Assembly: GCA_013368325.1 (NCBI GenBank)
Contig: JAACJK010000012.1
Location: 248,001-312,000, forward strand
Reading direction: 5' to 3'
Length of the DNA stretch: 64,000 bases
Source of the DNA: Ephemerocybe angulata
Taxonomy: Eukaryota; Basidiomycota; Agaricomycetes; Agaricales; Psathyrellaceae
Positions within the stretch are counted from its first letter, which is position 1. Every line of letters begins with the position of its first letter. This document shows positions 1-64,000 of this stretch, piece after piece. A program made the position numbers and the translations under genes. The notes below the pieces were generated by a model. It was not told where the DNA came from and did not search any database. It was given only the letters and a program-made list of their open reading frames with translations.

Positions 1-497
1 TATCTCTTTTCTGATTCAATTCACAACAGTTACTGGCAGTTCGCACCCTACAATTTTTCTGGAGAACCGCAAAAGTTCTCAGGACAGAAGTAAGGGGTCC
101 CTAGAGATACGTGTCAGTCGAATATTTGCTTTTTCCGAAGAACGTTTACTTGCCAAGATTGAAGCCATCATGTCGTGACTTTGGGTTTGATAACTATGTC
201 AATGAACCTTGTCCTCATCTAAGAGAAGGCCGAGAGGGACACGGGGTGATGTTAGCTTCGTTGGACTTGCCAGCCAAATACGCTGTGTTGTTCAAAATCA
301 GACTTCTAAGTCCTCTCTGCACCCATTTATCTCCTCTGGCACGAGGTTCCCCGTATATGTATCCCGTCATTATAGTTCCAAAGAAGTACATCGTCATTCT
401 CAATACCTAAAGATATAGGTTGAGTATCCATTGCACATTGTTGATGCGAAACACACTTACTGTAGACGCATCCACTCCAGGCCACTCTTCGAATATA

Positions 498-2923
498 TTA
501 CCGCCCAGCCACGATCTTCGAATCATCGCCGTTCACACCGTTCGCCTGCCCGCCACCCACCATCCCAGCAACAACCTTCTGCAAGTCAGTCCACTCTGAC
601 TCGCGTGGTATCGCCATATCTCCAATATCGTAGATATAAAGATGTCCATCACTGCCACCAAGAGCAGCACGCCTTCCTTCTTTCCTATCCCACTGCAGCT
701 TATTCAACCCACGGCCGGTGCCAACCGTCGTCGAGACCACAGGCACCTCCGTATCGACGTTGAGATTCCAAAGGTCGAATTTGCCTGACCCGTCCACGGT
801 TCCGAAGGACGCCGGATGCGACGGGTGCCACTTAACATCGAAGACATAATCGTCGGCCTCGTCGAAGGAGTACAGAGGTGGGATGTGATGCAATGTCGTT
901 GATGGCTTCGTGAGGCCCTTCGCGCGCCAAAGCTTGACCGTCCAGTCCACGCTCGACGTCAAGAACAGATCGCCAAAGTCGACTGGTCCGACGCTCGAAT
1001 GGAAGTCCAGGCCGAGAACGGGGCCAAAGTGGCCTTTGTAGACGTCGTGTGGGTTGAGTCCGGCCTTTGCACCAGCGCGGTCGTATCGGTTGGCTTGGTA
1101 CACGGTGCCTTCTTCTGTTCCTACCCAGAACGTCGTCGTTTCGTTCGAAGGGAAGTCAAGGGTTGTGATGGACACTTCGCTGGTCTTGTTGTGGCCCGAA
1201 TGTACCAGTTCCAATGTTTCCTAAGTTTCAAATGTATGAGTATGCCATTTTTAGGATCCGGTTTGTCTTGCGTACCTGTGGTTGAGCGAGCATGTCCACA
1301 AGCCAACTGCATACCGTGCCATCAGAACTGCTAGTGATCAAGTTGTGTGCGTTCTGTGTGCCGACCATCCTCATAGCGTAGACAGGGTGTGTATGTCCAG
1401 CGGCGGACAATGGGGTCTTCAAAACTGGCAAGTGTTTGGATCTTGTGTCCCAAAGCAAGATTTGTCCAGAGTATGTGCCTCCAAAGATATAGTTTGAGTG
1501 GAATGGCGAAAAGGTAACGGTCAGGACATCGGACTAGGACTCTATCAGAGCTGTGTACTTTGGAACGAAGGTACGCATCACTGACTTGAGAATGGAAGAC
1601 GAATTCAGGACGCTCCAGTAGGTGCAGATTCCAAACGGCGACGATACCATCCGGCTCATTCAACGCACTCCCATTCTTGTTGTACGACGCGACACTCAAT
1701 TCTGGGTACTAGAGGGAAATGTGAGTTTGTCTGAAGGTTTGAGTCGTTTTAAATCGCACTTTAGGGGACCAGTCAATGTCCGTAATTGAACGATTCTTCC
1801 CCAGTTGCTCGTCAAAGAACTCGCACACTTTCTTTACGCGTTTTCCCTCCGAGTCGTCTCTAAAATAGGTTAAGAATCGCTGTACAGTGACGTTTACTTG
1901 GAAACCCACCCGCCAGATTCAGCACCAATGGTATAGTCCCGGATATAGTCGTAGTTGTCGTTCAAAGCTCGCTGTACGATTTTCGAAGATTGCTCGACGA
2001 AGTCCAGGAATTCAGGAGCAGTGACAATGCTTGCTCTCTCCTCCTCAGTCAGTTCTAACGGGGGTTAAGAGGGTTCAGTTCCAAATGCTGCAGGGACATA
2101 CCTCGAATCTCCTGCTCAATTTCTTGGTCGAGCTTCACATTCTCCTCCTCGAGCTCTTTCTCCCGTGCCTTCTCCGCATCTGCCAACTCCCTCTCCTGCA
2201 TTATCCGCCGTCGGATCTCATCCTCCCAATCTTGCGACGGCTCCTCGTCGACCGCTGTGGTCTGCACCTCTTTGTTGTATATTACCCGCTCCTGATCACA
2301 AGGGTGTAAATCCCTGGCCCACTAGCATATACGTGAAAGGCTGACCTTCTGGGGCAGCTCGAACAATTCCTGCTCCATGTCAACAAGATCTGGGTATGCG
2401 CGAGGTGTCATAGTGCTATCTTCACTGTCAGTCCAGTTGTCGTGCCCACTACATCCACCAGGGGCCACCTACATTTCCATTACATTGTCGGTTGCAGAGT
2501 TGCTCGACACAGAGCGCGCAGTGGGTCCTCCTGAGGGTATACGGTCATATTGAAGGTCACTCTGCCTGCTCGCCCTCCCTGATATCGACAGGCCAGATGG
2601 ACCAGCCAGCTGAATGGTGTGCGAGAGCGCCGGCGTGCCAGGCATGGATTCGGAGGGGGTCAGGTCGCCGCTGGTGCGACCGCTACGACTGGGACTCCCG
2701 ACCAGGGCATTGACTAGGTCATCGACGTTCTGTCTCGCTGGTGAGCCGTGAACCTAAGTCCCAGTATAAGCCCTGCACTGCACGAGATGGGATGGGTAGG
2801 GAGACGTACCGGGATCGTGGATCTGCGCTCAACATCTTCCCGTTGCCTGTCTGCCCTGGCCTTGCGAAGCTCTGCTAGTTTCGCCCTCTTGGCTTCAATT
2901 TCTGCTCGTCGTCGTTCGGACAT
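498..2923 (-). CDS. Cytoplasmic dynein intermediate chain (WD40)
   Basis: This subunit scaffolds the dynein motor: its N terminus binds dynactin and its WD40 propeller binds the heavy chain. The start ATG (2921-2923) opens a charged coiled-coil beginning [20 protein letters not shown], as in the family. A Ser/Gly-rich linker follows (about 2760-2460), then a Glu-rich helix (about 2270-2060). The WD40 part runs from about 1900 to 500 in several exons, with recognisable segments such as [48 protein letters not shown] and [15 protein letters not shown]. The stop TAA is at 498-500. At least eight exons are needed. It is divergent from Sen2, with an inverted-repeat element in the shared promoter. 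The family assignment rests on the N-terminal helix plus the WD40 order and is firm; individual splice sites are not. Confidence 0.93.
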
Positions 2924-2997
2924 CGTGGAGGGCTTGTGCGACGCGTCTTTGAAGCTGTTGGCAACAACATTGGCCGCTTCTACAGCCAGAGTTGGCT

Positions 2998-3693
2998 ACT
3001 TTCCGCCCTCGTCCGTATATAGAAATACTTGTTATAGTAGGTGGTTTGCACATTTCACGTGCTGAACGGTGATGAACCGGCAAACTGGTTGGGAATTGGA
3101 CTTTGTAGTGGTTTTTTCAGTATTGTATTGAACACTATGTTAGGTCATTAGCTTTTCATTCGCAACAACCCCCATATTTTCACATGGATAGCTCCCTCCC
3201 GCTCAGCATCGCACCCCTCCCTTCGGGGGGGCCCCGCAATGCTTCGGGGAGGGTCCCAAGGCCCCCCGATGTGAAACCGCTTCGCAATACATGGGTCCCT
3301 CGGCCAGCCTGGTGGTTGCTCATCGCACTCGGCCCAAGGGCCGAGGATTTGACAGTCGCAGGGAGGGTGGGGGAGGAGGTGAACCAACTTACTTCCTCTT
3401 ATGGTAAGCCTTAGTAAGCAGACGCGGCAAAGACGCAGTTTTTTTTCTTCTCATTTATTTTCATTGAACAAACGGTCTCTACCTCAATTATATGCAGTAT
3501 CTATCGTCTTAAAGTAGATATGGAGGGTGGATGAAGGGGTAGAGGAGAGAAACAACCTTTTTTTCTATCACATCAAGCGCCATCACTGAAGAGTGATGAC
3601 GAACGCTCGCGACTCGACTCACCTTGTCGTCACGTGCGAGCTGCAAACTGCCTACCATAACAGGCATTTCTATATACGGACGAGGGCGAAAAG
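2998..3693. repeat. Inverted-repeat-bounded element in a shared promoter
   Basis: The left arm (about 2998-3061) and right arm (about 3631-3693) are inverted copies about 63 bp long and roughly 80% alike. They share a perfect 23-bp run (3004-3026 against the reverse complement of 3666-3688) that contains TATATA. The interior includes a GC-rich stretch with short hairpins (3210-3290) and nothing that looks coding. No clean target-site duplication was seen. The arms lie 80-90 bp upstream of the dynein ATG (2923) and the Sen2 ATG (3756), so each could supply a TATA-like element to its gene. It may be a MITE-like insertion or a duplicated promoter module. Confidence 0.7.
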
Positions 3694-3755
3694 TCAAGTG
3701 CTTACAGCCACCGGTCATTATGATGGTGTTTATCGCTATTATCCTTCTAACCACC

Positions 3756-5189
3756 ATGTCCCTCATAACACCCAGTTCAAAAGCCAAACGCTCCTTCGGA
3801 GGCAAGGGGGGCGGAAGGAGATTCGAAAACAACAAAATCTATGGCAACCCTCTACCGCTACTCTTCGTCGACCCACCGTCGACCCGCCTGAACTCTGTAC
3901 TCGGCCTGCTCGGACTCAGCTTGACTCGAGTCGAGAATCCGCACTGCGAAGGCATCTTCGACCCCATTACACGCTCGGTATGGATAACGAACATGGACCA
4001 CTGTATGACTCTATGGAGGAGAGGGTTCTTTGGGAAGGGCGACTTGTCGAGATCCGAGCCCAGCTGGCTTGCTCGCCAAATGAACCTGCGGAAGTCTGCC
4101 GGGAAACGTGTGTGGTTTTCAGTACCCTCGTACCTCGACATCGTTTATCGAATGAAATTATCTTTCACCTTTGTATCTCGCAGAGTTGACGTCTGAGGAA
4201 GTCACTGCAAGACGGCGTGCGGAGCGCAAGCAGTTCAAGCTTGACCGTGCGGCTGCCATTGCCGCTGTGGCAGAAGAGGCTGAACAGATCTTCGAAAAGG
4301 AAGGGAAAGTGACTGTACCTGCTCTTTCGGGCCCTGCTATTCCGTCTGCAGCGACGTGGAAACCTTCGCAGCCCATTCGCCCCGAAACGCCAATCACTCC
4401 CGCCGAGGTTGACATAACAGATAACTTGGATGAAGAACCTCTTGAGAATATTGAGCACATGCAACTCACGCTTCAAGAAGCCTTCTTCCTGCTCTGGAAT
4501 TTGGATTGCTTGACTGTCCTCCACCCCGATACGGTACGTGCGTATAATGTTTGGATTGCAAGGCCCAGCTCACACTTGCGTAGCTTGAACCGATGTCCCT
4601 TAAAGATCTATGGATAGCATTCCAGCGTGCGCATCTCCCGATTGAGATTGAAGCGCCCCAGCCGTTGCGTTTTGACAATCCCTTCCTCATCAACTATGCT
4701 GTTTACCACCACTACCGATCCCTTGGGTGGGTTGTAAAGGGAGGGATCAAATTCTGTGTCGACTATCTCCTGTACAAACGTGGTCCCGTATTCAGTCACG
4801 CCGAGTACGTTTAAGCCATCGGTATCGACAATGTTGGAGGCCTAAATTTCTTCCTAGGTTCGCCATGGCTGTTCTCCCTGTATACGAAGACCCGGAAGAT
4901 CAAGAAGATGCGCCTTCCAACCTACAGAATGCAACGCCATTTGCCTGGTCCTGGTTGAGCACGATCAACCGCGTCAACTCTCAAGTTCAAAAAGTATCTC
5001 ATTTACCATCCCTATTGAACACCCTTGGCTGATTCAGGGCCGATACAGACTCTCGTGCTTGTGTACGTAACGATACCGTCGCGGAAACGCGTGTCCGCCA
5101 GTGTCTTGGAGTCACCTGCGTGCTTCACACAGTACTCGGTGCGAGAAGTCATTCTAAGGCGATTTATTCCTGCTCGTATGCGAGATTAG
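3756..5189 (+). CDS. SEN2: tRNA-splicing endonuclease catalytic subunit Sen2
   Basis: This subunit cuts the 5' splice site of intron-containing tRNAs within the Sen2-Sen34-Sen15-Sen54 complex. The start ATG at 3756 sits in a good context (CCACCATG) and leads into [20 protein letters not shown]. Exon 1 carries the diagnostic [19 protein letters not shown]. After an intron (about 4110-4185) comes a Glu/Lys-rich linker, then [17 protein letters not shown]. The catalytic domain has [20 protein letters not shown] and, at the exon end near 4810, GPVFSHAEY with the family's catalytic Tyr and His. The end includes [10 protein letters not shown] and, after an intron ending at the AG before ACTCTC (about 5049), [16 protein letters not shown]. 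The stop TAG is at 5187-5189. It converges with the SET gene, 71 bp away. Confidence 0.93.
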
Positions 5190-5260
5190 TTCGCACCCTC
5201 TAAAATAACATACATGTACAGGTAGATTACATCATTTACATCCTTCCTCGGGCGCCTATC

Positions 5261-6031
5261 TCAAAGACGCGCCTGCAGTTTTCCAGTCTTCTCGATGTCC
5301 CTTTCGCTGACGAGTTCCAAGATATATGGGTTTACCCACAAACGAGAGGCAAGCTGCCTCAGTGATAGGTGTTTTGCTCCTTTTACAGTGCCGACGCACG
5401 ACTGGATTCGCAGATCGTCAGCAGCCATCACATTGGATTGAAAGGAACAAGTTTACCTTGCTCCCGCATTCACATTTGAAGGGTTGGTCCATATCCCATT
5501 CTGTGCTGGGGTAGAAGAAGCCAACTGGGCCGAGACGGATCAGGAACTCTGCCATCCGCGGGGAGGGGAAACGGGCTTACGAGGTTCCCCGCTCTTGATG
5601 CTCCTTAGCGTCCGGAGGTGCCAGTTGCTGGGATCCGGGGAAGAGAGGTCGAATGCGATGTTGGGGTCGCAGGAGTGGTTAACTTCGAGGAGAAATTGGG
5701 GTATTAATTTGTGTCGGTATCAGGCAGTTACAGGGAAGGTACGCACTATAAACGAGGTCGCTGTTCAACTCGACATGGTCTTCCGGCCCTGGTCCACATT
5801 GGACAGATGTGTAGCGCTTAGGGCCCTTCGTCAATCCCTCAAGCTTGGCCACGAGCTCTCCAGGCTGGTACGCCTACCAAGATACATTAGACGGGGTCCG
5901 GGGTCCTTGCGAAGACGTTGGACGGCAGAACGCACCCTTGTGGCGACCAGAGCCGAGCGAAAGTCTCCTGGGGCGAACTTGACGACGAGACCCTGGTGTG
6001 TGGGGACATAGTTTTCTTGCGTCGGCTTCAT
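5261..6031 (-). CDS. Small SET-domain protein (post-SET Cys cluster)
   Basis: This is probably a lysine methyltransferase-like protein of the short fungal SET family; its substrate is unknown. It reads from ATG 6029-6031 (MKPTQENYVPTHQGLVVKFA). After an intron comes AYQPGELVAKLEGLTKGPKR and VELNSDLVY. The next exon has the SET active-site motif NHSCDPNIAFDLSSPD, then LRTLRSIKSGEP. After an intron come GFFYPSTEWDMDQPFKCECG and a last exon CVGTVKGAKHLSLRQLASRL, ending ERDIEKTGKLQARL at stop 5261-5263. The motif order NHSCxPN, FYPSTEWDM, CxCG, CxG is what identifies it. At least five short exons. A long antisense frame (5484-6011) is only its shadow. It is divergent from eL30, about 600 bp away. 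Confidence 0.85.
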
Positions 6032-6637
6032 CTTGTGGTACAGAAGAGGGATGGGTGGGATGCAAGTAAGTAGATTCGGAAATCACGGAAACGGTATTTC
6101 AGGGAGTGTCGAAACCATTTCGTGATTGTATTATGCTGCAGGCCAGTGCGTCATGCTGCAACGGAAGTCTTGATTCTTAGAAACCAGCGCAGAGCCGTCG
6201 GAACGACTCCGTGATTCTCCCAATGGCTCCCAAAAGATCCTGTGTTGTTGTCGGACTTGTCAGGCTATTGGGTGCTGATAGCTCTGGGCGTAGGAACCCT
6301 TAGGAACTCCGAGGCTCGCTGCCAGCTGAATAGTATTCCGGGAATAGATCATCGATTAGATTGATTACTTGGCTGAAGATGCTTGTATGTAGTCGCGCGA
6401 CGCGCGTAATCGGATGAGAATTTCGCGGGACAACCCCCGGAAGCGCCCAGAAGCCCCTGTCCTGTTCCATCTGATCGGACCCGGCTGTGGTCGGCCCGGA
6501 CCAAAGGGCAGCTGTACAGTTCTTCGGGATTTGCCGTACGACGCGAAAGGACACAACAGTGAGATATTGGCGATCGCCCCAAGCCAAATCAAACGCCCGA
6601 CGACGACGACGCCCTCCCGCCGACACCGACAGTAGCA
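6032..6637. other. Divergent intergenic region, SET gene to eL30
   Basis: About 600 bp separate the two ATGs. Several frames stay open on the minus strand near 6300-6850, but they show no recognisable protein and overlap eL30. I see no RNA gene. The stretch just before eL30 is GC-rich and GACGACGACG-like, consistent with a strong housekeeping promoter or 5' UTR. Confidence 0.5.
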
Positions 6638-7138
6638 ATGGCCCCCACCAAAAAGTCCAAGTCCACCAAGTCCACCGAGTCCATTGCCTCCAGGCTCGCG
6701 CTCGTCGTCAAGTCCGGAAAGTACTCCCTGGGCTACAAGTCCGCCCTCAAGCAGATGCGCTCTGGCAAGGGTGAGTGTTTCGGCTGCCAAACTCTCTCGG
6801 GGGCTGGAGCGTGAGGCTGAGAAGGTCCCTTTGACTAACCGCATCCACCGTGTCTGCAGCCAAGCTCGTCCTCATCGCCGGCAATTGCCCCCCTCTCCGC
6901 AAATCCGAGCTTGAGTACTACGCCATGCTCTCGAAGACCACCGTGCACCACTTCGCCGGTACCAACGTCGCTCTCGGCACTGCTGCCGGAAAGCTCTTCC
7001 GTGTCGGGTATGTGCCATCATGAATTTTGGCTTTGGAGACATAGTCTGACTTGAAATTCGTCTCGGTTTAGTGTCATGACCGTCCTTGACCAGGGTGACT
7101 CCGATCTCCTCAGCTTCGCTGAGGGCAATGCCGCTTAA
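6638..7138 (+). CDS. RPL30: 60S ribosomal protein eL30
   Basis: This is a structural protein of the large ribosomal subunit. Three exons can be placed almost exactly: 6638-6770, 6860-7007 and 7072-7138, with introns GTGAGT..GCAG (89 bp) and GTATGTG..TTAG (64 bp). The protein starts [20 protein letters not shown] and continues [20 protein letters not shown], then [40 protein letters not shown] and a C terminus [20 protein letters not shown]. It is about 115 residues, the normal size for this family. The stop is TAA 7136-7138. I saw no snoRNA boxes in its two introns, though such introns commonly host them. Confidence 0.97.
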
Positions 7139-8871
7139 ATCTTTATTGACTTTATGCTGGTAAAACTTGTCCGGTGTATGTATTTTCAATGCAATTCACC
7201 TATGATCTTGCGGGATCGAAACAACAACCTTGGGTCAACGGGAATGCCCTCGTCATCGTTCATGATACTTCTCCTATAAACATGAGCGGACGAAGGTTTG
7301 TTCTTCATACCAATGTCATTGGTGTTCATGAAGTTACCGCGGCTATCGCCTGGTAAAGACTGCCTTGGGCCTTGGCATTAAGTACAATCTTAAGTTGACG
7401 TTGACTGAATGCCACATGACCGATCAGTGATTTCGACTGAAGGCGTACAGAGGCGCACTCAAGTACGTATTGCAGGTTGAACTCGTACCACCACCACTAT
7501 CAAAGCGTTGTCTTGCGATTTCCTTGCTAAACCTTGGAGCTACGTATAGGTATGCGTTCTACAGGCTACAAGTCTGGGTGGACATTGTTGCTGATACAGA
7601 TCAGTTTTTCAAGCTTGCTTTCATCAAGATAAAATACCATGTCGGATTCTTCTAACTTGGGGTCTGGTTGGCCTACCGAGACACAACGGCTGCTTATCCC
7701 AGTCGCAATCAAACCTTGGTCTGGGACCGAATCGATGCTCTCGAAAGGGAGATATTGAAGTTGTTCGCTGCTTCCTCATGATCGGGAAGCCCTCTCGCAG
7801 GATACTCCTCGTGCCACATGTGTTGCCTACAGTACACACACTGTGACACACAACTAAACAGATCTGGTGGAATGTATCATAGCTCCTCCTTTTCCTTCGA
7901 TTCTGACCCGGCCACTGATACTCCGACTCTTCATCATCTCATACGCTCGTCGCTGGCTTGACCTGGTATCGACGTATCAACGGAACCAACACACAGCGGA
8001 GGGCGATTAGGAAGAAGCAAGGCTCAATATGTGTCTATTTTATGCTTTAAAGTAAGTCACCGTGCAATGGGTGCTCCGACGGGGCCCTCTGTCCCATTGA
8101 ACCTGGCAGCTAACGATAACTTTAAACTCGTGGAGCCTTTGAGGGTCAGCTCTTTGAGACCGAGCTGGGTTCCTGGTCACACCACCGTTTGAATAATAGT
8201 GGCTTATATATCGTACAGCAAGCAGGATCCCCATTTCCAGTCCGACTTTCTGACGAGGCTCGCGAAAGCAGTGGCGCTCCTTCGGCAGGTAAGCGTGGGA
8301 GTCGGAACGTCGTCGGAGTCACGATCAACTTTAGCGCTCGCGACTCAAGAGCTTTTCTCTCCCATTACATTCTAACCCTTCCTTTTAGACTTTGGTTTCG
8401 GGAGCTCGAGGGAAAATTGTGGGGCTCTAGATGGGGACATCCTCCCACAAGAATTTACGGAAGACCATGGGGTACTCCGTCATCTTCAACTTTATTGATG
8501 AGGCGCGAAAGAGGAGTGCCAGGGCCGTGTGCGAGCAGAATCACTCAAAAGGAAAGTGCTATGCCCGAAGGGCATATTTCTGTGGGCTCTCTGGTGTTTT
8601 TGGTGGTGCAGAAATGGCGAGCGGGTGCTGACGAGGTAATGGAATGCTTCGCCTCGTTCGCGACTCAACCACGGGGCTCGCCATTTGAGAGTCGCTTCGC
8701 TTTATAAAGTCCATCTTCGGGCTCAACTGGCTCAATTTACTGGTGCGATCTCCTTCCTCTATACTGTCTTGATGCTGCGTTGTGCTGCCGCATGCCTGCA
8801 GTGCTACCATAACATGGCTCAATGGTGGACTAGCTTCGGGAGAAGATCTTCTTCCTGGACTATCTAGTGCG
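7139..8871. other. Gene-poor stretch
   Basis: It holds the eL30 3' flank and the upstream region of the esterase. A 172-codon frame (8189-8707) opens with TTG rather than ATG and has no familiar motif, so I do not call it. The word GCTCGCGACTC occurs at about 8336 and also near 3606. No RNA gene or repeat array was seen. Confidence 0.4.
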
Positions 8872-8879
8872 TATAAAAG
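8872..8879 (+). promoter_or_regulatory. TATA box of the glucuronoyl esterase gene
   Basis: TATAAAAG lies about 70 bp upstream of the ATG at 8950, at a typical core-promoter distance, on the coding strand. Confidence 0.6.
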
Positions 8880-8949
8880 GTTGGGACGCCGGAGTGTCTA
8901 TGCAGCTCTCCTCCCTGTGGCAACTGTTACTCCCCCACAGCCTACCGAC

Positions 8950-10131
8950 ATGGGACTCGTCAAAGGCTTACTCACCTGCATTGTCCTCGCTTTCCCAGCA
9001 CTCGTTGCGTCACAAGCATGCTCTCTCCCAGCTTCTATCACACTTCGTACCAACGCCAAACTCCCGGATCCTTTCGCGTTTTACAATGGCTCTAGGGTCG
9101 TAAGCAAGGACGACTGGCTTTGCCGCCGAGACGAGATCGGCCAGCTCTTCCAGCGTCTAGAGCTCGGAATTTTGGAAGCCAAGCCTCCAGGAGTCAGCGG
9201 TTCCCTCTCTGGCAACACCCTCACCGTCAACGTCACAAACGGAAGCAAGAAGATATCGTTCAACGTCCCTATCACCTACCCTTCGGGCGCTGGGCCTTTC
9301 CCCGCCATAATCACTGTCGGAGGATCATCCATCTCCGCCCCATCTGGGGTCGCGGTAATTCGCTACAACAACGACGAAATCGCTCAACAAATTGACCAGA
9401 ACAGCCGAGGGAAGGGCAAGTTCTACGACCTCTACGGGTCGAACCACACGGCGGGAGCGATGATCGCCTGGACATGGGGCATCAGCCGGGTTATCGACGT
9501 CCTCGAAACCCTCCCCAACTCCAAGATCAAGCTCTCCGCGCTCGGCGTCACAGGGTGCTCGCGCAACGGCAAAGGGGCGATGATAGCGGGTGCGTTCGAG
9601 CCCCGTATCGCCCTCACGATCCCGCAGGAGTCCGGCTCAGGGGGTGCTGCGTGCTGGCGTATCTCGCAGGCGATGAAGGATAGGGGTATGCAGGTCGAAA
9701 CGGCGTATAATACCGCCACCGGGACTGCCTGGCTTGCAAAGGGGTTCGAGCAGTACATGAACCGCACAAGGGACCTCCCTCATGACCATCATTTGCTCGC
9801 CGCGATGGTGGCTCCCCGTGGCCTGCTTATCCTCGAACACTCCGCTATCGACTGGCTTGGACCCGAGTCTACCTTCGGGTGCATGAAGACTGCTACCAAG
9901 ATCTATAGCGCGTTGGGCGTCGTCGACAGGATGGGGATCGTGCAGGTTGGTGCACACGACCACTGTCAGGTTCCTGCTAGCCAGCGTCCTGCTATAGAGA
10001 CTTTCATTGGAAGGTTCTTGACTCAGTCGACCTCCAACGCGACGATTATCGTTCAAACGGATAAGGCGAACAATGCTGGGTTTGTTGAGGCAGATTGGGT
10101 GGACTGGGCTGTCCCTACTCTCACTCCTTAG
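8950..10131 (+). CDS. 4-O-methyl-glucuronoyl methylesterase, CE15
   Basis: This secreted serine esterase cuts the ester bond between lignin alcohols and 4-O-methyl-glucuronic acid of xylan. ATG 8950 gives a signal peptide (MGLVKGLLTCIVLAFPALVA, cleavage likely at VAS-QA). The mature chain starts CSLPASITLRTNAKLPDPF. Family motifs in order are DWLCRRDEIGQLFQRLELG, YPSGAGPFPAIITVGG, the nucleophile motif GVTGCSRNGKGAMIAGAF, the acid region LTIPQESGSGGAACWR, then DHHLLAAMVAPRGLLILEH and the histidine region VQVGAHDHCQVPASQRP. It is 393 residues with no carbohydrate-binding module. It reads as one exon without introns, unlike nearly every other gene here. An upstream in-frame extension from 8782 exists, but the signal peptide and TATA box fix the start at 8950. 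Confidence 0.95.
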   Translation: MGLVKGLLTCIVLAFPALVASQACSLPASITLRTNAKLPDPFAFYNGSRVVSKDDWLCRRDEIGQLFQRLELGILEAKPPGVSGSLSGNTLTVNVTNGSKKISFNVPITYPSGAGPFPAIITVGGSSISAPSGVAVIRYNNDEIAQQIDQNSRGKGKFYDLYGSNHTAGAMIAWTWGISRVIDVLETLPNSKIKLSALGVTGCSRNGKGAMIAGAFEPRIALTIPQESGSGGAACWRISQAMKDRGMQVETAYNTATGTAWLAKGFEQYMNRTRDLPHDHHLLAAMVAPRGLLILEHSAIDWLGPESTFGCMKTATKIYSALGVVDRMGIVQVGAHDHCQVPASQRPAIETFIGRFLTQSTSNATIIVQTDKANNAGFVEADWVDWAVPTLTP

Positions 10132-11620
10132 GTCACAATCCGATGTGAGATCTAACGTTTCCGCCAATATGATCCCATACGTTTGAAGTTGACTGGAAGG
10201 AACTTGTTTCGTTATCTCAAGTACTTAGCCTGGGTAGACTTCTATCTTCACCCTGGAATCTTGACGCCCGAGGAGACCACGTATTTTTTGTGACCCCACA
10301 CCTGTTTGACGCCATTCTGTAGAGACTGGAGGTTTCAAGGTGGCATGTTCTAGCCTCTACGAGTGATAACACTTACCGGAAAAATGTAACACATGCCTGA
10401 CCCATTCTATTCAATCGCCACTCGCCACAGCACAGGTGGTGATAACCGACTGGGTAGATCTCGACCGTCCAGACGAGGTAAGTGATGGAGCTTGTTTCTG
10501 TTCGTTCCTCCGACCTAATTCAGAAAGCAACACACAGAATTCCGTCATAGCTGGACTGTCTGCAAAGCTTGATCACCGTTCCCGACGAACTCTCTTCACC
10601 GTGACGCAACCCCGGACCTCACTGTGCATAGCATTGCCACACTGGTGACAGACCAAGAGGAGCCAAGAGGTGATGAAGTGTGACGACGACGAGTGAAGTC
10701 GAGTCTAAACGGCCCCAAAATCTCGACATTTAGATCTATGCCGATTGACAATGCCGAAGTAAGTGGCGGGGAACGAGGACCCGGGCTCGTTTTCCTTTGT
10801 CAAGCAGGTTCAAAGGATCCAGGTATAGCTCGCACCTGGAGATCGGTAATCGGCAGCAGGTGATATCATGATCCACGTCCAATGCGACTTCGAGAAGGGT
10901 CGACCGACCGGCGGCAATCGTGCATGTCGCATTTACACAGGATCCAGGGCTCTGACTTCTCCCACCACGAAGAGCCACTTCCTTCTCCACAGCCCCCTTC
11001 ACGCCGCAAGGTTTGAAGTCCCAAAAGTTCCTGCTTCTCATGGTAAGCACAGCCATCACCTCGAGGCATTTCTAGCATATGCTCTTCAAACCTCGTGTGT
11101 CGAAGAGCTTTCGGCTAGGGACGGCGGCCTGCCAAGGAAGTACTAACCTAACGTTCACGGTCCGAGGACGAAAGGCGGTCTAAAGAACCTAAAAACGAGA
11201 AAGAAAGTCAGCTCTTACAACAGGTAAGTGTAGTCCAGCCTTTAGACCCATGACGAAACCGTGGAAGAGAGGTATATTTGAAACCTGGATGATGTCGCCG
11301 AGGTCGATTAAGTATATATGTTACGTGAAAAACTAAATGAGGTCCAGATCAAGAGCCTGATAACGATACGAGGGTCAAAGTCCACAAAGCAGATGAAGTC
11401 GGGCATGGGTGGAGGAGGATGGGCCCTTCTCAGACGTCTTGTCATGGTCTGGCCATTCGTTGCCAGGGTTCATGGGTTCCGGCGAATTTGCGAAGTCGTT
11501 CGTAGGCATTCCTCTCAGAGAAATGCGGCCGCTCGTCATGGTGCGCATTTAGCAGATGGCTACAATTTCAAATATAAGGTAACTGAGGTTTAGAAGAGGG
11601 CCCACAATGGGAATTGAAAG
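10132..11620. other. Gene-poor stretch downstream of the esterase
   Basis: Only short frames without recognisable motifs occur on either strand (for example 10736-11146). I could not assemble a spliced gene. No repeat or RNA gene was recognised. Confidence 0.4.
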
Positions 11621-12318
11621 TCACGCACCGTCGGCACAGCAGCACAGACACATACCCGCCAGGCAAGCCCAGCATCCGGTCGACACGCCAGAGTCAGGTT
11701 TCTGTTGCTGACTATAAATAGACAAAGCACACCGTCAGCTCGTGTCCGTGCATTAGAATCATCGCAGCCCAAGCAAAAAAAGGGCTCCAAGCTCTGGTCA
11801 TGAGGGATTGCACTGGTCCAAGAATAGGACAGCTAGGTTGCACAGCCCACGGAGGTGTGTGTGCGACCGGTTCGGAGTAAACAGAATGCCCACTTACACA
11901 TAGACGGTCTGAGGAGGTGCTTGGGCCTGGTAGCCCTGCTGAGGGTATGGTTGGTATCCCTGAGGAGGAGGTCCGCCATAGCCTCCTTGTCCCTGGTAAG
12001 AGTTCTGGGGTTGCTATCGCACGGAGAAACCGTATCAGTCATATGCCGGTTTGCGGCAGGTTGTCACCCCTACATACCTGAGGATAGTAGCCACCCTGCT
12101 GGGGAGGTGGTCCTATATGGAATGTTTGCATTAGCACTTTTCCAGGCAGCACATATCCAGCGCTATCGCATTAGGAGAACTCCGTAGCGAGCCTCCCTAT
12201 GCATAGAGATATCGGAAGACTTACCACCCTGTGGTGGGTAATAGCCACCCTGAGGCTGTCCGCCGACATAAGGCTGGTCCTGGGGCTTTCCCGAGTTATA
12301 ATAGTCTTGGGCACTCAT
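11621..12318 (-). CDS. CYSTM-type tail-anchored small protein
   Basis: This is a short protein with a Gln/Pro/Tyr/Gly-rich N terminus and a C-terminal cysteine-rich membrane module (CYSTM family, linked to stress and metal tolerance in yeasts and plants). ATG 12316-12318 gives MSAQDYYNSGKPQDQPYVGG, then GYYPPQG. Exon 2 has PPPQQGGYYPQ and exon 3 GYQPYPQQGYQAQAPPQTVY. The last exon starts after CTATTTATAG and reads QQKPDSGVSTGCWACLAG followed by MCLCCCADGA and stop TGA (11621-11623). The block of five cysteines after CWAC is the defining feature. At least four exons encode only about 110 residues, with introns as large as the exons. Confidence 0.85.
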
Positions 12319-13163
12319 TTCCGAAAGTTGTGGACGGACGGGGGACGAGGAGGAGGTGGTGGGAGCGGTTAAAGATCAGGCACGAGCCGCACGACGAAAG
12401 CACAGGCCTGGCTTTATTTGGCAATGTTGATGGCGCAGATGCCGCTTTGTCAAGCATGATCCCACAAGCAGGCTCGCGGCTGAACGTTGAACGGTGGGCT
12501 TGGATAAGGCTTGTCATTGCGCAGCCAAGACAAACTTGGGTTGGGACTTGCTGATGATAAAACAGCGAGCTTTCACCCAGGAGGTTTCCAAATATCGTTT
12601 GCTGCCTCGAGATAGCCTTACTCGGACACGCGGTGGCCTCGCTGCTTCAATGCAAGTCAAAAAATAGCTGGAGTGGGGACCAAGTTACCCGCCGAGGCCC
12701 TCGGCGACGACGGGTCACGGAACCCAGAAAATGGTCTACCCGTTAAGCGGTGCATCTTCGGTGCTGCGTAGCTGCGTCAAGTCATCTTCGCTCCAATCCG
12801 AGAAATTTCATGCTGGGGTAAAGTAACCCCGTCCCTGAATCTCACAGACTGAGGCGGTGCGATCTTCAGGGAACCCACACCATTGTCATCGAGCTCGCAT
12901 GTGAGTTGTAAAAGTGTAGGAAAGTGTATGCTCAATGATTCTAGGCAATGGAAGGCCGATGTATTAGGAATGGAACAAAGCGCAGGTAGGTAGGTATAGT
13001 TCCAGTATTAACAACAAACATAGTAACCCCAAAACGGAGGAGGAAGAACGAACGGCAATAATATACCTCAACAAAAGGCCCAAATAATACGTCGTGAAAG
13101 TGGAAAGGGACACAGAACCAGAAATATAACGAAATGAATGAAGTCGAGAGTCTGAATCATTAA
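12319..13163. other. Intergenic region, CYSTM promoter to velvet 3' end
   Basis: It holds the upstream side of the CYSTM gene and the downstream side of the velvet gene. The frames present are short and unconvincing. Nothing else was recognised. Confidence 0.4.
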
Positions 13164-14327
13164 TTAACTACCGGGGAGGAGGGAGGTGAACATGCGTGCA
13201 CCCTGACGAATGAAGGCCTGCGTAAGAACAGTTGATGCTAGAAAGAGTATCTTAATTTGTGATTGAATTGAGCAGATTACTTGGACGTACGGGCAGCGGT
13301 GTATTGGTTCAATGGAACCACCTCGAAGACATTCGTGTTTACATGGCACAGATGTGTCCCGTTCTTCGACATATTGTGGATTCCAGCAGCGTCAGAACTG
13401 CGGCACAAGGGAGGGGGTGTAAAGAGTCAGTCACCTTCGTCTCCAGAATGATGAGGCGCAACAGAAATATTTACTTTGATATTCGAGAGAGGGTGATGGC
13501 CAGCTGATATTTCCCAGCCCACCGCACGCTCACATCGGGGAACAAAAAGAAGAGGCCCATGTTCCCCTGAAGATCCTCGAGATGATCGACGGAGGAAACC
13601 AGATTGCCATACAAAATAGGGGCCTGATTGTCCCGCCCAATTTGCGACCCCATATCCAACGACCGGGTTCCATCTTCGGAGACCAAAGATAGATGGGCGA
13701 TCAGGAAGGGAAGCTCGCCTTCTCTACGAGGAAGAGAGAAGTGACCTCCTGGCGTAAGAACACGCACGCTGAAGCAATCACAGGGGAGGAGGAACATACG
13801 GTACGAGAGGGCTCCCGGTCGGGTCGTTGATCATCAACTTCACGATGAGAGGCGGCGTCAGGGGCAGCCGTGAAAGGTTGGCCATCCCGAATTCCGCTGT
13901 ACGAAGTGGCTGTTGGACCACTTCGAGTCGATAGATCCTGGCAGGCCGAGGGCAAAAATCAGCTTACTAAATAAAACATCCAGGCTTTGGGGAAAAGGAG
14001 GAACACCTACCTCGTTTGTGGGTCGGCCAGCAGGGACGACACTTTAATACTTGGCTGCGGCCGTCGAATTTGAGAAGTGGGGATTTTGAATGGGGAGCGG
14101 GATGCCTGACCGGAGGCCGAGCTTCGACTCGAAGAAGACGTGGTGGAAAAGGGATTTGAAATTGAAGAGGTACGTGGGGATGACGAACCACTTCCCGCTG
14201 TAGGAGGTGGGGATGGATAAGATTTGGTGGGTTCAGATGCATCTTCATCCTGATATACGCGTTTCGAGGGCACGCGTTCTCCGTGCAAAGCACACTTAGA
14301 ACCCGCGACCCGATGGGTGTTACCCAT
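13164..14327 (-). CDS. Velvet-domain regulator
   Basis: Velvet proteins are fungal DNA-binding regulators linking development and secondary metabolism. A Ser/Pro/Arg-rich N terminus of about 100 residues precedes the domain, with basic segments such as VPSKRVYQDED. The velvet domain starts IYRLEVVQQPLRTAEFG, then LPLTPPLIVKLMINDPTGSP; the next exon has GELPFLIAHLSLVSEDGTRS and ILYGNLVSSVDHLEDLQGN, then MGLFFLFPDVSVRWAGKYQL. The two last exons encode HLCHVNTNVFEVVPLNQYTA and AFIRQGARMFTSLLPGS, ending at 13164. The first in-frame ATG is 14325-14327. The frame stays open further upstream without an ATG, so an additional 5' exon is possible. The long N-terminal extension argues against a VosA-like layout; the subfamily is left open. 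Confidence 0.88.
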
Positions 14328-14928
14328 CGGCCTTGAAACAGAAATAGATGCATCGCAGTCTTGTTGGTGCACTTGAAGCCACCAAACAGATGATAAGTTG
14401 CTCAGACAACCTTACCAGAGCGTCGGGAATGTACTCACTTTGGTTTGTGAACCCCGTCAATAGCTTCGACTCGAAACTCTATCTCAAGTAAGCCAGCGAA
14501 GGAATAGGGTTTACTAGGTTTCCGGAGATAGATGAGTTATGTGACGGAACAACTCCTGGACCGTCGCGAAAGGAAAGCTCTCAAATGATGCTAGGATGAG
14601 TCTGAGTACTGTACGGAAGATAGCCATGATGACTTTATAGGGTCTTAGCTGTGGGTAGCAGGTAATGACACCAACAAAATGGGGGAAGCGCAATGAGGCC
14701 AGCTTCCGTCATACAAATTCTGGAAGCGTGTCACCTCCGATTCTTGGATCAGGGGTCCAAATCTGTCGCCAAACAACCGGAAACTGGTCAGCCATTCGAG
14801 ATCATAGAAGAGAGAATTTTCATGGGACGCTGTTCGGAGACTTGGCTCACAAATATGTTAGTGGAGAGCCGGGGTAAGGGGGGTTATTAAGGTTGTAATT
14901 ACATGTATACGGGGAGATTAAAGTTGGA
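14328..14928. other. Intergenic region, velvet 5' flank to Tim23 3' end
   Basis: It may include the first exon or 5' UTR intron of the velvet gene (a GTAAGG donor-like site lies near 14410 on the minus strand). Frames on the plus strand at 14665-14890 have no recognisable product. Confidence 0.35.
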
Positions 14929-15863
14929 TCAAACGCTCTTTTTCACGACGCTCCAAATGCCAGCCATACCAGATACGATCGTTGCGGATATGAGAGCAGG
15001 TTTAACGCCAGCTAAGGAAAGGGATCGCATTAGATGAATAAGGAAGGCAGTCTACAAAAGTAGAAACCCACCCGTTGACCTGAAGATGGCGCCGGTGAGT
15101 GCACCTGCAGCCATACTTCCGGCAGTATCGTGCTGCCCTCGGAAGGCGTCGATGCTGGAGTTAATACCGTTATAGATCAAGGCTGGAAGAGGAAAGAGGA
15201 TCTGAGTTCGCGATATCGAGGAAGAAACATGAGTACACACCCATCACACCAGCCGAATTACCAACGAAGGTTCCTCTTCTTGTGACAGAGTTCAGGATAC
15301 TGTTGATCCGCAACCTTGTGTTGTATACGGCAAGCGGTCTTCGAGCGCCTTCCCGCACACCCCAGAGGCCGCCAAGGGTCAAACCTAGAAACACGGTGTG
15401 AGCATGTGACAAGATAGAACAATAAGAGAGAACAGATGGGGTGGCCGAAATGTTGAGATAAGGTGAGAGATGTTCAGGGAGCAAGGGAGGCCCAAAACGA
15501 GACATCCACAAGTCGAAAAGAGTAATTTGAAAGAGATCTAAACCCACCACTGAGATACATAGTCCCCGTCCCATAGCACAGGTCATCGCTCCACCCTCTC
15601 GAAGGAATTGCAGTGCCAGCCCCAGGCAAATCGTTTGTCTTTTCATCATCAAGAATCAGATAATCCAATTTGTCCCCTAGTTCTGCCAGCGGGTGTAGTT
15701 TCGTGGGGTCATAGGCTGCCAGCAGGAGGTCGGTGGACGTGACAGGATTCTCCGGTGACGCAGCAGCGACTGGCCGCTGGAACTGGGAGTTGTGGAGATA
15801 CTCTGCAGCGGACTGGGAGGTCGAGGCCTCCGGCTGGGAGTTGTGCGAGTTCGACGACGACAT
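14929..15863 (-). CDS. TIM23: Mitochondrial import channel subunit Tim23
   Basis: This is the core channel protein of the inner-membrane presequence translocase. ATG 15861-15863 gives MSSSNSHNSQPEASTSQSAA. The intermembrane-space region ends KLHPLAELGDKLDYLILDDE and GWSDDLCYGTGTMYLSG. The Tim17/22/23 membrane domain follows: GLTLGGLWGVREGARR, then LRINSILNSVTRRGTFVGN and the next exon LIYNGINSSIDAFRGQHD with AAGALTGAIFRSTG. The C-terminal exon reads GVKPALISATIVSGMAGIWS and VVKKSV, stop TGA 14929-14931. An upstream in-frame ATG is not needed. It is divergent from the TPR gene across an inverted-repeat element. Confidence 0.93.
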
Positions 15864-16010
15864 GGAGGCGAGAACGGAGACGACGGCGGCGAGCAAGGAG
15901 TGACGATGAGCTGGACCCGCGCTAAGTCAAGAAAATGTGATCCCGACATTCGAACCCCGCGAATTGATCCCCGGGTGCCACGTGACCGCCTGAGCCTTGA
16001 ACGAGTCCGG

Positions 16011-16560
16011 GTTCGATGCATATTTCCAGATCCCGGCACCTTTTGCCCAAGACCGAAATCATCACCGGCAGGATCACTCTCGGAGGGCGTCTGCGTTAGA
16101 CCTCCGTAAGAGGAGGGCGCGGGAAGAAAGGCGCTCTAGAGGTGCCTATGCTAGCTGCACTGTGACGACAAAGGTAACAATGTGATATGCGGCGAGGGTG
16201 CCAAGGGCGCTTATTACACGTCACACATCCTGGCTATTTCCGGGGCTACATATCCTTCATCCTTGCTACATGGCTACAACATGGCTACTTATCTTTACCC
16301 AAGGAACTATGATACGACTGAGCCTCCGGAGCCTGCACACTTGACCTTCGGCTCCCTGCAAGTTACATATGTACACCCACCCGACCCTGCAGGGCCTGCA
16401 CCCGCCCTTTTTGCGCCCTCTCGTGGCCGGATTTTAGGATGAGGTCCGCTCGCGGGCGGCCTGGATCAAAGAGGGATCAGGCAGTGATCCAGGTGGCCGT
16501 GCCGGATGCTCGGCATCCTTTTGGGGTTTCGTGGCCGGGATCTGGAAATATGCATCGAAC
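16011..16560. repeat. 550-bp element with perfect 27-bp terminal inverted repeats
   Basis: Positions 16011-16037 and 16534-16560 are exact reverse complements over 27 bp, starting GTTCGATGCATATTTCCAG. Weaker symmetry continues a few bases outside. The interior has no coding potential but holds further short repeats (GGATCAAAGAGGGATCAGGCAGTGATCCAGG-like words near 16463-16491). I see no clear target-site duplication. It fills the shared promoter region of Tim23 (ATG 15863) and the TPR gene (ATG 16625). A MITE-like non-autonomous element is the simplest reading. Confidence 0.75.
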
Positions 16561-16624
16561 GGTGCCTCGCCTTGAACAGCCGGAGCAATAGACCCCGAGA
16601 CGTTGCTTTCACAGAACCTGCAGG

Positions 16625-17729
16625 ATGACCCTCGCTGTACGAAGAGCCCTCACCATCTCAGCATTCCTCAATCGGTCTTTTGGGGTTGCACGGCAGATCT
16701 CGACATATTCCCTCCCAAAAAGGCCCGTTCTTGCGTCGCGGACGGCCTTCACTGCACAGCGTGCGTTCCACCACGAACAACTCGGTGTTATTGACACAAA
16801 CTCTATCTCTTTGCAGGCTATGCCACGTCTGTTACGCCACATTCCTCCCCAATAGATCCTGCAGAAGCAGAAGCGGTTAGGTGCTTGGAACAGGGTACAT
16901 CCAAGCTTGAGGAAGGTGACGTGCAGGCTGCCAAATCGCTGTACCAGCGGAGTGTCGACATCAAGCGAAATGCCAGTTCACTCTTCAATCTCGGCGTCAC
17001 CCATTACCATCTAAGTAAGTCCAAACTGCACGGTGGCTCTCCTGCTCGTGTAATCTAATTTTTGCAGAGGAATATGAAGAGGCTATTGCGGCCTGGAAAG
17101 AGTCGATAACGCTGCAGCCTCAAAGCCCAGATGCCCATACCAGTCAGTACAACTTCCCTATCCGTCCAGTCACTTCCGCTCATTTCTCTCCGCTATAAAA
17201 AAGACCTTGCCAGCGCGTATATTATTTCACCAGGTCTGCTGCTGTGCCTTTACGATTCACAGTCGGGGATTCCTATTGAACGTTGCTTCCTTTTCTTCAC
17301 GCAGTGCCTCGTCCGGATCTTGCATTACACCATCTGGAGTAAGTGTGATTCACTTGGTTCTCCGCGACGTGCACATACTGATAGAGCACCAGGGTTGCCT
17401 TTTCGCTATCTCCCGAAGACCCTGAAATTCTCTTCAACTACGCAGCAGTTCTCGAAGCCAGTCAGTGGTGATATCCTTGCGGCAAGTAGTCAGCCTGACG
17501 ATGTTTTTTTCTTGTAAGCTGGCCGGCTGGAAGAAGCCCTTGAGAAGTATACACTCAGCAAGCAGTACGGTGTGGAGCGCGCAGCAGTTCATATCCGAAA
17601 TGTAGGCCTGCATTCCCTCATTCCGTTGCATATCTAACCGTTTTTCCGGCAAATCAGGTCGGCGCCAAAATCTTGGGCAAAAAACTGAAAGATGCTGAAC
17701 AATCAGGCGAGTCCAAAAAGGATGACTGA
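16625..17729 (+). CDS. Mitochondrial-targeted TPR protein
   Basis: Its role is unknown. ATG 16625 opens an Arg/Ser-rich, acid-free N terminus (MTLAVRRALTISAFLNRSFG, then TFTAQ-like residues) typical of a mitochondrial presequence. Later exons encode LEQGTSKLEEGDVQAAKSLY, KRNASSLFNLGVTHYHL and EYEEAIAAWKESITLQPQSP, two clear TPR units. Further exons give RPDLALHHLE, VAFSLSPEDPEILFNYAAVL and LEEALEKYTLSKQYGVERAA, with a Lys-rich end KILGKKLKDAEQSGESKKDD and stop TGA 17727-17729. Exons are short and separated by introns with GTAAGT-like donors. It matches a conserved fungal family of small TPR proteins; a specific name is not justified. Confidence 0.8.
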
Positions 17730-18007
17730 ACGCCTAGGGCCTCTGTTACCTCCTATAGACGGCTTCGTAGCCATGAAACTCGGGTGATAATCGCTTACTC
17801 TGGCAACTGTTTCCACCGTATATGTTTTGACCACAGTCAGGCATTGTACCCCAGATATCCGGCTGACCTTTGCACTGATATGGTCCATTAAACCGGCTTC
17901 ACTAGTCGACTGCATCCGGTTCCGACGTTCAAGGCAAAGAGAGAAGGATTTACGTTTCGACTTTAATGACATCTGCTAAGGACACCGTCGACCGTGAAGG
18001 GACCTTC

Positions 18008-19781
18008 TTAAGTGCTTCCACCACTGACCTCCGATTCCGCTGAGCCGGTTTGTTCGCCTCCTTGGCGTCTATCGTCATCTCGCAATCCAGAATGTGTACC
18101 TTCTCCGCCACCAACCCCTTGTCCTCCTTGTTCTGGGTACGAGTGTCCTCCTCCTCCGCTGTCCCCGCATGTGGCGCCCAATGGTAAATCATTCCGAGGA
18201 CGTTGGGATGTCGAGAATCCTGCATTAGCATAGCCCCCGCGTGCCACTGGTTGCTGCCCTCCTCCACGATTGCCAAACCCGGGTGCACCTGGGCTACGCC
18301 AGGCTCCTGCAGAATGTCCTCGACCGCCATAGCCTCTTCCTCTATCGGAATACGAGTACCCACTCCCTGACGACCCGGTCTCTCGTTGATTATTGCCATA
18401 CGTAGGCCCACTGTAACCTCCCCGCCAATAGCCGCCACCTCTCGGAGAATATCCTTGACCCCGGCTTTGACCTTGCCCTTGGCCTCCCCAGCCTCTGTTT
18501 GAAGGGGGGCTGTTGTAATGACGCCCCGGGAAGCCTCGCGACGAGGGTGACGCATTGGGCTTGCCAAGGCCTCCTGTAGGAGGGGGTGTCACAGGAGGCG
18601 AATCACGCACCCGCTGGAGGATAGCGGAGATATCGGCCAAACGGTATTCAGGCTCTGGATGGTCGGAGGGCTTGAGATACAGGATGCGATCATATCCTTC
18701 GTGGGCTTGAGGAGGCTCAAAGTCCGATGCGAATCTTGATAGGACGGATAAACCCAGCTCTGGGCTTGTGATGGTAGGGTGGCCTGTCCCTGTTAGGTGT
18801 AGAGCAAAAAGAGAACGATTCAGTCAGCTTCCTGTCCTCGAGTACCACACAGCTGGCATCCTCATGTGGGCGCAGAAGTCCCTAACAGAGGAGGCTTCCG
18901 CGGCGAACACAGGGGGCCATGGGACTCGGTGTTCTGTAAGAGGAAGTGGACGGTACACTAACGGTGTTGAAGACGGGCTGCGCAGACCTAAAATCCGTGG
19001 TTAAGCCACACATGTGCAAGAAGATATTATTATGAGTTTGTGTCCGATAACCTTTATGCGCTGTGGGTGACTCACCTCGTATGGTGTATTGAAAACAATA
19101 ACCCAGACAGGCGTTCCTGGAAATTCGCGAGCGATCTTGATCCAATAGAAGCGTTGTCTAAGCACATGTGCGCGGTTTACAAAAGCAAAGACCATTGGAG
19201 GTGAGGCCGCAGAGGTGGAATGATGTTACCCATTAGCGTGAATCACAGAACTTAGAAAGAAAACGGGGGTTCCCCTCTATATTGAAACCGAAGGGGTGGT
19301 AAGTACTCACGAGGCGTTAAAATTCGTGCGATCGATGCAAACGGAGTGGCCCTGGGCGAGTGACTGGCGGGCGAGGTATTCAACCTGTCGCCTGTCCCCG
19401 AGATCGTCTTGATTGCACCGTCTGAACCGCGGAAAATGCGCCTGCAGGCTCTCCGCGAACGTGCTCTACCATTGCCACAAGGGTTCAACCGTCCACGAGA
19501 CTCGTAAGTGAAGCAAAAGGCGGTTAAGGCGGGCGGAGTACCTTCCCAGATGCAATGAGCCCGCATAGGATGAGTACGACCGGGCCTTCGATGCTCGAGT
19601 CGCTCGTGCCTGCGATCGATGCTGCTAAGCGCCCAACGGCATCATCACCGACGACTTCCGTCGCAACTTGTGCCGAGTTCGTGGCCATTTTCCCGGGATC
19701 GATAGTCCCTGTTTCTACCGCCAGGTCTGCAAGAACGCCGTCCAGACTAGTAGAAGCATGAGTGGAGTCTGTAGTTGCCAT
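18008..19781 (-). CDS. P-loop polynucleotide-kinase-like protein with Gly/Arg/Gln-rich tail
   Basis: The kinase part resembles the 5'-kinase half of polynucleotide kinase/phosphatase. From ATG 19779-19781 (MATTDSTHASTSLDGVLADL), the Walker A motif LCGLIASGK is completed by ST after an intron. The next exon reads HFPRFRRCNQDDLGDRRQVE and LAQGHSVCIDRTNFNA, with the DRTN motif of the family. Then come QRFYWIKIAREFPGTPVWVI, VFNTPYE, VCAARLQHR and TGHPTITSPELGLSVLSRFA, matching the lid/HPT region. The last exon continues HEGYDRILYLKPSDHPEPEY and then about 180 residues rich in G, R, Q, S and P with RGG-like repeats, a probable RNA- or ssDNA-binding disordered tail. The stop is at 18008. No HAD phosphatase domain is visible. 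It converges with the TPR gene. Confidence 0.82.
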
Positions 19782-20856
19782 GAGTCTCAAACGAGGGGGA
19801 GATGGTGAAGGTTGGGGTGTAAAAAGTTGTGAGCGCCCGCCTAATGATTCAATCCTTGATCGCTGCCGGCCGAGCCGCCGAGCCCTCGAGCTCATACGGC
19901 ATCAAAACACTGATTCGACACTTAGCGACAACCGCGAAGATGCACAAAGAGTCATCGGTCGTCTTACTAGTGAAGACGGTGCTGGACTGAGTGACTCGGC
20001 CTTCAAGGCGCTCGATTGAATCGTAAATTCAAGTTGGAAAGCAAGGTTTCCGGGCTTGTACACTTTCCCCACTTTGATCTACCACCGGATCGACATCCCT
20101 CATATCAAGGAGCTGAGAACTGCTGAGAAGGACAATTAGGAAGAGCCAGCCCCTCAGATGAGATAGTAAGTCCCTTGGCGCGGTGCTGTGCTGTATCCCA
20201 ATCCAAGTAGACGTCGACCAAGGAGAAGGTCAAGGAGACGAAGATGCCGTCGTCTCGAACACAATACAGGGAACGTGTGGGGGACGTCGACCCCCGGCTC
20301 TCATGCCCTACGAGATAATAAACGCACATGGGGTCAAGTGGATCTCCACCTACGGCAACCTGACCGAAGCTCAAAACGTTCACCAGATTCTGAGCCACAA
20401 TGGGAAACCTTACGTCCAGCGAATCCTAAGTTACAACCCACTAAATGGCCCGAGCCTCTAACTTTAACTGCAATGACTGGAATTAGGTAGGCGTAACAAA
20501 AACGATACAGTGAGTCAGTCCGTCGGTGACAGACCTTAAACTACAACCTCCGAAAGAAGTATGGGAAGCAATGAAAAAGAGGGTCATTCCTCATACTAGC
20601 TGGATCTAAAAGGCTTGACTTAATTCCACTGACTTCTGCAAGGCCAACAACCGACAATCCTTTGTCACGAGAAGGACGGAATTGAATTGGAGTGAAAAAC
20701 GCTGTAGGGTATCATGTCATTAAAATAGAAAATCCCCAGAACTGTCAACGCGAGAGAGGCGTTCTGTCTGGTAATGAAAGTCATCTTAGAACCGAAGTGA
20801 GACGGCAGCTCGGAATGCTCACAGAATGCCTCATTGCATATTACATATTGCGCTCC
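19782..20856. other. Intergenic region without a supported gene
   Basis: Overlapping open frames exist on both strands at 20105-20490 (about 97 codons on the minus strand), but none shows a motif or fits with spliced neighbours. No RNA gene was recognised. Confidence 0.4.
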
Positions 20857-23021
20857 CTATCGCCCATTCACAGTAGCTGTTGAGTCCCTACGGTTAGAAG
20901 GAGACGGTGCCATTTCGCCAGGCGATGTGGAGGACGATGGACCAGTCTCAGGTGGGCCGGGCGCTTTGTTTGGGTGATCTGGGATCTTCTCAATTTCCCT
21001 CTTTGCCTCTTCCCATGCTTCCAGGTTCTACATGACAGAGGAACGCCATGAACAAAAGGGAGATGATTGCCCGCCAAATTGCACACACACCTTCTTACAC
21101 CAATCACGATGAGCTTGGGCCATTGCAATTCCCATTTCACGCAAGTCCGCGACCTTTTGTCGTTGGAAACGATCGAGATCCGCCTGTATCGTGGAACTGG
21201 AGTACTTGAGATCCTGCGCCGCCAAATGAAGCGCATCCTCGAGCTATCCAATAAAGCAGCATTAGACGAATGAATTTCTGAAATGAAACCAGTGACAATA
21301 CGAACAGTTGATATGGATTCTTTCGTCTTGGTGATGCTATTCCGTCGAGCAGTTTCAGGGTCCACATCCATCATCCCGTGCAAAGTATAGCTCAGGGCGT
21401 TGATGAGACCCATTCCTGGAGTCCGAGTTCGCCGCCGAGCTGGATTCTGTCCAGGATGGGCAGGCAGGTGACTACTAGACTCTGAATTTGCATTGTCCTC
21501 TTCTGGGGATCCTTCTCCCTGCTCAGGGTTGGCCGATGACGTCGAGCTAGGTCCAGCCATCCGACCCCTTCCAAGAGCTTCCTCTAATCTCCTCGCTTCC
21601 CTCTCGCTCTTCTCCAACTCTTCTAGTTGTTCACGCTTGTTCTCCAAAACATCTTGGGTCATCTCATACTGCACATGCTTCTGATGCCGATACGCAAGGA
21701 GTTTCTTGATGATCGAGGCAAACTGGGTATATTCGTGTAAAGGCTCCGCCCAATTCTGCTCAACTTCTTGGAGCTGAAAGCGTCGAACAATAAGTGTCAT
21801 TTAAGGGGAAGATTACGGAGATCGACGTACTAGTTTTGTCGTGGAAACATAGGTGGTATCAACCGCTTGGCCGGTCTTCTCGATCGCAGAAGCCAATTCG
21901 TTGCTTTCGTTCAAACTGAACCCGTTAAGAGTTGCTCCAAGATCGGCATGGTCCTGTGCGTAGTCTATTAAGTGGTGAGAGAGCGTTACAATATGCATAG
22001 TGGGGTCGTATACTAACCTGACCATCGTTTCACGACGCGACGCGTAACCTTCTCCATAGGACCGCTCATATGGTTCGCAAACTTGATCGTGAATGCCTCG
22101 GAGTCAAGGAACCGCTGGTCGGGCCTCCTGAGGGGATGCGCAGCAGACGGGTTCGGCAATGCAGAGTACGCAGCAGCGGCATTCTGATCCGTGGGGTTGT
22201 GCGACGGGGCTTTCAAGATGTTCTTTGGTAAAAGCGAGATAGGTGGAGAGTTCAGGACTTCATTCTATGAAGCGTTTAGCACATTTCCTAATGCGTAGGT
22301 AGCATGGTTTCGTACCCACGACACCTCCCCGTCCAGGAACCGATGGAAGACATGTTCATTGGAGAGGATGGGGTGACGAGCGAGCCTATTCAAGAAGGTC
22401 TGAAGCATGCGCTTTCTCCTTGAAATCAGGGCTGCGTCTTCTTTCGCTTTCGCTTGTTTGACGGCGTAGTCCCCAATGGTTTGCTTGGATGGGATAGGGG
22501 GTACAATGAGCGTCGGATATAGCTTGGACAGGGAGTCGCGCAGTGATTCGAATTCCGAGTACCGATGTCGAGCTTCTGCATCCTAAAGTGATATTAGAGG
22601 TTACTTGTCAGAGTCGAGGGATATACTCACCCCAGTTCTTATAACGTACACGATGTACGGTGAACTCGTGCCTGCACTCGTCTTCTGAGCGTCCACAATC
22701 TCCACGGCAGTTAGTTTGGCCCGCTGAACAGCAACTATGAACCGCACTCACCACTATTTCGATATCATCGTTCGTATGCAGATATCTATCTCGAGTGCAG
22801 CAGAAATCTGTCTTGTAATTGGAGGCCTGGGCGCCATGAGACTCTGTGGAAGCGAATGCCGCGCGGTGGGGCGGCGATGAGGGTGAGAGAGCACTGGACG
22901 CATGCGGCGGCGGTGACGACGGCTCGTAGATGGCCACCTTGGACATCGACGACGTTGCCGAAGGTATAGCGTCGAGATCCTGCTCAAAGGGGTTCTCGTC
23001 TTCAAAGCCTTCCATGTCCAT
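20857..23021 (-). CDS. Sorting nexin Snx41/Atg20 family
   Basis: This is a PX-BAR sorting nexin that binds PI3P on endosomes and serves retrieval and selective autophagy. ATG 23019-23021 gives MDMEGFEDENPFEQDLDAIP and a Ser/Pro-rich leader. The PX domain spans three exons: VDAQKTSAGTSSPYIVYVIR, then HRYSEFESLRDSLSKLYPTL and IVPPIPSKQTIGDYAVKQAK, RRKRMLQTFLNRLARHPILS. The BAR region includes FANHMSGPMEKVTRRVVKRW, DLGATLNGFSLNESNELASA, LQEVEQNWAEPLHEYTQFAS and a long coiled coil (LENKREQLEELEKSEREARR). A Ser/Glu-rich low-complexity insert follows, then DLDRFQRQKVADLREMGIAM, typical of this subgroup. The stop is TAG 20857-20859. The PX loop IPPIPSKQTIGDYA and the RFQRQKVADL ending favour Snx41/Atg20 over other nexins. 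Confidence 0.88.
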
Positions 23022-23351
23022 TCTGGCTTGCGTTCAGGAGTAACTCAAGGACTGGTCTGGCGTCAAAGCGCTGGCAAATGGGGTTTGAGCACTGATAGTA
23101 CTGGAAGCAGCTGCTTTGTCGTCGCGCTACACAGCGTCGGCGGGTCGAAGAAGTCGTGCAGGTCGTTGTGGTCGTCGTCGAGAGTACGGCCAATTCACGA
23201 CGGCTGTGGATTCAGTGCCTTATTTGGCCTTGTATGAGGCTGTCAGCCAATGATTGACATGAGATCATCCGCAGTGCAGCGCCTCTGCCAGGACGGCGAG
23301 TTGCCAACTAGATGCGTACGCTTGATAAACTACAGTCGAGTATATACTGAG

Positions 23352-25295
23352 CTAGCCAAATACTCTAAATCCACTGGGAACGGTGGTCAATGGTTGATCT
23401 TCCACTTCCATACCATCCCCGCTTGCAGCAACATTCTCGAAGCCCTTTCCAAGGAGGGAAGAGAACAGTTCGTCAATCTGTTCGTCGTGCCATGCGCCAG
23501 TCACCGGTACGGGGACCATGAAGTTCTGGATCTTTTCGTGAACATCGTATCTGAAGAAGTACATTAGCGATAGCGTCGTCTAAATGGCGTGCAGAATACG
23601 CACCGAATCTTGCGGCCCTTGCTCGCCTTCGTGTCGACATTCTTTTTGGCCTTCTTCTGTTTCTGAATGGCCAGCCAATCCTCGGAAGTACCCTTCCCAT
23701 CTCCTCGCGAATCGATGATAGCCCGCAACATCTTTTGGTAAAAGTCGTTGTCATCGAACAGTTCTGTCTCTTCCTTGCCTTGGCTATCCTCCGCGGCCTC
23801 ACTTCCAATGCGGGTTCCAGGCGGTAGCTGCGTCCTGGAGAGAAGTTTTGAATGGTCGAGCAAGGCTTCGTCCACGAGTTGCACGGCAGACTTGAGATTT
23901 TGTTTCCCTTTGGAAAATGTGCCTTTATTCGAGGGAAGGAGAACGGAAGGTGCGACTGCTTGAATCTTGGACGACCACTTGGCGAGATTTTGCACGAGTT
24001 GCGGGTGGTAACTGATAAGACTGAGAATCGAGCCGGCCAAGATATAGTAGGACTCAGACATACGCTTGTTCGAAAGCAGCGGACGATTTCGAAGACTCGA
24101 CAAGGCCTTCCGAGGCTGTCGCAAGAGAAGCTTCCTCCTCCGTCCTCCGTCGTTTCCTAGGAGGAGGGGTAACACTAGCTGATGAAAAGAGACGCTGGTA
24201 TACGGGTGAATTCAGGCTTGCCACGGTACATCGAAGCGGAGGCTTACCTCCTGGAGCTGGAACAAGTCATCAGCAAGCCCAAGTGCTTCTTCAGAGAGTT
24301 TAAGGAGGGCGTCAGCACACTCGGGGACATCTTGGAATGCTTTTATTGCGGAAGGCTATGGGGAGGTCAGACTAGGCCTGCGCTACTGAGGGCAAGGGAG
24401 CGAGCGTACTTCGGGCAGTTTGTTCGTCGCGAGCACGGCTTTTTGGAGTCGTATACGAGAGTCCAAGAGCCCATCCCAAAGTGCCTGTTTGTAGAGAAGG
24501 GAATTAGGAGGCGCAGGGGGTGAAATCGCCAGTACGCACGATCTGCTTCGCAACGGCCTTCCCTTTCCGCCTGTCTGCCTCTCTAGCCGTCTTTAGGGTA
24601 GAAGTAAGATCTCCCGAAGGTTCCTCTGCTTCAGGAGCAGAGCGTTTGGCTGATGTCGTGTCGGCCGCGGGTTTCGATTTCGGTGGTGGTTGGATGTATT
24701 CTTCCTCTTCCGAGCCCTCGGACTCCTCATCTTCATCCTCATCTTCGTCCTCTTCACCGCTCCACGGTCCTTCAATACCGAAGCCTTGGAACTCTTCCTC
24801 AGAGCTTTCGTCGTCGTCCTGGCCTTCACCCTCCCGTTGATCTTCGTCCTCTTCGTTGTCCTCGCCTGAGAGTTCATCTTGTTCAGCGAGGGTCTTGCGG
24901 GACGTCCGGACGCCGTCGTATTTAGGATCCGCGATACTATCGGCCATTTTTCGAAGGGTGCTAGGACTGAGAGATCATTGTTAGGAAGCCTGGTAGAGGG
25001 GAGGTTAACGAACAACGCTGCTCACCCTACGTCCATGTAGTGCTCCCTTGCGGCAGCCAAATCGACCTCTCTGCCACCTTCCTCCGTGCCATTGGGGTTC
25101 AGGGATTCCGGGTCAAAGTCTGAGCACAGAAAGGTGAGACGCAGAACACACTCAGCAGAAAACCCCGTACATACCTACCGGTGCCGTATCCTCAAGCTGG
25201 GCAAGCTGCTGCGCCAATGACAATCCTAAAGGCGAACGGTGTTAGACATCCCTTCCGTTCTAAAGGCGATTTCGAGCTTCTGACATACTAGCCAT
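23352..25295 (-). CDS. BFR2: Bfr2/AATF (Traube) rRNA-processing protein
   Basis: This nucleolar factor works in early 40S assembly (small-subunit processome). A tiny first exon (ATG 25293-25295, Met-Ala) is spliced to LSLAQQLAQLEDTAPV; the next exon has DFDPESLNPNGTEEGGREVD. An exon near 24947 carries ADPKYDGVRTSRKTLAEQDE and a very acidic run (positions about 24720-24860). The AATF core includes the ALWDGLLDSRIRLQKAVLAT region (about 24480-24420) and LDHSKLLSRTQLPPGTRIGS. The Traube C-terminal domain has ELFDDNDFYQKMLRAIIDSR, KASKGRKIR and, after an intron, YDVHEKIQNFMVPVP, ending GFRVFG at 23352. The motif pair DDxDFYQ...LID and YDVHEKxQNFMVP is diagnostic. Confidence 0.92.
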
Positions 25296-25708
25296 GATAG
25301 TGGTATACTTCCGAAGGGTTTCTCCTGTTACTGGACCTTCTAATAGTGAAGCGGGGTGGGGAAAGGCAGACGTCGATGATGAGCCAAAAAATGTGTCGCG
25401 CCAAAACCTCCGAAGTCAGACGCGCATAAGGAAATTGAGCCCCTAATAGTACTGATTGGAAAAGGCTCGTCGAAAGAGACTCCCTGAAAACTATGTACAA
25501 TACACAGGGATATGATATAAGTTAAGTGTGCATGTAATGGTCCTAATATGAGGGAAGTGTAAGGTAAGTTACAACGTGAAAGCGAGCTCAGGATTGGGGT
25601 TGTGCAGTCCGAGCAGCAAAGCAGAATGAAAGCATCGAAAGCGATATATGCAGTAGAGAAAAAGGAAATAAAAAACAGTGTTCTCAAGCCAAGGAAAAAA
25701 GACACGCG

Positions 25709-26859
25709 TCACGAAGACTTAACGCGAGATGGGAGTGGTGGTACAGATATCTTTAGAGAAGGCGACACTGGAAGCGACGTAGTGCCCTTCAAGTTATTGA
25801 CCGGCGGCGATGGTATCGTCGCCTCTTGCGTTGGTGGGTCGATGATCATCGCCTCTCCACCCGGCGGCATCTCGGTGTGAATCCTAAGGTCCGGGACCAC
25901 CAGCGCAGCAGCCTCCTCTGCCTCCTCTTCACGAGATTTCACCTCCTTCAGCACCGCGTTTTGTCCTGCAAGCATCCCCACAGCCTTCTTCTTCTCCTCC
26001 TCTTCCTTTTCCCTTGCTTGCTTCTCGAAGAACTCCTCGACGTGTCGATTGAAGGCGGGGAAGTAGATGCTCTGAGGAGCCTCGCGCAATCCGTAGAAAT
26101 GGGGGTCGAGCATTGGTCCGGGGCGCGAAAGATCGATATCCAACTTCGCCGCGCGCTCACCGACGAGAATCGAACGACCCAATTGCACCTGGGCCTTCAT
26201 GGTTGAACAGTCAAACTGCTCGAGGTCGTCCATGTCGAGGTCGAAATCTTCGCTCTCGTCGTCGTCGTCGTCACCGTCGTTGTCGGCTTCTTCATTCGAT
26301 CCTTTTCCTTTCGCCTTCGGAATCTGGCGCGCGTTCCGAGGGATGCGCTTCTGCTGTGTTCCCTGCGACATGAGCTGCGAGAGCAGCGGTTCGCGCGACC
26401 GAACCCCTGGTTGCACTTGAACTAGCCAGATGGGGCCGTCAGGAATAGGTGGAGGAGCCTGGATGCTTGGGGGTCGAGGTCGGAGAGTCGGCAAGAAATA
26501 CGATGCTGGCAGGAACCGATTGCAAACATCCATGTGGTGATCACGAATATGTTGGGGAAGGTCCGACACCTTCAACAGACGTTGCTGGACACAATCTAAG
26601 AGATAGAATATCCAGTGTGAAGTACACGTTCATTGTTCGCAGGAGATTCTTACTCACCTGCGACTGGACACTGCAAGGGCATCCTTGCAAGATGCCCGGA
26701 CTCGATGTGCTCGGCCAGGTCTGCGAAAGACCGGTGATTCCGACTGTTGCATTTCGGCAATTTACATTCCTGCCAGCTCTACACTATACCATCAGAGAGG
26801 CTTGACAAGATAGATGGAAACCACTCACTCCTGGAGCCCGATTCGAGTTGCAGTGGCAT
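25709..26859 (-). CDS. C2H2-like zinc-finger protein, function unknown
   Basis: The start is uncertain (ATG 26857-26859 proposed, MPLQLESGSR). The second exon encodes WQECKLPKCNSRNHRSFADL and AEHIESGHLARMPLQCPVA, a Cys-Cys-His-His pattern. After an intron (about 26590-26650) comes LLKVSDLPQHIRDHHMDVCN, a second Cys/His cluster. The rest is a Pro-rich segment, a polyacidic stretch (NDGDDDDDESEDFDLDMDDL), REAPQSIYFPAFNRHVEEFF, a Glu/Lys coiled coil and a Ser/Pro-rich end at stop 25709. I do not recognise the family. The two finger-like clusters suggest DNA or protein binding in the nucleus, an inference only. Confidence 0.7.
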
Positions 26860-27144
26860 GAAAGAAGGTGCTAAAACGCGAGAGAGAGTCAGCATCGAAA
26901 GTCGCGTCGCGCGTGTGATAACCCCGTCCGAAAACGGCAGGCCATTGCCACGGGCTGCCAGAAAGATGCCCCCGGTTGGAAGACCTGCATTCTGGTAGGC
27001 CAGGTGCCCAGCCAGCCACAGTTAGGGCTAGAAAGTGAACTGCTTCTGATAACAACAACTAGGGGTACTCATGAATGGTGGGTTTGAGCAGGAACAGCAT
27101 CATCAACCTGCTTGCACTGCTGATCTAAGATCTTCAGTGGCCCT

Positions 27145-27222
27145 GAAGGTGGGCAGAAGCCCACCTTCTGCCCACCTTCCCATCTACAAGAATGCCTGAG
27201 AGGTTGCCTCTCACCTTCTTGT
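27145..27222. repeat. Two adjacent perfect-stem hairpins
   Basis: Hairpin 1: 27145-27158 pairs with 27166-27179 (14 bp perfect, GAAGGTGGGCAGAA), loop 7 nt. Hairpin 2: ACAAGAA (27186-27192) pairs with TTCTTGT (27216-27222), enclosing GAGAGG/CCTCTC (27198-27203 with 27207-27212) around a 3-nt loop. They are six bases apart. Confidence 0.6.
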
Positions 27223-28597
27223 ATGCATTCAAGGTGCTAAGCACGATGCCACATTTCACTGCTCTGTCTTGCCACTCGCAGGAGAACCCTGGAGACTGCA
27301 GTGTGTCTTTTGCAAGGGCGACAGTACGCTGGAATGCATCAAGAGTCTGATGGTTGGGAACCATAGACATCTAAGGCAGTCAGTTCAACAGATGGGCACC
27401 GCAGCATGAAGCTGTGGGGCGCTTTGCTGGAGCAACAATCTGCAGTAAAAGAGGCCTATGACCGATGATCACAGGCTTCTGTCGAGTTTCTGAGCCAGAA
27501 ACAAGTCGGAATCCACTAAGAAGTGATGAAAGCCGGGTATCAGGCGCGTCAGAGTACGTAGAACTGGAGGGAAAGAGGGTAGGGTGAAGGGGGTTGGAGG
27601 TTGGCTGGCAGTCTCCTTCCGGGCACCTGATCTGCATCGGGGCTGTTGCCAAACATCTAACAATATGTCAAAGCAGTGGTATATATGTACATCTCAAGAA
27701 AGTATAGTCCCGTAAATCCTGTGAATTTAAAATGAAGGTAGTCCAAAACTTGTAAAATCTCTGCTTAAGCATATTGCTATTTTGCTACATTGTCAAAACA
27801 GACTTTTACGCAGTTTCTCGGGCCAGAGCACATAAACATGCAAGAAACCTGCCATGGACCCACAATGACAAATAAACAGCAAATAAAACAGGAGCCTCTT
27901 TTTTCTCTTGAGGCTGTTCAGTCCCTTACCCTAGCTACTAGAAAACCTATCTAAAAGTAGGGCAACACCCATTTGTACATGCTGACAAGGGAAATTTCCG
28001 ATCTATTAAGAAGATTTCTTGCAAATTTGCCAATTATCATGTAGATAGACTCTATGGACGATAACCATGCAGCCTTAAAGGAAGGATACAAGCTGTCGAA
28101 GATAAGTGGGACTCTCCAACCTCAGATGAGGGTACACAAAGGCTTAAAATGCAATGGTGTAGGGTGAACACAGAAAGCAATAGATATATTCTGTGTTATT
28201 AACAGCAATTTAGGGCTTGGTGCTTAAGCCAATAGATACAAGAATATACTCCAATCCTTAACCCTGGACAGTGTTCTTCTATTCTTCTAATAGCTTTAAG
28301 GTCAAAGTATTAGGTAGAGATGCTAAAAGAGTTACTAGGCTTATAAAATGGCTCCTGAGGGTCAGAATACAGCTGGAAGTGATCTAAAAGGTCTGCAGAC
28401 TGCGATGACTGGTATGAGGGCATCTTTAACTGATATCTAATCTTGAATATGCCACACATTAGCCAAATGCACCAGCGGAAAGCAGGCTGGTAGGTATCCC
28501 TCTTTGAGAGTGTGACAGAATCTCCATATACTATCACAAGGTAGAATCATGTCATACTTAGTTATACCCATCAGGGTAGTGAAGCAGGGAGCCGTAT

Positions 28598-28790
28598 CCA
28601 ACCTGCCTTTTACTTTGAGTCATAACTTGCAGTTTTACCCGGTCAAAACGAGCCCAAAAACATCCAAATCGGACAGGAAATGGGTGAGATATAGTGGGTT
28701 TGAGTCCTACTGCCCATTTCTTATCCTATCTTGCCCGGATCTCATCTGTTTTGGATGTTCTTGGGCTCATTTTGAAGGGCGCAGGTTGGG
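28598..28790. repeat. Imperfect long palindrome (MITE-like)
   Basis: Positions 28645-28667 and the reverse complement of 28751-28773 agree at 21 of 23 bases (core GAGCCCAA..ACATCCAA). An outer pair, TCCAACCTGC (28598-28607) with GCAGGTTGGG (28781-28790), agrees at 9 of 10. The centre is near 28710. No coding potential. Confidence 0.6.
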
Positions 28791-29184
28791 GAATGCTAAC
28801 TTATATGGGTTGCAACCCGAACCTGCCTTGGGTTTCCCATAGCTATAGAGGACCAGAGGTCTGACCATCTGGCTGCCAGGCGCCTTCAAGATGCAAACCT
28901 TTTACGGGTGTGTGGTTTGGAGAGCCAGCACAGGCTCCAGAGCCACATTACAGACACCATCTCAGCCAATTGTCTGGCAAAACATCAGAGAACTTGTATT
29001 TACTTCACAGATTACCATTCAGATATAGGTCTGAGATCTGATTGTGCAATTGCGGGCACTTTGCGCGGCGCGCATACACGCACCATCAACGCACCGTACG
29101 GTACTTCAAAGAGCTGATCTCACAATTAAGTCTTTCATCCCGATTCTATGCGCAGTGCCCCAACCATTTTTAATTCATCAGCAT

Positions 29185-31369
29185 CTATTTACCACCTCCA
29201 AGTGTCCGTAACCTCGCCTCAGCCGCACGAGCTCGCCGCTCCCGTTCCAGACGCATGCGCATTTCAGGCGTCAACCCCGAAACAGCCTCCGCAGCTCCAG
29301 AAGCACCTCCGAGACGGCGAGCCCCCGAGTCCGGAGCCTCCACCTTTGGCCGCGGAGCAGGTGCAGCCGCCGGCGCCTCAACTTCCTTCTCGCGCTCCTT
29401 TTCCTTTGCCTCTCGTTCCTTAACCCGCTCCTTCAAACCCTTCCGTCGCACCTTCTTCTTCTGCTCCTGTTCGTCCTCCATGTCCTGCGATAGGATGCTG
29501 GGGACGTGGCCTGCACCGAGCCAGTCCCACCAGGCGAGATGTGCCGCAGCGCATCGCCGGAACACATCCCGGACGGCCTTCGTCTTCGCCAGATCGTATG
29601 CCGTACGCGATGGTCCTTTCGGCCTCGTCGAACTGGGAACATTAGAGTCGGATGCTTCGCCGTTCTCTGCTTCGTCGGCCTCGGCGTCTTTCGCGGTGTA
29701 GTTTACGGAGGAAACGGGGATGGTAGGATCGGCGCGGGCGTCCTCAAGAAGCCATTGCACCGCATCCGGTTGGCCCGTTCGGGCTGCGAGCTGCAGGAGT
29801 GTCGTAACCTTTTCCCCAGCCCACTCTGGTATCGGCGTGTCGATGCCCCCAATGGTATCGCGTTCCCTCTCCCAGAAGACCTTCAAGGGCTCGATACGGC
29901 CTTTTGTCACCATTTCGATTAGACGCGACCATTTCTCCCGCAACGCCTCCTCTTCAGGTGTGAGTTTCTGAATTTGAGGCTTTTCGCGTTCGACCGGGGC
30001 AACGGGGACGGGGACAGGTTTGGGCTTGGGAAGGGATGCGATATAGGCCTCATCTTGTTCGCGAAGCTGATCCTCCGTGAAGTGCGATATCTTCGCTCGT
30101 GTTAATTCTGCGAGGCATCGAATGATTTCTGATTGCGTCTAAGAAACCGTTAGAGTGTGTTCTGGCCAAGATGAACGACAGTGCGCTTACAGGTCTCCGG
30201 GTTGGGAAAGGGAAGTTTCGAAGGCGGTCGTCTCCTCTTTGGATGGGGGTATCTTCGAGGTCAAAGAAGATTCGTTTGTTAGCTGTCGATGCTCGGATGA
30301 ATATTCGTTCGCAGTCGTGGATATCGTCAGCCCACTCAGTTAAGAGATTCCGAATATCCTGCAGCGAGCGTTAGTATTTGAGTGAGAGGCTCTGGAGAGA
30401 ACGACGAACCTCGCGGAGAGCCTGCTCTCCATATCGCCGGAGTTGAGCACCCGCACTCTTCGCGGGCCCCTTCGCATTATCGTTTACAGATTGAGAACCT
30501 CCTTGCTTTCGCCGCGCTAGATTCGATGTGAGATTGGGTTCTGGGAATGCGATATAGCCCACATACTGGTATAGCGATGGAAGGTCTTATGTAGGATGAC
30601 TTCAGTATCTGGTTTGGGTTTCTTCTGCTTCTTCGCCTTGCCCTTCGATGACTCCCCCTGCACCTCATCTTCATCGGGGCTCACCCGGACCACAGCCCCG
30701 GCAAAGTGTCCTCCAGCAACCATGAACATGGCCCAGGTTCGTCCACCGGGCTTAGACGTTTGGAGATTCAGGAGTTCTGTAACATAGTCTTTCGGCTCCG
30801 TCTTCGATGGGAGAAGGGCCTTGTAGACCCCAATTTGCGTCGAGGGAGGGGAGTGGTACCACACCAGGGCGGTTTCTGGCGCTCGACGTGCTGAATCTGG
30901 GGATGGTGATCGAGTTGCAAGTCGGCCAGTCCTCTTCACGAGCGTGTTAACAGCATCATCCGAGTCGTCGTTCTCATCGTCGTCAGAAGATGCCGATCCC
31001 GAGAGGGAGTCGTCCAGTGCTAAGCGCCACAGTTAGTCTCCGAAAGGGAAGCGTGCATGCACGCAATCGCAGCTACGCACCTTCTACCAGTTTGCTAAAT
31101 GCAGCCTCTCCAACAGCGTTCCCTCCATTCATCCTAGTTTTGACATTGTATCTGTGCCAATCCGACTTGAAGTGCTTCCGCTGTTCGTCGACATCGTGAA
31201 AGGTTGTGCCGAGGCAGATGTTGCAGGCTCGTTGTCCACTGGCGACCACGCTGAGTAGTGGCTCCGGAGATGGCGTCCGTGGTCGGGGCTGGTTAACCAA
31301 GTTCCGAGGGGTAAGGGACTCTAGAAGGTCCTTCGGTAACGAATAGACGTGGTACTGTGAATTCTGCAT
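29185..31369 (-). CDS. VMS1: Vms1/ANKZF1 peptidyl-tRNA hydrolase
   Basis: In ribosome-associated quality control this protein releases stalled nascent chains from tRNA and recruits Cdc48. ATG 31367-31369 gives MQNSQYHVYSLPKDLLESLT. A C2H2 finger follows (CNICLGTTFHDVDEQRKHFK with SDWHRYNVKTR). The VLRF1 release-factor-like domain spans exons: RTWAMFMVAGGHFAGAVVRV, HKTFHRYT, a joined KQGG-S segment and the catalytic loop KSAGAQLRRYGEQALRE, with the invariant Gln. Then come DDIHDCERIFIRASTANKRI and FFDLEDTP. The C-terminal half has an ankyrin repeat (TLLQLAARTGQPDAVQWLLE), a Lys/Glu coiled coil and a VCP-interacting motif-like helix (RRARAAEARLRTLGGGK) at stop 29185. All expected domains are present in order. 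Confidence 0.93.
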
Positions 31370-31830
31370 TGCAGGCGCTCCAACGTAGATTTTCTGTCGT
31401 AGTTTGAAGCCTAAGCACTTTTAGCGTTAGTTTAGTCTGAGTGAGAGGGTTCAATCCAGATCTGCTCACTTATATAGATCTAGAGGAACTGAGGATGACG
31501 AAGCTGTGGATTGACTCGAAGTGGCCCGCGGCGGTTCTGGTCAACGCGGAGGAACCGATCAGGTGTCGGTGATCTCATCCGGAGATTGCCGTGGCTGCGA
31601 TTTTGAGCGGGCGCCAAAAGCCGTGCAGATTAACGCCCGCCTCAACCATACTGGTATCGTGCAGAGCGTAGGCAGCAAGACCAGATTACGAACGTGAATA
31701 TTCTTCTCCGAATGATTCAGCAAGTTTCGCGTCGTAAAGTGGCAAATATATGGCATTACATTCCATAAAGAGAACCCCCTCCTAATTCTCTAGCTGATCT
31801 AGCACGCTGTTTTCAAAGACTCGCTCAGAA
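31370..31830. other. Intergenic region upstream of Vms1
   Basis: About 460 bp lie between the Vms1 start and the Erg7 stop on the same strand. TATATAG-like words occur near 31472. The single short minus-strand frame (31559-31756) has no support. Confidence 0.4.
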
Positions 31831-34632
31831 TCATTGACCCTTTCCGTTCCCGTTCGTAGAGGAATTACTACTTTTCAGCTCTTCCAGGTATCGGCCCACC
31901 TTCCCAAGCATCCAGATCGTGAACGAGAACTTGAAGTTCGGGTACGAAATGGCGCAGCTCTTGTTGAACACCCCTTCGATCGCTTCCTGTGCCCAGGAAC
32001 CGTCCTACAATCACGGAGAGAGAAGTCAGTGTTGAGTTGGGATAGAGAGAAAGTTCATCTGGCTCCTAACGTACAGGCAATTGTCGGTCCATAACCATCT
32101 TCACACCCCTTTCGATAGGCTCGGCATGCGGATACTTCGCGTACATAAGCGCCATAATAGCCCAGCATGACTGTACGACCTGCGTATCTTTATGCTCCAC
32201 CCACTCATTCCTTTCGCATGACTGAGAACCATCGAAGACAGTGGTAAGTTATAGTGAACACCATGAAAACCTAGGAACGGACCTGATAGCTTTCACCCCA
32301 GCCTCCATCTGCTCGTTGTTTTCCTATTAGGAACTCACACGCCTTGCGCGAGTACTGGCTCGTAGAGTATGTCTCCCCGACAAGGGCGAGACTCTCGGTC
32401 GCGAAGAAGGCGGCATAGGTAAAGCAAATACCCCAGTTGCCTATCCACCCGCCTTCTGGCGTTTGTGCCGCGTGGAGGTACTTAACTGCGTTCTTAATGG
32501 CGAGGCTATGACCTAGCGTTGGTAGGTTGAAGAGAAGTGGATGGGAAATGGACATACTCGATATCTGCAGAGCGGTAGTTGGGGTAATGCTTTCTGAAGA
32601 TCGCGAGCGGCGTGATTGCGGAGGTTGTGCACTCAGGATAGTTGTATTCTACCATGATGTTACCTGAGGTTGCGGTTAGCCATAAACATGGACATACTGC
32701 CAAGAGGACGGCATACCGAAGACTTCAGCGGGGTTCAGCATTTCCATCCACGATCCTGCGCGAATGAGCTCGTAGCTCGCAAATCCACCATCAGAGTTCT
32801 GAAGCGAGAGAATGGTGTCAATCGCGTCTTGTATTCTGCTCTCAGAGACAGGTTTCGGGGTAAAGCTGGGATTGGTCGTTAGTCGCGCTCCCCGACAAGA
32901 AACAACGGGGAATGTGCTCACTCGAGGTGGTTTTGCAGGTACATGACGGCTTTGATGCCCTCGCCAGTACAGTCGCTGACAGTATATCCTTGCTCCTTCG
33001 TACTAGCAAGCCTCGCCGTCAGTTCTCATTCAACTCTTTGGAAGAAGCTTAGCTCACCTGAACCCAAAAGCGCCCTTAGTTCGATGCCTGTAGGCCTTCT
33101 CAAAGTGCTTCGGGTTATCTTGCATCTGCGACTTATCCAGCCAGTCAAGCGCTTTCAGCAAACTAGGACGATATTTCTTATCCTCCGTCGCCAGTCCAGT
33201 TTCCACAAGCCCTTGGATAATGAATCCGGTATCCCAGAGCTGGCTTCCATTCGTGCCGCACACCATCATACCCTGCGGGCCCATCCACATGAAGTCGCGG
33301 CGCCTCAGCTCGTGCATCCGCCATGCCTCGCATTCGATGCCCTCCCCATGGAACCGCGCGACGAGGTTGAACATCTTGTTAACCGGGGCGAGGTCCTGGT
33401 AGGAGGTGTTTTCGTCTTCCCATTTGATTAGTTGGTAAGCCCAGTCGACGGCACGTTTGCGGAGGGGTGGGAGGGAGCAGTTTTCGTACAGGCAAAGGAC
33501 TTCGGCGAGCATGTCGTAGAGCTTGCTGTGGGAGGAGTAGAGGTCTACGGAGCAGATATTGTTGCGTTGGGAAGGCCAGTGTATCTTATAATAGTTCTCT
33601 GGGTATAGTTCCTAGAACGATGTGAGGAAAACTGTTTCATTGGAGGATGTCTAGTGATTCCTTACCTCGCGAAGGGCAAGCACCATGTCATTCTCCGGCA
33701 TGACAAAGCGCACGCCGTAAAGGTAGCTCATGGGAAGGAAGACTTGTCGGACGTGAATCCACCACCTGTGCGGGTGGATGGGAAGCCAGTCTGGAAGCAG
33801 CCTGATGGAGAGTTAGCCTTACTTCCGCGCATTGTGGTACGAGGCCCTACCAAAGTTCAGGAGGAACAGGGTTGTTTCCTGCCCAGTCGTACACGCCCAG
33901 TAATGAGAACCAGAACTTTCCCCATGCAGGAACACCAGTCGCACCACCCAGCTCGTGCATGCGCGCGCGAGCTTTGACTGCAACAGGGTGTTCGGCATCC
34001 ATCCCGAGTAGTCGGATGGCGACGTAGTTCATGCCTGTACCGAACATAGAGGAAGGGCCTTCTATATGTCTAAGATTGGTTAGAGAATCCATAGGACCTG
34101 CCTCTAAAAACGACTCACAGTCCCCAGCCCCCATCCTCGTTGGCCTTGTTCATGAGGTACCGAATCATTTCCAGCCTCTCTTCGAGCGTGAACGACATGT
34201 TGGAGATGTAGCTTCCAATGACTACTCCAGGGAGCAAGAACATAGGCCCTCCGTACTCCCCAGACCAGTGTCCATCCTCAGATTGAAGGTGTTGGTAGAA
34301 CTCGTATCCATTACGTGCAGCCTCGTATGGCGTTTTGGCTTTAGGCAACGTCGGGAGCCCCTAGAGAAGCATTTAGCATGCTCGTCACAACCTTCTCGAC
34401 AGCACCACGAACTCACTGTTGGAAGGCCCAGCCAGTACTTATCTACAGTGTTCTGAGGCCATGCTGCTACCTCCTCGTCCGTCTTCAGGAAGTGCCAGAC
34501 GTGCCGCCCGCCGTCGCTGACTTTGAGTCTCCATCTTGTGTAGTCTGCGAAGGGTTCATCGGGTGAATGGGGTATCTCGAGTGGTGACCATGCTGGGGAG
34601 TCTCGGGCTACTGCATGAGGAGTGAAGGACAT
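31831..34632 (-). CDS. ERG7: Lanosterol synthase (oxidosqualene cyclase)
   Basis: This enzyme cyclises 2,3-oxidosqualene to lanosterol in ergosterol synthesis, on ER or lipid-droplet membranes. ATG 34630-34632 gives [20 protein letters not shown]. The order of motifs is complete: [99 protein letters not shown], the catalytic region [20 protein letters not shown] (usual motif DCTAE), [99 protein letters not shown]. Several QW repeats are present. The stop is TGA 31831-31833, after a short hydrophilic tail. It has about ten exons. Confidence 0.96.
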
Positions 34633-35483
34633 GGTGTGGGTATGTATGGTGGAAAGAGAAAAGCGTTTGGTGGATGTCTTCGTTCAGGAGTTTAGCGCCG
34701 GCAGCGAATCATACGATTTGCATGATTTCCTAAATGGGCAGACGCGTTCTGCCACGCGACGCGGCGACTCGAGGGCCGCCTTCCCTTTCAAGCTCTTCCC
34801 CTCATGCTCATAATTCCTGCCAGACAATACCCACCCGTTGAAGTCTAATGTCTCGCCCTGTGCCAGTCTGACCTCTTAATACATGTTCATTCACAAACAG
34901 ATCTCTTGAGTGCCAAGAGATCCCTCAGAATCCCGAGCAGGATGAAAAAGCAGATGAACACAAGAAACTCATACGTCTAATATGATACCTCTCGCTATTA
35001 AAAGGACAGCTGAGTCTTCGTAGATCGTAGTAGCTCCAAGCTCTTGATATCATCCCGTTGAAACCTGGTTCTTCAATGTGGAGAGTTTCATGTAGCCTCT
35101 GTGAGTGATACTTGCACCGGCTCTCTTGCTCCCGGCTCTCTTGCTTCCGGCAATATAGCACTCACATTGCTTTCGTCATGGGTTCAGACAGCCAGGATAG
35201 AGAGCTGGCATAGTCTGAGTCTGTGCTGCTCTATGCTGGATACTCGGCGACTTCGGATACTTAGGACGGATGACCTTCATCCCTGGTCACTTACGTCCCC
35301 GGCAATTGGAAACAATGGCCCTCCGGGCAGTCCTGGACACTGCCATCAGTTCGCCACCCTAACCATAGTCCGAAACATAGACTATTGTTCGGTAGATACA
35401 CACCAAAAAGACATAAGCACCAATCAGACTTCAAAGACAAAGCGTGGTTCCGTATATAGTGGTTATTGAAAGGCATTGAGCAT
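34633..35483. other. Boundary between housekeeping block and accessory island
   Basis: This is the Erg7 5' flank plus the downstream side of the first F-box-like gene. Short frames only. No mobile-element end or RNA gene was recognised. Confidence 0.4.
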
Positions 35484-36636
35484 TTATGGGAAAGACCTCT
35501 TCCACTTCTCCCTTAAGGCCCGTCCGCTTCGGCTGTCTACGGGAACGTAGTACTCAATCCATTCTCCTCCTGGGCGGAAGGTGCACAGATACCACTCTTC
35601 GTTCGAGACGTGTACTGACGGTCGCTGGATCTCGTGCCCGCCTGCTCCACGGAGACGTTTGCCCAGTCTCCACGAGATCACCGGCCCCGGTCCGTAGCCA
35701 ACGTCGCCCTGACGGAAAGGTAGTCGCAGAGTCCACTTGTCGTTCGTTTTGCGATGGTCCCACTGGCACATCCCGAGCCTCTCGCCGACGAGTGAAGGAG
35801 AGTGGTCTCCATGAGCGTCGCTACAATCAGGATAGGTGGTCATCCCTTTGCCGTCCCAAGAGTCCTTTATTCCGGGCCTATGAACGAGATCGAAGTTGGG
35901 GTGAAGGTTTCTGAGGCCTGTAGGATAAATGGGTAGAGATTATCAGCATGAGCTACGTGCGCATAAGAAAAGGACTAACTAACCTGAAAAGGTGTCCACC
36001 AAACCAGGATAAAAAGAAAGGACCGCCTTTCCAGTTACGCAGTTCATAAGCTGCGAAGTGTGAAAATAGAATAGAGGAACGAGCGGGGACGGAGATATAG
36101 ACTCTGATAGAGTGACTATCTTCCCCGTCTCCTTATGCTTGAACTTGTAGATCCTCCTGACCCCATTGTTGACATCAAGCCTGCTGAAAGGGGTCCTTTC
36201 GGCCCCGTACAGTCTGATAGAAGTATCTAGACGCACATAACCAGGGGTAGCAGCAAAATGCCGTGCAGGGTGTTTGGCCGCGCCTTTAGCGCAGTAAAAG
36301 TTGAGGTCTGAGGGCGAACACGAGCCTGGACAAACTATAAACAAAGCAGCTGATCCAGATAGGATAGTCCCTGACGATTCCATCATCTTCAGACAGCGAT
36401 CTGCTGACAGAGAGAAGGAAGTAAATAGTCGTAGGATTCTCGATTCGAGGTGCAGCTGGATTTTAGTAACCATGTGAGGGAGCGAGGAGATCGAATGCAG
36501 GCTCGACAGCGGGAGCAGTTCGAGTACTTCGTCGTGAATGTCGAGAGGGAGGGGTTCCTTGGCGGCATCTACATGATAGTCTGAGTGGATTAAGAAGAAA
36601 CAGCCGACTAATAGACCCACTGTAAAGAAAGAACAT
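35484..36636 (-). CDS. F-box-like / nucleotidyltransferase-like family, copy 1
   Basis: I propose a tiny first exon (ATG 36634-36636, MFFLY) spliced to NAAKEPLPLDIHDEVLELLP, which mirrors the layout of copy 2. LPLDIHDEVLELLPLSSLHS looks like an F-box. The core has SGSAALFIVCPGSCSPSDLN followed by FYC, then RTPFSRLDVNNGVRRIYKFK and LMNCVTGKAVLSFYPGLVDT. After an intron ending near 35915, the C-terminal part has GERLGMCQWDHRKTNDKW and ends EKWKRSFP at 35484. The GS(x)AL..DLN pattern resembles the GS..DxD motif of nucleotidyltransferase folds, but the second acid is Asn. Function unknown. It is a tandem neighbour of copy 2 in the same orientation. Confidence 0.72.
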
Positions 36637-37039
36637 TGTATGAAGCACACAAGGTCGCGTGCAAGGGAACGTAGCAGCGGCAGTGGAAAACAAATGGGTC
36701 GCTACGTGACCCAATTCGATTAGGCGGAGTACGAGAAGGACGAAAGATTCAGTCTAAGAAGGCGCGAGAGACTATAATGTGGACGTGAAAATCGGGTCGA
36801 GGAGAAAGGATAAAGAATACGTGGCATAGGTTCGCTATATAATACAAAAATAGGGCTTATAGACATACATCGGCACCAACACCGGCATCCAACACAACTA
36901 TATCAGAACGAGAATGGTAGATGCCCAATTCCCCCCTTACAAAGTGATATTCCTCGGTATACCTTCGATACCTAAGAAGGCGGGGCATATTAGTAGTGAC
37001 AATAGGGCCGAGTAGAGAACAGTACCGTACAATTACTGA

Positions 37040-38191
37040 TCATTCTGGGAAGGACCTCTTCCAAACCGCCGGGTCGATCGTTCCAGAGCCACTATCGAGA
37101 GGGGCATAGTATCTGACCCACTCTATAGCGGACCTGTACATGCAGAGTTTAAACCACTCCTCGTGCACAAGATGAACAGTGGTTTTGTGGTGCATGATTT
37201 CCCTCCTCCCCTTGAACTGGTGACCGAGACGCCATGCCAAAACGGGTCCAGTCTTGGACCATACATTGGCGGACCTGAAGGACATAGCCTCCGTCCACTC
37301 ATCATTGGTTTGCCTATAAGCCCACTGGCACATCCCCCTTCGAAAACGAGGAGCCAGGCTGGGGTGGTCCGGATGCCAATCATGACAGTCGTTGCAGATA
37401 GATACGCCCATATCGCCCCATCGCTTCATGACGTCCGGCTTGTGGACCGTATCGAAGACGTCTGAATGGTTCAATAGCCCTAATAACAAGTTAAATATAT
37501 AAGCCAATGATGACGACAGCGATAGAATCTTACCAGTCAACGTGTAAGTGAGCTCTGGGTAGAACGATACGGCGCCACCTCCCGTGACGCAATTCATTAA
37601 CAACGTGCTGTGAAAGAAGAAAATGGGCGCCAAAGGGGAAGTGGAGATGGACTCTGAAAGAGTGACCACCTTATCCGATGGTGAATGGACGAAGCGATGA
37701 ACCCGTCGAATGCCGTTATTAACCTCGAACCTGCTGAAAGGTGTGCGTTCTGCCAGAAGTGTCTTCATTTGAGGAACAACTTCAGAGAACCCTTTAGTAG
37801 ATAATATGAGGGCTTGCATGGCGCAAACTGCTCCGGAAGGGCAGTAGAAATTAAGATCCCGAGGCACACATGATCCCGGAGAGACTATCTCCAGCGCCGC
37901 AGAGCCAGAGAGGACTGCCCCGGAAACAACCATAGCGTCCAGGGTGTCCGGACCAGGGAGGTTGAAGGAGACTACGGTCCTCACAACCCTCTGTTTCAGA
38001 TGTTCCTGCATGTGAACCTTCAAGGGTGTGATATTGGCCAAGCGCTTCAAATCCCTGATAGGCAAGTATCGTAATATATCCTCCTGCATTTCTGCAGGAA
38101 GAGGCCTGGAGGATGTCGATCCTTACAATAACAGGTCAGTTAGCGTGCAGGCTACAAGTGGGACCGTCTTACCTTTGAGAAACAAGGTCAT
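37040..38191 (-). CDS. F-box-like / nucleotidyltransferase-like family, copy 2
   Basis: Exon 1 is ATG 38189-38191 (MTLFLKG). After a GTAAGA..GTAAG intron comes STSSRPLPAEMQEDILRYLP, IRDLKRLANITPLKVHMQEH, an F-box-like helix set. The core reads SGAVLSGSAALEIVSPGSCV, PRDLNFYCPSGA, then RTPFSRFEVNNGIRRVHRFV and TLLMNCVTGGGAVSFYPELT. An intron (about 37482-37535) is followed by HSDVFDTVHKPDVMKRWGD, RRGMCQWAYRQTNDEWTEAM and the end WKRSFPE (stop 37040-37042). It is clearly paralogous to copy 1 over its whole length, with shared intron positions. The NT-like motif again has Asn in place of the second Asp. Confidence 0.75.
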
Positions 38192-38645
38192 TGAAGATGG
38201 AATGGAGTCGGTGGACCAGAACTGAGCGAGTTATAAGGGTTCCGTTCGCCGAACAGTGCGGCCTATCCCCATATTTCAGGGCAGGCTATAAGGCGTCTAT
38301 GTGAGGAGATAGGACCTAGCGAAACCGAAGCAGTCGGGGTTAGGGAATAAGAGTGGACGACGATGCGAAGGCAGTTGTTTGAGTCATGCACGGGGAAACA
38401 AGACCGGCGGAGATCGCACTGTAGCGGATTTAACAAGTCACACATTATCGAACGGGCTCGCTAAGAGCGGTTAGCGGATAAGACCAGGATTGAGGGTAAG
38501 ATGAAAATACAGTCAAGCAGCCAGCGAACGGAAGGATGTTGGTAATTAGTTAGATTGCAGGCTGTAATACAAAGATGGATTGGATTGCAAGTGGTAGTAC
38601 ACAGAAAGATGAGGGATACATGATAGGCAGACATTTGAATACGTT
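38192..38645. other. Short intergenic region
   Basis: This is the promoter side of F-box-like copy 2 and the 3' flank of the interrupted orphan gene. Nothing specific was recognised. Confidence 0.35.
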
Positions 38646-38732
38646 ACTAGGTCCTAGGTTTGACTGAACGTTTGTTCCTGAGTCCAAGTGGAGCAGGGCG
38701 CTTAGTGCCTTTACCGCTTCCTTTGACGGCAG
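38646..38732 (-). pseudogene. Severed 3' end of the retrotransposon-interrupted orphan gene
   Basis: Directly beyond the element's 3' LTR, the frame of the interrupted gene continues with VKGSGKGTK and then a short basic tail, reaching a stop within about 25 codons (38646-38655). The five bases 38728-38732 (GGCAG) are the left copy of the target duplication. The exact stop depends on one base I could not read with certainty near 38699. The Lys/Arg content suggests a nuclear localisation-like tail, an inference. Confidence 0.6.
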
Positions 38733-39022
38733 TGTGACAAGGAGTGATTAGATCACTAGTCTTGGCACAAGGTGAGTTGAAGAGAAGAGATTCTCGCGCA
38801 CGAACTGACGGTTGAAAACTATCGAGTTGGGGAAAATCTACCCTACTGCTATGGCCCGAGGGCCCTTATATACATCGTCGAACTATTACTAAGCGGAACG
38901 GTACGGTACGGGGATAGGGATAGGCGACGGTGACGAAGGGGAATCGGGGTAAGCAGAAGGGGAGATAAGATAGCTAAACTCGTGACCGTAGATAATCAAG
39001 TGGCTGTGAGCGATCCCTCACA
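38733..39022 (-). repeat. 3' LTR of the Ty3/gypsy element
   Basis: It is 290 bp, TGTGAC...CTCACA on the plus strand, i.e. TGTGAG...GTCACA in element orientation. As far as I can compare, it is identical base for base to the 5' LTR at 47991-48280. It is flanked on the outside by GGCAG. Confidence 0.95.
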
Positions 39023-39034
39023 TACGCCCTCCTC
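39023..39034 (-). other. Polypurine tract-like site
   Basis: On the element strand GAGGAGGGCGTA sits immediately upstream of the 3' LTR, where plus-strand DNA synthesis is primed in this class of element. Confidence 0.5.
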
Positions 39035-39058
39035 GACACTACGGTTGTGTCGAAACAA

Positions 39059-40387
39059 TCAAGACGACGCCGACGATGGTCCAGCAATCGGTCCAGCGTG
39101 TCCATCGGCCGGGGTGTCCTCAGAAGTAGGAGTCGGGTCCTCCATGACCACGTCCTTTTCGCCCTCTCCCTGCCCTTCCTGCTCCTTCGAAGCCGCCTTG
39201 TCCTTGACGACCCGGAAGCTCAAGTTCTTGATAACCTCGCTGGTAGGTTGGCGAGGGCCGTAGACGGGGGGACGTGTGACTGCCGCAGTGGCGAAGGTTC
39301 CGAAGACATCGTCCGTGGTCAGGACGTCGGGTGCGATCTCCACTGCTTCTCCGTGAGGACTGATCACCGTGACCGCCTCCTGAGATCCCTGCTCCCGCGC
39401 TGCCGCCGCCTCCTCCTCGTCTCCCAAGCTGATCAAGTCGTCGTCGTCCGACCCTTCCGCGTCCATGTCGCTCAGCCTCAGCGGACTCGGAGCACGCTCC
39501 GGCGATGGAGGAGAAAAGACCGGGGAGGGCATGTAGGGCCCGCCGGGGGAACGTGCGTAGTTCCTCTCCATGTCCCAATCGCGATCGTAGACGGGAGTCC
39601 TCGGCCTGCCTTGTTGCTCGACTGGAGTTGCGCGTGCCGCGGGCGCGTTGAGGGGAGGAAGGTCCTTCTGCACTGGGGCGACCTCGACGGGCATGAGTGC
39701 CGGAGGCAGAGGATCGAGCACCATCGGGATAGCCTGAGGCCGCTCGGGGGGCACCCATGCGAGGTTCGGGGCCCTCTTCGCCTTCTTGTCCTTGCGCTGA
39801 GCATGCTTGCCCTTCTTCGCCTTGCGATCGTGACGGTGGTAGTCCGCCTCGGAAGACTTTTTGTGGCGTTGCTTCTCCTGGGCGATGAGGATGTCCGCGA
39901 TGTCCGCGTTTTTCTTGTTGAGTTCCCTTTCGAGCCTGGCCAACTTCGTGTCGCGCTTCTGAGGCCTGTAGGGCTGCTTGCCTTGCCTGCCGCCTGCCGG
40001 CGCTAGAGCGCTGAAGACGTTGCTGAAGTCGAAGTGCTTCCTTTCGAAGGGGAGAGGGGGAACGATGAGATCGCCTTGCGCGTCCGGGACGCAGAACTTG
40101 AGTCGGCAGCGGGGGTCCGCGTTCACGGCCTCCGCGATGGTGAGGTAGGCCCCGGGGAGGTAGTACTCCCCGCCCTTCGCCGCCGTGAAGTCCTGAGGCT
40201 TGGCCACTATCTTCTCGTGGGCCCGCATGACCGCCTCTGCCACTTCCGGCTCGTACGTCGAGAACGCCACGGACCCGTCGGCGAGGGTCCTGGATACCTT
40301 GAGCATGTGCGACGCCTTGTCCCATTGCGCGCGGGAAAGGAAACGGGTGAGACGAGGAGTGGATGCGTTGGTGCGTTGGGCTGGCAT
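39059..40387 (-). CDS. Accessory ORF of the retrotransposon, 442 codons
   Basis: Role unknown. ATG 40385-40387 gives MPAQRTNASTPRLTRFLSRA. A compact N-terminal part follows (WDKASHMLKVSRTLADGSVA, EYYLPGAYLTIAEAVNADPR, LKFCVPDAQGDLIVPPLPFE), then a Lys/Arg/His-rich coiled segment (about residues 150-205), a Pro-rich linker and an acidic C terminus (MDAEGSDDDDLISLGDEEEA). It overlaps the far end of the gag-pol frame in another register for about 1.27 kb. Its amino-acid usage is that of a real protein, whereas the overlapping gag-pol tail is a Gly/Arg-rich jumble. A TATATAAGG box lies about 70 bp upstream. No transmembrane segment or signal peptide is seen, so it is not envelope-like. A chaperone, capsid-accessory or silencing-suppressor role is only speculation. 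Confidence 0.75.
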   Translation of the reverse strand: MPAQRTNASTPRLTRFLSRAQWDKASHMLKVSRTLADGSVAFSTYEPEVAEAVMRAHEKIVAKPQDFTAAKGGEYYLPGAYLTIAEAVNADPRCRLKFCVPDAQGDLIVPPLPFERKHFDFSNVFSALAPAGGRQGKQPYRPQKRDTKLARLERELNKKNADIADILIAQEKQRHKKSSEADYHRHDRKAKKGKHAQRKDKKAKRAPNLAWVPPERPQAIPMVLDPLPPALMPVEVAPVQKDLPPLNAPAARATPVEQQGRPRTPVYDRDWDMERNYARSPGGPYMPSPVFSPPSPERAPSPLRLSDMDAEGSDDDDLISLGDEEEAAAAREQGSQEAVTVISPHGEAVEIAPDVLTTDDVFGTFATAAVTRPPVYGPRQPTSEVIKNLSFRVVKDKAASKEQEGQGEGEKDVVMEDPTPTSEDTPADGHAGPIAGPSSASS

Positions 40388-43300
40388 TTTTGCTATGAGA
40401 GTTCAAGTTGGGGGATGAACGAGAATTCGGGGGTCCATCGAAGAACTCGGTGACCCTTATATACCCAGCTGAAAAATTTACGAGCCCGAAGTCGAGACCG
40501 ATCGTCCCGAGTTCTGCCTGCGCTTCGTCGGGCGCCTTGCCAGTACCCGCTCCAAGGTCAGTGATACGCGACACGCCCATGGCTTCGAGATAATCGCTAA
40601 CGGCTCTTAGGTGCGATATCTTGTGGTACGGCAACCATGTGATGTCACCGTCCCGCCACAATAGCTCGAATCGAGCTTCCGTTCCTGAACCAAGGTGAGA
40701 GGTGATCCGTTCTACGGTATATTCATTTTCCACCCCCTCACCCTCATAATCCCAGATCTGATCATCCGAACGGCCAGGGAATAACCTATCGTCGTTCGGA
40801 ACGTGTATGCGAAGCTTCGATGCATGAAACACGTCGTGGATACCTCGCGACTTCATGCGCGCCGGTAGGTCCAACTTGAAAGAATTGTTACCGTAGTCCC
40901 GTACAATTTTATATGGGCCAATAAACTTCGGTAAAAATTTCCTAACGAGGCCCTTCGGGAACCGTATGTTTTCGGACGAGACATACGCTAAGTCTCCGAG
41001 TGTGAATGGAGTCATCTGGCGCTTCCTGTTGGCGTTTCGAGTTTGTTTGACCCGAGCCTCCAAAATCGAATCATGCGCCGCCATCGTTGCATTGCGAATT
41101 TTCGTCGCAAAGACTCTGACTCCCGGGTACTCGTCTTTCGACGGTTGTTGCCACAAAAACGACCTCGGCATCCTTCCGTTATTGAGGAAGAAAGGTGCGT
41201 AGCCCGTCGTCTCTGACCTAGCAGAGTTGAGAGCAAACTCAATTCCTGGAAGCTTCGGCGCCCAGTCCTTTTGCTTAGGGTGAATGCATTGTCTGATCAT
41301 CTGAGTCACAGTTCTGTTGGCTCGTTCAGTCGAACCGTCCGACTCAGGATGATACGCCGATGACATTGTGAGTTTAGTGCCAATTAGCTTGTGTAGATGA
41401 TCCCAAAACGTCGCCGTGAACCACTTATCACGGTCGCTCACGATTGTTCGAGGTAGGCCGTGATATTTGTATACCTCTGAGAATACCATTTCGGCGATCT
41501 CGCGTGAGGTGTAGTCCTCGCGCCCTGGTATCAGGTGCACCATGCCCGTTAGTCGGTCTATGACCACCGCTATCATATCGTAAGTACCATTCCGATCAGA
41601 CGATTCTGGTAATGGTCCAACGAAATCAATGCCAATTGAGTCCCAAGGCTGTGTTGGAACTTTAAGAGGATGAAGAAGTCCGTATGGTTTGTGGTTCGAA
41701 GATTTCGTACGCCTGCACGTCATACACGTCTCGCAGTACTTTTCCACATCTCCGACCATTTCTTTCCACCATACATGGTCCCTAAGGTATGCCAGCGTCT
41801 TTCGGAAGCTCAGATGTGCTAGGATACTGTGTGCCTCTCGAATCACGAGTTCGCGCACACTTCGTCCATTGTGCAACACTTTCGGTATACACAGCATACG
41901 ACGTTCCTCACTGACTTGGTAGATCAGACCCTTTTCAACTAGAAAGTTGCGGTAATCCTTCGGTTTCTTCGCAATCATGGAAAAGAAAGGGTCCTCGTAG
42001 TACGTGTCCCTTACGATGGTCTCGAGGTCGATCCCATTTGCATCACGCACTACTCCTACTAACGAAGGTGGAGTAGTTTCGCTCGCGCTCGCGTCGGCGC
42101 CTAAATCGCCGGGAATTGCACCCGCGGGCGCTTGATGCGTCGTGAGTTCCATTTCGAATTCCCTGCTCGCGCCCTCCACACGTTCTCGAGGGCCCTTAAG
42201 CACAAAATGGTCTCGCATCCGTGCTGCGAATTCACGCCCAGTCTCAGGACGTCCCGTTTCAGGCAGCGGAAGAGTCTGCTTTGGGACTCGCTTCTTTTTC
42301 TCAGGCTGGGCAATGGGTTTGACGGTGACAGCAGGCTTGGTTGACTTGCTACCACCACCTGCCCCTCTTTTCCTCCCAGCCTGCGCTCCCTTGGCCTCGG
42401 ATGAGACTTCGTCCCTCGCCTTGGGGGCTGCCTTGGGCGCAGCCTTTCTCGGTACACCCGCTCGCCGCGGCTGCAGCGGTGCTGGCATCACCTGCGCCGC
42501 CTCACGGATACGCACTGAACGACGAGGCGCAACCGCTGGCTCCAACATCGTCGCACTGCCCGAAGCCTCTGGGGCCGAATCCGACTCGCCGATCGCGTTC
42601 ACTTCGACAACAAGAGGCTCGGCTGGAGGGAGTACCGCCATCGCGCCCTCCTTTCCAACGTACACGGGCATCGTGATTCTCGCCCTATCGAGTGAGTCGT
42701 TACTCACGATGTTGTGTTCTGTGTATTCACTGCGGGCTCGCACCGTTCCAGGTGCATCAAACGCGTACAGACGCGATAACGCGTCCGACAGAATGTTCTC
42801 AGTCCCGGGGACATAGACTACCTTGAAGTCGAAACCCTGGATTTTTTCCAGCCAACGCGCCTGCCGCCCGGACAAATCACGCTGGTTCAAAAGGTAAATG
42901 AGTCCTTTATGGTCCGTATACCACGTAAACTGAGTTCCCTGTAGTATATCCCGATGCCTCATCATCGTCTCGACGCCCGCCAGCATCTCCAGCTCATGAA
43001 CTGGATAGTTCTGCTGCGCCTTATTCAGCTTCGCCGAGAAGAATGCTGCCACCGACGCCGATTTCCAGTCCTCGCCTTGGCTTACTACGCCGGCGACTCC
43101 AGTCGCGCATGCATCTGTTACCACGTTGATGGGAGGTGCGTCTTTTCCGTAGTCCAACGGCACTCGATGATGATCCTTACACTTAGCAGCCAGTCGCTTT
43201 ATCTCCTCAAATGCGCGTTGCTGCGTAAAGTCCCACCGGAAGGCCACTTTGTCGCTTGTCAACCCAAAGAGCACGCCCATCGGAACGCGCACCCGGTCGA

Positions 43301-46300
43301 TGTCATCTGCGAGGTAACTCGCCGCTCCCAGAAAGCCTCTGAGGAGCTCACGATTCGTCGGCGTCTTCCACTTCACAAGTGAGTCCACCTTATCGGGGTC
43401 CATTCGGATTCCCTGGTCATCGATAACTCGTCCTAATATCTTCATCTCCTTGCATAGAACATGAATCTTATCTCGATTCAAGAAGAACTTCTCGCGCCGT
43501 AGTATGTCTATGACAATCTTGCAATGCTTTAAATGTTCCTCTAACGAGTCCGAGTAGATCACGATATCATCCAGGTAAATGTCAATCCATTTGCCCAACC
43601 ACGGAGAAAATAAACTAGTCATGATAGTCTGGAAGGTCGCTACCGCGTTACAATCGCCCTGCTGCATAACGTAGCTCAACATAGGCCCGTCTGGCGTTGC
43701 CATCGCTGAGTGCTTTACGTGCTCAGGCTCAATCCGAATTTGTTCGTAAGCGTCTTTTCCGTCCATAATGCTCCGGTACTTCGCTTTCGCAACCCGTCGC
43801 AAGATCCCTTCCATGTCTGGGAGAGGACAAGTCAGCTTTTCGGTATTGGCATTCCGTTCACGAAGATCAATTACCGTGCGTAGCTTCGGCGGTTCACCGG
43901 TCTTCGAGGGCTTCGGAATGCAGAGCATGGGAACGGTGTTGAAGCTCGTGCAGGGCTTCCACCGTCCCGTCTTCACGTAGTCATTTTTCTTCTCAACCCA
44001 CTGAGCGCGCAGAGGCTCGGGGCATCGCGACGCCCTCCACCTGTACTTCTTCGCCGGGTCAATAATCGGGATCTTATGATTGATTTCGCGCAGCGGCGGT
44101 AGACCAGTGTCTCCCGCCTTTTTGCAGATGGGCTCGGCATACCGTCGGATTTCTTCGCGAGCGTTCTCGAGCTCGCTCTCGCGTGTATCCATTGCCTGTG
44201 ATGACAGTACCCTGACCCCCTTCCCTTTGATAGGTAAAGACTCGTTCGAGCCGATGACCACTCGCGGCGGGTTCATCCCGACTGCGACGCGATGTTGGTG
44301 TAGGAAAGGTGTTCCCAGAATCATGTCGTAGTTGTGGAGGGGTATGATGTCAAAGTACCTCAGTTCCTTCACCTGCTGGTACTGGAACTGAGTCGTTACT
44401 CCGTAGTTCACCTTAGATCGAGATCCGTGAGTAGCCAACTGAACGTTCAGTGGTCGGGCTAACTCAACTTTCTTCAGGCGCAATTGGTCGGCCAGATTGT
44501 TCGATATGAAGTCTCCGAGCGAGCCCGAGTCCAGTAGGGCTCGGACTGGTCGTCCCTCAACGCTCGCCACAATCGTCACCGGTTCGGGTACGTTGCGCAC
44601 CTCATCCTTCCTCGAGGTCGCATTTCGTTCTAACTCCTTGTACACCGCAGGTCCCGCAGGCACGAAGTCTTGGGCACACATTTCTATGCCCCCAGCCCCC
44701 GCATACGCCTCGACCATTTGGATCCCAGGATATAAGTTGCTCGAGAACGGCGCCGTCCCCGATATCCCGGTTAGATGCGAACACCCCTCATCATCCTGCT
44801 GCCACTTGGACAGTCGCTCCTCGCGGGCTTCGCGCTCGATCATCATCAGCAATATGTCGAAGTTCTCCTCAGTAAACTCGGACGGCTCGTCGTTAAGCAT
44901 ATCCAGCATTTCGTCCACATCTTGGTCAGACGACAATGTAATATTAGCCCACATGTCCTCGTACGTATGCCTGAGCAGATCGGCATACCACTTCGGTAGA
45001 TTTACGTCCTCATCCTTCAGGATCTCCGGCCTGAGTTCAACTTCGAATTGCAGACAATCATCATACAAGACGTAGCGATCCCTCCGACGGTTATAAGACA
45101 CCTCAAACCGCCCAACAGACTCGAAAGTCCAGTAGACTTCACCCGGATAGGGCCCGCCTTCCTCCAGACGGTCTTGTACCATGTCTATGAGTACGTCGCA
45201 CTTCTCCGAGTGCGCCTTTTTGGGGTAGAACTTTCTAATATTCCTCGGTACTCCAAACAGGTTATCCAATTGTCTTTGGTACCATCCCGCTATGTTGAAG
45301 AGCGGCTTACGCGCATCGTTCCACGGTAAACACACCCAAGGTGCGTCCATGTACAGACCATCCGAGATTTTGTAGCCAATGTCCGTTCTCCAGACTAGGA
45401 ATCGCGTTTTTGAATAGACGTCCCGCTCGGAATCGTCCTGCTGGTAAGGTGCGCCTAGTAAAAGGCTGCGCACTACATGCCCTAGCACAGGATCGAACGT
45501 GAATGTATCCGTGTCGAACGGCTCATAGCGCTTTCTCGGCCTCTCGGTATTCTCAAAGAACTCGGCAATCTCGTCTGGCCACTCCGTCGGCAGGTAGTGC
45601 GGTGGGTTTTCGAGATCGACATCATAGTCCCAGGCGTACTCATCGCTCTGAGCCGCCCAGTGAACCGCTCCGATTTCCAGGCTGTCCACCGCTTCGGTGG
45701 TGTCCTCGAGGCGGGGCCCATCATTAGCGCCCATCGCCGCAAGGGAGAGGTCCACATTGTACGCCGGTAAGTTCCTCGACGAAGTCCCTTTGTCCCGGCT
45801 GGTGTTAACCTTAGGACAGTCTCGGGACCTGTGGTCCTTCTCTTCACAGTTGAAGCACCTGCCCTCGGCGCGCAATCGCGCCCTCCGTTCGTCGTCCGGC
45901 TTCCTTGCCGGGCGCCTATTTTGCTTATCCTTCCAGTCACGCTTGTTCTGCTCGGCCTTTTCAAAGTGCCGCTTGAACTTGCCTTGGTTAGAGTTAGTGT
46001 CAGTCTGACCGTTGGTTTTTCGACCATAATAGCCATTCTGACTCCTTCCCTTTCCTCTAGCTCTGCTCGACTGGTTGCCGTCACGCCGGTTGCCCGACTC
46101 CCGACGATCCTCCTGTCCTCGATCGGTATGCAACGCCGACATCGAGTCCGCCAGCTGGGCGAATTCGGCCCTACGCACGATCTGCTCATAACTGGAGGTC
46201 TCGGGTGACAATCCCTCGTAGCGCAGTCGCGCTTTAGTCTCGTCACGTAGTCCTCGGAACAGGCATCGGGCTTTCTCCTGCATGTCCTTGATGCCGGTTA

Positions 46301-47831
46301 CGAGGTATAGTTCCTCGAGAATAGCCATGTAGACACGTAAGTCCCTTCTGCCTTGCTTAATAGTCTCGAGTTTCTCTCGCTGACGTTCCTTAAAGTTTAT
46401 AGGGAAGAAAGCGTTGAATAACTCGGTGAAAAACTTAGACGGCTTCCACGACTTGACCTTCGGTGCAACCACTCGGTCATACCAAATACGTGCCCTGCCC
46501 TTCAAGAACGGACTGAGACGATAAACCATTTTATTCCTAGGTATGTTGGTATCCTCCAAGTACATCATCGACTGTGATACAAATTGATTGTACTTGGGGA
46601 CATTAGCATCGCCATGATAGTCATCGGGCGGTATAGGCTTCCAGGTGGCCTTGACCACCCGGGCCCTTTTACGCGCCCTCCTGCCGGAGTCCGACTCTGA
46701 AGACGACGAGTCCGAGGGCTCTTCATCGTCGTCGTCGTCGTCGTCTCCATCATCGTCTCCATCGTCGTCGGGCTCTTCACTGCCCGACTCGGTCTGTCCA
46801 TCGTCGTCATCGTCATCCGACGGCTCGTTGTCATCATCGGAATCAGGTTCCGATCCGGGATCGGAGGGCTCGCTGGTCGAGTACCTTCGCTTCGCTTTCC
46901 CGGATTTCTTTTTATCCAGCTTCTCGGTCCTTTTGAGGGCCTTAGCAACGTAACTCGTGGTCTCAAGCTGGTCGGCTGGTTTCGGGAGGGGTTTGTTCTT
47001 CTTGGCCTTTTTCTCGGGCTTGTCCTCCTTGGTCTTCTTGACCCTTTTCTTGGGCTTGACCATTGAAGCAGATACGACGTCCTCGACGACGTCCTTCGAG
47101 CTCTTCTTCGAGCTCTTCTTAGCTTTCTTCTGCTTTTCTTTGTACTTATCGCGTTGCTTACGGTTACGACGGTCTCGAGAGTTCAAACTCTTCTTACTTT
47201 CATCGGAATCACTCTCAGCAATGTAAGCAGTATTGGCAACGGAAATAAATTTATTATCGCGTATGCTATCATATAGAGCCCGCTGGGCCTCGACCTCTGA
47301 GTCGGATATGTCGACATCACCCCAATTTTTGGGGTCGATTCCTTTTCCCTTCGGTTGGGAAGGTCCCTCGCCGCGCGAGGAAACCGAGCTTCGGCGGGAG
47401 CGACTCTCGAAAAGACGCCTCCCTGCAATCAGGTCTTTCTGACTGCGAGTGAGCCCGCTCTGGGATACTTCCACAGAGCTAAGCACCTCACTCGGGACAC
47501 TGGCCTCCTTGCGGAGGTCATCAAGGCTGCGCGCCTTGCGGATGGGCGTACGTCCTTCATCCGTGTCCGAAAAGAATTGATCTTCGGGCCCGACGCTGGC
47601 GTCGGCACCCTTGATCTCAGCCTCCTCCATCTTGGCCGAAGCCAAGTCCGAGGGCCCGTTGGGCTCGTCCAAGTCCGTCAACGGGGATGAGCCAGGAAGC
47701 CTCATCGTAGCAACAATGGTTTTGGAAGAGGGGATAGGTAAACGAACGGGCTTACCTTTTTTCTTCGCGGCCCCAGCTTCGTTGGCAGCCGCCGTCTTCC
47801 TGTTACGCAGGTTGTAAGCAGTTTCCATCAT
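39120..47831 (-). CDS. Ty3/gypsy gag-pol polyprotein, 2,903 codons
   Basis: It starts at ATG 47829-47831 (MMETAYNLRNRKTAAANEAG). A long Ser/Asp/Lys-rich leader with a polyacidic run precedes gag (capsid-like part about residues 400-560, WYDRVVAPKVKSWKPSKFFT). The zinc knuckle CFNCEEKDHRSRDC is at about 659-672. A 350-residue segment of unknown role follows. The protease has LLDSG (Asp near 1101). The reverse transcriptase has YLDDIVIYSDSLEEH (Tyr near 1419); RNase H has VVTDACATG (near 1573). Integrase has the HHCC zinc site (about 2004-2045; CETCMTC), catalytic Asp in GIDFVGPLP (about 2068), IVSDRDKWFT (about 2130) and Glu in GSTERANRT (about 2168). A chromodomain-like end lies near 2370-2420 (YTVERITSHLGSG). 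The last roughly 480 codons overlap the second ORF and are probably not native protein. No frameshift between gag and pol. Confidence 0.93.
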   Translation of the reverse strand: MMETAYNLRNRKTAAANEAGAAKKKGKPVRLPIPSSKTIVATMRLPGSSPLTDLDEPNGPSDLASAKMEEAEIKGADASVGPEDQFFSDTDEGRTPIRKARSLDDLRKEASVPSEVLSSVEVSQSGLTRSQKDLIAGRRLFESRSRRSSVSSRGEGPSQPKGKGIDPKNWGDVDISDSEVEAQRALYDSIRDNKFISVANTAYIAESDSDESKKSLNSRDRRNRKQRDKYKEKQKKAKKSSKKSSKDVVEDVVSASMVKPKKRVKKTKEDKPEKKAKKNKPLPKPADQLETTSYVAKALKRTEKLDKKKSGKAKRRYSTSEPSDPGSEPDSDDDNEPSDDDDDDGQTESGSEEPDDDGDDDGDDDDDDDEEPSDSSSSESDSGRRARKRARVVKATWKPIPPDDYHGDANVPKYNQFVSQSMMYLEDTNIPRNKMVYRLSPFLKGRARIWYDRVVAPKVKSWKPSKFFTELFNAFFPINFKERQREKLETIKQGRRDLRVYMAILEELYLVTGIKDMQEKARCLFRGLRDETKARLRYEGLSPETSSYEQIVRRAEFAQLADSMSALHTDRGQEDRRESGNRRDGNQSSRARGKGRSQNGYYGRKTNGQTDTNSNQGKFKRHFEKAEQNKRDWKDKQNRRPARKPDDERRARLRAEGRCFNCEEKDHRSRDCPKVNTSRDKGTSSRNLPAYNVDLSLAAMGANDGPRLEDTTEAVDSLEIGAVHWAAQSDEYAWDYDVDLENPPHYLPTEWPDEIAEFFENTERPRKRYEPFDTDTFTFDPVLGHVVRSLLLGAPYQQDDSERDVYSKTRFLVWRTDIGYKISDGLYMDAPWVCLPWNDARKPLFNIAGWYQRQLDNLFGVPRNIRKFYPKKAHSEKCDVLIDMVQDRLEEGGPYPGEVYWTFESVGRFEVSYNRRRDRYVLYDDCLQFEVELRPEILKDEDVNLPKWYADLLRHTYEDMWANITLSSDQDVDEMLDMLNDEPSEFTEENFDILLMMIEREAREERLSKWQQDDEGCSHLTGISGTAPFSSNLYPGIQMVEAYAGAGGIEMCAQDFVPAGPAVYKELERNATSRKDEVRNVPEPVTIVASVEGRPVRALLDSGSLGDFISNNLADQLRLKKVELARPLNVQLATHGSRSKVNYGVTTQFQYQQVKELRYFDIIPLHNYDMILGTPFLHQHRVAVGMNPPRVVIGSNESLPIKGKGVRVLSSQAMDTRESELENAREEIRRYAEPICKKAGDTGLPPLREINHKIPIIDPAKKYRWRASRCPEPLRAQWVEKKNDYVKTGRWKPCTSFNTVPMLCIPKPSKTGEPPKLRTVIDLRERNANTEKLTCPLPDMEGILRRVAKAKYRSIMDGKDAYEQIRIEPEHVKHSAMATPDGPMLSYVMQQGDCNAVATFQTIMTSLFSPWLGKWIDIYLDDIVIYSDSLEEHLKHCKIVIDILRREKFFLNRDKIHVLCKEMKILGRVIDDQGIRMDPDKVDSLVKWKTPTNRELLRGFLGAASYLADDIDRVRVPMGVLFGLTSDKVAFRWDFTQQRAFEEIKRLAAKCKDHHRVPLDYGKDAPPINVVTDACATGVAGVVSQGEDWKSASVAAFFSAKLNKAQQNYPVHELEMLAGVETMMRHRDILQGTQFTWYTDHKGLIYLLNQRDLSGRQARWLEKIQGFDFKVVYVPGTENILSDALSRLYAFDAPGTVRARSEYTEHNIVSNDSLDRARITMPVYVGKEGAMAVLPPAEPLVVEVNAIGESDSAPEASGSATMLEPAVAPRRSVRIREAAQVMPAPLQPRRAGVPRKAAPKAAPKARDEVSSEAKGAQAGRKRGAGGGSKSTKPAVTVKPIAQPEKKKRVPKQTLPLPETGRPETGREFAARMRDHFVLKGPRERVEGASREFEMELTTHQAPAGAIPGDLGADASASETTPPSLVGVVRDANGIDLETIVRDTYYEDPFFSMIAKKPKDYRNFLVEKGLIYQVSEERRMLCIPKVLHNGRSVRELVIREAHSILAHLSFRKTLAYLRDHVWWKEMVGDVEKYCETCMTCRRTKSSNHKPYGLLHPLKVPTQPWDSIGIDFVGPLPESSDRNGTYDMIAVVIDRLTGMVHLIPGREDYTSREIAEMVFSEVYKYHGLPRTIVSDRDKWFTATFWDHLHKLIGTKLTMSSAYHPESDGSTERANRTVTQMIRQCIHPKQKDWAPKLPGIEFALNSARSETTGYAPFFLNNGRMPRSFLWQQPSKDEYPGVRVFATKIRNATMAAHDSILEARVKQTRNANRKRQMTPFTLGDLAYVSSENIRFPKGLVRKFLPKFIGPYKIVRDYGNNSFKLDLPARMKSRGIHDVFHASKLRIHVPNDDRLFPGRSDDQIWDYEGEGVENEYTVERITSHLGSGTEARFELLWRDGDITWLPYHKISHLRAVSDYLEAMGVSRITDLGAGTGKAPDEAQAELGTIGLDFGLVNFSAGYIRVTEFFDGPPNSRSSPNLNSHSKNASPTHQRIHSSSHPFPFPRAMGQGVAHAQGIQDPRRRVRGVLDVRAGSGRGGHAGPREDSGQASGLHGGEGRGVLPPRGLPHHRGGRERGPPLPTQVLRPGRARRSHRSPSPLRKEALRLQQRLQRSSAGRRQARQAALQASEARHEVGQARKGTQQEKRGHRGHPHRPGEATPQKVFRGGLPPSRSQGEEGQACSAQGQEGEEGPEPRMGAPRAASGYPDGARSSASGTHARRGRPSAEGPSSPQRARGTRNSSRATRQAEDSRLRSRLGHGEELRTFPRRALHALPGLFSSIAGACSESAEAERHGRGRVGRRRLDQLGRRGGGGGSAGAGISGGGHGDQSSRRSSGDRTRRPDHGRCLRNLRHCGSHTSPRLRPSPTYQRGYQELELPGRQGQGGFEGAGRAGRGRKGRGHGGPDSYF
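40455..40463 (-). promoter_or_regulatory. Internal TATA box upstream of the accessory ORF
   Basis: TATATAAGG on the element strand lies about 70 bp upstream of the accessory-ORF ATG (40387). The same nonamer is present in the LTR promoter. Confidence 0.55.
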
Positions 47832-47990
47832 TGTTGTTCTTGGGTTTTGGTTGTTGTTGTTGTTCGTTGTCGATGTCGGAAGTCGAGGTTGATCAGACCG
47901 CGGTGAATCCAGGGCGTCGACGACGAGGGTAGAAAAAGAGTAAAGTTTGTTAAGAGAGTAAGAGGATAGTGTTGATGAACGTCAAAAATA

Positions 47991-48280
47991 TGTGACAAGG
48001 AGTGATTAGATCACTAGTCTTGGCACAAGGTGAGTTGAAGAGAAGAGATTCTCGCGCACGAACTGACGGTTGAAAACTATCGAGTTGGGGAAAATCTACC
48101 CTACTGCTATGGCCCGAGGGCCCTTATATACATCGTCGAACTATTACTAAGCGGAACGGTACGGTACGGGGATAGGGATAGGCGACGGTGACGAAGGGGA
48201 ATCGGGGTAAGCAGAAGGGGAGATAAGATAGCTAAACTCGTGACCGTAGATAATCAAGTGGCTGTGAGCGATCCCTCACA
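47991..48280 (-). repeat. 5' LTR of the Ty3/gypsy element
   Basis: It is 290 bp, identical to the copy at 38733-39022. The outer edge is followed by GGCAG at 48281-48285. It contains the TATATAAGG promoter box. Confidence 0.95.
48122..48130 (-). promoter_or_regulatory. LTR promoter TATA box
   Basis: TATATAAGG on the element strand lies inside the 5' LTR about 290 bp upstream of the gag-pol ATG. An identical copy lies in the 3' LTR at 38864-38872. Confidence 0.6.
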
Positions 48281-49767
48281 GGCAGGCACCGCATGGGTCT
48301 CGTGGGGTCGTTCTGGTCGATGGTTGATACTGCTCTTCTTCATAAGCTTAGATTCCTCGACAGGCGCCCTCTCGACCTGTGTTGCAGGTGGAGGACTACA
48401 TTCGTCTTCGCTGCGGCCTGGGGTATCGGGCATAGGGGACAGCGGACTGCCATAAATGGGACTTGCAGATGCACCTGAACGTTCAGCTGCATCTGTCCTA
48501 GTTCCATCATCATGCTCCTCGAGATCGGGATCGATCGCAGTATTATCGAGGCCTTCTTGAGCAGATCCAGCGTAGCTGCCGGCCACGCTGTCCTGATCTT
48601 CGTCCTCTTCGAGGTCGGATTCTTAGAAGTCAAAGTCAGAGATAAGAAGGGAGGTTACGAAATAGGGGCAATGACAGACCTGCAAACGATCTGAGCCTCT
48701 CGCCCACACGAGGTAGCTCTAACCTGGCGTGATCCTCAGCATTAACGCTCTTCCCTAGGACACTACCTTCAATCTGACCCATCCTGATCGCCTGGATTGG
48801 CACAAATGCCATCTGCCAATAGGTACCAGCGGCGCCGTATACGATCTTGAATGTCATTACGACCACATCTCCTGGTACTAACATGGGGTTGGGGGAATCT
48901 CCAATGCGAACAAGCATATCGTTCTTCTTCCTATGCATGCAGCGAATAAGGTTAGGATTAGGTACCCAAGACGGGTTGTGTGGGACGCAAGCGTTGGCGA
49001 TCCAGGGATGGACGTCGTAATCTACGCTGAACTTGTCCTCGGTAACATTGAAGCCGGTCCGCTTCTGGAACAAAGGGGATGAAACCGCGAAACGGAATTG
49101 AGTAGATACAGAGAGAGGAGAGTTCCAAGGGTTTCTGGATTTCCCTTCGGTCGTAAAATCGCCTTTCCCCTTTCCCCACTCCTCCAGAAACTACAGGGTA
49201 TTTAAGTTCAAACCACAACGATAGGAAAGGTAGGCTCACCACCAGATGTTCATGCAGTCTAGGATCTGCCCTCGCATCAAAGGTCAGAGACACTTGAGCG
49301 GCCAGACTAGGTTCCAATTTCCTGTATAATACCGTCAGATATCGCAAAAGAAGATGTTAAGACCAATCGCATATCACCTCATCTGTCCCTTAAACTCCAT
49401 GGGAGGAGCTGCACCATCTGGACAATAGTTGCCGGTGTCCAAAGGAGTAGCATACAGTATCACGAACGCGTGAGTGCATACGATGTAGTCCTTCCTGTCC
49501 AGGTCCCATACCTGAAGCTCGTAAGCACAAAATAAAATCGATATAAGAGAGATATGTTACCAAGAATGAGCTGGGATACTGTGCTGACCGCTTCAAGGTA
49601 AATCTCTTGCTGCCCTTCTTAATCGCAGACACCAGATCCACCAGAGGAACCTCGCTAGCTGAGAAGCGCATTCGCATCAGCTTGTTGAAGTCTTCAAGAT
49701 TGGCGGCCATGGTCGAGAAGCGAACGCCGAAGAGACTAGGGGGCAGAATACTGTTCCACGAAAGCAT
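48254..49767 (-). pseudogene. Orphan gene interrupted by the retrotransposon (5' part)
   Basis: ATG 49765-49767 opens MLSWNSILPPSLFGVRFSTM, then LVSAIKKGSKRFTLKRSAQY. After an intron (donor GTAACA) comes QVWDLDRKDYIVCTHAFVIL and YATPLDTGNYCPDGAAPPME. Next exons encode KLEPSLAAQVSLTFDARADP, RTGFNVTEDKFSVDYDVHPW and PMLVPGDVVVMTFKIVYGAA, the last resembling a PGDxV..F motif common in Agaricomycete-specific proteins. The last exon is acidic and Ser/Pro-rich (IDPDLEEHDDGTRTDAAERS) and runs straight into the LTR at 48280, where the frame closes after eight LTR codons. The product would lose its natural C-terminal tail (about 25 residues, see 38646-38732). Everything else looks intact. Function unknown; I infer recent inactivation or truncation. 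Confidence 0.78.
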
Positions 49768-50289
49768 CAGCCCGTCCTTTATACCAGGAAGGGTTGACTG
49801 TGACCCTCTCGGAAGCGCGTCTGACTACCCAAAGAGTACTATGCGCGCATCGGGTAATTGAGGAAACGTTTTCAGTACGAATGGCAAGAGGATGATAAGG
49901 CGAGGGTCCATATGCATACCAGCCCCTCGTGACGGAGTCATTTGAAGAGCAAAGGACCAGAGAGCGCGCGACACACCGAGATGTGGGACCCGAGATCCAC
50001 TGTCAAGATAGAGAAAGAGCGCAGAAGAGACGGGATATGATGACGAGGAAAAGGTATCAAGGGAAGTGACAGCAATTATTGCCACCGTGGGCAACTCAAG
50101 ATAAACACGTGGTCAACCATCGAATAGCGGCCCTATAAATACCATAGTCGCGAGTAAGGGGTCGGACTTTAGAGAGAAGTCGAATCCTCACCCCCACACT
50201 TCCCGGTTAGTAACCCTACACCCTTCGAGGAATGTTCAAATCTGAATTAGAAGAGGTACGAAGGCGTAACTGAACAAGATATAACAAGG
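49768..50289. other. Divergent promoter region
   Basis: It lies between the interrupted orphan gene (-) and F-box-like copy 3 (+). TATAAATA at 50134-50141 lies about 150 bp upstream of the plus-strand ATG. Nothing else was recognised. Confidence 0.45.
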
Positions 50290-51424
50290 ATGGTACTGTC
50301 GAAATTCGAGAGATTCATGGCTACAAACCCTATTAGGACCAGGATGGCTATACTCGACCTTATAGCAATAGTGGATCTGATCATGATAGCCAGGTCATCC
50401 ACAGTGCTCGGCGAGATAATCGAGCAGTATAGAGGTTCTAGATGGGACATATCCAGATTCTTACGCTTCTGGTTTACAGACTCGGTAGATTTCAGATCAA
50501 TACTGGCATTTTCTGGAGCGGTCATCAGCGGATCTCAAGCACTGCGCTTTATGGACCGGCTGCCACCTGCTCCCCGTTCTGATCTGGATATAGTGACGCG
50601 AGTGGGGGGCGTACTACCGCTGTCCCAGTACCTGGAAGTCAATGGCTACAGACGTAGAGAGAGAACACCCCGCCTGAACGAAGACTATCCCATATTAACC
50701 GACGCGTTGTCCATAACCTCGTCCCAGGGTTTTTGTCGAGGAGGGGGAAAAGACGGAATAGTTAACATCTACGACTTCGAAAAACCAGCATACGGCGACG
50801 TCAACCGGTACAGCCCAGACTACAAAGTCCAGATAATAGTCGTGGCGCAGAATCCGGTCCATCACATTTTATACACTTACCATTCAAGTACGCATCTATC
50901 TTCCGATTCACCTGAACTTGAGCGCCACTGAATACCTAAACAGCGATGGTAATGAACTACATATCCCATAAAGAAGCCGTGTCCCTCTTTCCTAGACCCA
51001 CCTTTATCGATCGCGTCGGTTACCCAACGAGCAGAGGCAAACTCGGGGAGATCTGGCGTCCTAACTGGGTAATAAAGTACCAGGCGAGGGGATACAGCAT
51101 TGTGACGCGAGACCCAAAGCCTCAAGTGACTTTGGGAGGAAGATCTAGTAGGGACAAGCAATGCTGGCGAATGTGTTTCCACGGTACGTGACTCGGTATT
51201 ATAACACAGAGGCTGACGCTGATAATAAGCGCCCAGATGATGACGACGAGGAAATACTCGGGCAAGAACGTAGCAGCCAATACTACCCGTCAGCGACGGA
51301 GGACGTGCGTTTCGAACTGAGTCTGCTGTGCGAGACTGAGCGGAATGGTGCGCAAAAATACAGACTGGGCATATTTGAACCAGAGGTTTGGGACTATTTA
51401 TATCCATGGCATATTCTACAATGA
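50290..51424 (+). CDS. F-box-like / nucleotidyltransferase-like family, copy 3
   Basis: ATG 50290 gives MVLSKFERFMATNPIRTRMA, with a helical F-box-like start (IARSSTVLGEIIEQYRGSRW). The core has SGAVISGSQALRFMDRLPPA and PRSDLDIVTRVGGVLPLSQY, so here the NT-like motif is a full D-L-D. KVQIIVVAQNPVHHILYTYH lies before an intron (donor about 50887, acceptor about 50942). The next exon has VMNYISHKEAVSLFPRPTFI, matching LMNCVTG..AVSFYP of copies 1 and 2, and SSRDKQCWRMCFH. After a second intron come an Asp-rich loop (KRPDDDDEEILGQE) and the end FEPEVWDYLYPWHILQ, stop at 51422-51424. Homology to copies 1, 2 and 4 is by motif order, not high identity. Confidence 0.75.
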
Positions 51425-52440
51425 CGCAGGGAATAATACGAGTCCATTTTGAGGATAATATAGCCGCTTAGAATGCATAGAGCGAAGATTAAGGATGTGT
51501 CGCACCAGGCAACGCAACAGCTCCTAAGACGAGGGCCTGTACAAAGCTATTGACGCTTGTACTGTTCTACCACGGTCCATGCATCGCACTATTATCTAAC
51601 ATGTTATCCGTGAAACCCATTGGGTTTAGCTCGAGCAAGCTGCCTGTAACAGGCGCGCAACGTACATAGTGGCGACCTACCCTTTCCCAATTTTATTTGC
51701 CATCCACACTATACGCAACTCAAGAGAGTGATTGCGACACCTACTTTCGCCCCTAATCGATCAATCTCATTATCAGGGTACCCTAATTACAGAGTCAGAA
51801 GTATATAACCGGAGTAGGCAGGAAATAGTACATATAACAGCCTAAGCGCTTAGAAATAAGTGATATAAAGATACAGACGGGTCAAGAGAATGCGGGCCCT
51901 TCTGTGTTTAGAAAAGTGATTGAGCGCCTAACAGTAAATCCAAAAGGGTATAAATAGACGAATACGGCTACCTATATTTGATTGAGAAGACAGGTGAAGG
52001 AGATCGAAACAGGAAGAGCTATTGGAGTGTAGGCTAAATAAGAAAAGCTGGTCCAAGCGAGCGGACAGCCGTAAGATGCATAGAGCTCAGGCCTCAACCA
52101 TTAATGCTGTAGGTAATGAGCCAGTAAGCCAGCTAAGTAGAGGCCACGGTGGAATGCGGAAGCGGTGAAAGCTTTGAGGTATAGACGACAACGCACTAAA
52201 GCTAAAGGGATGAGCAACTGCATAGTAACATACATCCGGGAAACGGTCCGGATATACCCTGTGTGGGGCGTAACATTTGCCTAGAGTGACCCTCGTGCAG
52301 GAGACTGGCTGATACAGAGCCTAAGAAGTCAGTTCTGCTAATGGCAGCTGGGGCGATGAACGGTGAGTAGGCTGTCAAGCGGGACATGGTCACTGTGGAC
52401 TGACCAGGACGCAACATCTATGGGCCGGCACGCCTGTCGG
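51425..52440. other. Gene-poor stretch in the island
   Basis: No supported gene. TATA-like words occur (51800, 51950). No repeat of known type was recognised. Confidence 0.4.
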
Positions 52441-53436
52441 TTAGGTTGTAGTCGGGGTGGATGACCACGTCCCTTCTGACATAGGGGTCGAAGGAGCCGT
52501 CGCCAAAGGGGACACGCCTGGCCGTGTAGTAACGAGAGGCCGTAGCCCATCTCCCAAGACATAAGTAGTAATGATGCGAGAGAAAGGGCGGACGTCGGGC
52601 AGGATGGTTCGGAGTGCGCACAGTACGAAGATACTGTTCAGGTTGAGTGTCAGCTCTTGCTCGAGTATACAACCTGTATAGTGCAGCGCAAGTTTTAGGG
52701 TGTGAGTATATGGAACAGCTAGACCGGACATGCTCATACCTTGGAAGGCTAAGCCGGTCAAGGAATCAAAGAAATCCTGCGGGATGCGACAGACGGTAGT
52801 TTTGTCGTATCTAGACCCGTACGATGACAATTTGATTCGTGCCACCCCCAACGACTTCAAGTCTTTGTCGAAAAGACGAAGAGTACACTCGCGAGCGTAC
52901 GTCCACGGCGTGCGCGTCGCTATACAGCCCCCATCGAACGGACTGCCCTCGATACTCACGCTGTACAACAACAACAGAGGCGATTCCAAGTGAAAGTCGC
53001 GACCAGCGAGACAACCGCTTGAAATCCCCATCGTGGGCGCAGTGTATTGAAGGCTGAACGTGTCCGAAAGACGGCAGTATAACAGAGAGAAGGTGACTCG
53101 ACTGTCGTGAGGGGTATGTCCGAGACAACCGCTTTCCACCTTGTCTGGTACCTTAAGTAGGCCTAGAGCGTGAACGAGTGTCGGGTCTATAAGGGTGCAG
53201 GCGTCCATGCTGGTTGCAGAGCTCGAGGATGGATGAAGCAGCGAGCTTGGGGGCTTCGTCAGGCGGAAGATCCGACCAGACACCGTTTTCCTGTTGTCGT
53301 CCTCGTTGAACTTCAGCTTGAGGTATATCCATACGAAAGTAGTTCTCATGTCCTCGTGTCCCCCAGTGCACTTTCTACCCCACCGCGACGGATCGTGGGT
53401 CGCTAAGATTTGCCTGGCCAGTCGATATGCACGCAT
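52441..53436 (-). CDS. Orphan single-exon protein, 331 aa
   Basis: ATG 53434-53436 gives MRAYRLARQILATHDPSRWG. The frame is open for 331 codons without an intron. Visible parts are TTFVWIYLKLKFNEDDNRKT, ESGCLGHTPHDSRVTFSLLY, LFDKDLKSLGVARIKLSSYG and SFTLKL-like beta-rich segments (HTLKLALHYTGCILEQELTL). I recognise no family, signal peptide or membrane helix. It sits in the accessory island. The length and the lack of a comparable opposite-strand frame are the only support, so a spliced or shorter gene remains possible. Confidence 0.5.
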   Translation of the reverse strand: MRAYRLARQILATHDPSRWGRKCTGGHEDMRTTFVWIYLKLKFNEDDNRKTVSGRIFRLTKPPSSLLHPSSSSATSMDACTLIDPTLVHALGLLKVPDKVESGCLGHTPHDSRVTFSLLYCRLSDTFSLQYTAPTMGISSGCLAGRDFHLESPLLLLYSVSIEGSPFDGGCIATRTPWTYARECTLRLFDKDLKSLGVARIKLSSYGSRYDKTTVCRIPQDFFDSLTGLAFQGMSMSGLAVPYTHTLKLALHYTGCILEQELTLNLNSIFVLCALRTILPDVRPFSRIITTYVLGDGLRPLVTTRPGVSPLATAPSTPMSEGTWSSTPTTT

Positions 53437-55894
53437 AGCTAAAAGTCCAAGCGCGTCAACCCTCAGAAGCGAAAGCCCGATATGCGAATGCTAACCTTCC
53501 AACGTTCGGTCCAGCTTTTGGGTTGCAGAGCGCGCTTTCATGGTTCCGGCTGGTAAGCAAGGCGGAGAGCGCATTATCCGACGCGCAAGAAGGACAAAGC
53601 ACTAGACGGGGTCTAGGGGCAGAGGTGGGAAAAGGTAACATGCGAATGGCACTAAAATCGGATGGATGTGCATAATTTGACTCGGTTTGCCACCAGACAG
53701 GCAACATGTCCACTCAACATAAACGACTTCCTTCCCTATTCCAGCGGCAGCTCCGTTAAGAGAACACTGACGGCCGGAACAGAACGGCGTATATCTTCAC
53801 CCCTCTAATACTATCATCACGCACCAAGCAGCCGCAGGACAAGGTGGTGAGTGCTCTCGACCAGGAAATAGAGTAGGAGAGCTACCGAATTATACCCAGG
53901 CCGTTCACATATGCAGCGAACATAGGTGAACAGAGGGAAGCCAGCGGGGTAGATGGCATTAGCGATCGCCGACCATCCACTATAAAAGGTAGGTTATTAT
54001 GAAGATGAAGAGAGATATCTTAAAGGAAGTCCAACTGATACATTAAACCTCTGCCCAACTAGCTGCGGTACCTAACAGACCCAAGCCGCATCACCAGAGC
54101 TGAGGGAACATCGAAACGACATCTGGCACAGTAAATCCGTGTACTGCGAGCGGCGGAAGAGAGAACAGAGAGATCGGCGTCTAAGTGTCGAGACCAGAGG
54201 AGGTACAGAGTCAGTGAACGTATAAGATGCCGACTGCATCACCACCAGCGACGGTCCTAGTGCGGCCCTCGCGAAACTAGTAGACGCAAGTAGCAACACA
54301 TGGGAGGACAGTGAAGGTACGCCGAGCAGCGAAGCTAACAGACAACCAAAGTAGATGTGACTAGAAGAAAGATCCCGAAAGACTCACGAAGGAGAGACAT
54401 GGTTATATAACCACAAGGAGATGCATATGGAAGGTAGACCCAACCAAGAGAGCGAACAGAGGAAACCGGAAAGTCAGGAGAGAGGAAGAAATCGATAAAG
54501 GCGACACAACCCCGCAACTATAGGCCACCAAGAAGAAGAGGGACAAGGGGGGACTAAGGGATACCACCACCCAGTCCAGAGCCAGGGAGTTACATCTGGC
54601 GTATGCGATCGGAGACCAAGTAAAGGGCCCAGTCGGGGATGATATCCAGAGTACAGGCCAGAATAGAGAAGATCCTGACGTGATCCTGGACCAGGTTCCA
54701 GCAGGAAGATATACGAAGGTAAGATATTGGGACCCACCCGTAACTAGGACCTACACTGATAATAGAAGAAGCAAGCGGCCCTTCAGCACCCGAGAACGAC
54801 GCCCACCGCGAAGGCGGAATCCTCTAACAGCCTGCATATAAACATAAAGCTGGATGAGTAGGGATCAATCTTGTCGCCGTGGGTTTATACCGGGGAATAC
54901 AGTAAGCCGATATATCGGGGCCAACGGGTGTACCAGCTTTGATAGAGGGAAGATGCTTTACAGCATCTAGGACGACACCCAAACCGTAACTGGGGGATGA
55001 CCAGCAAGTATTTTCGGTCTATAATCCGAAACAGTCAGATTGCTATGGCTAAGGGATGGCTGCGAACGATGGATGGATTACAGACCAAGAGAGATACCAG
55101 AGCTAAACAATGTCCGATGGAGATATATCAAAGGGCTGGGACTCGATGCCAGTCAGACTACAGGAAACGCACCTGCACGGCAGCTAGGCGTATCTGTCGA
55201 CTGAGGGCTATGGGGACAAGCCGACGTCGATGATGGTAAGAAGGCGATATCTAGCCCTTGAAGCAAGCAGGCACTATTAGTGAGTCGAACTACGACGCTT
55301 ACATGCCGTTCAAAGCATCACTGGGTAAGTATCCTGCTTGCGCCTCGCACCGCCCACCTGACTACATCACTCACCTTATGTCGATACACGAAGATATCTC
55401 AGCAGATGTAAACGCGACCTCCACCCATCCCCCCACATCCGCCGTCCGGTACCATATCCAACAAAATAAAATATGAGGCAGTGGAGCAAACGAAGGGTCA
55501 CAGTCCGAAGTAGATGGCTGGAGGAAAGGATTTAATTCCCGCCTGTAGCCGTAAACGACCAGGGACTCAACCCAGGAGATGAGCCTACGAGGCCATCGCT
55601 CCATCCTACTGAAGGGAGAAGGCATGTAGGGGCCGGCTCGAGGTGGTACTCAGCAAAGGTCAAAGAGGGATACTAAGTCCGACCTGGACCGCGTGATCAA
55701 GGCAGCCGACGACATAATAAAAACGGCTAAGCATGCAATAATTAAGGATGTTGCGCCAAGTCAAGTCTGACTGGATATGCAACACATGGTATTAGCCACA
55801 GATAATATGAATACACGTCCCATGATTTCAACCCCTACATATTCACAGGATCGTACTTGATACCAAAACCGCATATAAGGCGTGGTGAAAAATA
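53437..55894. other. Long gene-poor stretch in the island
   Basis: About 2.4 kb, purine-rich on the plus strand between 54000 and 55500. A TATAAAAG box at about 53982 and several others suggest transcription, but I could not assemble a convincing protein. Frames at 54474-54737 (-) and 55258-55476 (+) are short and motif-free. It may hold a decayed gene. Confidence 0.4.
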
Positions 55895-58671
55895 CTAGAG
55901 ACCGTTCATTATCAAGGGATCCGACACGGTCCCAGTCCCAGCTACGAAGGCGCTGCTCCCGTCGTCTCCACCGTCCCTGACGCTACTGATCCGCCCACTG
56001 CTAAAGGAACCACGGATAGGCGCGTAAATCCTAAACAAACCTGTCTTCATCCCCGACCTCCAACATTTGTACACGAAAGTGGTCTATCATGAAGTCAAGT
56101 CACACGAATGTCAGCAGAGGCGCAAGGCATGTTATTAGAGTGGTTCAATGCGCCTTACCAACTGAGACACAGAAGGGTCAGCCAAGCAAAGCGTCACACT
56201 CTGACTTTGGCAGATGGCGGGTGCTCTGTCGACGGCCATTTGCAGCACCACAGCAGGGTCGACGTCCCAAGCAGTTTTGTACCGGTCGCGAATATGGATT
56301 GGAATGCAGTCTATGCCTTGAATGGAACCTATAAGAGGACCGAGCTGACAGTCAATACCATGCCCGCCAACCCCATGCAAGGACGTATTTCACCTTGATT
56401 GCGCAGGATGCACTCTCTAATCCGATTGTTCCAAAGGCCTTTCGATTCTAGCAGTTCGAGGAGGTGTTTCGGGAACGCAGTCGGGACACCTGTCACACCT
56501 TCGGGGCTGAACGATAAGCTGGAGAGATGATTTCCGTGAGTTACTCATACACGCCGCATAAGAGAAAAAATGCTAACCGAGGGAAAGGATCACAGGCGTT
56601 GGAACATCCGGTAATCTTTGAAGTGTCTCCGGTGGCAGAGTAAGCTGTTAACTCGCTGTTGTGTATTCCCTTAGACACCTTAGCCTTTAAAGCCGTCCAG
56701 TCGAAGCGATTAGAGGGACTGAATAGAGGCCAAAGGTCGAATGTCAAGAGTCCACGAGCACCGGAACAGGTCTCAAAGTCGGGAAAGGCGCCTTGGGTCC
56801 GAGCGAGGTCGGCACTCTGGTCCAGAGCGCTGTGCTGGATGGTTTCAGATATAGAGATGCTCAAGCGGCGAGCCTCATTGGAATCGTAAGGAAGACCCAA
56901 AAGGGCGAAAGTGTCTGCCAGCCCTTGTACACCGATTCCGAGGGGCCTGTTTGTCATCGAGTCTAACAAATCGACTTCAGGCAAATCAGGCAAAGGCAGC
57001 GCATTGGATTTGAAGAGGTTGCTGAGGGATGACACCAGCTGGCGTACTACAACTACGAGAGAATCGAAATCGAATTCATTATCCTCCGTAACAAAAGAGG
57101 GAAGAACCAAGGAGGCTGTGTGACAACGCGAAAGACGAGCTTGGGACGCCCACAAGAGAACGTCAGTGCTGGTACACCCCTGCGAGACGGTGCCGACGCC
57201 TCTCCGAGTGCCTTTAGCTAGAAGACAGAAGATAAGTACACAATATGGAACGCACACTCCAACAAATACCGTGAACGGCTTCCTTGAAAAGGGTAGAGGG
57301 CCAACCACAATCTATCTGTGTGGCCAGTATGTTCTTCCAAAGCTTCCTAGCCTTGAAAGTCCTGAGGCCTAAACCATTAGCTTCAAGACGTACATACTCG
57401 TCATCAAAACTAGGTCCGTGCAGTGCAGCTAAATTCGGGGCATCAGAAGGACAAAAGAGAGTCCACACTCCGTCTTCCTCGACACGGCGCATACTTAGCG
57501 AAAGGGGTTAGGGGAAGAGGGAAACAAGAGTAAGCCCATGAACTATACCGTATAGGACGACATATTATCAGCACTCACAACAAGCTATTAAGCATAAGCC
57601 CGTATCGAAGACCCTGATCGATACAGCCACCCTGCTTATTCAACCGAACAGTCCGCAAGAAACCTTCGATCTCAGCGTGCCAAGGTTCCAGATACACTTT
57701 GACCAACGGTTCCGGCGCATCCAAACCCCTATCCATGACGCGCATGCAGGCCTTCAGGGAATGTAGAGCATGGACGACCCCAGACCGCTTCAAACCGTCT
57801 ACCAATGAACTGAGAAGTATTAATGGGATATGCCGCATTTTATAAAAGAGGGAAGAGCACACCTTTGAGCAGGCATGTTCTGCATCCCGATCCCGATGTT
57901 CCCACCTGCCCTGCCTACGGTGGATATAGTCTTCATGAGCCTAAATAGCTCATCAGGACAGCCGCTCATATCGTACTGATAACAAGGATGAGATGGCGGA
58001 TCCTGGGTCCCACTCTGACACAAGACAGAAGCGCTCGGTACTACTTTGAAAGTAGACATGTGGCTGTAAAAGAGTCGGATGCTATCCATATCACCTGAGT
58101 GAAGGTAGACTGCCACCCGAAGCCACATATACTGAGGCCTCTCGTAGAGCGCCTGGCCATACCTAAGAAGGTATGACTTCTGAAGCAGGCGCAAGGCTGA
58201 ACTGTGGGGGGTGGGGGAAGGAAGTCAGCGGTAACAAGCGTAAACGAGGTTCGCTCACTATGTGAAATGTTGATCGCCGTCGGGTCGAATCAAGGAGTCG
58301 AGAACCGGGGCGCATCGGTCCACCTCGTTCATGAACTCAGGTGCCAATAGCCCTTTGGAGTAGGCCGCCTTCATAGCCCCACTGAATGTGCCTTCCGTCG
58401 ACTGGTAGAGGGCGTCCATCTCCAAAGCTGAGCTGATAATACCGTAGATAGAGCCCTGAGGCTCTAAAGAAGCGGATAATTTGGCGAGACGTCTCTGCAA
58501 ACGGCAATGGTAAGCGTACATCACACGTAGGCCAAGACAACTCAAAGGCCTTACGTCTATAGAGCTACTGTCAACAGCCAGTCCGAAACTGGATGCTCCC
58601 AACTGGCAGAGCCTGGTATCGACAGAAATTATGAGTACCGGAGCCATGCAGCGAGTAAAGAATAGGTTCAT
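55895..58671 (-). CDS. Divergent ribonucleotide reductase large-subunit paralogue, probably non-catalytic
   Basis: Homology to class I RNR large subunits runs along the whole gene in about nine spliced exons. In order: proposed ATG 58671 (MNLFFTRCMAPVLIISVDTR), SKGLLAPEFMNEVDRCAPVL, LQKSYLLRYGQALYERPQYM, SHPCYQYDM (first active-site Cys kept), GGNIGIGMQNMPAQ, VYLEPWHAEIEGFLRTVRLN, MRRVEEDGVWTLFCPSDAPN, FKARKLWKNILATQIDCGWP. Then GTVSQGCTSTDV replaces the usual SNLCTEI: Cys kept, Asn and Glu lost. LSRCHTASLVLP keeps the third Cys. Next are RPLGIGVQGLADTFALLGLP, GVPTAFPKHLLELLESKGLW, GSIQGIDCIPIHIRDRYKTA, RAPAICQSQS and FVYKCWRSGMKTGLFRIYAP, where the radical-transfer Tyr-Tyr of TGMYYLR is gone. 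The tail has no Cys pair, and no N-terminal ATP cone is visible. Stop 55895-55897. Confidence 0.85.
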
Positions 58672-59706
58672 ACGTATCCAGAGCGGCTATACAACCCTCG
58701 TGGACCATCCGGTCACCCATAAGCTGTAGGATGTAAGAAGAATAGATCATACATTCGACTCACGAACCACATACCAACGCAAGTCTACGGATGAGCTAGA
58801 CAGGCCAAGGTAGACCCGTAAACAAACAATATAAGTAATTACTAACTCTGGGCTTGAGAATTAAAACAAGCACCTTAAAACCATCGTACTCCTCTATTGA
58901 TCTGGGACGACGGATGATGTGGGTACACTCAACAACCAAAAAGAAGGAAGGAGACCCACCCATCTGAGAGCGCAGGTCAGCCACGCCACGATAAAAAGTC
59001 AAGCAGATTGATCCACTCACTTCTCTTCGACACGAAACAACTAGCATCGGGATCGGCTCGCGCCATCTAAAAAGTTCGACAGCGAAGAGATGGTTAGATG
59101 GGAGCCAAACGCGGCGGCAGGTACGCGCTTTATAAGTTTGGACCGGAAAGGAGGAAGGTCCGCCCTCTCGACCCTGGTAAGACAAGCCTAAAGGTGCGTA
59201 CCGTATACTGAAGAGGGTGTCGTATTATGGGTCTGCATCATACGGTATCGGTCAAGGGCTAGGACATCCAAGGAGATCTTAATATGCTTTCGACCATGGA
59301 CAGAGTATGCGGCGTTCCAATCTTGAGATAGACCCTGCCGGTCACCGGAATGCAGACGAAACAAGCCGGTTGGATGCGAGAAAAGGCCGCGCACGAAGAG
59401 GACGGGCGCACTGGGCCAAAGTAACCACACCGATTCGGCAGAAGGAAGGCAACAAAAAAAGAGTGAAGTGAGTAGCATTAACAGGGCGAAGGGTGAGACT
59501 GACAGCTGAAGACTGCAGGCCTCAAGATGGAGATGGGGACCCGAGGATGTAAATGGAAAGGTTCACACGGGCTCGGTGGCATTTAAATAAGGTGGGAATT
59601 CGAATGACTCCAGTTCCGGAGACTATATATTTTCCCTTACCGCTGTTCCCCTGTGGAATATATGCACTCCTAAGATCCTCTGTCCTAGTACTCTCGCCCT
59701 CGCAGC
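58672..59706. other. Divergent region, RNR-like gene to F-box-like copy 4
   Basis: Minus-strand frames (58796-59185, 59188-59478) show no RNR ATP-cone motif and are not called, although a missing 5' exon of the RNR-like gene could lie here. TATATAT at about 59623 lies 80 bp upstream of the ATG at 59707. Confidence 0.4.
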
Positions 59707-60911
59707 ATGACTTCCCTATCGCAGTCTAAAATCACCCATAGACCTATCGGCGAGCTTGAAAGGTTCATGCTCTGCGCGCCGGACGATACTGTAAACGCCA
59801 TGCTTCACGGTTTAGACGTAGCCGACATCGTCAAGCTGGGATTGCTCAACTCTCGCCTCAGATACCGCGTCCACATATACAACAGGGCAACTTGGAACTT
59901 CGAAGCGTTTCTGAGTAGGTACACGCTCAGACCAACCACTCTACTAGCGCTAGCGGACGGGACCAACGCCATGATATACGGTCGATCGGTGCATCGATAC
60001 CTACTCAGGTGTGCCGACAACAAATGCACATTAGACATATGCACCACACTATCCAGATTTTATGAGCTCAACAGGTTCCTCACAGACGACGGCTACCGTC
60101 TAGCGCGTCCAGGTCGGAAATATGGTAGAACGACGTACGAAGCAATAGGCAATCTCCTACATCAAGCCGGAGTCACCCACAATACATGGTCTCTCACAGC
60201 GGACCGGAGCTGGTCTGCCGAAGAGCACTTAGGCCACCATTTCAGGTACTGCAAATGGTACAAAGGGCGACACGTACAGATCAAGCTACACCTGGTTAGA
60301 TGCGAACCGTACCGACACGTACTGGGCGCTGCTTTGTGTGAGTGCCCCGATTCTATAAGTATAGTTGAATACCTAGTGAAATCCGTCACTGATCAACTAT
60401 TCAGCGTCCTTGACTTGTTACATGACGGGACAGGAAGCGGTGGCACCATTCGCCTGCTCCACCTTCGTGCATAAAGTCGCCTTTTCTTTGCGAAACTTCC
60501 GAAGTCTGACGCCTAACCTCCGGGGAGAACACACAGTCACTGACTTTGAGAGGGACGAAGTCCACGTCCACAAAATAGCCCATGGGCCACCTAACGGCTC
60601 TCGCACTTACCCTTCCGCAGAGACCGGAGCGAGGAGGCTTGGAGATGCGCGATGCTGGACTATACCTCGAAACTTCGAAAGTGAGTCACACCAATCGCCG
60701 AACCCTGGCCCAGAACATGCAAACCCCAAGTAGGGGGAACGAGTCGAAGACGGATATAAATGACTGATTTACTACCCATTACCCGTGTACAGATCCCATG
60801 CGACCGCCTACTCCCAGCAAAGGACCTGCATTCGAAGTACTAGACTGGTCTCTAGTTAGAGACAAAGCAGGAACGTACCTCAGCATCGGGGAACCTTTCG
60901 TATGGAGGTAA
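59707..60911 (+). CDS. F-box-like / nucleotidyltransferase-like family, copy 4
   Basis: ATG 59707 gives MTSLSQSKITHRPIGELERF, with an F-box-like segment DVADIVKLGLLNSRLRYRVH. The core has AMIYGRSVHRYLLRCADNKC and TLDICTTLSRFYELNRFLTD, where the GS..DLD pattern has decayed to GRS..LDI. GRHVQIKLHLVRCEPYRHVL leads to an intron (donor GTGAGT at about 60338). The next exon reads LTCYMTGQEAVAPFACSTFV, matching VMNYISHKEAVSLFPRPTF of copy 3, then RRLGDARCWTIP. A second intron (about 60681-60790) precedes FEVLDWSLVRDKAGTYLSIG and EPFVWR, stop TAA 60909-60911. The exon structure (two introns at matching places) supports common ancestry with copy 3. Confidence 0.7.
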
Positions 60912-61387
60912 GCGTATGAAAATCGTCATACCCTATGTCAAGCGGCTGATCGGCTCCAAGCTCGAGGTACTATTACGCCAACCGTAGCGAATCGAGGACA
61001 GCCGGTCCCCAAGACCATTGACTCGAACGAAAAGGGAGCGGAATTACGGGGATAGCTCAGTTAGCAGATATCGGATAGGGTAGATTAGAGACGGTGACTA
61101 CAGTCAGTCAAATTTGTATATAAGGGGAGGGGGACGGGCACTCATAATATATACGAAATCGAACAGAGACTCTTCTCCCTCCGATGCACACCGCCATCTG
61201 GGAAGAACTCCCCGCGATAATGAAAGTGGGTAATTAAAAGGTTAAATACAGACGAGAAATACCGAGACCTAACGACGAGACAATCCGCGAGCAGCACCCC
61301 AAAGGCCAAAGCTTCGCTCCGGGTGCAGCCAAGGTGAGACCTAAGAAGAGACAACAAATGGCCACAGCATAGACTGACATTATAAAT
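60912..61387. other. Short intergenic region
   Basis: It contains GTATATAAGG at about 61117-61126 and a second TATA-like run immediately before the next ATG. A tRNA-like word near 61047 is incomplete and rejected. Confidence 0.4.
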
Positions 61388-61783
61388 ATGCAGGCAAAAA
61401 CCCTAGAGGTCTTGGCTGTCCGTCACGACGCGCTGCTTCCCGTAGTATGGGAGGCCCCAGTGTTGACGTCCATGTCAGGTCGAGTCCGATCGGAGGAAAT
61501 CGACTTGGAGAGGGACATGTTCCCTAATGGTTATATCGGAGTCCTGTTCTGCACCATACCGTCTACAAACAGGCCCCTCCCATTCGCTTACAGAGTGTAC
61601 ATAGACCCTGGCAATCGGGGTCCACCTCCCCTCAACAAATGCTTTGAGAGGGTGTTCGGTACTCCTTGGATGGGTAACGTCGTTATTGCCAAGTACGCTC
61701 GCAACAACACGCCAGATAGAAGGCTCTTCTGCAACCTGGGACGCCAGGAGCACGAGCTCATACTTTGTCTGGTAGGAGAGTAA
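61388..61783 (+). CDS. Orphan small protein, 131 aa
   Basis: A single open frame from ATG 61388 to the stop at 61781-61783. Visible segments are MQAKTLEVLAVRHDALLPVV, RSEEIDLERDMFPNGYIGVL, YRVYIDPGNRGPPPLNKCFE and GTPWMGNVVIAKYARNN. The pattern of a Pro/Asn-Cys motif followed by a W-x-GNVVxxK strand resembles small Agaricomycete-specific proteins I have seen only as hypothetical. No signal peptide or membrane helix. It lies next to F-box-like copy 4 in the same orientation. Function unknown. Confidence 0.5.
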   Translation: MQAKTLEVLAVRHDALLPVVWEAPVLTSMSGRVRSEEIDLERDMFPNGYIGVLFCTIPSTNRPLPFAYRVYIDPGNRGPPPLNKCFERVFGTPWMGNVVIAKYARNNTPDRRLFCNLGRQEHELILCLVGE

Positions 61784-64000
61784 GTGCAGAATGCGTAATT
61801 GTGATAGATGCAGTGGACTGATGTAATGAAAGAGCAGTTGGCTGGCCAAGATATGGGATAATACATATGGAATCAAATAGGCGCCGTAGTTTGTGGTCTA
61901 GAAGAACATACCGCACAAAATGACGCTAAAGGGTTTATCCATTCACCAGTATACAATCACATCATCTTAATGTTACATAGGCTATATTAGTACGATAAGA
62001 AAATGGACGAAAATACCTTCCCCAGATATCACAGACTGCAACGGAGGCTGCGCTAGATACCCAGCAGGGCGCCTAATGACAAATTACGAGTGTGATAGTT
62101 TGCTGAACCTTGTCTGTACACAGCCACTGATCCGCGTGTGATGAGATCAATCTGGCCTCTGGCTGCTGGGAGACATTGCAGGCGTGGGAGCTGTGCCTCA
62201 CAGCCACTGATCCGCGAGCGATGCAGGTTTCCGACGTTGGAAACTTGCAAGGCTTCCACTTCACCGAACTTCACCCTAGTTCACCCTTCTCTCCTCGTTC
62301 TGCAGAGCCCGACAGTGTGAACCGTCCGCCGTTGTGTTGAAGACCGACGTCGATGTTAGCCACCCATATCAGCGTTGACCGCCGTTGCCGCCGTCGTGTT
62401 GAAGACCGGCGACGGCTTACAGCTCTCCGACACTCCAGCGCCCCTCCCAATACAAAACAAGTCTGAACGATAAAGTAAGTATATTCTTCCGTTTTATCCT
62501 TCCAGGTACTGATACATTGAGCAGACGCGACGAGCACTTTCACTGCACGACGGTAAGCATACATTCACTCGGCGACACGACACGACGACGAACACTGACC
62601 ATATTTCTCATCCGTGACCTCCTTTACCTGCACTCGCCCTCGCTGCCGACGCCAGCACCGACGACTGCAGCCTGCCACATGCGTCGTCGTCCATCCAATG
62701 CTGCTAGCGTCGCCGTCGTCCCTCTCGCAAGCTCCTGAAATACAAACCTGGAATCAAGGTAAGCCATACATTCACGGCCCAGATAGTTGACGATGGACTC
62801 ACCTTGCTTTCAGACCTCACCAGGCTGCAGTCCGCCGTCGCGCTCAACGCGGCAGCCACCTCGTCGCCGCCTACCTTGCCACTACCTTACGTCGCTCGCT
62901 ACCAAGTCCTCACCACCGTCACCACCTCACGCAAGCGGACAATATCCATCACCGATGCCGCCAAGTTGAAGACCTGTCGCTAAGCTTTCCGCCGTCCGAC
63001 TGCGGCCACCACTGCACCGCCAAGCAACAATCACAACATTGAAGACCGCCGCCGGTGCTCAACCGCCACTGTGTCTCGCCATTGACTACCACCGGCGTGA
63101 TGAAGAGCCTGGTTCGTCTCGGTAAGTCGCACCCTCAACCTACCTTTGATACCTCTACTAACCTGCAATTCCGCTTTGCAGGCAACCCATTACACCTCCA
63201 CCTATACCAAGAGAACCCACCGCTACCGCCGATTTTCGCCTTTTTCTGTCTGTGCACGATGGGCATCCGACAGGGAGCCGCTCGTCACTTTCTTTCGGTA
63301 TTCTCTACGACGGGAACTGCACGCTTTCCTTGGATTTACCGGTTAGCGTGCTGTTGTCTATTGTCGGCGGCCGAACGATTCGAGGTGGCGGCGTAAGTCG
63401 GACGCTCTGAGCCCGACGGCGGGGAAGTGGGCAATTATGGGGCACCTATCGGCGACTTCGAATCCCCCACAGATGGCGACGACCACGGCGCGAGCGATTT
63501 ATCCCACTCCCGCGGTTCCCATGAGCCCCCGAAGTTTGGCGAACCTCTATATACCCCACGAGGCCACCCATCTCGCGTTCCTCGACCCACCCTTTCCAGT
63601 CGAACTCCCTATGTATCGCAACGGCAACTCATGCCTTCCATATCCGATTACCTCTTCCGACCGCTGGTGTCTCCCATCTACTCTCTCCTGTCGGAAGGTG
63701 AAAGATGCAATGGCCAAGGTCAGGGGAGGAGGATGGCAACAGCGAAGAGGGGACACCTCGCGCGCTTACCCCGTCGCCCTCGACCATCTCCCTCGGCCAC
63801 CTCTGGCTTTTCAGCGCCCACCATGACGGCGCATGCGACCAACCGACTACTTTCCACGCTGGCCTCCGGGACTGGTACGTTCCCCAAATGCCCCTGGCAC
63901 AATCAACTGCTGATGCGCCTCAGCCTCCCCAAAAAGCTCCTCCATGTCACCTCCCTGTATAATCACCTATTTAATGTAACTTATATTATTCTAAGTATGA
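61784..64000. other. Repeat-rich terminal region, no supported gene
   Basis: An 18-bp direct repeat (CACAGCCACTGATCCGCG) occurs at 62119-62136 and 62199-62216. The word TTGAAGACC(G/T) recurs near 62338, 62399, 62965 and 63046. Two donor-like sites share GTAAGC(C)ATACATTCA (about 62550 and 62759). From about 63380 to 63960 one plus-strand register stays open (GEVGNYGAPIGDFESPTDGD, then LMPSISDYLFRPLVSPIYSL) with a hydrophilic gag-like look, but it has no ATG near its start and runs towards the window edge. It could be the 5' part of another retroelement or of an intron-rich gene. Confidence 0.4.

Follow-up and report, generated by a model that had tools for sequence, protein, structure and literature searches.

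The 64,000-nucleotide stretch of the Ephemerocybe angulata genome analysed here (hereafter, the window) carries a gene for the large subunit of ribonucleotide reductase (R1) that appears to have become a pseudoenzyme, carried as cargo by a family of giant Helitrons and kept for the element. The protein would be a putative binding subunit tuning the small subunit (R2) or the host nucleotide supply, and this reading, drawn from sequence comparison, is given a probability of roughly 0.6. It seems that, in the hands of a transposon, a core enzyme has acquired a different use.

A full-length R1 homologue

The gene (Table 1) is a full-length R1 homologue on the minus strand (55895-58671), with a reading frame that stays open across GT-AG introns. 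Pfam recognised Ribonuc_red_lgN (E 1.4e-13) and, exon by exon, Ribonuc_red_lgC (best E 1.9e-39). The NCBI model P0001 (808 aa, D9611_012821) is 100% identical over all of the 733-aa spliced model and adds 75 further N-terminal residues from NCBI exons upstream. The exon chain, the Pfam domains and P0001 bear out the full-length spliced gene with coherent frames proposed in a preliminary description of this DNA. Sequence matches were also obtained in the PDB, and structure modelling recovered the fold of human R1 with TM values of 0.80/0.87, the input alignment having held active R1s, which biases the model toward that fold; the model is alignable to human R1 across 762 columns. Apart from a copy on C16, the closest relative shares 41% identity. 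By its two R1 domains, the PDB matches, the fold match and the introns shared with the host gene, the window gene is an R1 homologue by fold and descent.

Table 1. Features of the window, with positions counted from its first nucleotide
Feature	Position	Strand	Remarks
Pseudo-R1 gene P0001 / D9611_012821	55895..58612 (upper end approximate)	-	Spliced alignment, Pfam, NCBI protein identity
R1 exons 1-2	~58612-58555, 58494-58259	-	Read by eye, +/- few bases
R1 exons after the first two	58201-57863, 57809-57579, 57493-57270, 57217-56578, 56518-56394	-	
R1 final exons	56328-56159, 56083-55895	-	Stop included
Former catalytic stretch of R1	57111..57176	-	CTSTD (57176-57162) for NLCTE, through SRCHTAS for AVCNLAS (to 57111)
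Last exon of R1	55895..56083	-	GMKTGLFRIY for GLKTGMYYLR; tail without CxxC, ending VAGTGTVSDPLIM
Giant Helitron copy, window part	35320..64000	.	Left terminus 35320; extends beyond the window to contig end C154:319493
Terminal hairpin GGCAGT-7 nt-ACTGCC	35326..35344	.	6 nt inside terminus
Cargo gene divergent from R1	59689..61780	+	Several exons; homologues beside R1 in C117a, C18 and C220 copies
Cargo gene downstream of R1	52444..53490	-	Homologues in C18, C220 and C117a copies; Pfam none
Conserved cargo gene	50251..51421	+	Window ORF Pfam none; sub-threshold F-box match (E 0.00087) in C18 homologue
Conserved cargo gene	48639..49824	-	Pfam none
Cargo genes by terminus, mutually similar	35487..38122	-	Conserved; very weak F-box-like start (E 0.084)
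Nested Ty3-type LTR retrotransposon	38733..48280	-	LTRs 38733-39022 and 47991-48280 identical; not in C16 copy

Loss of the catalytic residues

Where active R1s read NLCTE, the window protein reads CTSTD, so that Asn is replaced by Cys, the radical Cys428 by Ser and Glu430 by Asp. HMMER and MAFFT agree on this placement, which is free of gaps and agrees with the distances to the preceding GT(I/V) and the following Cys. Of the three active-site cysteines, C218 and C443 alone are kept (yeast numbering throughout). The survival of all three active-site cysteines that had been reported for this gene is therefore withdrawn, the Cys of SQGCTST not being the radical cysteine; the replacement of the Asn and Glu, the loss of the radical-transfer Tyr-Tyr (Phe-Arg in GLFRIY, against host GMYYLR) and the missing C-terminal Cys pair (CxxC) were all confirmed. 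The DQGGNKRPG loop is lost as well. The residue set of an active class I R1, namely three Cys, the Asn and Glu of NLCTE, the Tyr pair and the C-terminal Cys pair, is thus not carried by the window protein.

The ATP cone, said earlier to be absent, is indeed not called by Pfam, and a search for it gave zero matches. This does not amount to the absence of a cone, the host cone itself being interrupted by introns. A homologous, degenerate N-terminal region exists in the window R1. In related copies this region can be aligned to the host cone, and the host gene C65 and the element copy C117b have an intron there that coincides in place and phase.

One host gene and many element copies

A search of the genome returned 66 exon matches, which we grouped into 24 R1 clusters. 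One of them, C65, is the canonical host R1 (NLCTE, YYLR, C-terminal CLMC), and 23 are non-canonical. The picture of a lone host paralogue is ruled out by this count, and a genome devoid of a working R1 by C65, the canonical gene whose search the preliminary description had called for; the window gene is not the sole R1. The element R1 models cover the non-canonical clusters other than C74, C76, C26, C25 and C73 (5 of 23), and C11 and C16b, though modelled, enter neither the residue counts nor the tree, being near-duplicates. Of the 16 distinct element R1s, 15 lack one or more of seven catalytic residues; the exception, C117b, has all seven, together with the C-terminal CxxC. Some copies are broken: C16b by a one-base deletion in exon 6, and C11, C189 and C181 as judged from aberrant models.

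The compared region contains four host R1 introns, and their counterparts, identical in position and phase, were found in 13, 17, 16 and 17 of 18 element models; all seven standard introns are present in only 11 of the 18. In a tree of 26 rows the element R1s form one clade (100/100) to which C65 is not adjacent; the shared introns are trusted more than this long-branch placement relative to C65. Since host and element R1s have these intron positions in common, the captured material was fungal genomic DNA.

Two database searches, in which only candidates sharing most words were scored, listed 239 R1 proteins (the 120 best matches from each, out of 1021 in one and 323 in the other). Among these, N-x-C-x-[EQ] is missing only in six E. 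angulata element proteins and in one intein-bearing record, and no element-type R1 from outside E. angulata stands among the matches listed. In one of these searches a metagenome R1, P0003, outscored two E. angulata copies, P0004 and P0005.

A giant Helitron as the carrier

From a sharp boundary at 35320 the window is 100% identical to C16:609502-612914, while the flanks are unrelated; the two copies are 98-100% identical. Further matches to the window element lie at C16:632442-642955 (99-100%) and C17:1-7225 (99%), and contig C17 is likely its continuation. At this one end, then, the behaviour expected of a mobile Helitron is observed, a sharp common terminus with differing flanks. Canonical Helitron1 elements end in 5'-TC and CTRR-3', with a hairpin close to the 3' end, and insert in AT; the left end here reads CCTCCGGGCAGT..., its first base being uncertain by a few nt. 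The pattern TCCGGGCAGT-N3-12-ACTGCC occurs genome-wide only at the terminus in the window and in the C16 copy; a terminal hairpin was looked for in the C18 copy and not found. With one 12-mer as query, no inverted repeat for the right end was found, and this opposite terminus was not located. The Rep-helicase of the window copy itself lies past the contig end.

Several cargo genes accompany R1. For the gene divergent from it, Pfam gave nothing for the window ORF 59689-60471 nor for one C18 exon. The ORF at 50251..51421 contains a GS...DLD pattern presumably resembling nucleotidyltransferase folds. By eye, the annotated C114 protein P0121 joins a relative of the gene downstream of R1 with R1 in one chain. 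The nested Ty3-type retrotransposon stands apart from the R1 finding.

The anatomy of the R1-bearing family can be stated with little doubt. In the C18 unit a single protein of 2048 aa contains both Helitron_like_N (Pfam, 2.6e-31) and PIF1 (1.3e-21). Seventeen of the 24 R1 clusters, which is 17 of the 23 non-canonical ones, have a Helitron Rep-helicase no more than 60 kb away (P 4e-7). The genome has 21 R2 loci, 14 of them less than 5 kb from a Rep-helicase, with gaps of 2.5-3.1 kb and divergent orientation in 14/14 (P 1.5e-19, simple binomial); on C17 the distance from Rep-helicase to R2 is 41 kb. For half of the Cyclin_N matches (15/30) a Rep-helicase stands at 6 kb or less, and each of these 15 is oriented opposite to it; no cyclin match was found near the Rep-helicases of C117a, C117b, C153 and C16:527113. 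The cyclin domain also scores with Pfam PF08613. Rep-helicase, divergent R2 and R1 are thus found together repeatedly, often with a cyclin, and F-box genes occur in the element units examined. The earlier framing of the gene as a paralogue among fast-evolving orphans gives way, on the linkage and the terminus, to that of Helitron cargo, so that it is most likely the element that benefits.

That a host-domesticated regulatory paralogue merely adjoins Helitrons by accident would agree with the single intact copy at the window locus and with the existence of C65; it is made very unlikely by the recurrent spacing and orientation of the Rep-helicase with R2 (14 sites) and cyclin (15 sites), and by the occurrence of the R1 region at both C154 and C16 with a common sharp terminus and different flanks. 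Large DNA viruses often encode both ribonucleotide reductase subunits, and an integrated virus as the source of R1 and R2 would also accommodate the many linked orphans. The unit, on the contrary, contains a Helitron Rep-helicase, both subunits share host introns, and no viral hallmark appeared in 20 scanned ORFs (a selection of ORFs); giant-virus integration is rejected on the first two grounds and retains hardly any credibility.

The accompanying small subunit

The one host R2 intron recurs in 14/14 element R2 models. Residues were compared in 12 models, without C189 and C181 (broken) or C98 and C223 (another type), the loci C50, C17 and C16:535885 lying outside the modelling. The metal site is retained in 8/12, more often than the catalytic set in R1; ligands and Tyr are both kept in 5/12, one or more ligands are lost in C117a, C153, C185 and C216 (4/12), and Tyr is replaced by Phe in three further models. 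The R2 of the C16 copy and that of C17 (P0246), the latter being the probable partner of the window R1, keep the Tyr and the full set of six metal ligands. The host tail FSLDEDF is not retained in element R2s. Coprinellus aureogranulatus also has an R2 of the element type (P0247).

The five complete R2 sites, together with the complete residue set of C117b, are what could be expected if the element R1s were working or altered reductases, dead in appearance only. Against this stand the Ser at the radical position and the loss of both radical-transfer tyrosines in the window R1, and the seven R2 models with a missing ligand or a Phe, which leave such an activity highly improbable.

Selection on dead copies

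Four older pairs of dead R1s gave low dN/dS values (C114-C130, 0.23; C18-C23, 0.22; C140-C220, 0.19; C133-C154b, 0.12), with 2dlnL of 146-340 against dN/dS = 1. These pairs predate the latest duplications, and only C114-C130 has two models with the seven standard introns. By this measure the members of all four pairs are pseudoenzymes under apparent selection, and a plain pseudogene is rejected. Seven further pairs were not used, two being very recent and five saturated (dS >5). In 13 dead copies the catalytic-motif stretch is the least conserved 40-column segment of the alignment (0.22, against 0.26-0.54), the upper value belonging to the WTLFCPSxAP stretch. Selection for a non-catalytic role of the element R1 is therefore considered likely.

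The most recent pairs are near neutral: window and C16 differ with a dN/dS of 0.73, indistinguishable from 1, and C133-C11 gave 0.66. The suggestion that the fold had been kept by selection and the chemistry not consequently stands for the older dead pairs and the motif stretch, and does not extend to the window copy. A near-neutral pair, together with the frame lesion in exon 6 of the C16 R1, is expected of resident transposon copies.

The same near-neutral values, the broken C16b and C11 and the 15/16 incomplete copies could also be produced by passenger decay, in which a captured R1 of no use to the element degrades while the Helitrons multiply. This account was already disfavoured by the four older pairs, and sits poorly with a WTLFCPSxAP stretch better conserved in dead copies than the active site. 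A C-terminal G-x-G-[ST]-x-x-D-P pattern common to 9/16 distinct element R1s also speaks against it; its 3 occurrences in 241 kb, all in R1, are nevertheless not significant alone against the 1.8 expected from shuffles, and on this same count a tag shared by all cargo proteins was rejected. Passenger decay is accordingly held to be unlikely.

Proposed explanation

For an R1 pseudoenzyme kept for the element, the following course is proposed. An ancestral Helitron took up the fungal R1 and R2 genes as genomic copies, introns included; a cyclin is carried by many copies as well, and F-box genes occur in the units examined. R1 and R2 both survive apparently complete in one copy, C117b. In most lineages R1 then lost the radical cysteine, the Asn/Glu or the radical-transfer tyrosines, its fold and frame being kept by selection. 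The dead R1 would most likely associate with element R2 or with host R1/R2, and such an association might tune R2 or the supply of host deoxynucleotides during S phase, possibly together with the element cyclin and F-box proteins, so that replication of very long elements would be favoured. As a particular mechanism, the tuning by a binding subunit is put forward tentatively. Just as speculative is the broader notion of a transposon-borne S-phase module of R1 and R2, often with cyclin and F-box proteins, that began as a complete reductase; its R1 would now be non-catalytic and its R2 often in possession of a metal site, and it might control host deoxynucleotide supply or cell-cycle state, or perform new R2 chemistry, in the service of elements that measure tens of kb and replicate by the rolling-circle mode.

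Comparison with known systems

Judged by titles and the beginnings of abstracts, no published account of a Helitron-borne ribonucleotide reductase was found. Neither "ribonucle-" nor "Helitron" occurs in a coprinoid genome comparison (PMC10182949), and no literature naming Ephemerocybe angulata was found, papers standing under older names. In a review of giant transposons, full-length host gene capture by Helitrons is called "exceptionally rare", with sizes of up to 14 kb in fungi and 39 kb in maize (PMC6431247). In E. angulata both subunits of a central metabolic enzyme, often with a cyclin, are recurrent Helitron cargo, apparently under selection.

With canonical class I R1s (human RRM1, yeast Rnr1, C65) the window protein shares fold and domain order, and with the host gene intron positions; it differs in lacking the radical Cys, Asn/Glu, Tyr-Tyr, the DQGGNKRPG loop and the C-terminal Cys pair, in its degenerate cone and in being Helitron-borne. 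The beta-herpesvirus homologues HCMV UL45 and MCMV M45 are likewise inactive R1s that a genetic parasite has retained for a different role (PMC5469499). Unlike them, the element R1s reside in a transposon in many diverging copies, R2 is still present, and no RHIM-type role is indicated; because fungal introns are shared, their origin is taken as independent of the herpesvirus R1s.

HELPO1 of Pleurotus ostreatus reaches 13.7 kb at most, and its captured genes, between one and four in number, have no known function or are of retrotransposon/viral type (PMC4289320). Like it, the present family combines a Rep-helicase with captured genes, is multicopy in a basidiomycete and has one copy with a nested Gypsy element; unlike it, the E. 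angulata elements measure tens of kb and bear full-length, intron-containing ribonucleotide reductase and cyclin genes. The hairpin at the terminus recalls that at the 5' end of Helitron2 and FoHeli (PMC5148889). Helitron2 has hairpins at both ends; its asymmetric terminal inverted repeat and 3' terminus were not found here with the one 12-mer searched.

The natural series of R1s, which ranges from a single apparently complete copy to numerous dead ones and is accompanied by R2, offers material on the change from a catalytic to a regulatory subunit. In mammals, SCF-cyclin F controls the small subunit of ribonucleotide reductase; the elements similarly bring cyclin, F-box and R2 together, with the difference that these are separate genes in one transposon and their function is putative. 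With nucleotide-metabolism and cell-cycle genes on board, such a transposon would be acting like large DNA viruses.

Results

The window covers positions 248001-312000 of contig C154, which measures 319493 bases in an Ephemerocybe angulata (Psathyrellaceae) genome of 58.67 Mb and 232 contigs. The ribonucleotide reductase large subunit (R1) of the window is the protein registered at NCBI as D9611_012821 (P0001); the gene is encoded by the minus strand, its introns are of the GT-AG type, and our own model is contained, 100% identical, within the NCBI model. Family membership was established by Pfam and PDB sequence searches. An AlphaFold2 model (20-sequence alignment; mean pLDDT 71.9, pTM 0.77) gives a predicted match to human R1 with TM 0.80/0.87 across 762 columns, a match favoured by the active R1s among the alignment input.

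In the preliminary description all three active-site cysteines were said to survive, which holds for C218 and C443 (residue numbers here, with C428 and E430, follow yeast) but not for the radical cysteine: CTSTD stands opposite host NLCTE, and because the alignment is gap-free on both sides this cysteine is Ser. The reported replacement of Asn and Glu, here by Cys and Asp, was correct, as was the absence of the C-terminal Cys pair from the tail. The tyrosine pair is lost as claimed, although the pair itself reads Phe-Arg rather than Leu-Phe-Arg, and an ATP-cone region, described as not visible, is there in degenerate form.

Genome-wide, PF02867 returned 66 exon matches, grouped by us into 24 R1 clusters. 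The window gene, described as a paralogue, is thus one member of a family, while the proposed search for a separate canonical R1 did find one: C65, the host enzyme, with every catalytic residue, a C-terminal CLMC and a cone interrupted by introns. Element R1 models were built for 18 of the 23 remaining clusters, and 11 of them have all seven introns at standard places. Retention was scored on 16 distinct models, with C11 and C16b excluded as near-duplicates and C23 truncated by a contig end: C218 in 5/15 scorable, Asn of NLCTE 4/16, C428 6/16, E430 7/16, C443 7/16, and first and second radical-transfer Tyr 4/16 and 2/16. Only C117b keeps all seven.

Position and phase of the four host R1 introns in the compared region are matched in 13, 17, 16 and 17 of the 18 element models, three additional introns are common to 17, 17 and 18 of them, and the single host R2 (small subunit) intron was found again in 14/14 element R2 models. 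Since host introns persist in both genes, the captured material was fungal genomic DNA. Element R1s form one clade (support 100/100), which is not adjacent to C65. In the same tree P0091, an R1 annotated in the plant Mikania micrantha, clusters with the fungal host R1 (99/95); either fungal DNA in the plant assembly or a wrongly labelled entry may account for this.

The window gene lies in a giant Helitron copy whose sharp start has flanks unrelated to those of its relative on C16. A hairpin sits 6 nt inside the terminus, and its pattern occurs genome-wide in two places only, the window and C16 copies. Their R1 stretches share 99.7% identity over 2.8 kb; the C16 gene has a one-base deletion in exon 6. 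Further along C16 come R2 and the Helitron replication protein (Rep-helicase), 2.7 kb apart. Because the final 7.2 kb of C154 and the initial 7.2 kb of C17 are 99% identical, C17, with the same pair 41 kb apart, is probably the continuation of the window copy. The nested Ty3-type element is a very recent insertion.

Features of the window and related loci
Location	Feature	Observation
Window 55895 to about 58612	R1 gene	
Window 35320	Start of Helitron copy	100% identity to C16:609502-612914 begins
C16:632442-642955	Matches to window copy restart	99-100% identity
Window 38733-48280	Ty3-type LTR retrotransposon	Nested in Helitron copy, absent from C16; identical 290-bp LTRs, one 2953-aa open ORF
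Window 37043-38122	Fast-evolving cargo protein	F-box-like start; GS...DL[DN] pattern resembling nucleotidyltransferase folds; about 20 more DNA matches across genome
Window 50251-50928	Fast-evolving cargo protein	Same start and pattern
Window 28637-28800	Repeat, ~160 bp	~16 places, both strands matched at several of them (palindromic); may be a small non-autonomous element
Window 62449-63753	Match to C47:226224-227269	94-95% identity; another Rep-helicase nearby, C47:231208
C98:169755-170576; C223:567001-567822	Different R2 type	All seven metal/Tyr residues; other Helitron Rep-helicase ~6 kb away
C146:36605-39148	Pair of host R2 genes, back to back	Domain matches ~0.9 kb apart; one tail FSLDEDF, the other without it

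Genome-wide, a Rep-helicase lies within 60 kb of R1 at 17/24 clusters and less than 5 kb from R2 at 14/21 loci; all 14 R2/Rep-helicase pairs within 5 kb, read from the list by us, are divergent. R1 and R2 distances across 11 units correlate (r 0.46, p 5e-5). By ORF comparison, four units (C117a, C18, C220, C154) share a partial gene order, which in C18 runs F-box, cyclin, Rep-helicase, divergent R2, more genes, a divergently oriented neighbour of R1, R1 itself, and then several genes that are F-box-like or without assignment. The C18 Rep-helicase is a single ORF of 2048 aa (Helitron_like_N 2.6e-31, DUF6570, PIF1). The F-box/cyclin end was found in C18 and C220 only. Cyclin_N matches lay within 6 kb of a Rep-helicase in 15/30 cases, 15/15 in opposite orientation, 12 on the 3' and 3 on the 5' side. 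None of the 30 matches lies near the Rep-helicases of C117a, C117b, C153 or C16:527113, so cyclin is not in every copy.

Given their neighbouring Rep-helicase, the C98 and C223 loci may place R2 in a second Helitron subfamily. Eight Rep domains of equal score (C41, C92, C93, C179, C220:562579, C228, C39, C94), many close to contig starts, belong to a separate Helitron family that was apparently active very recently.

Pairwise codon models gave dN/dS far from 1 for four pairs of dead R1s (those lacking at least one catalytic residue): C114-C130 (0.23, dS 1.5), C18-C23 (0.22, dS 1.2), C140-C220 (0.19, dS 1.5) and C133-C154b (0.12, dS 1.9); five further R1 pairs, saturated at dS above 5, were left out. 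Across the alignment of 13 dead copies, conservation is lowest in the block around the catalytic motif, which supports the earlier view that selection kept the fold and not the chemistry. The dN/dS comparison proposed there, made here within the genome, supports it for these older pairs, but the very recent window-C16b pair gave 0.73, indistinguishable from 1, as did C133-C11 (0.66). Neutral resident copies with longer-term purifying selection are the pattern predicted for a gene useful to the element. The motif is also missing from P0004, a protein likewise labelled E. angulata that is orthologous to the C140 copy; its contig has a length (217179 bases) not found in this genome, and the R2 protein P0248 comes from a contig equally long.

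All six metal ligands are retained in 8/12 element R2 models, 5 with Tyr and 3 with Tyr->Phe, so several elements hold a dead R1 beside an intact R2 site. The R2 of the window element (C16b; probable continuation C17, P0246) keeps seven of seven residues. The host R2 ending FSLDEDF was not found on element R2 tails. The host R2 pair on C146 is reminiscent of yeast RNR2/RNR4.

Discussion

This Helitron family carries dead R1s under selection, together with R2 and often cyclin, and we infer a binding role for the dead R1. In the favoured mechanism, which we put at roughly one in three, it would modulate R2 or host R1/R2 and thereby nucleotide supply; as variants, it would act as a decoy binding a ribonucleotide reductase inhibitor, or take part in F-box-coupled turnover. 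Both the mechanism and its reading as an S-phase module are made slightly less likely by the four Rep-helicases without a nearby cyclin.

Inactive R1 homologues are described for cytomegaloviruses (PMC5469499). In the open-licence papers searched, no report of a Helitron-borne ribonucleotide reductase was found. PMC6431247 gives fungal Helitrons of up to 14 kb and calls full-length gene captures "exceptionally rare". Pleurotus HELPO1 elements reach 13.7 kb, with cargo of unknown-function or retrotransposon/viral-type genes, according to PMC4289320; the terms ribonucle-, cyclin and F-box have zero occurrences in that paper, whereas the E. angulata elements carry R1, R2 and often cyclin.
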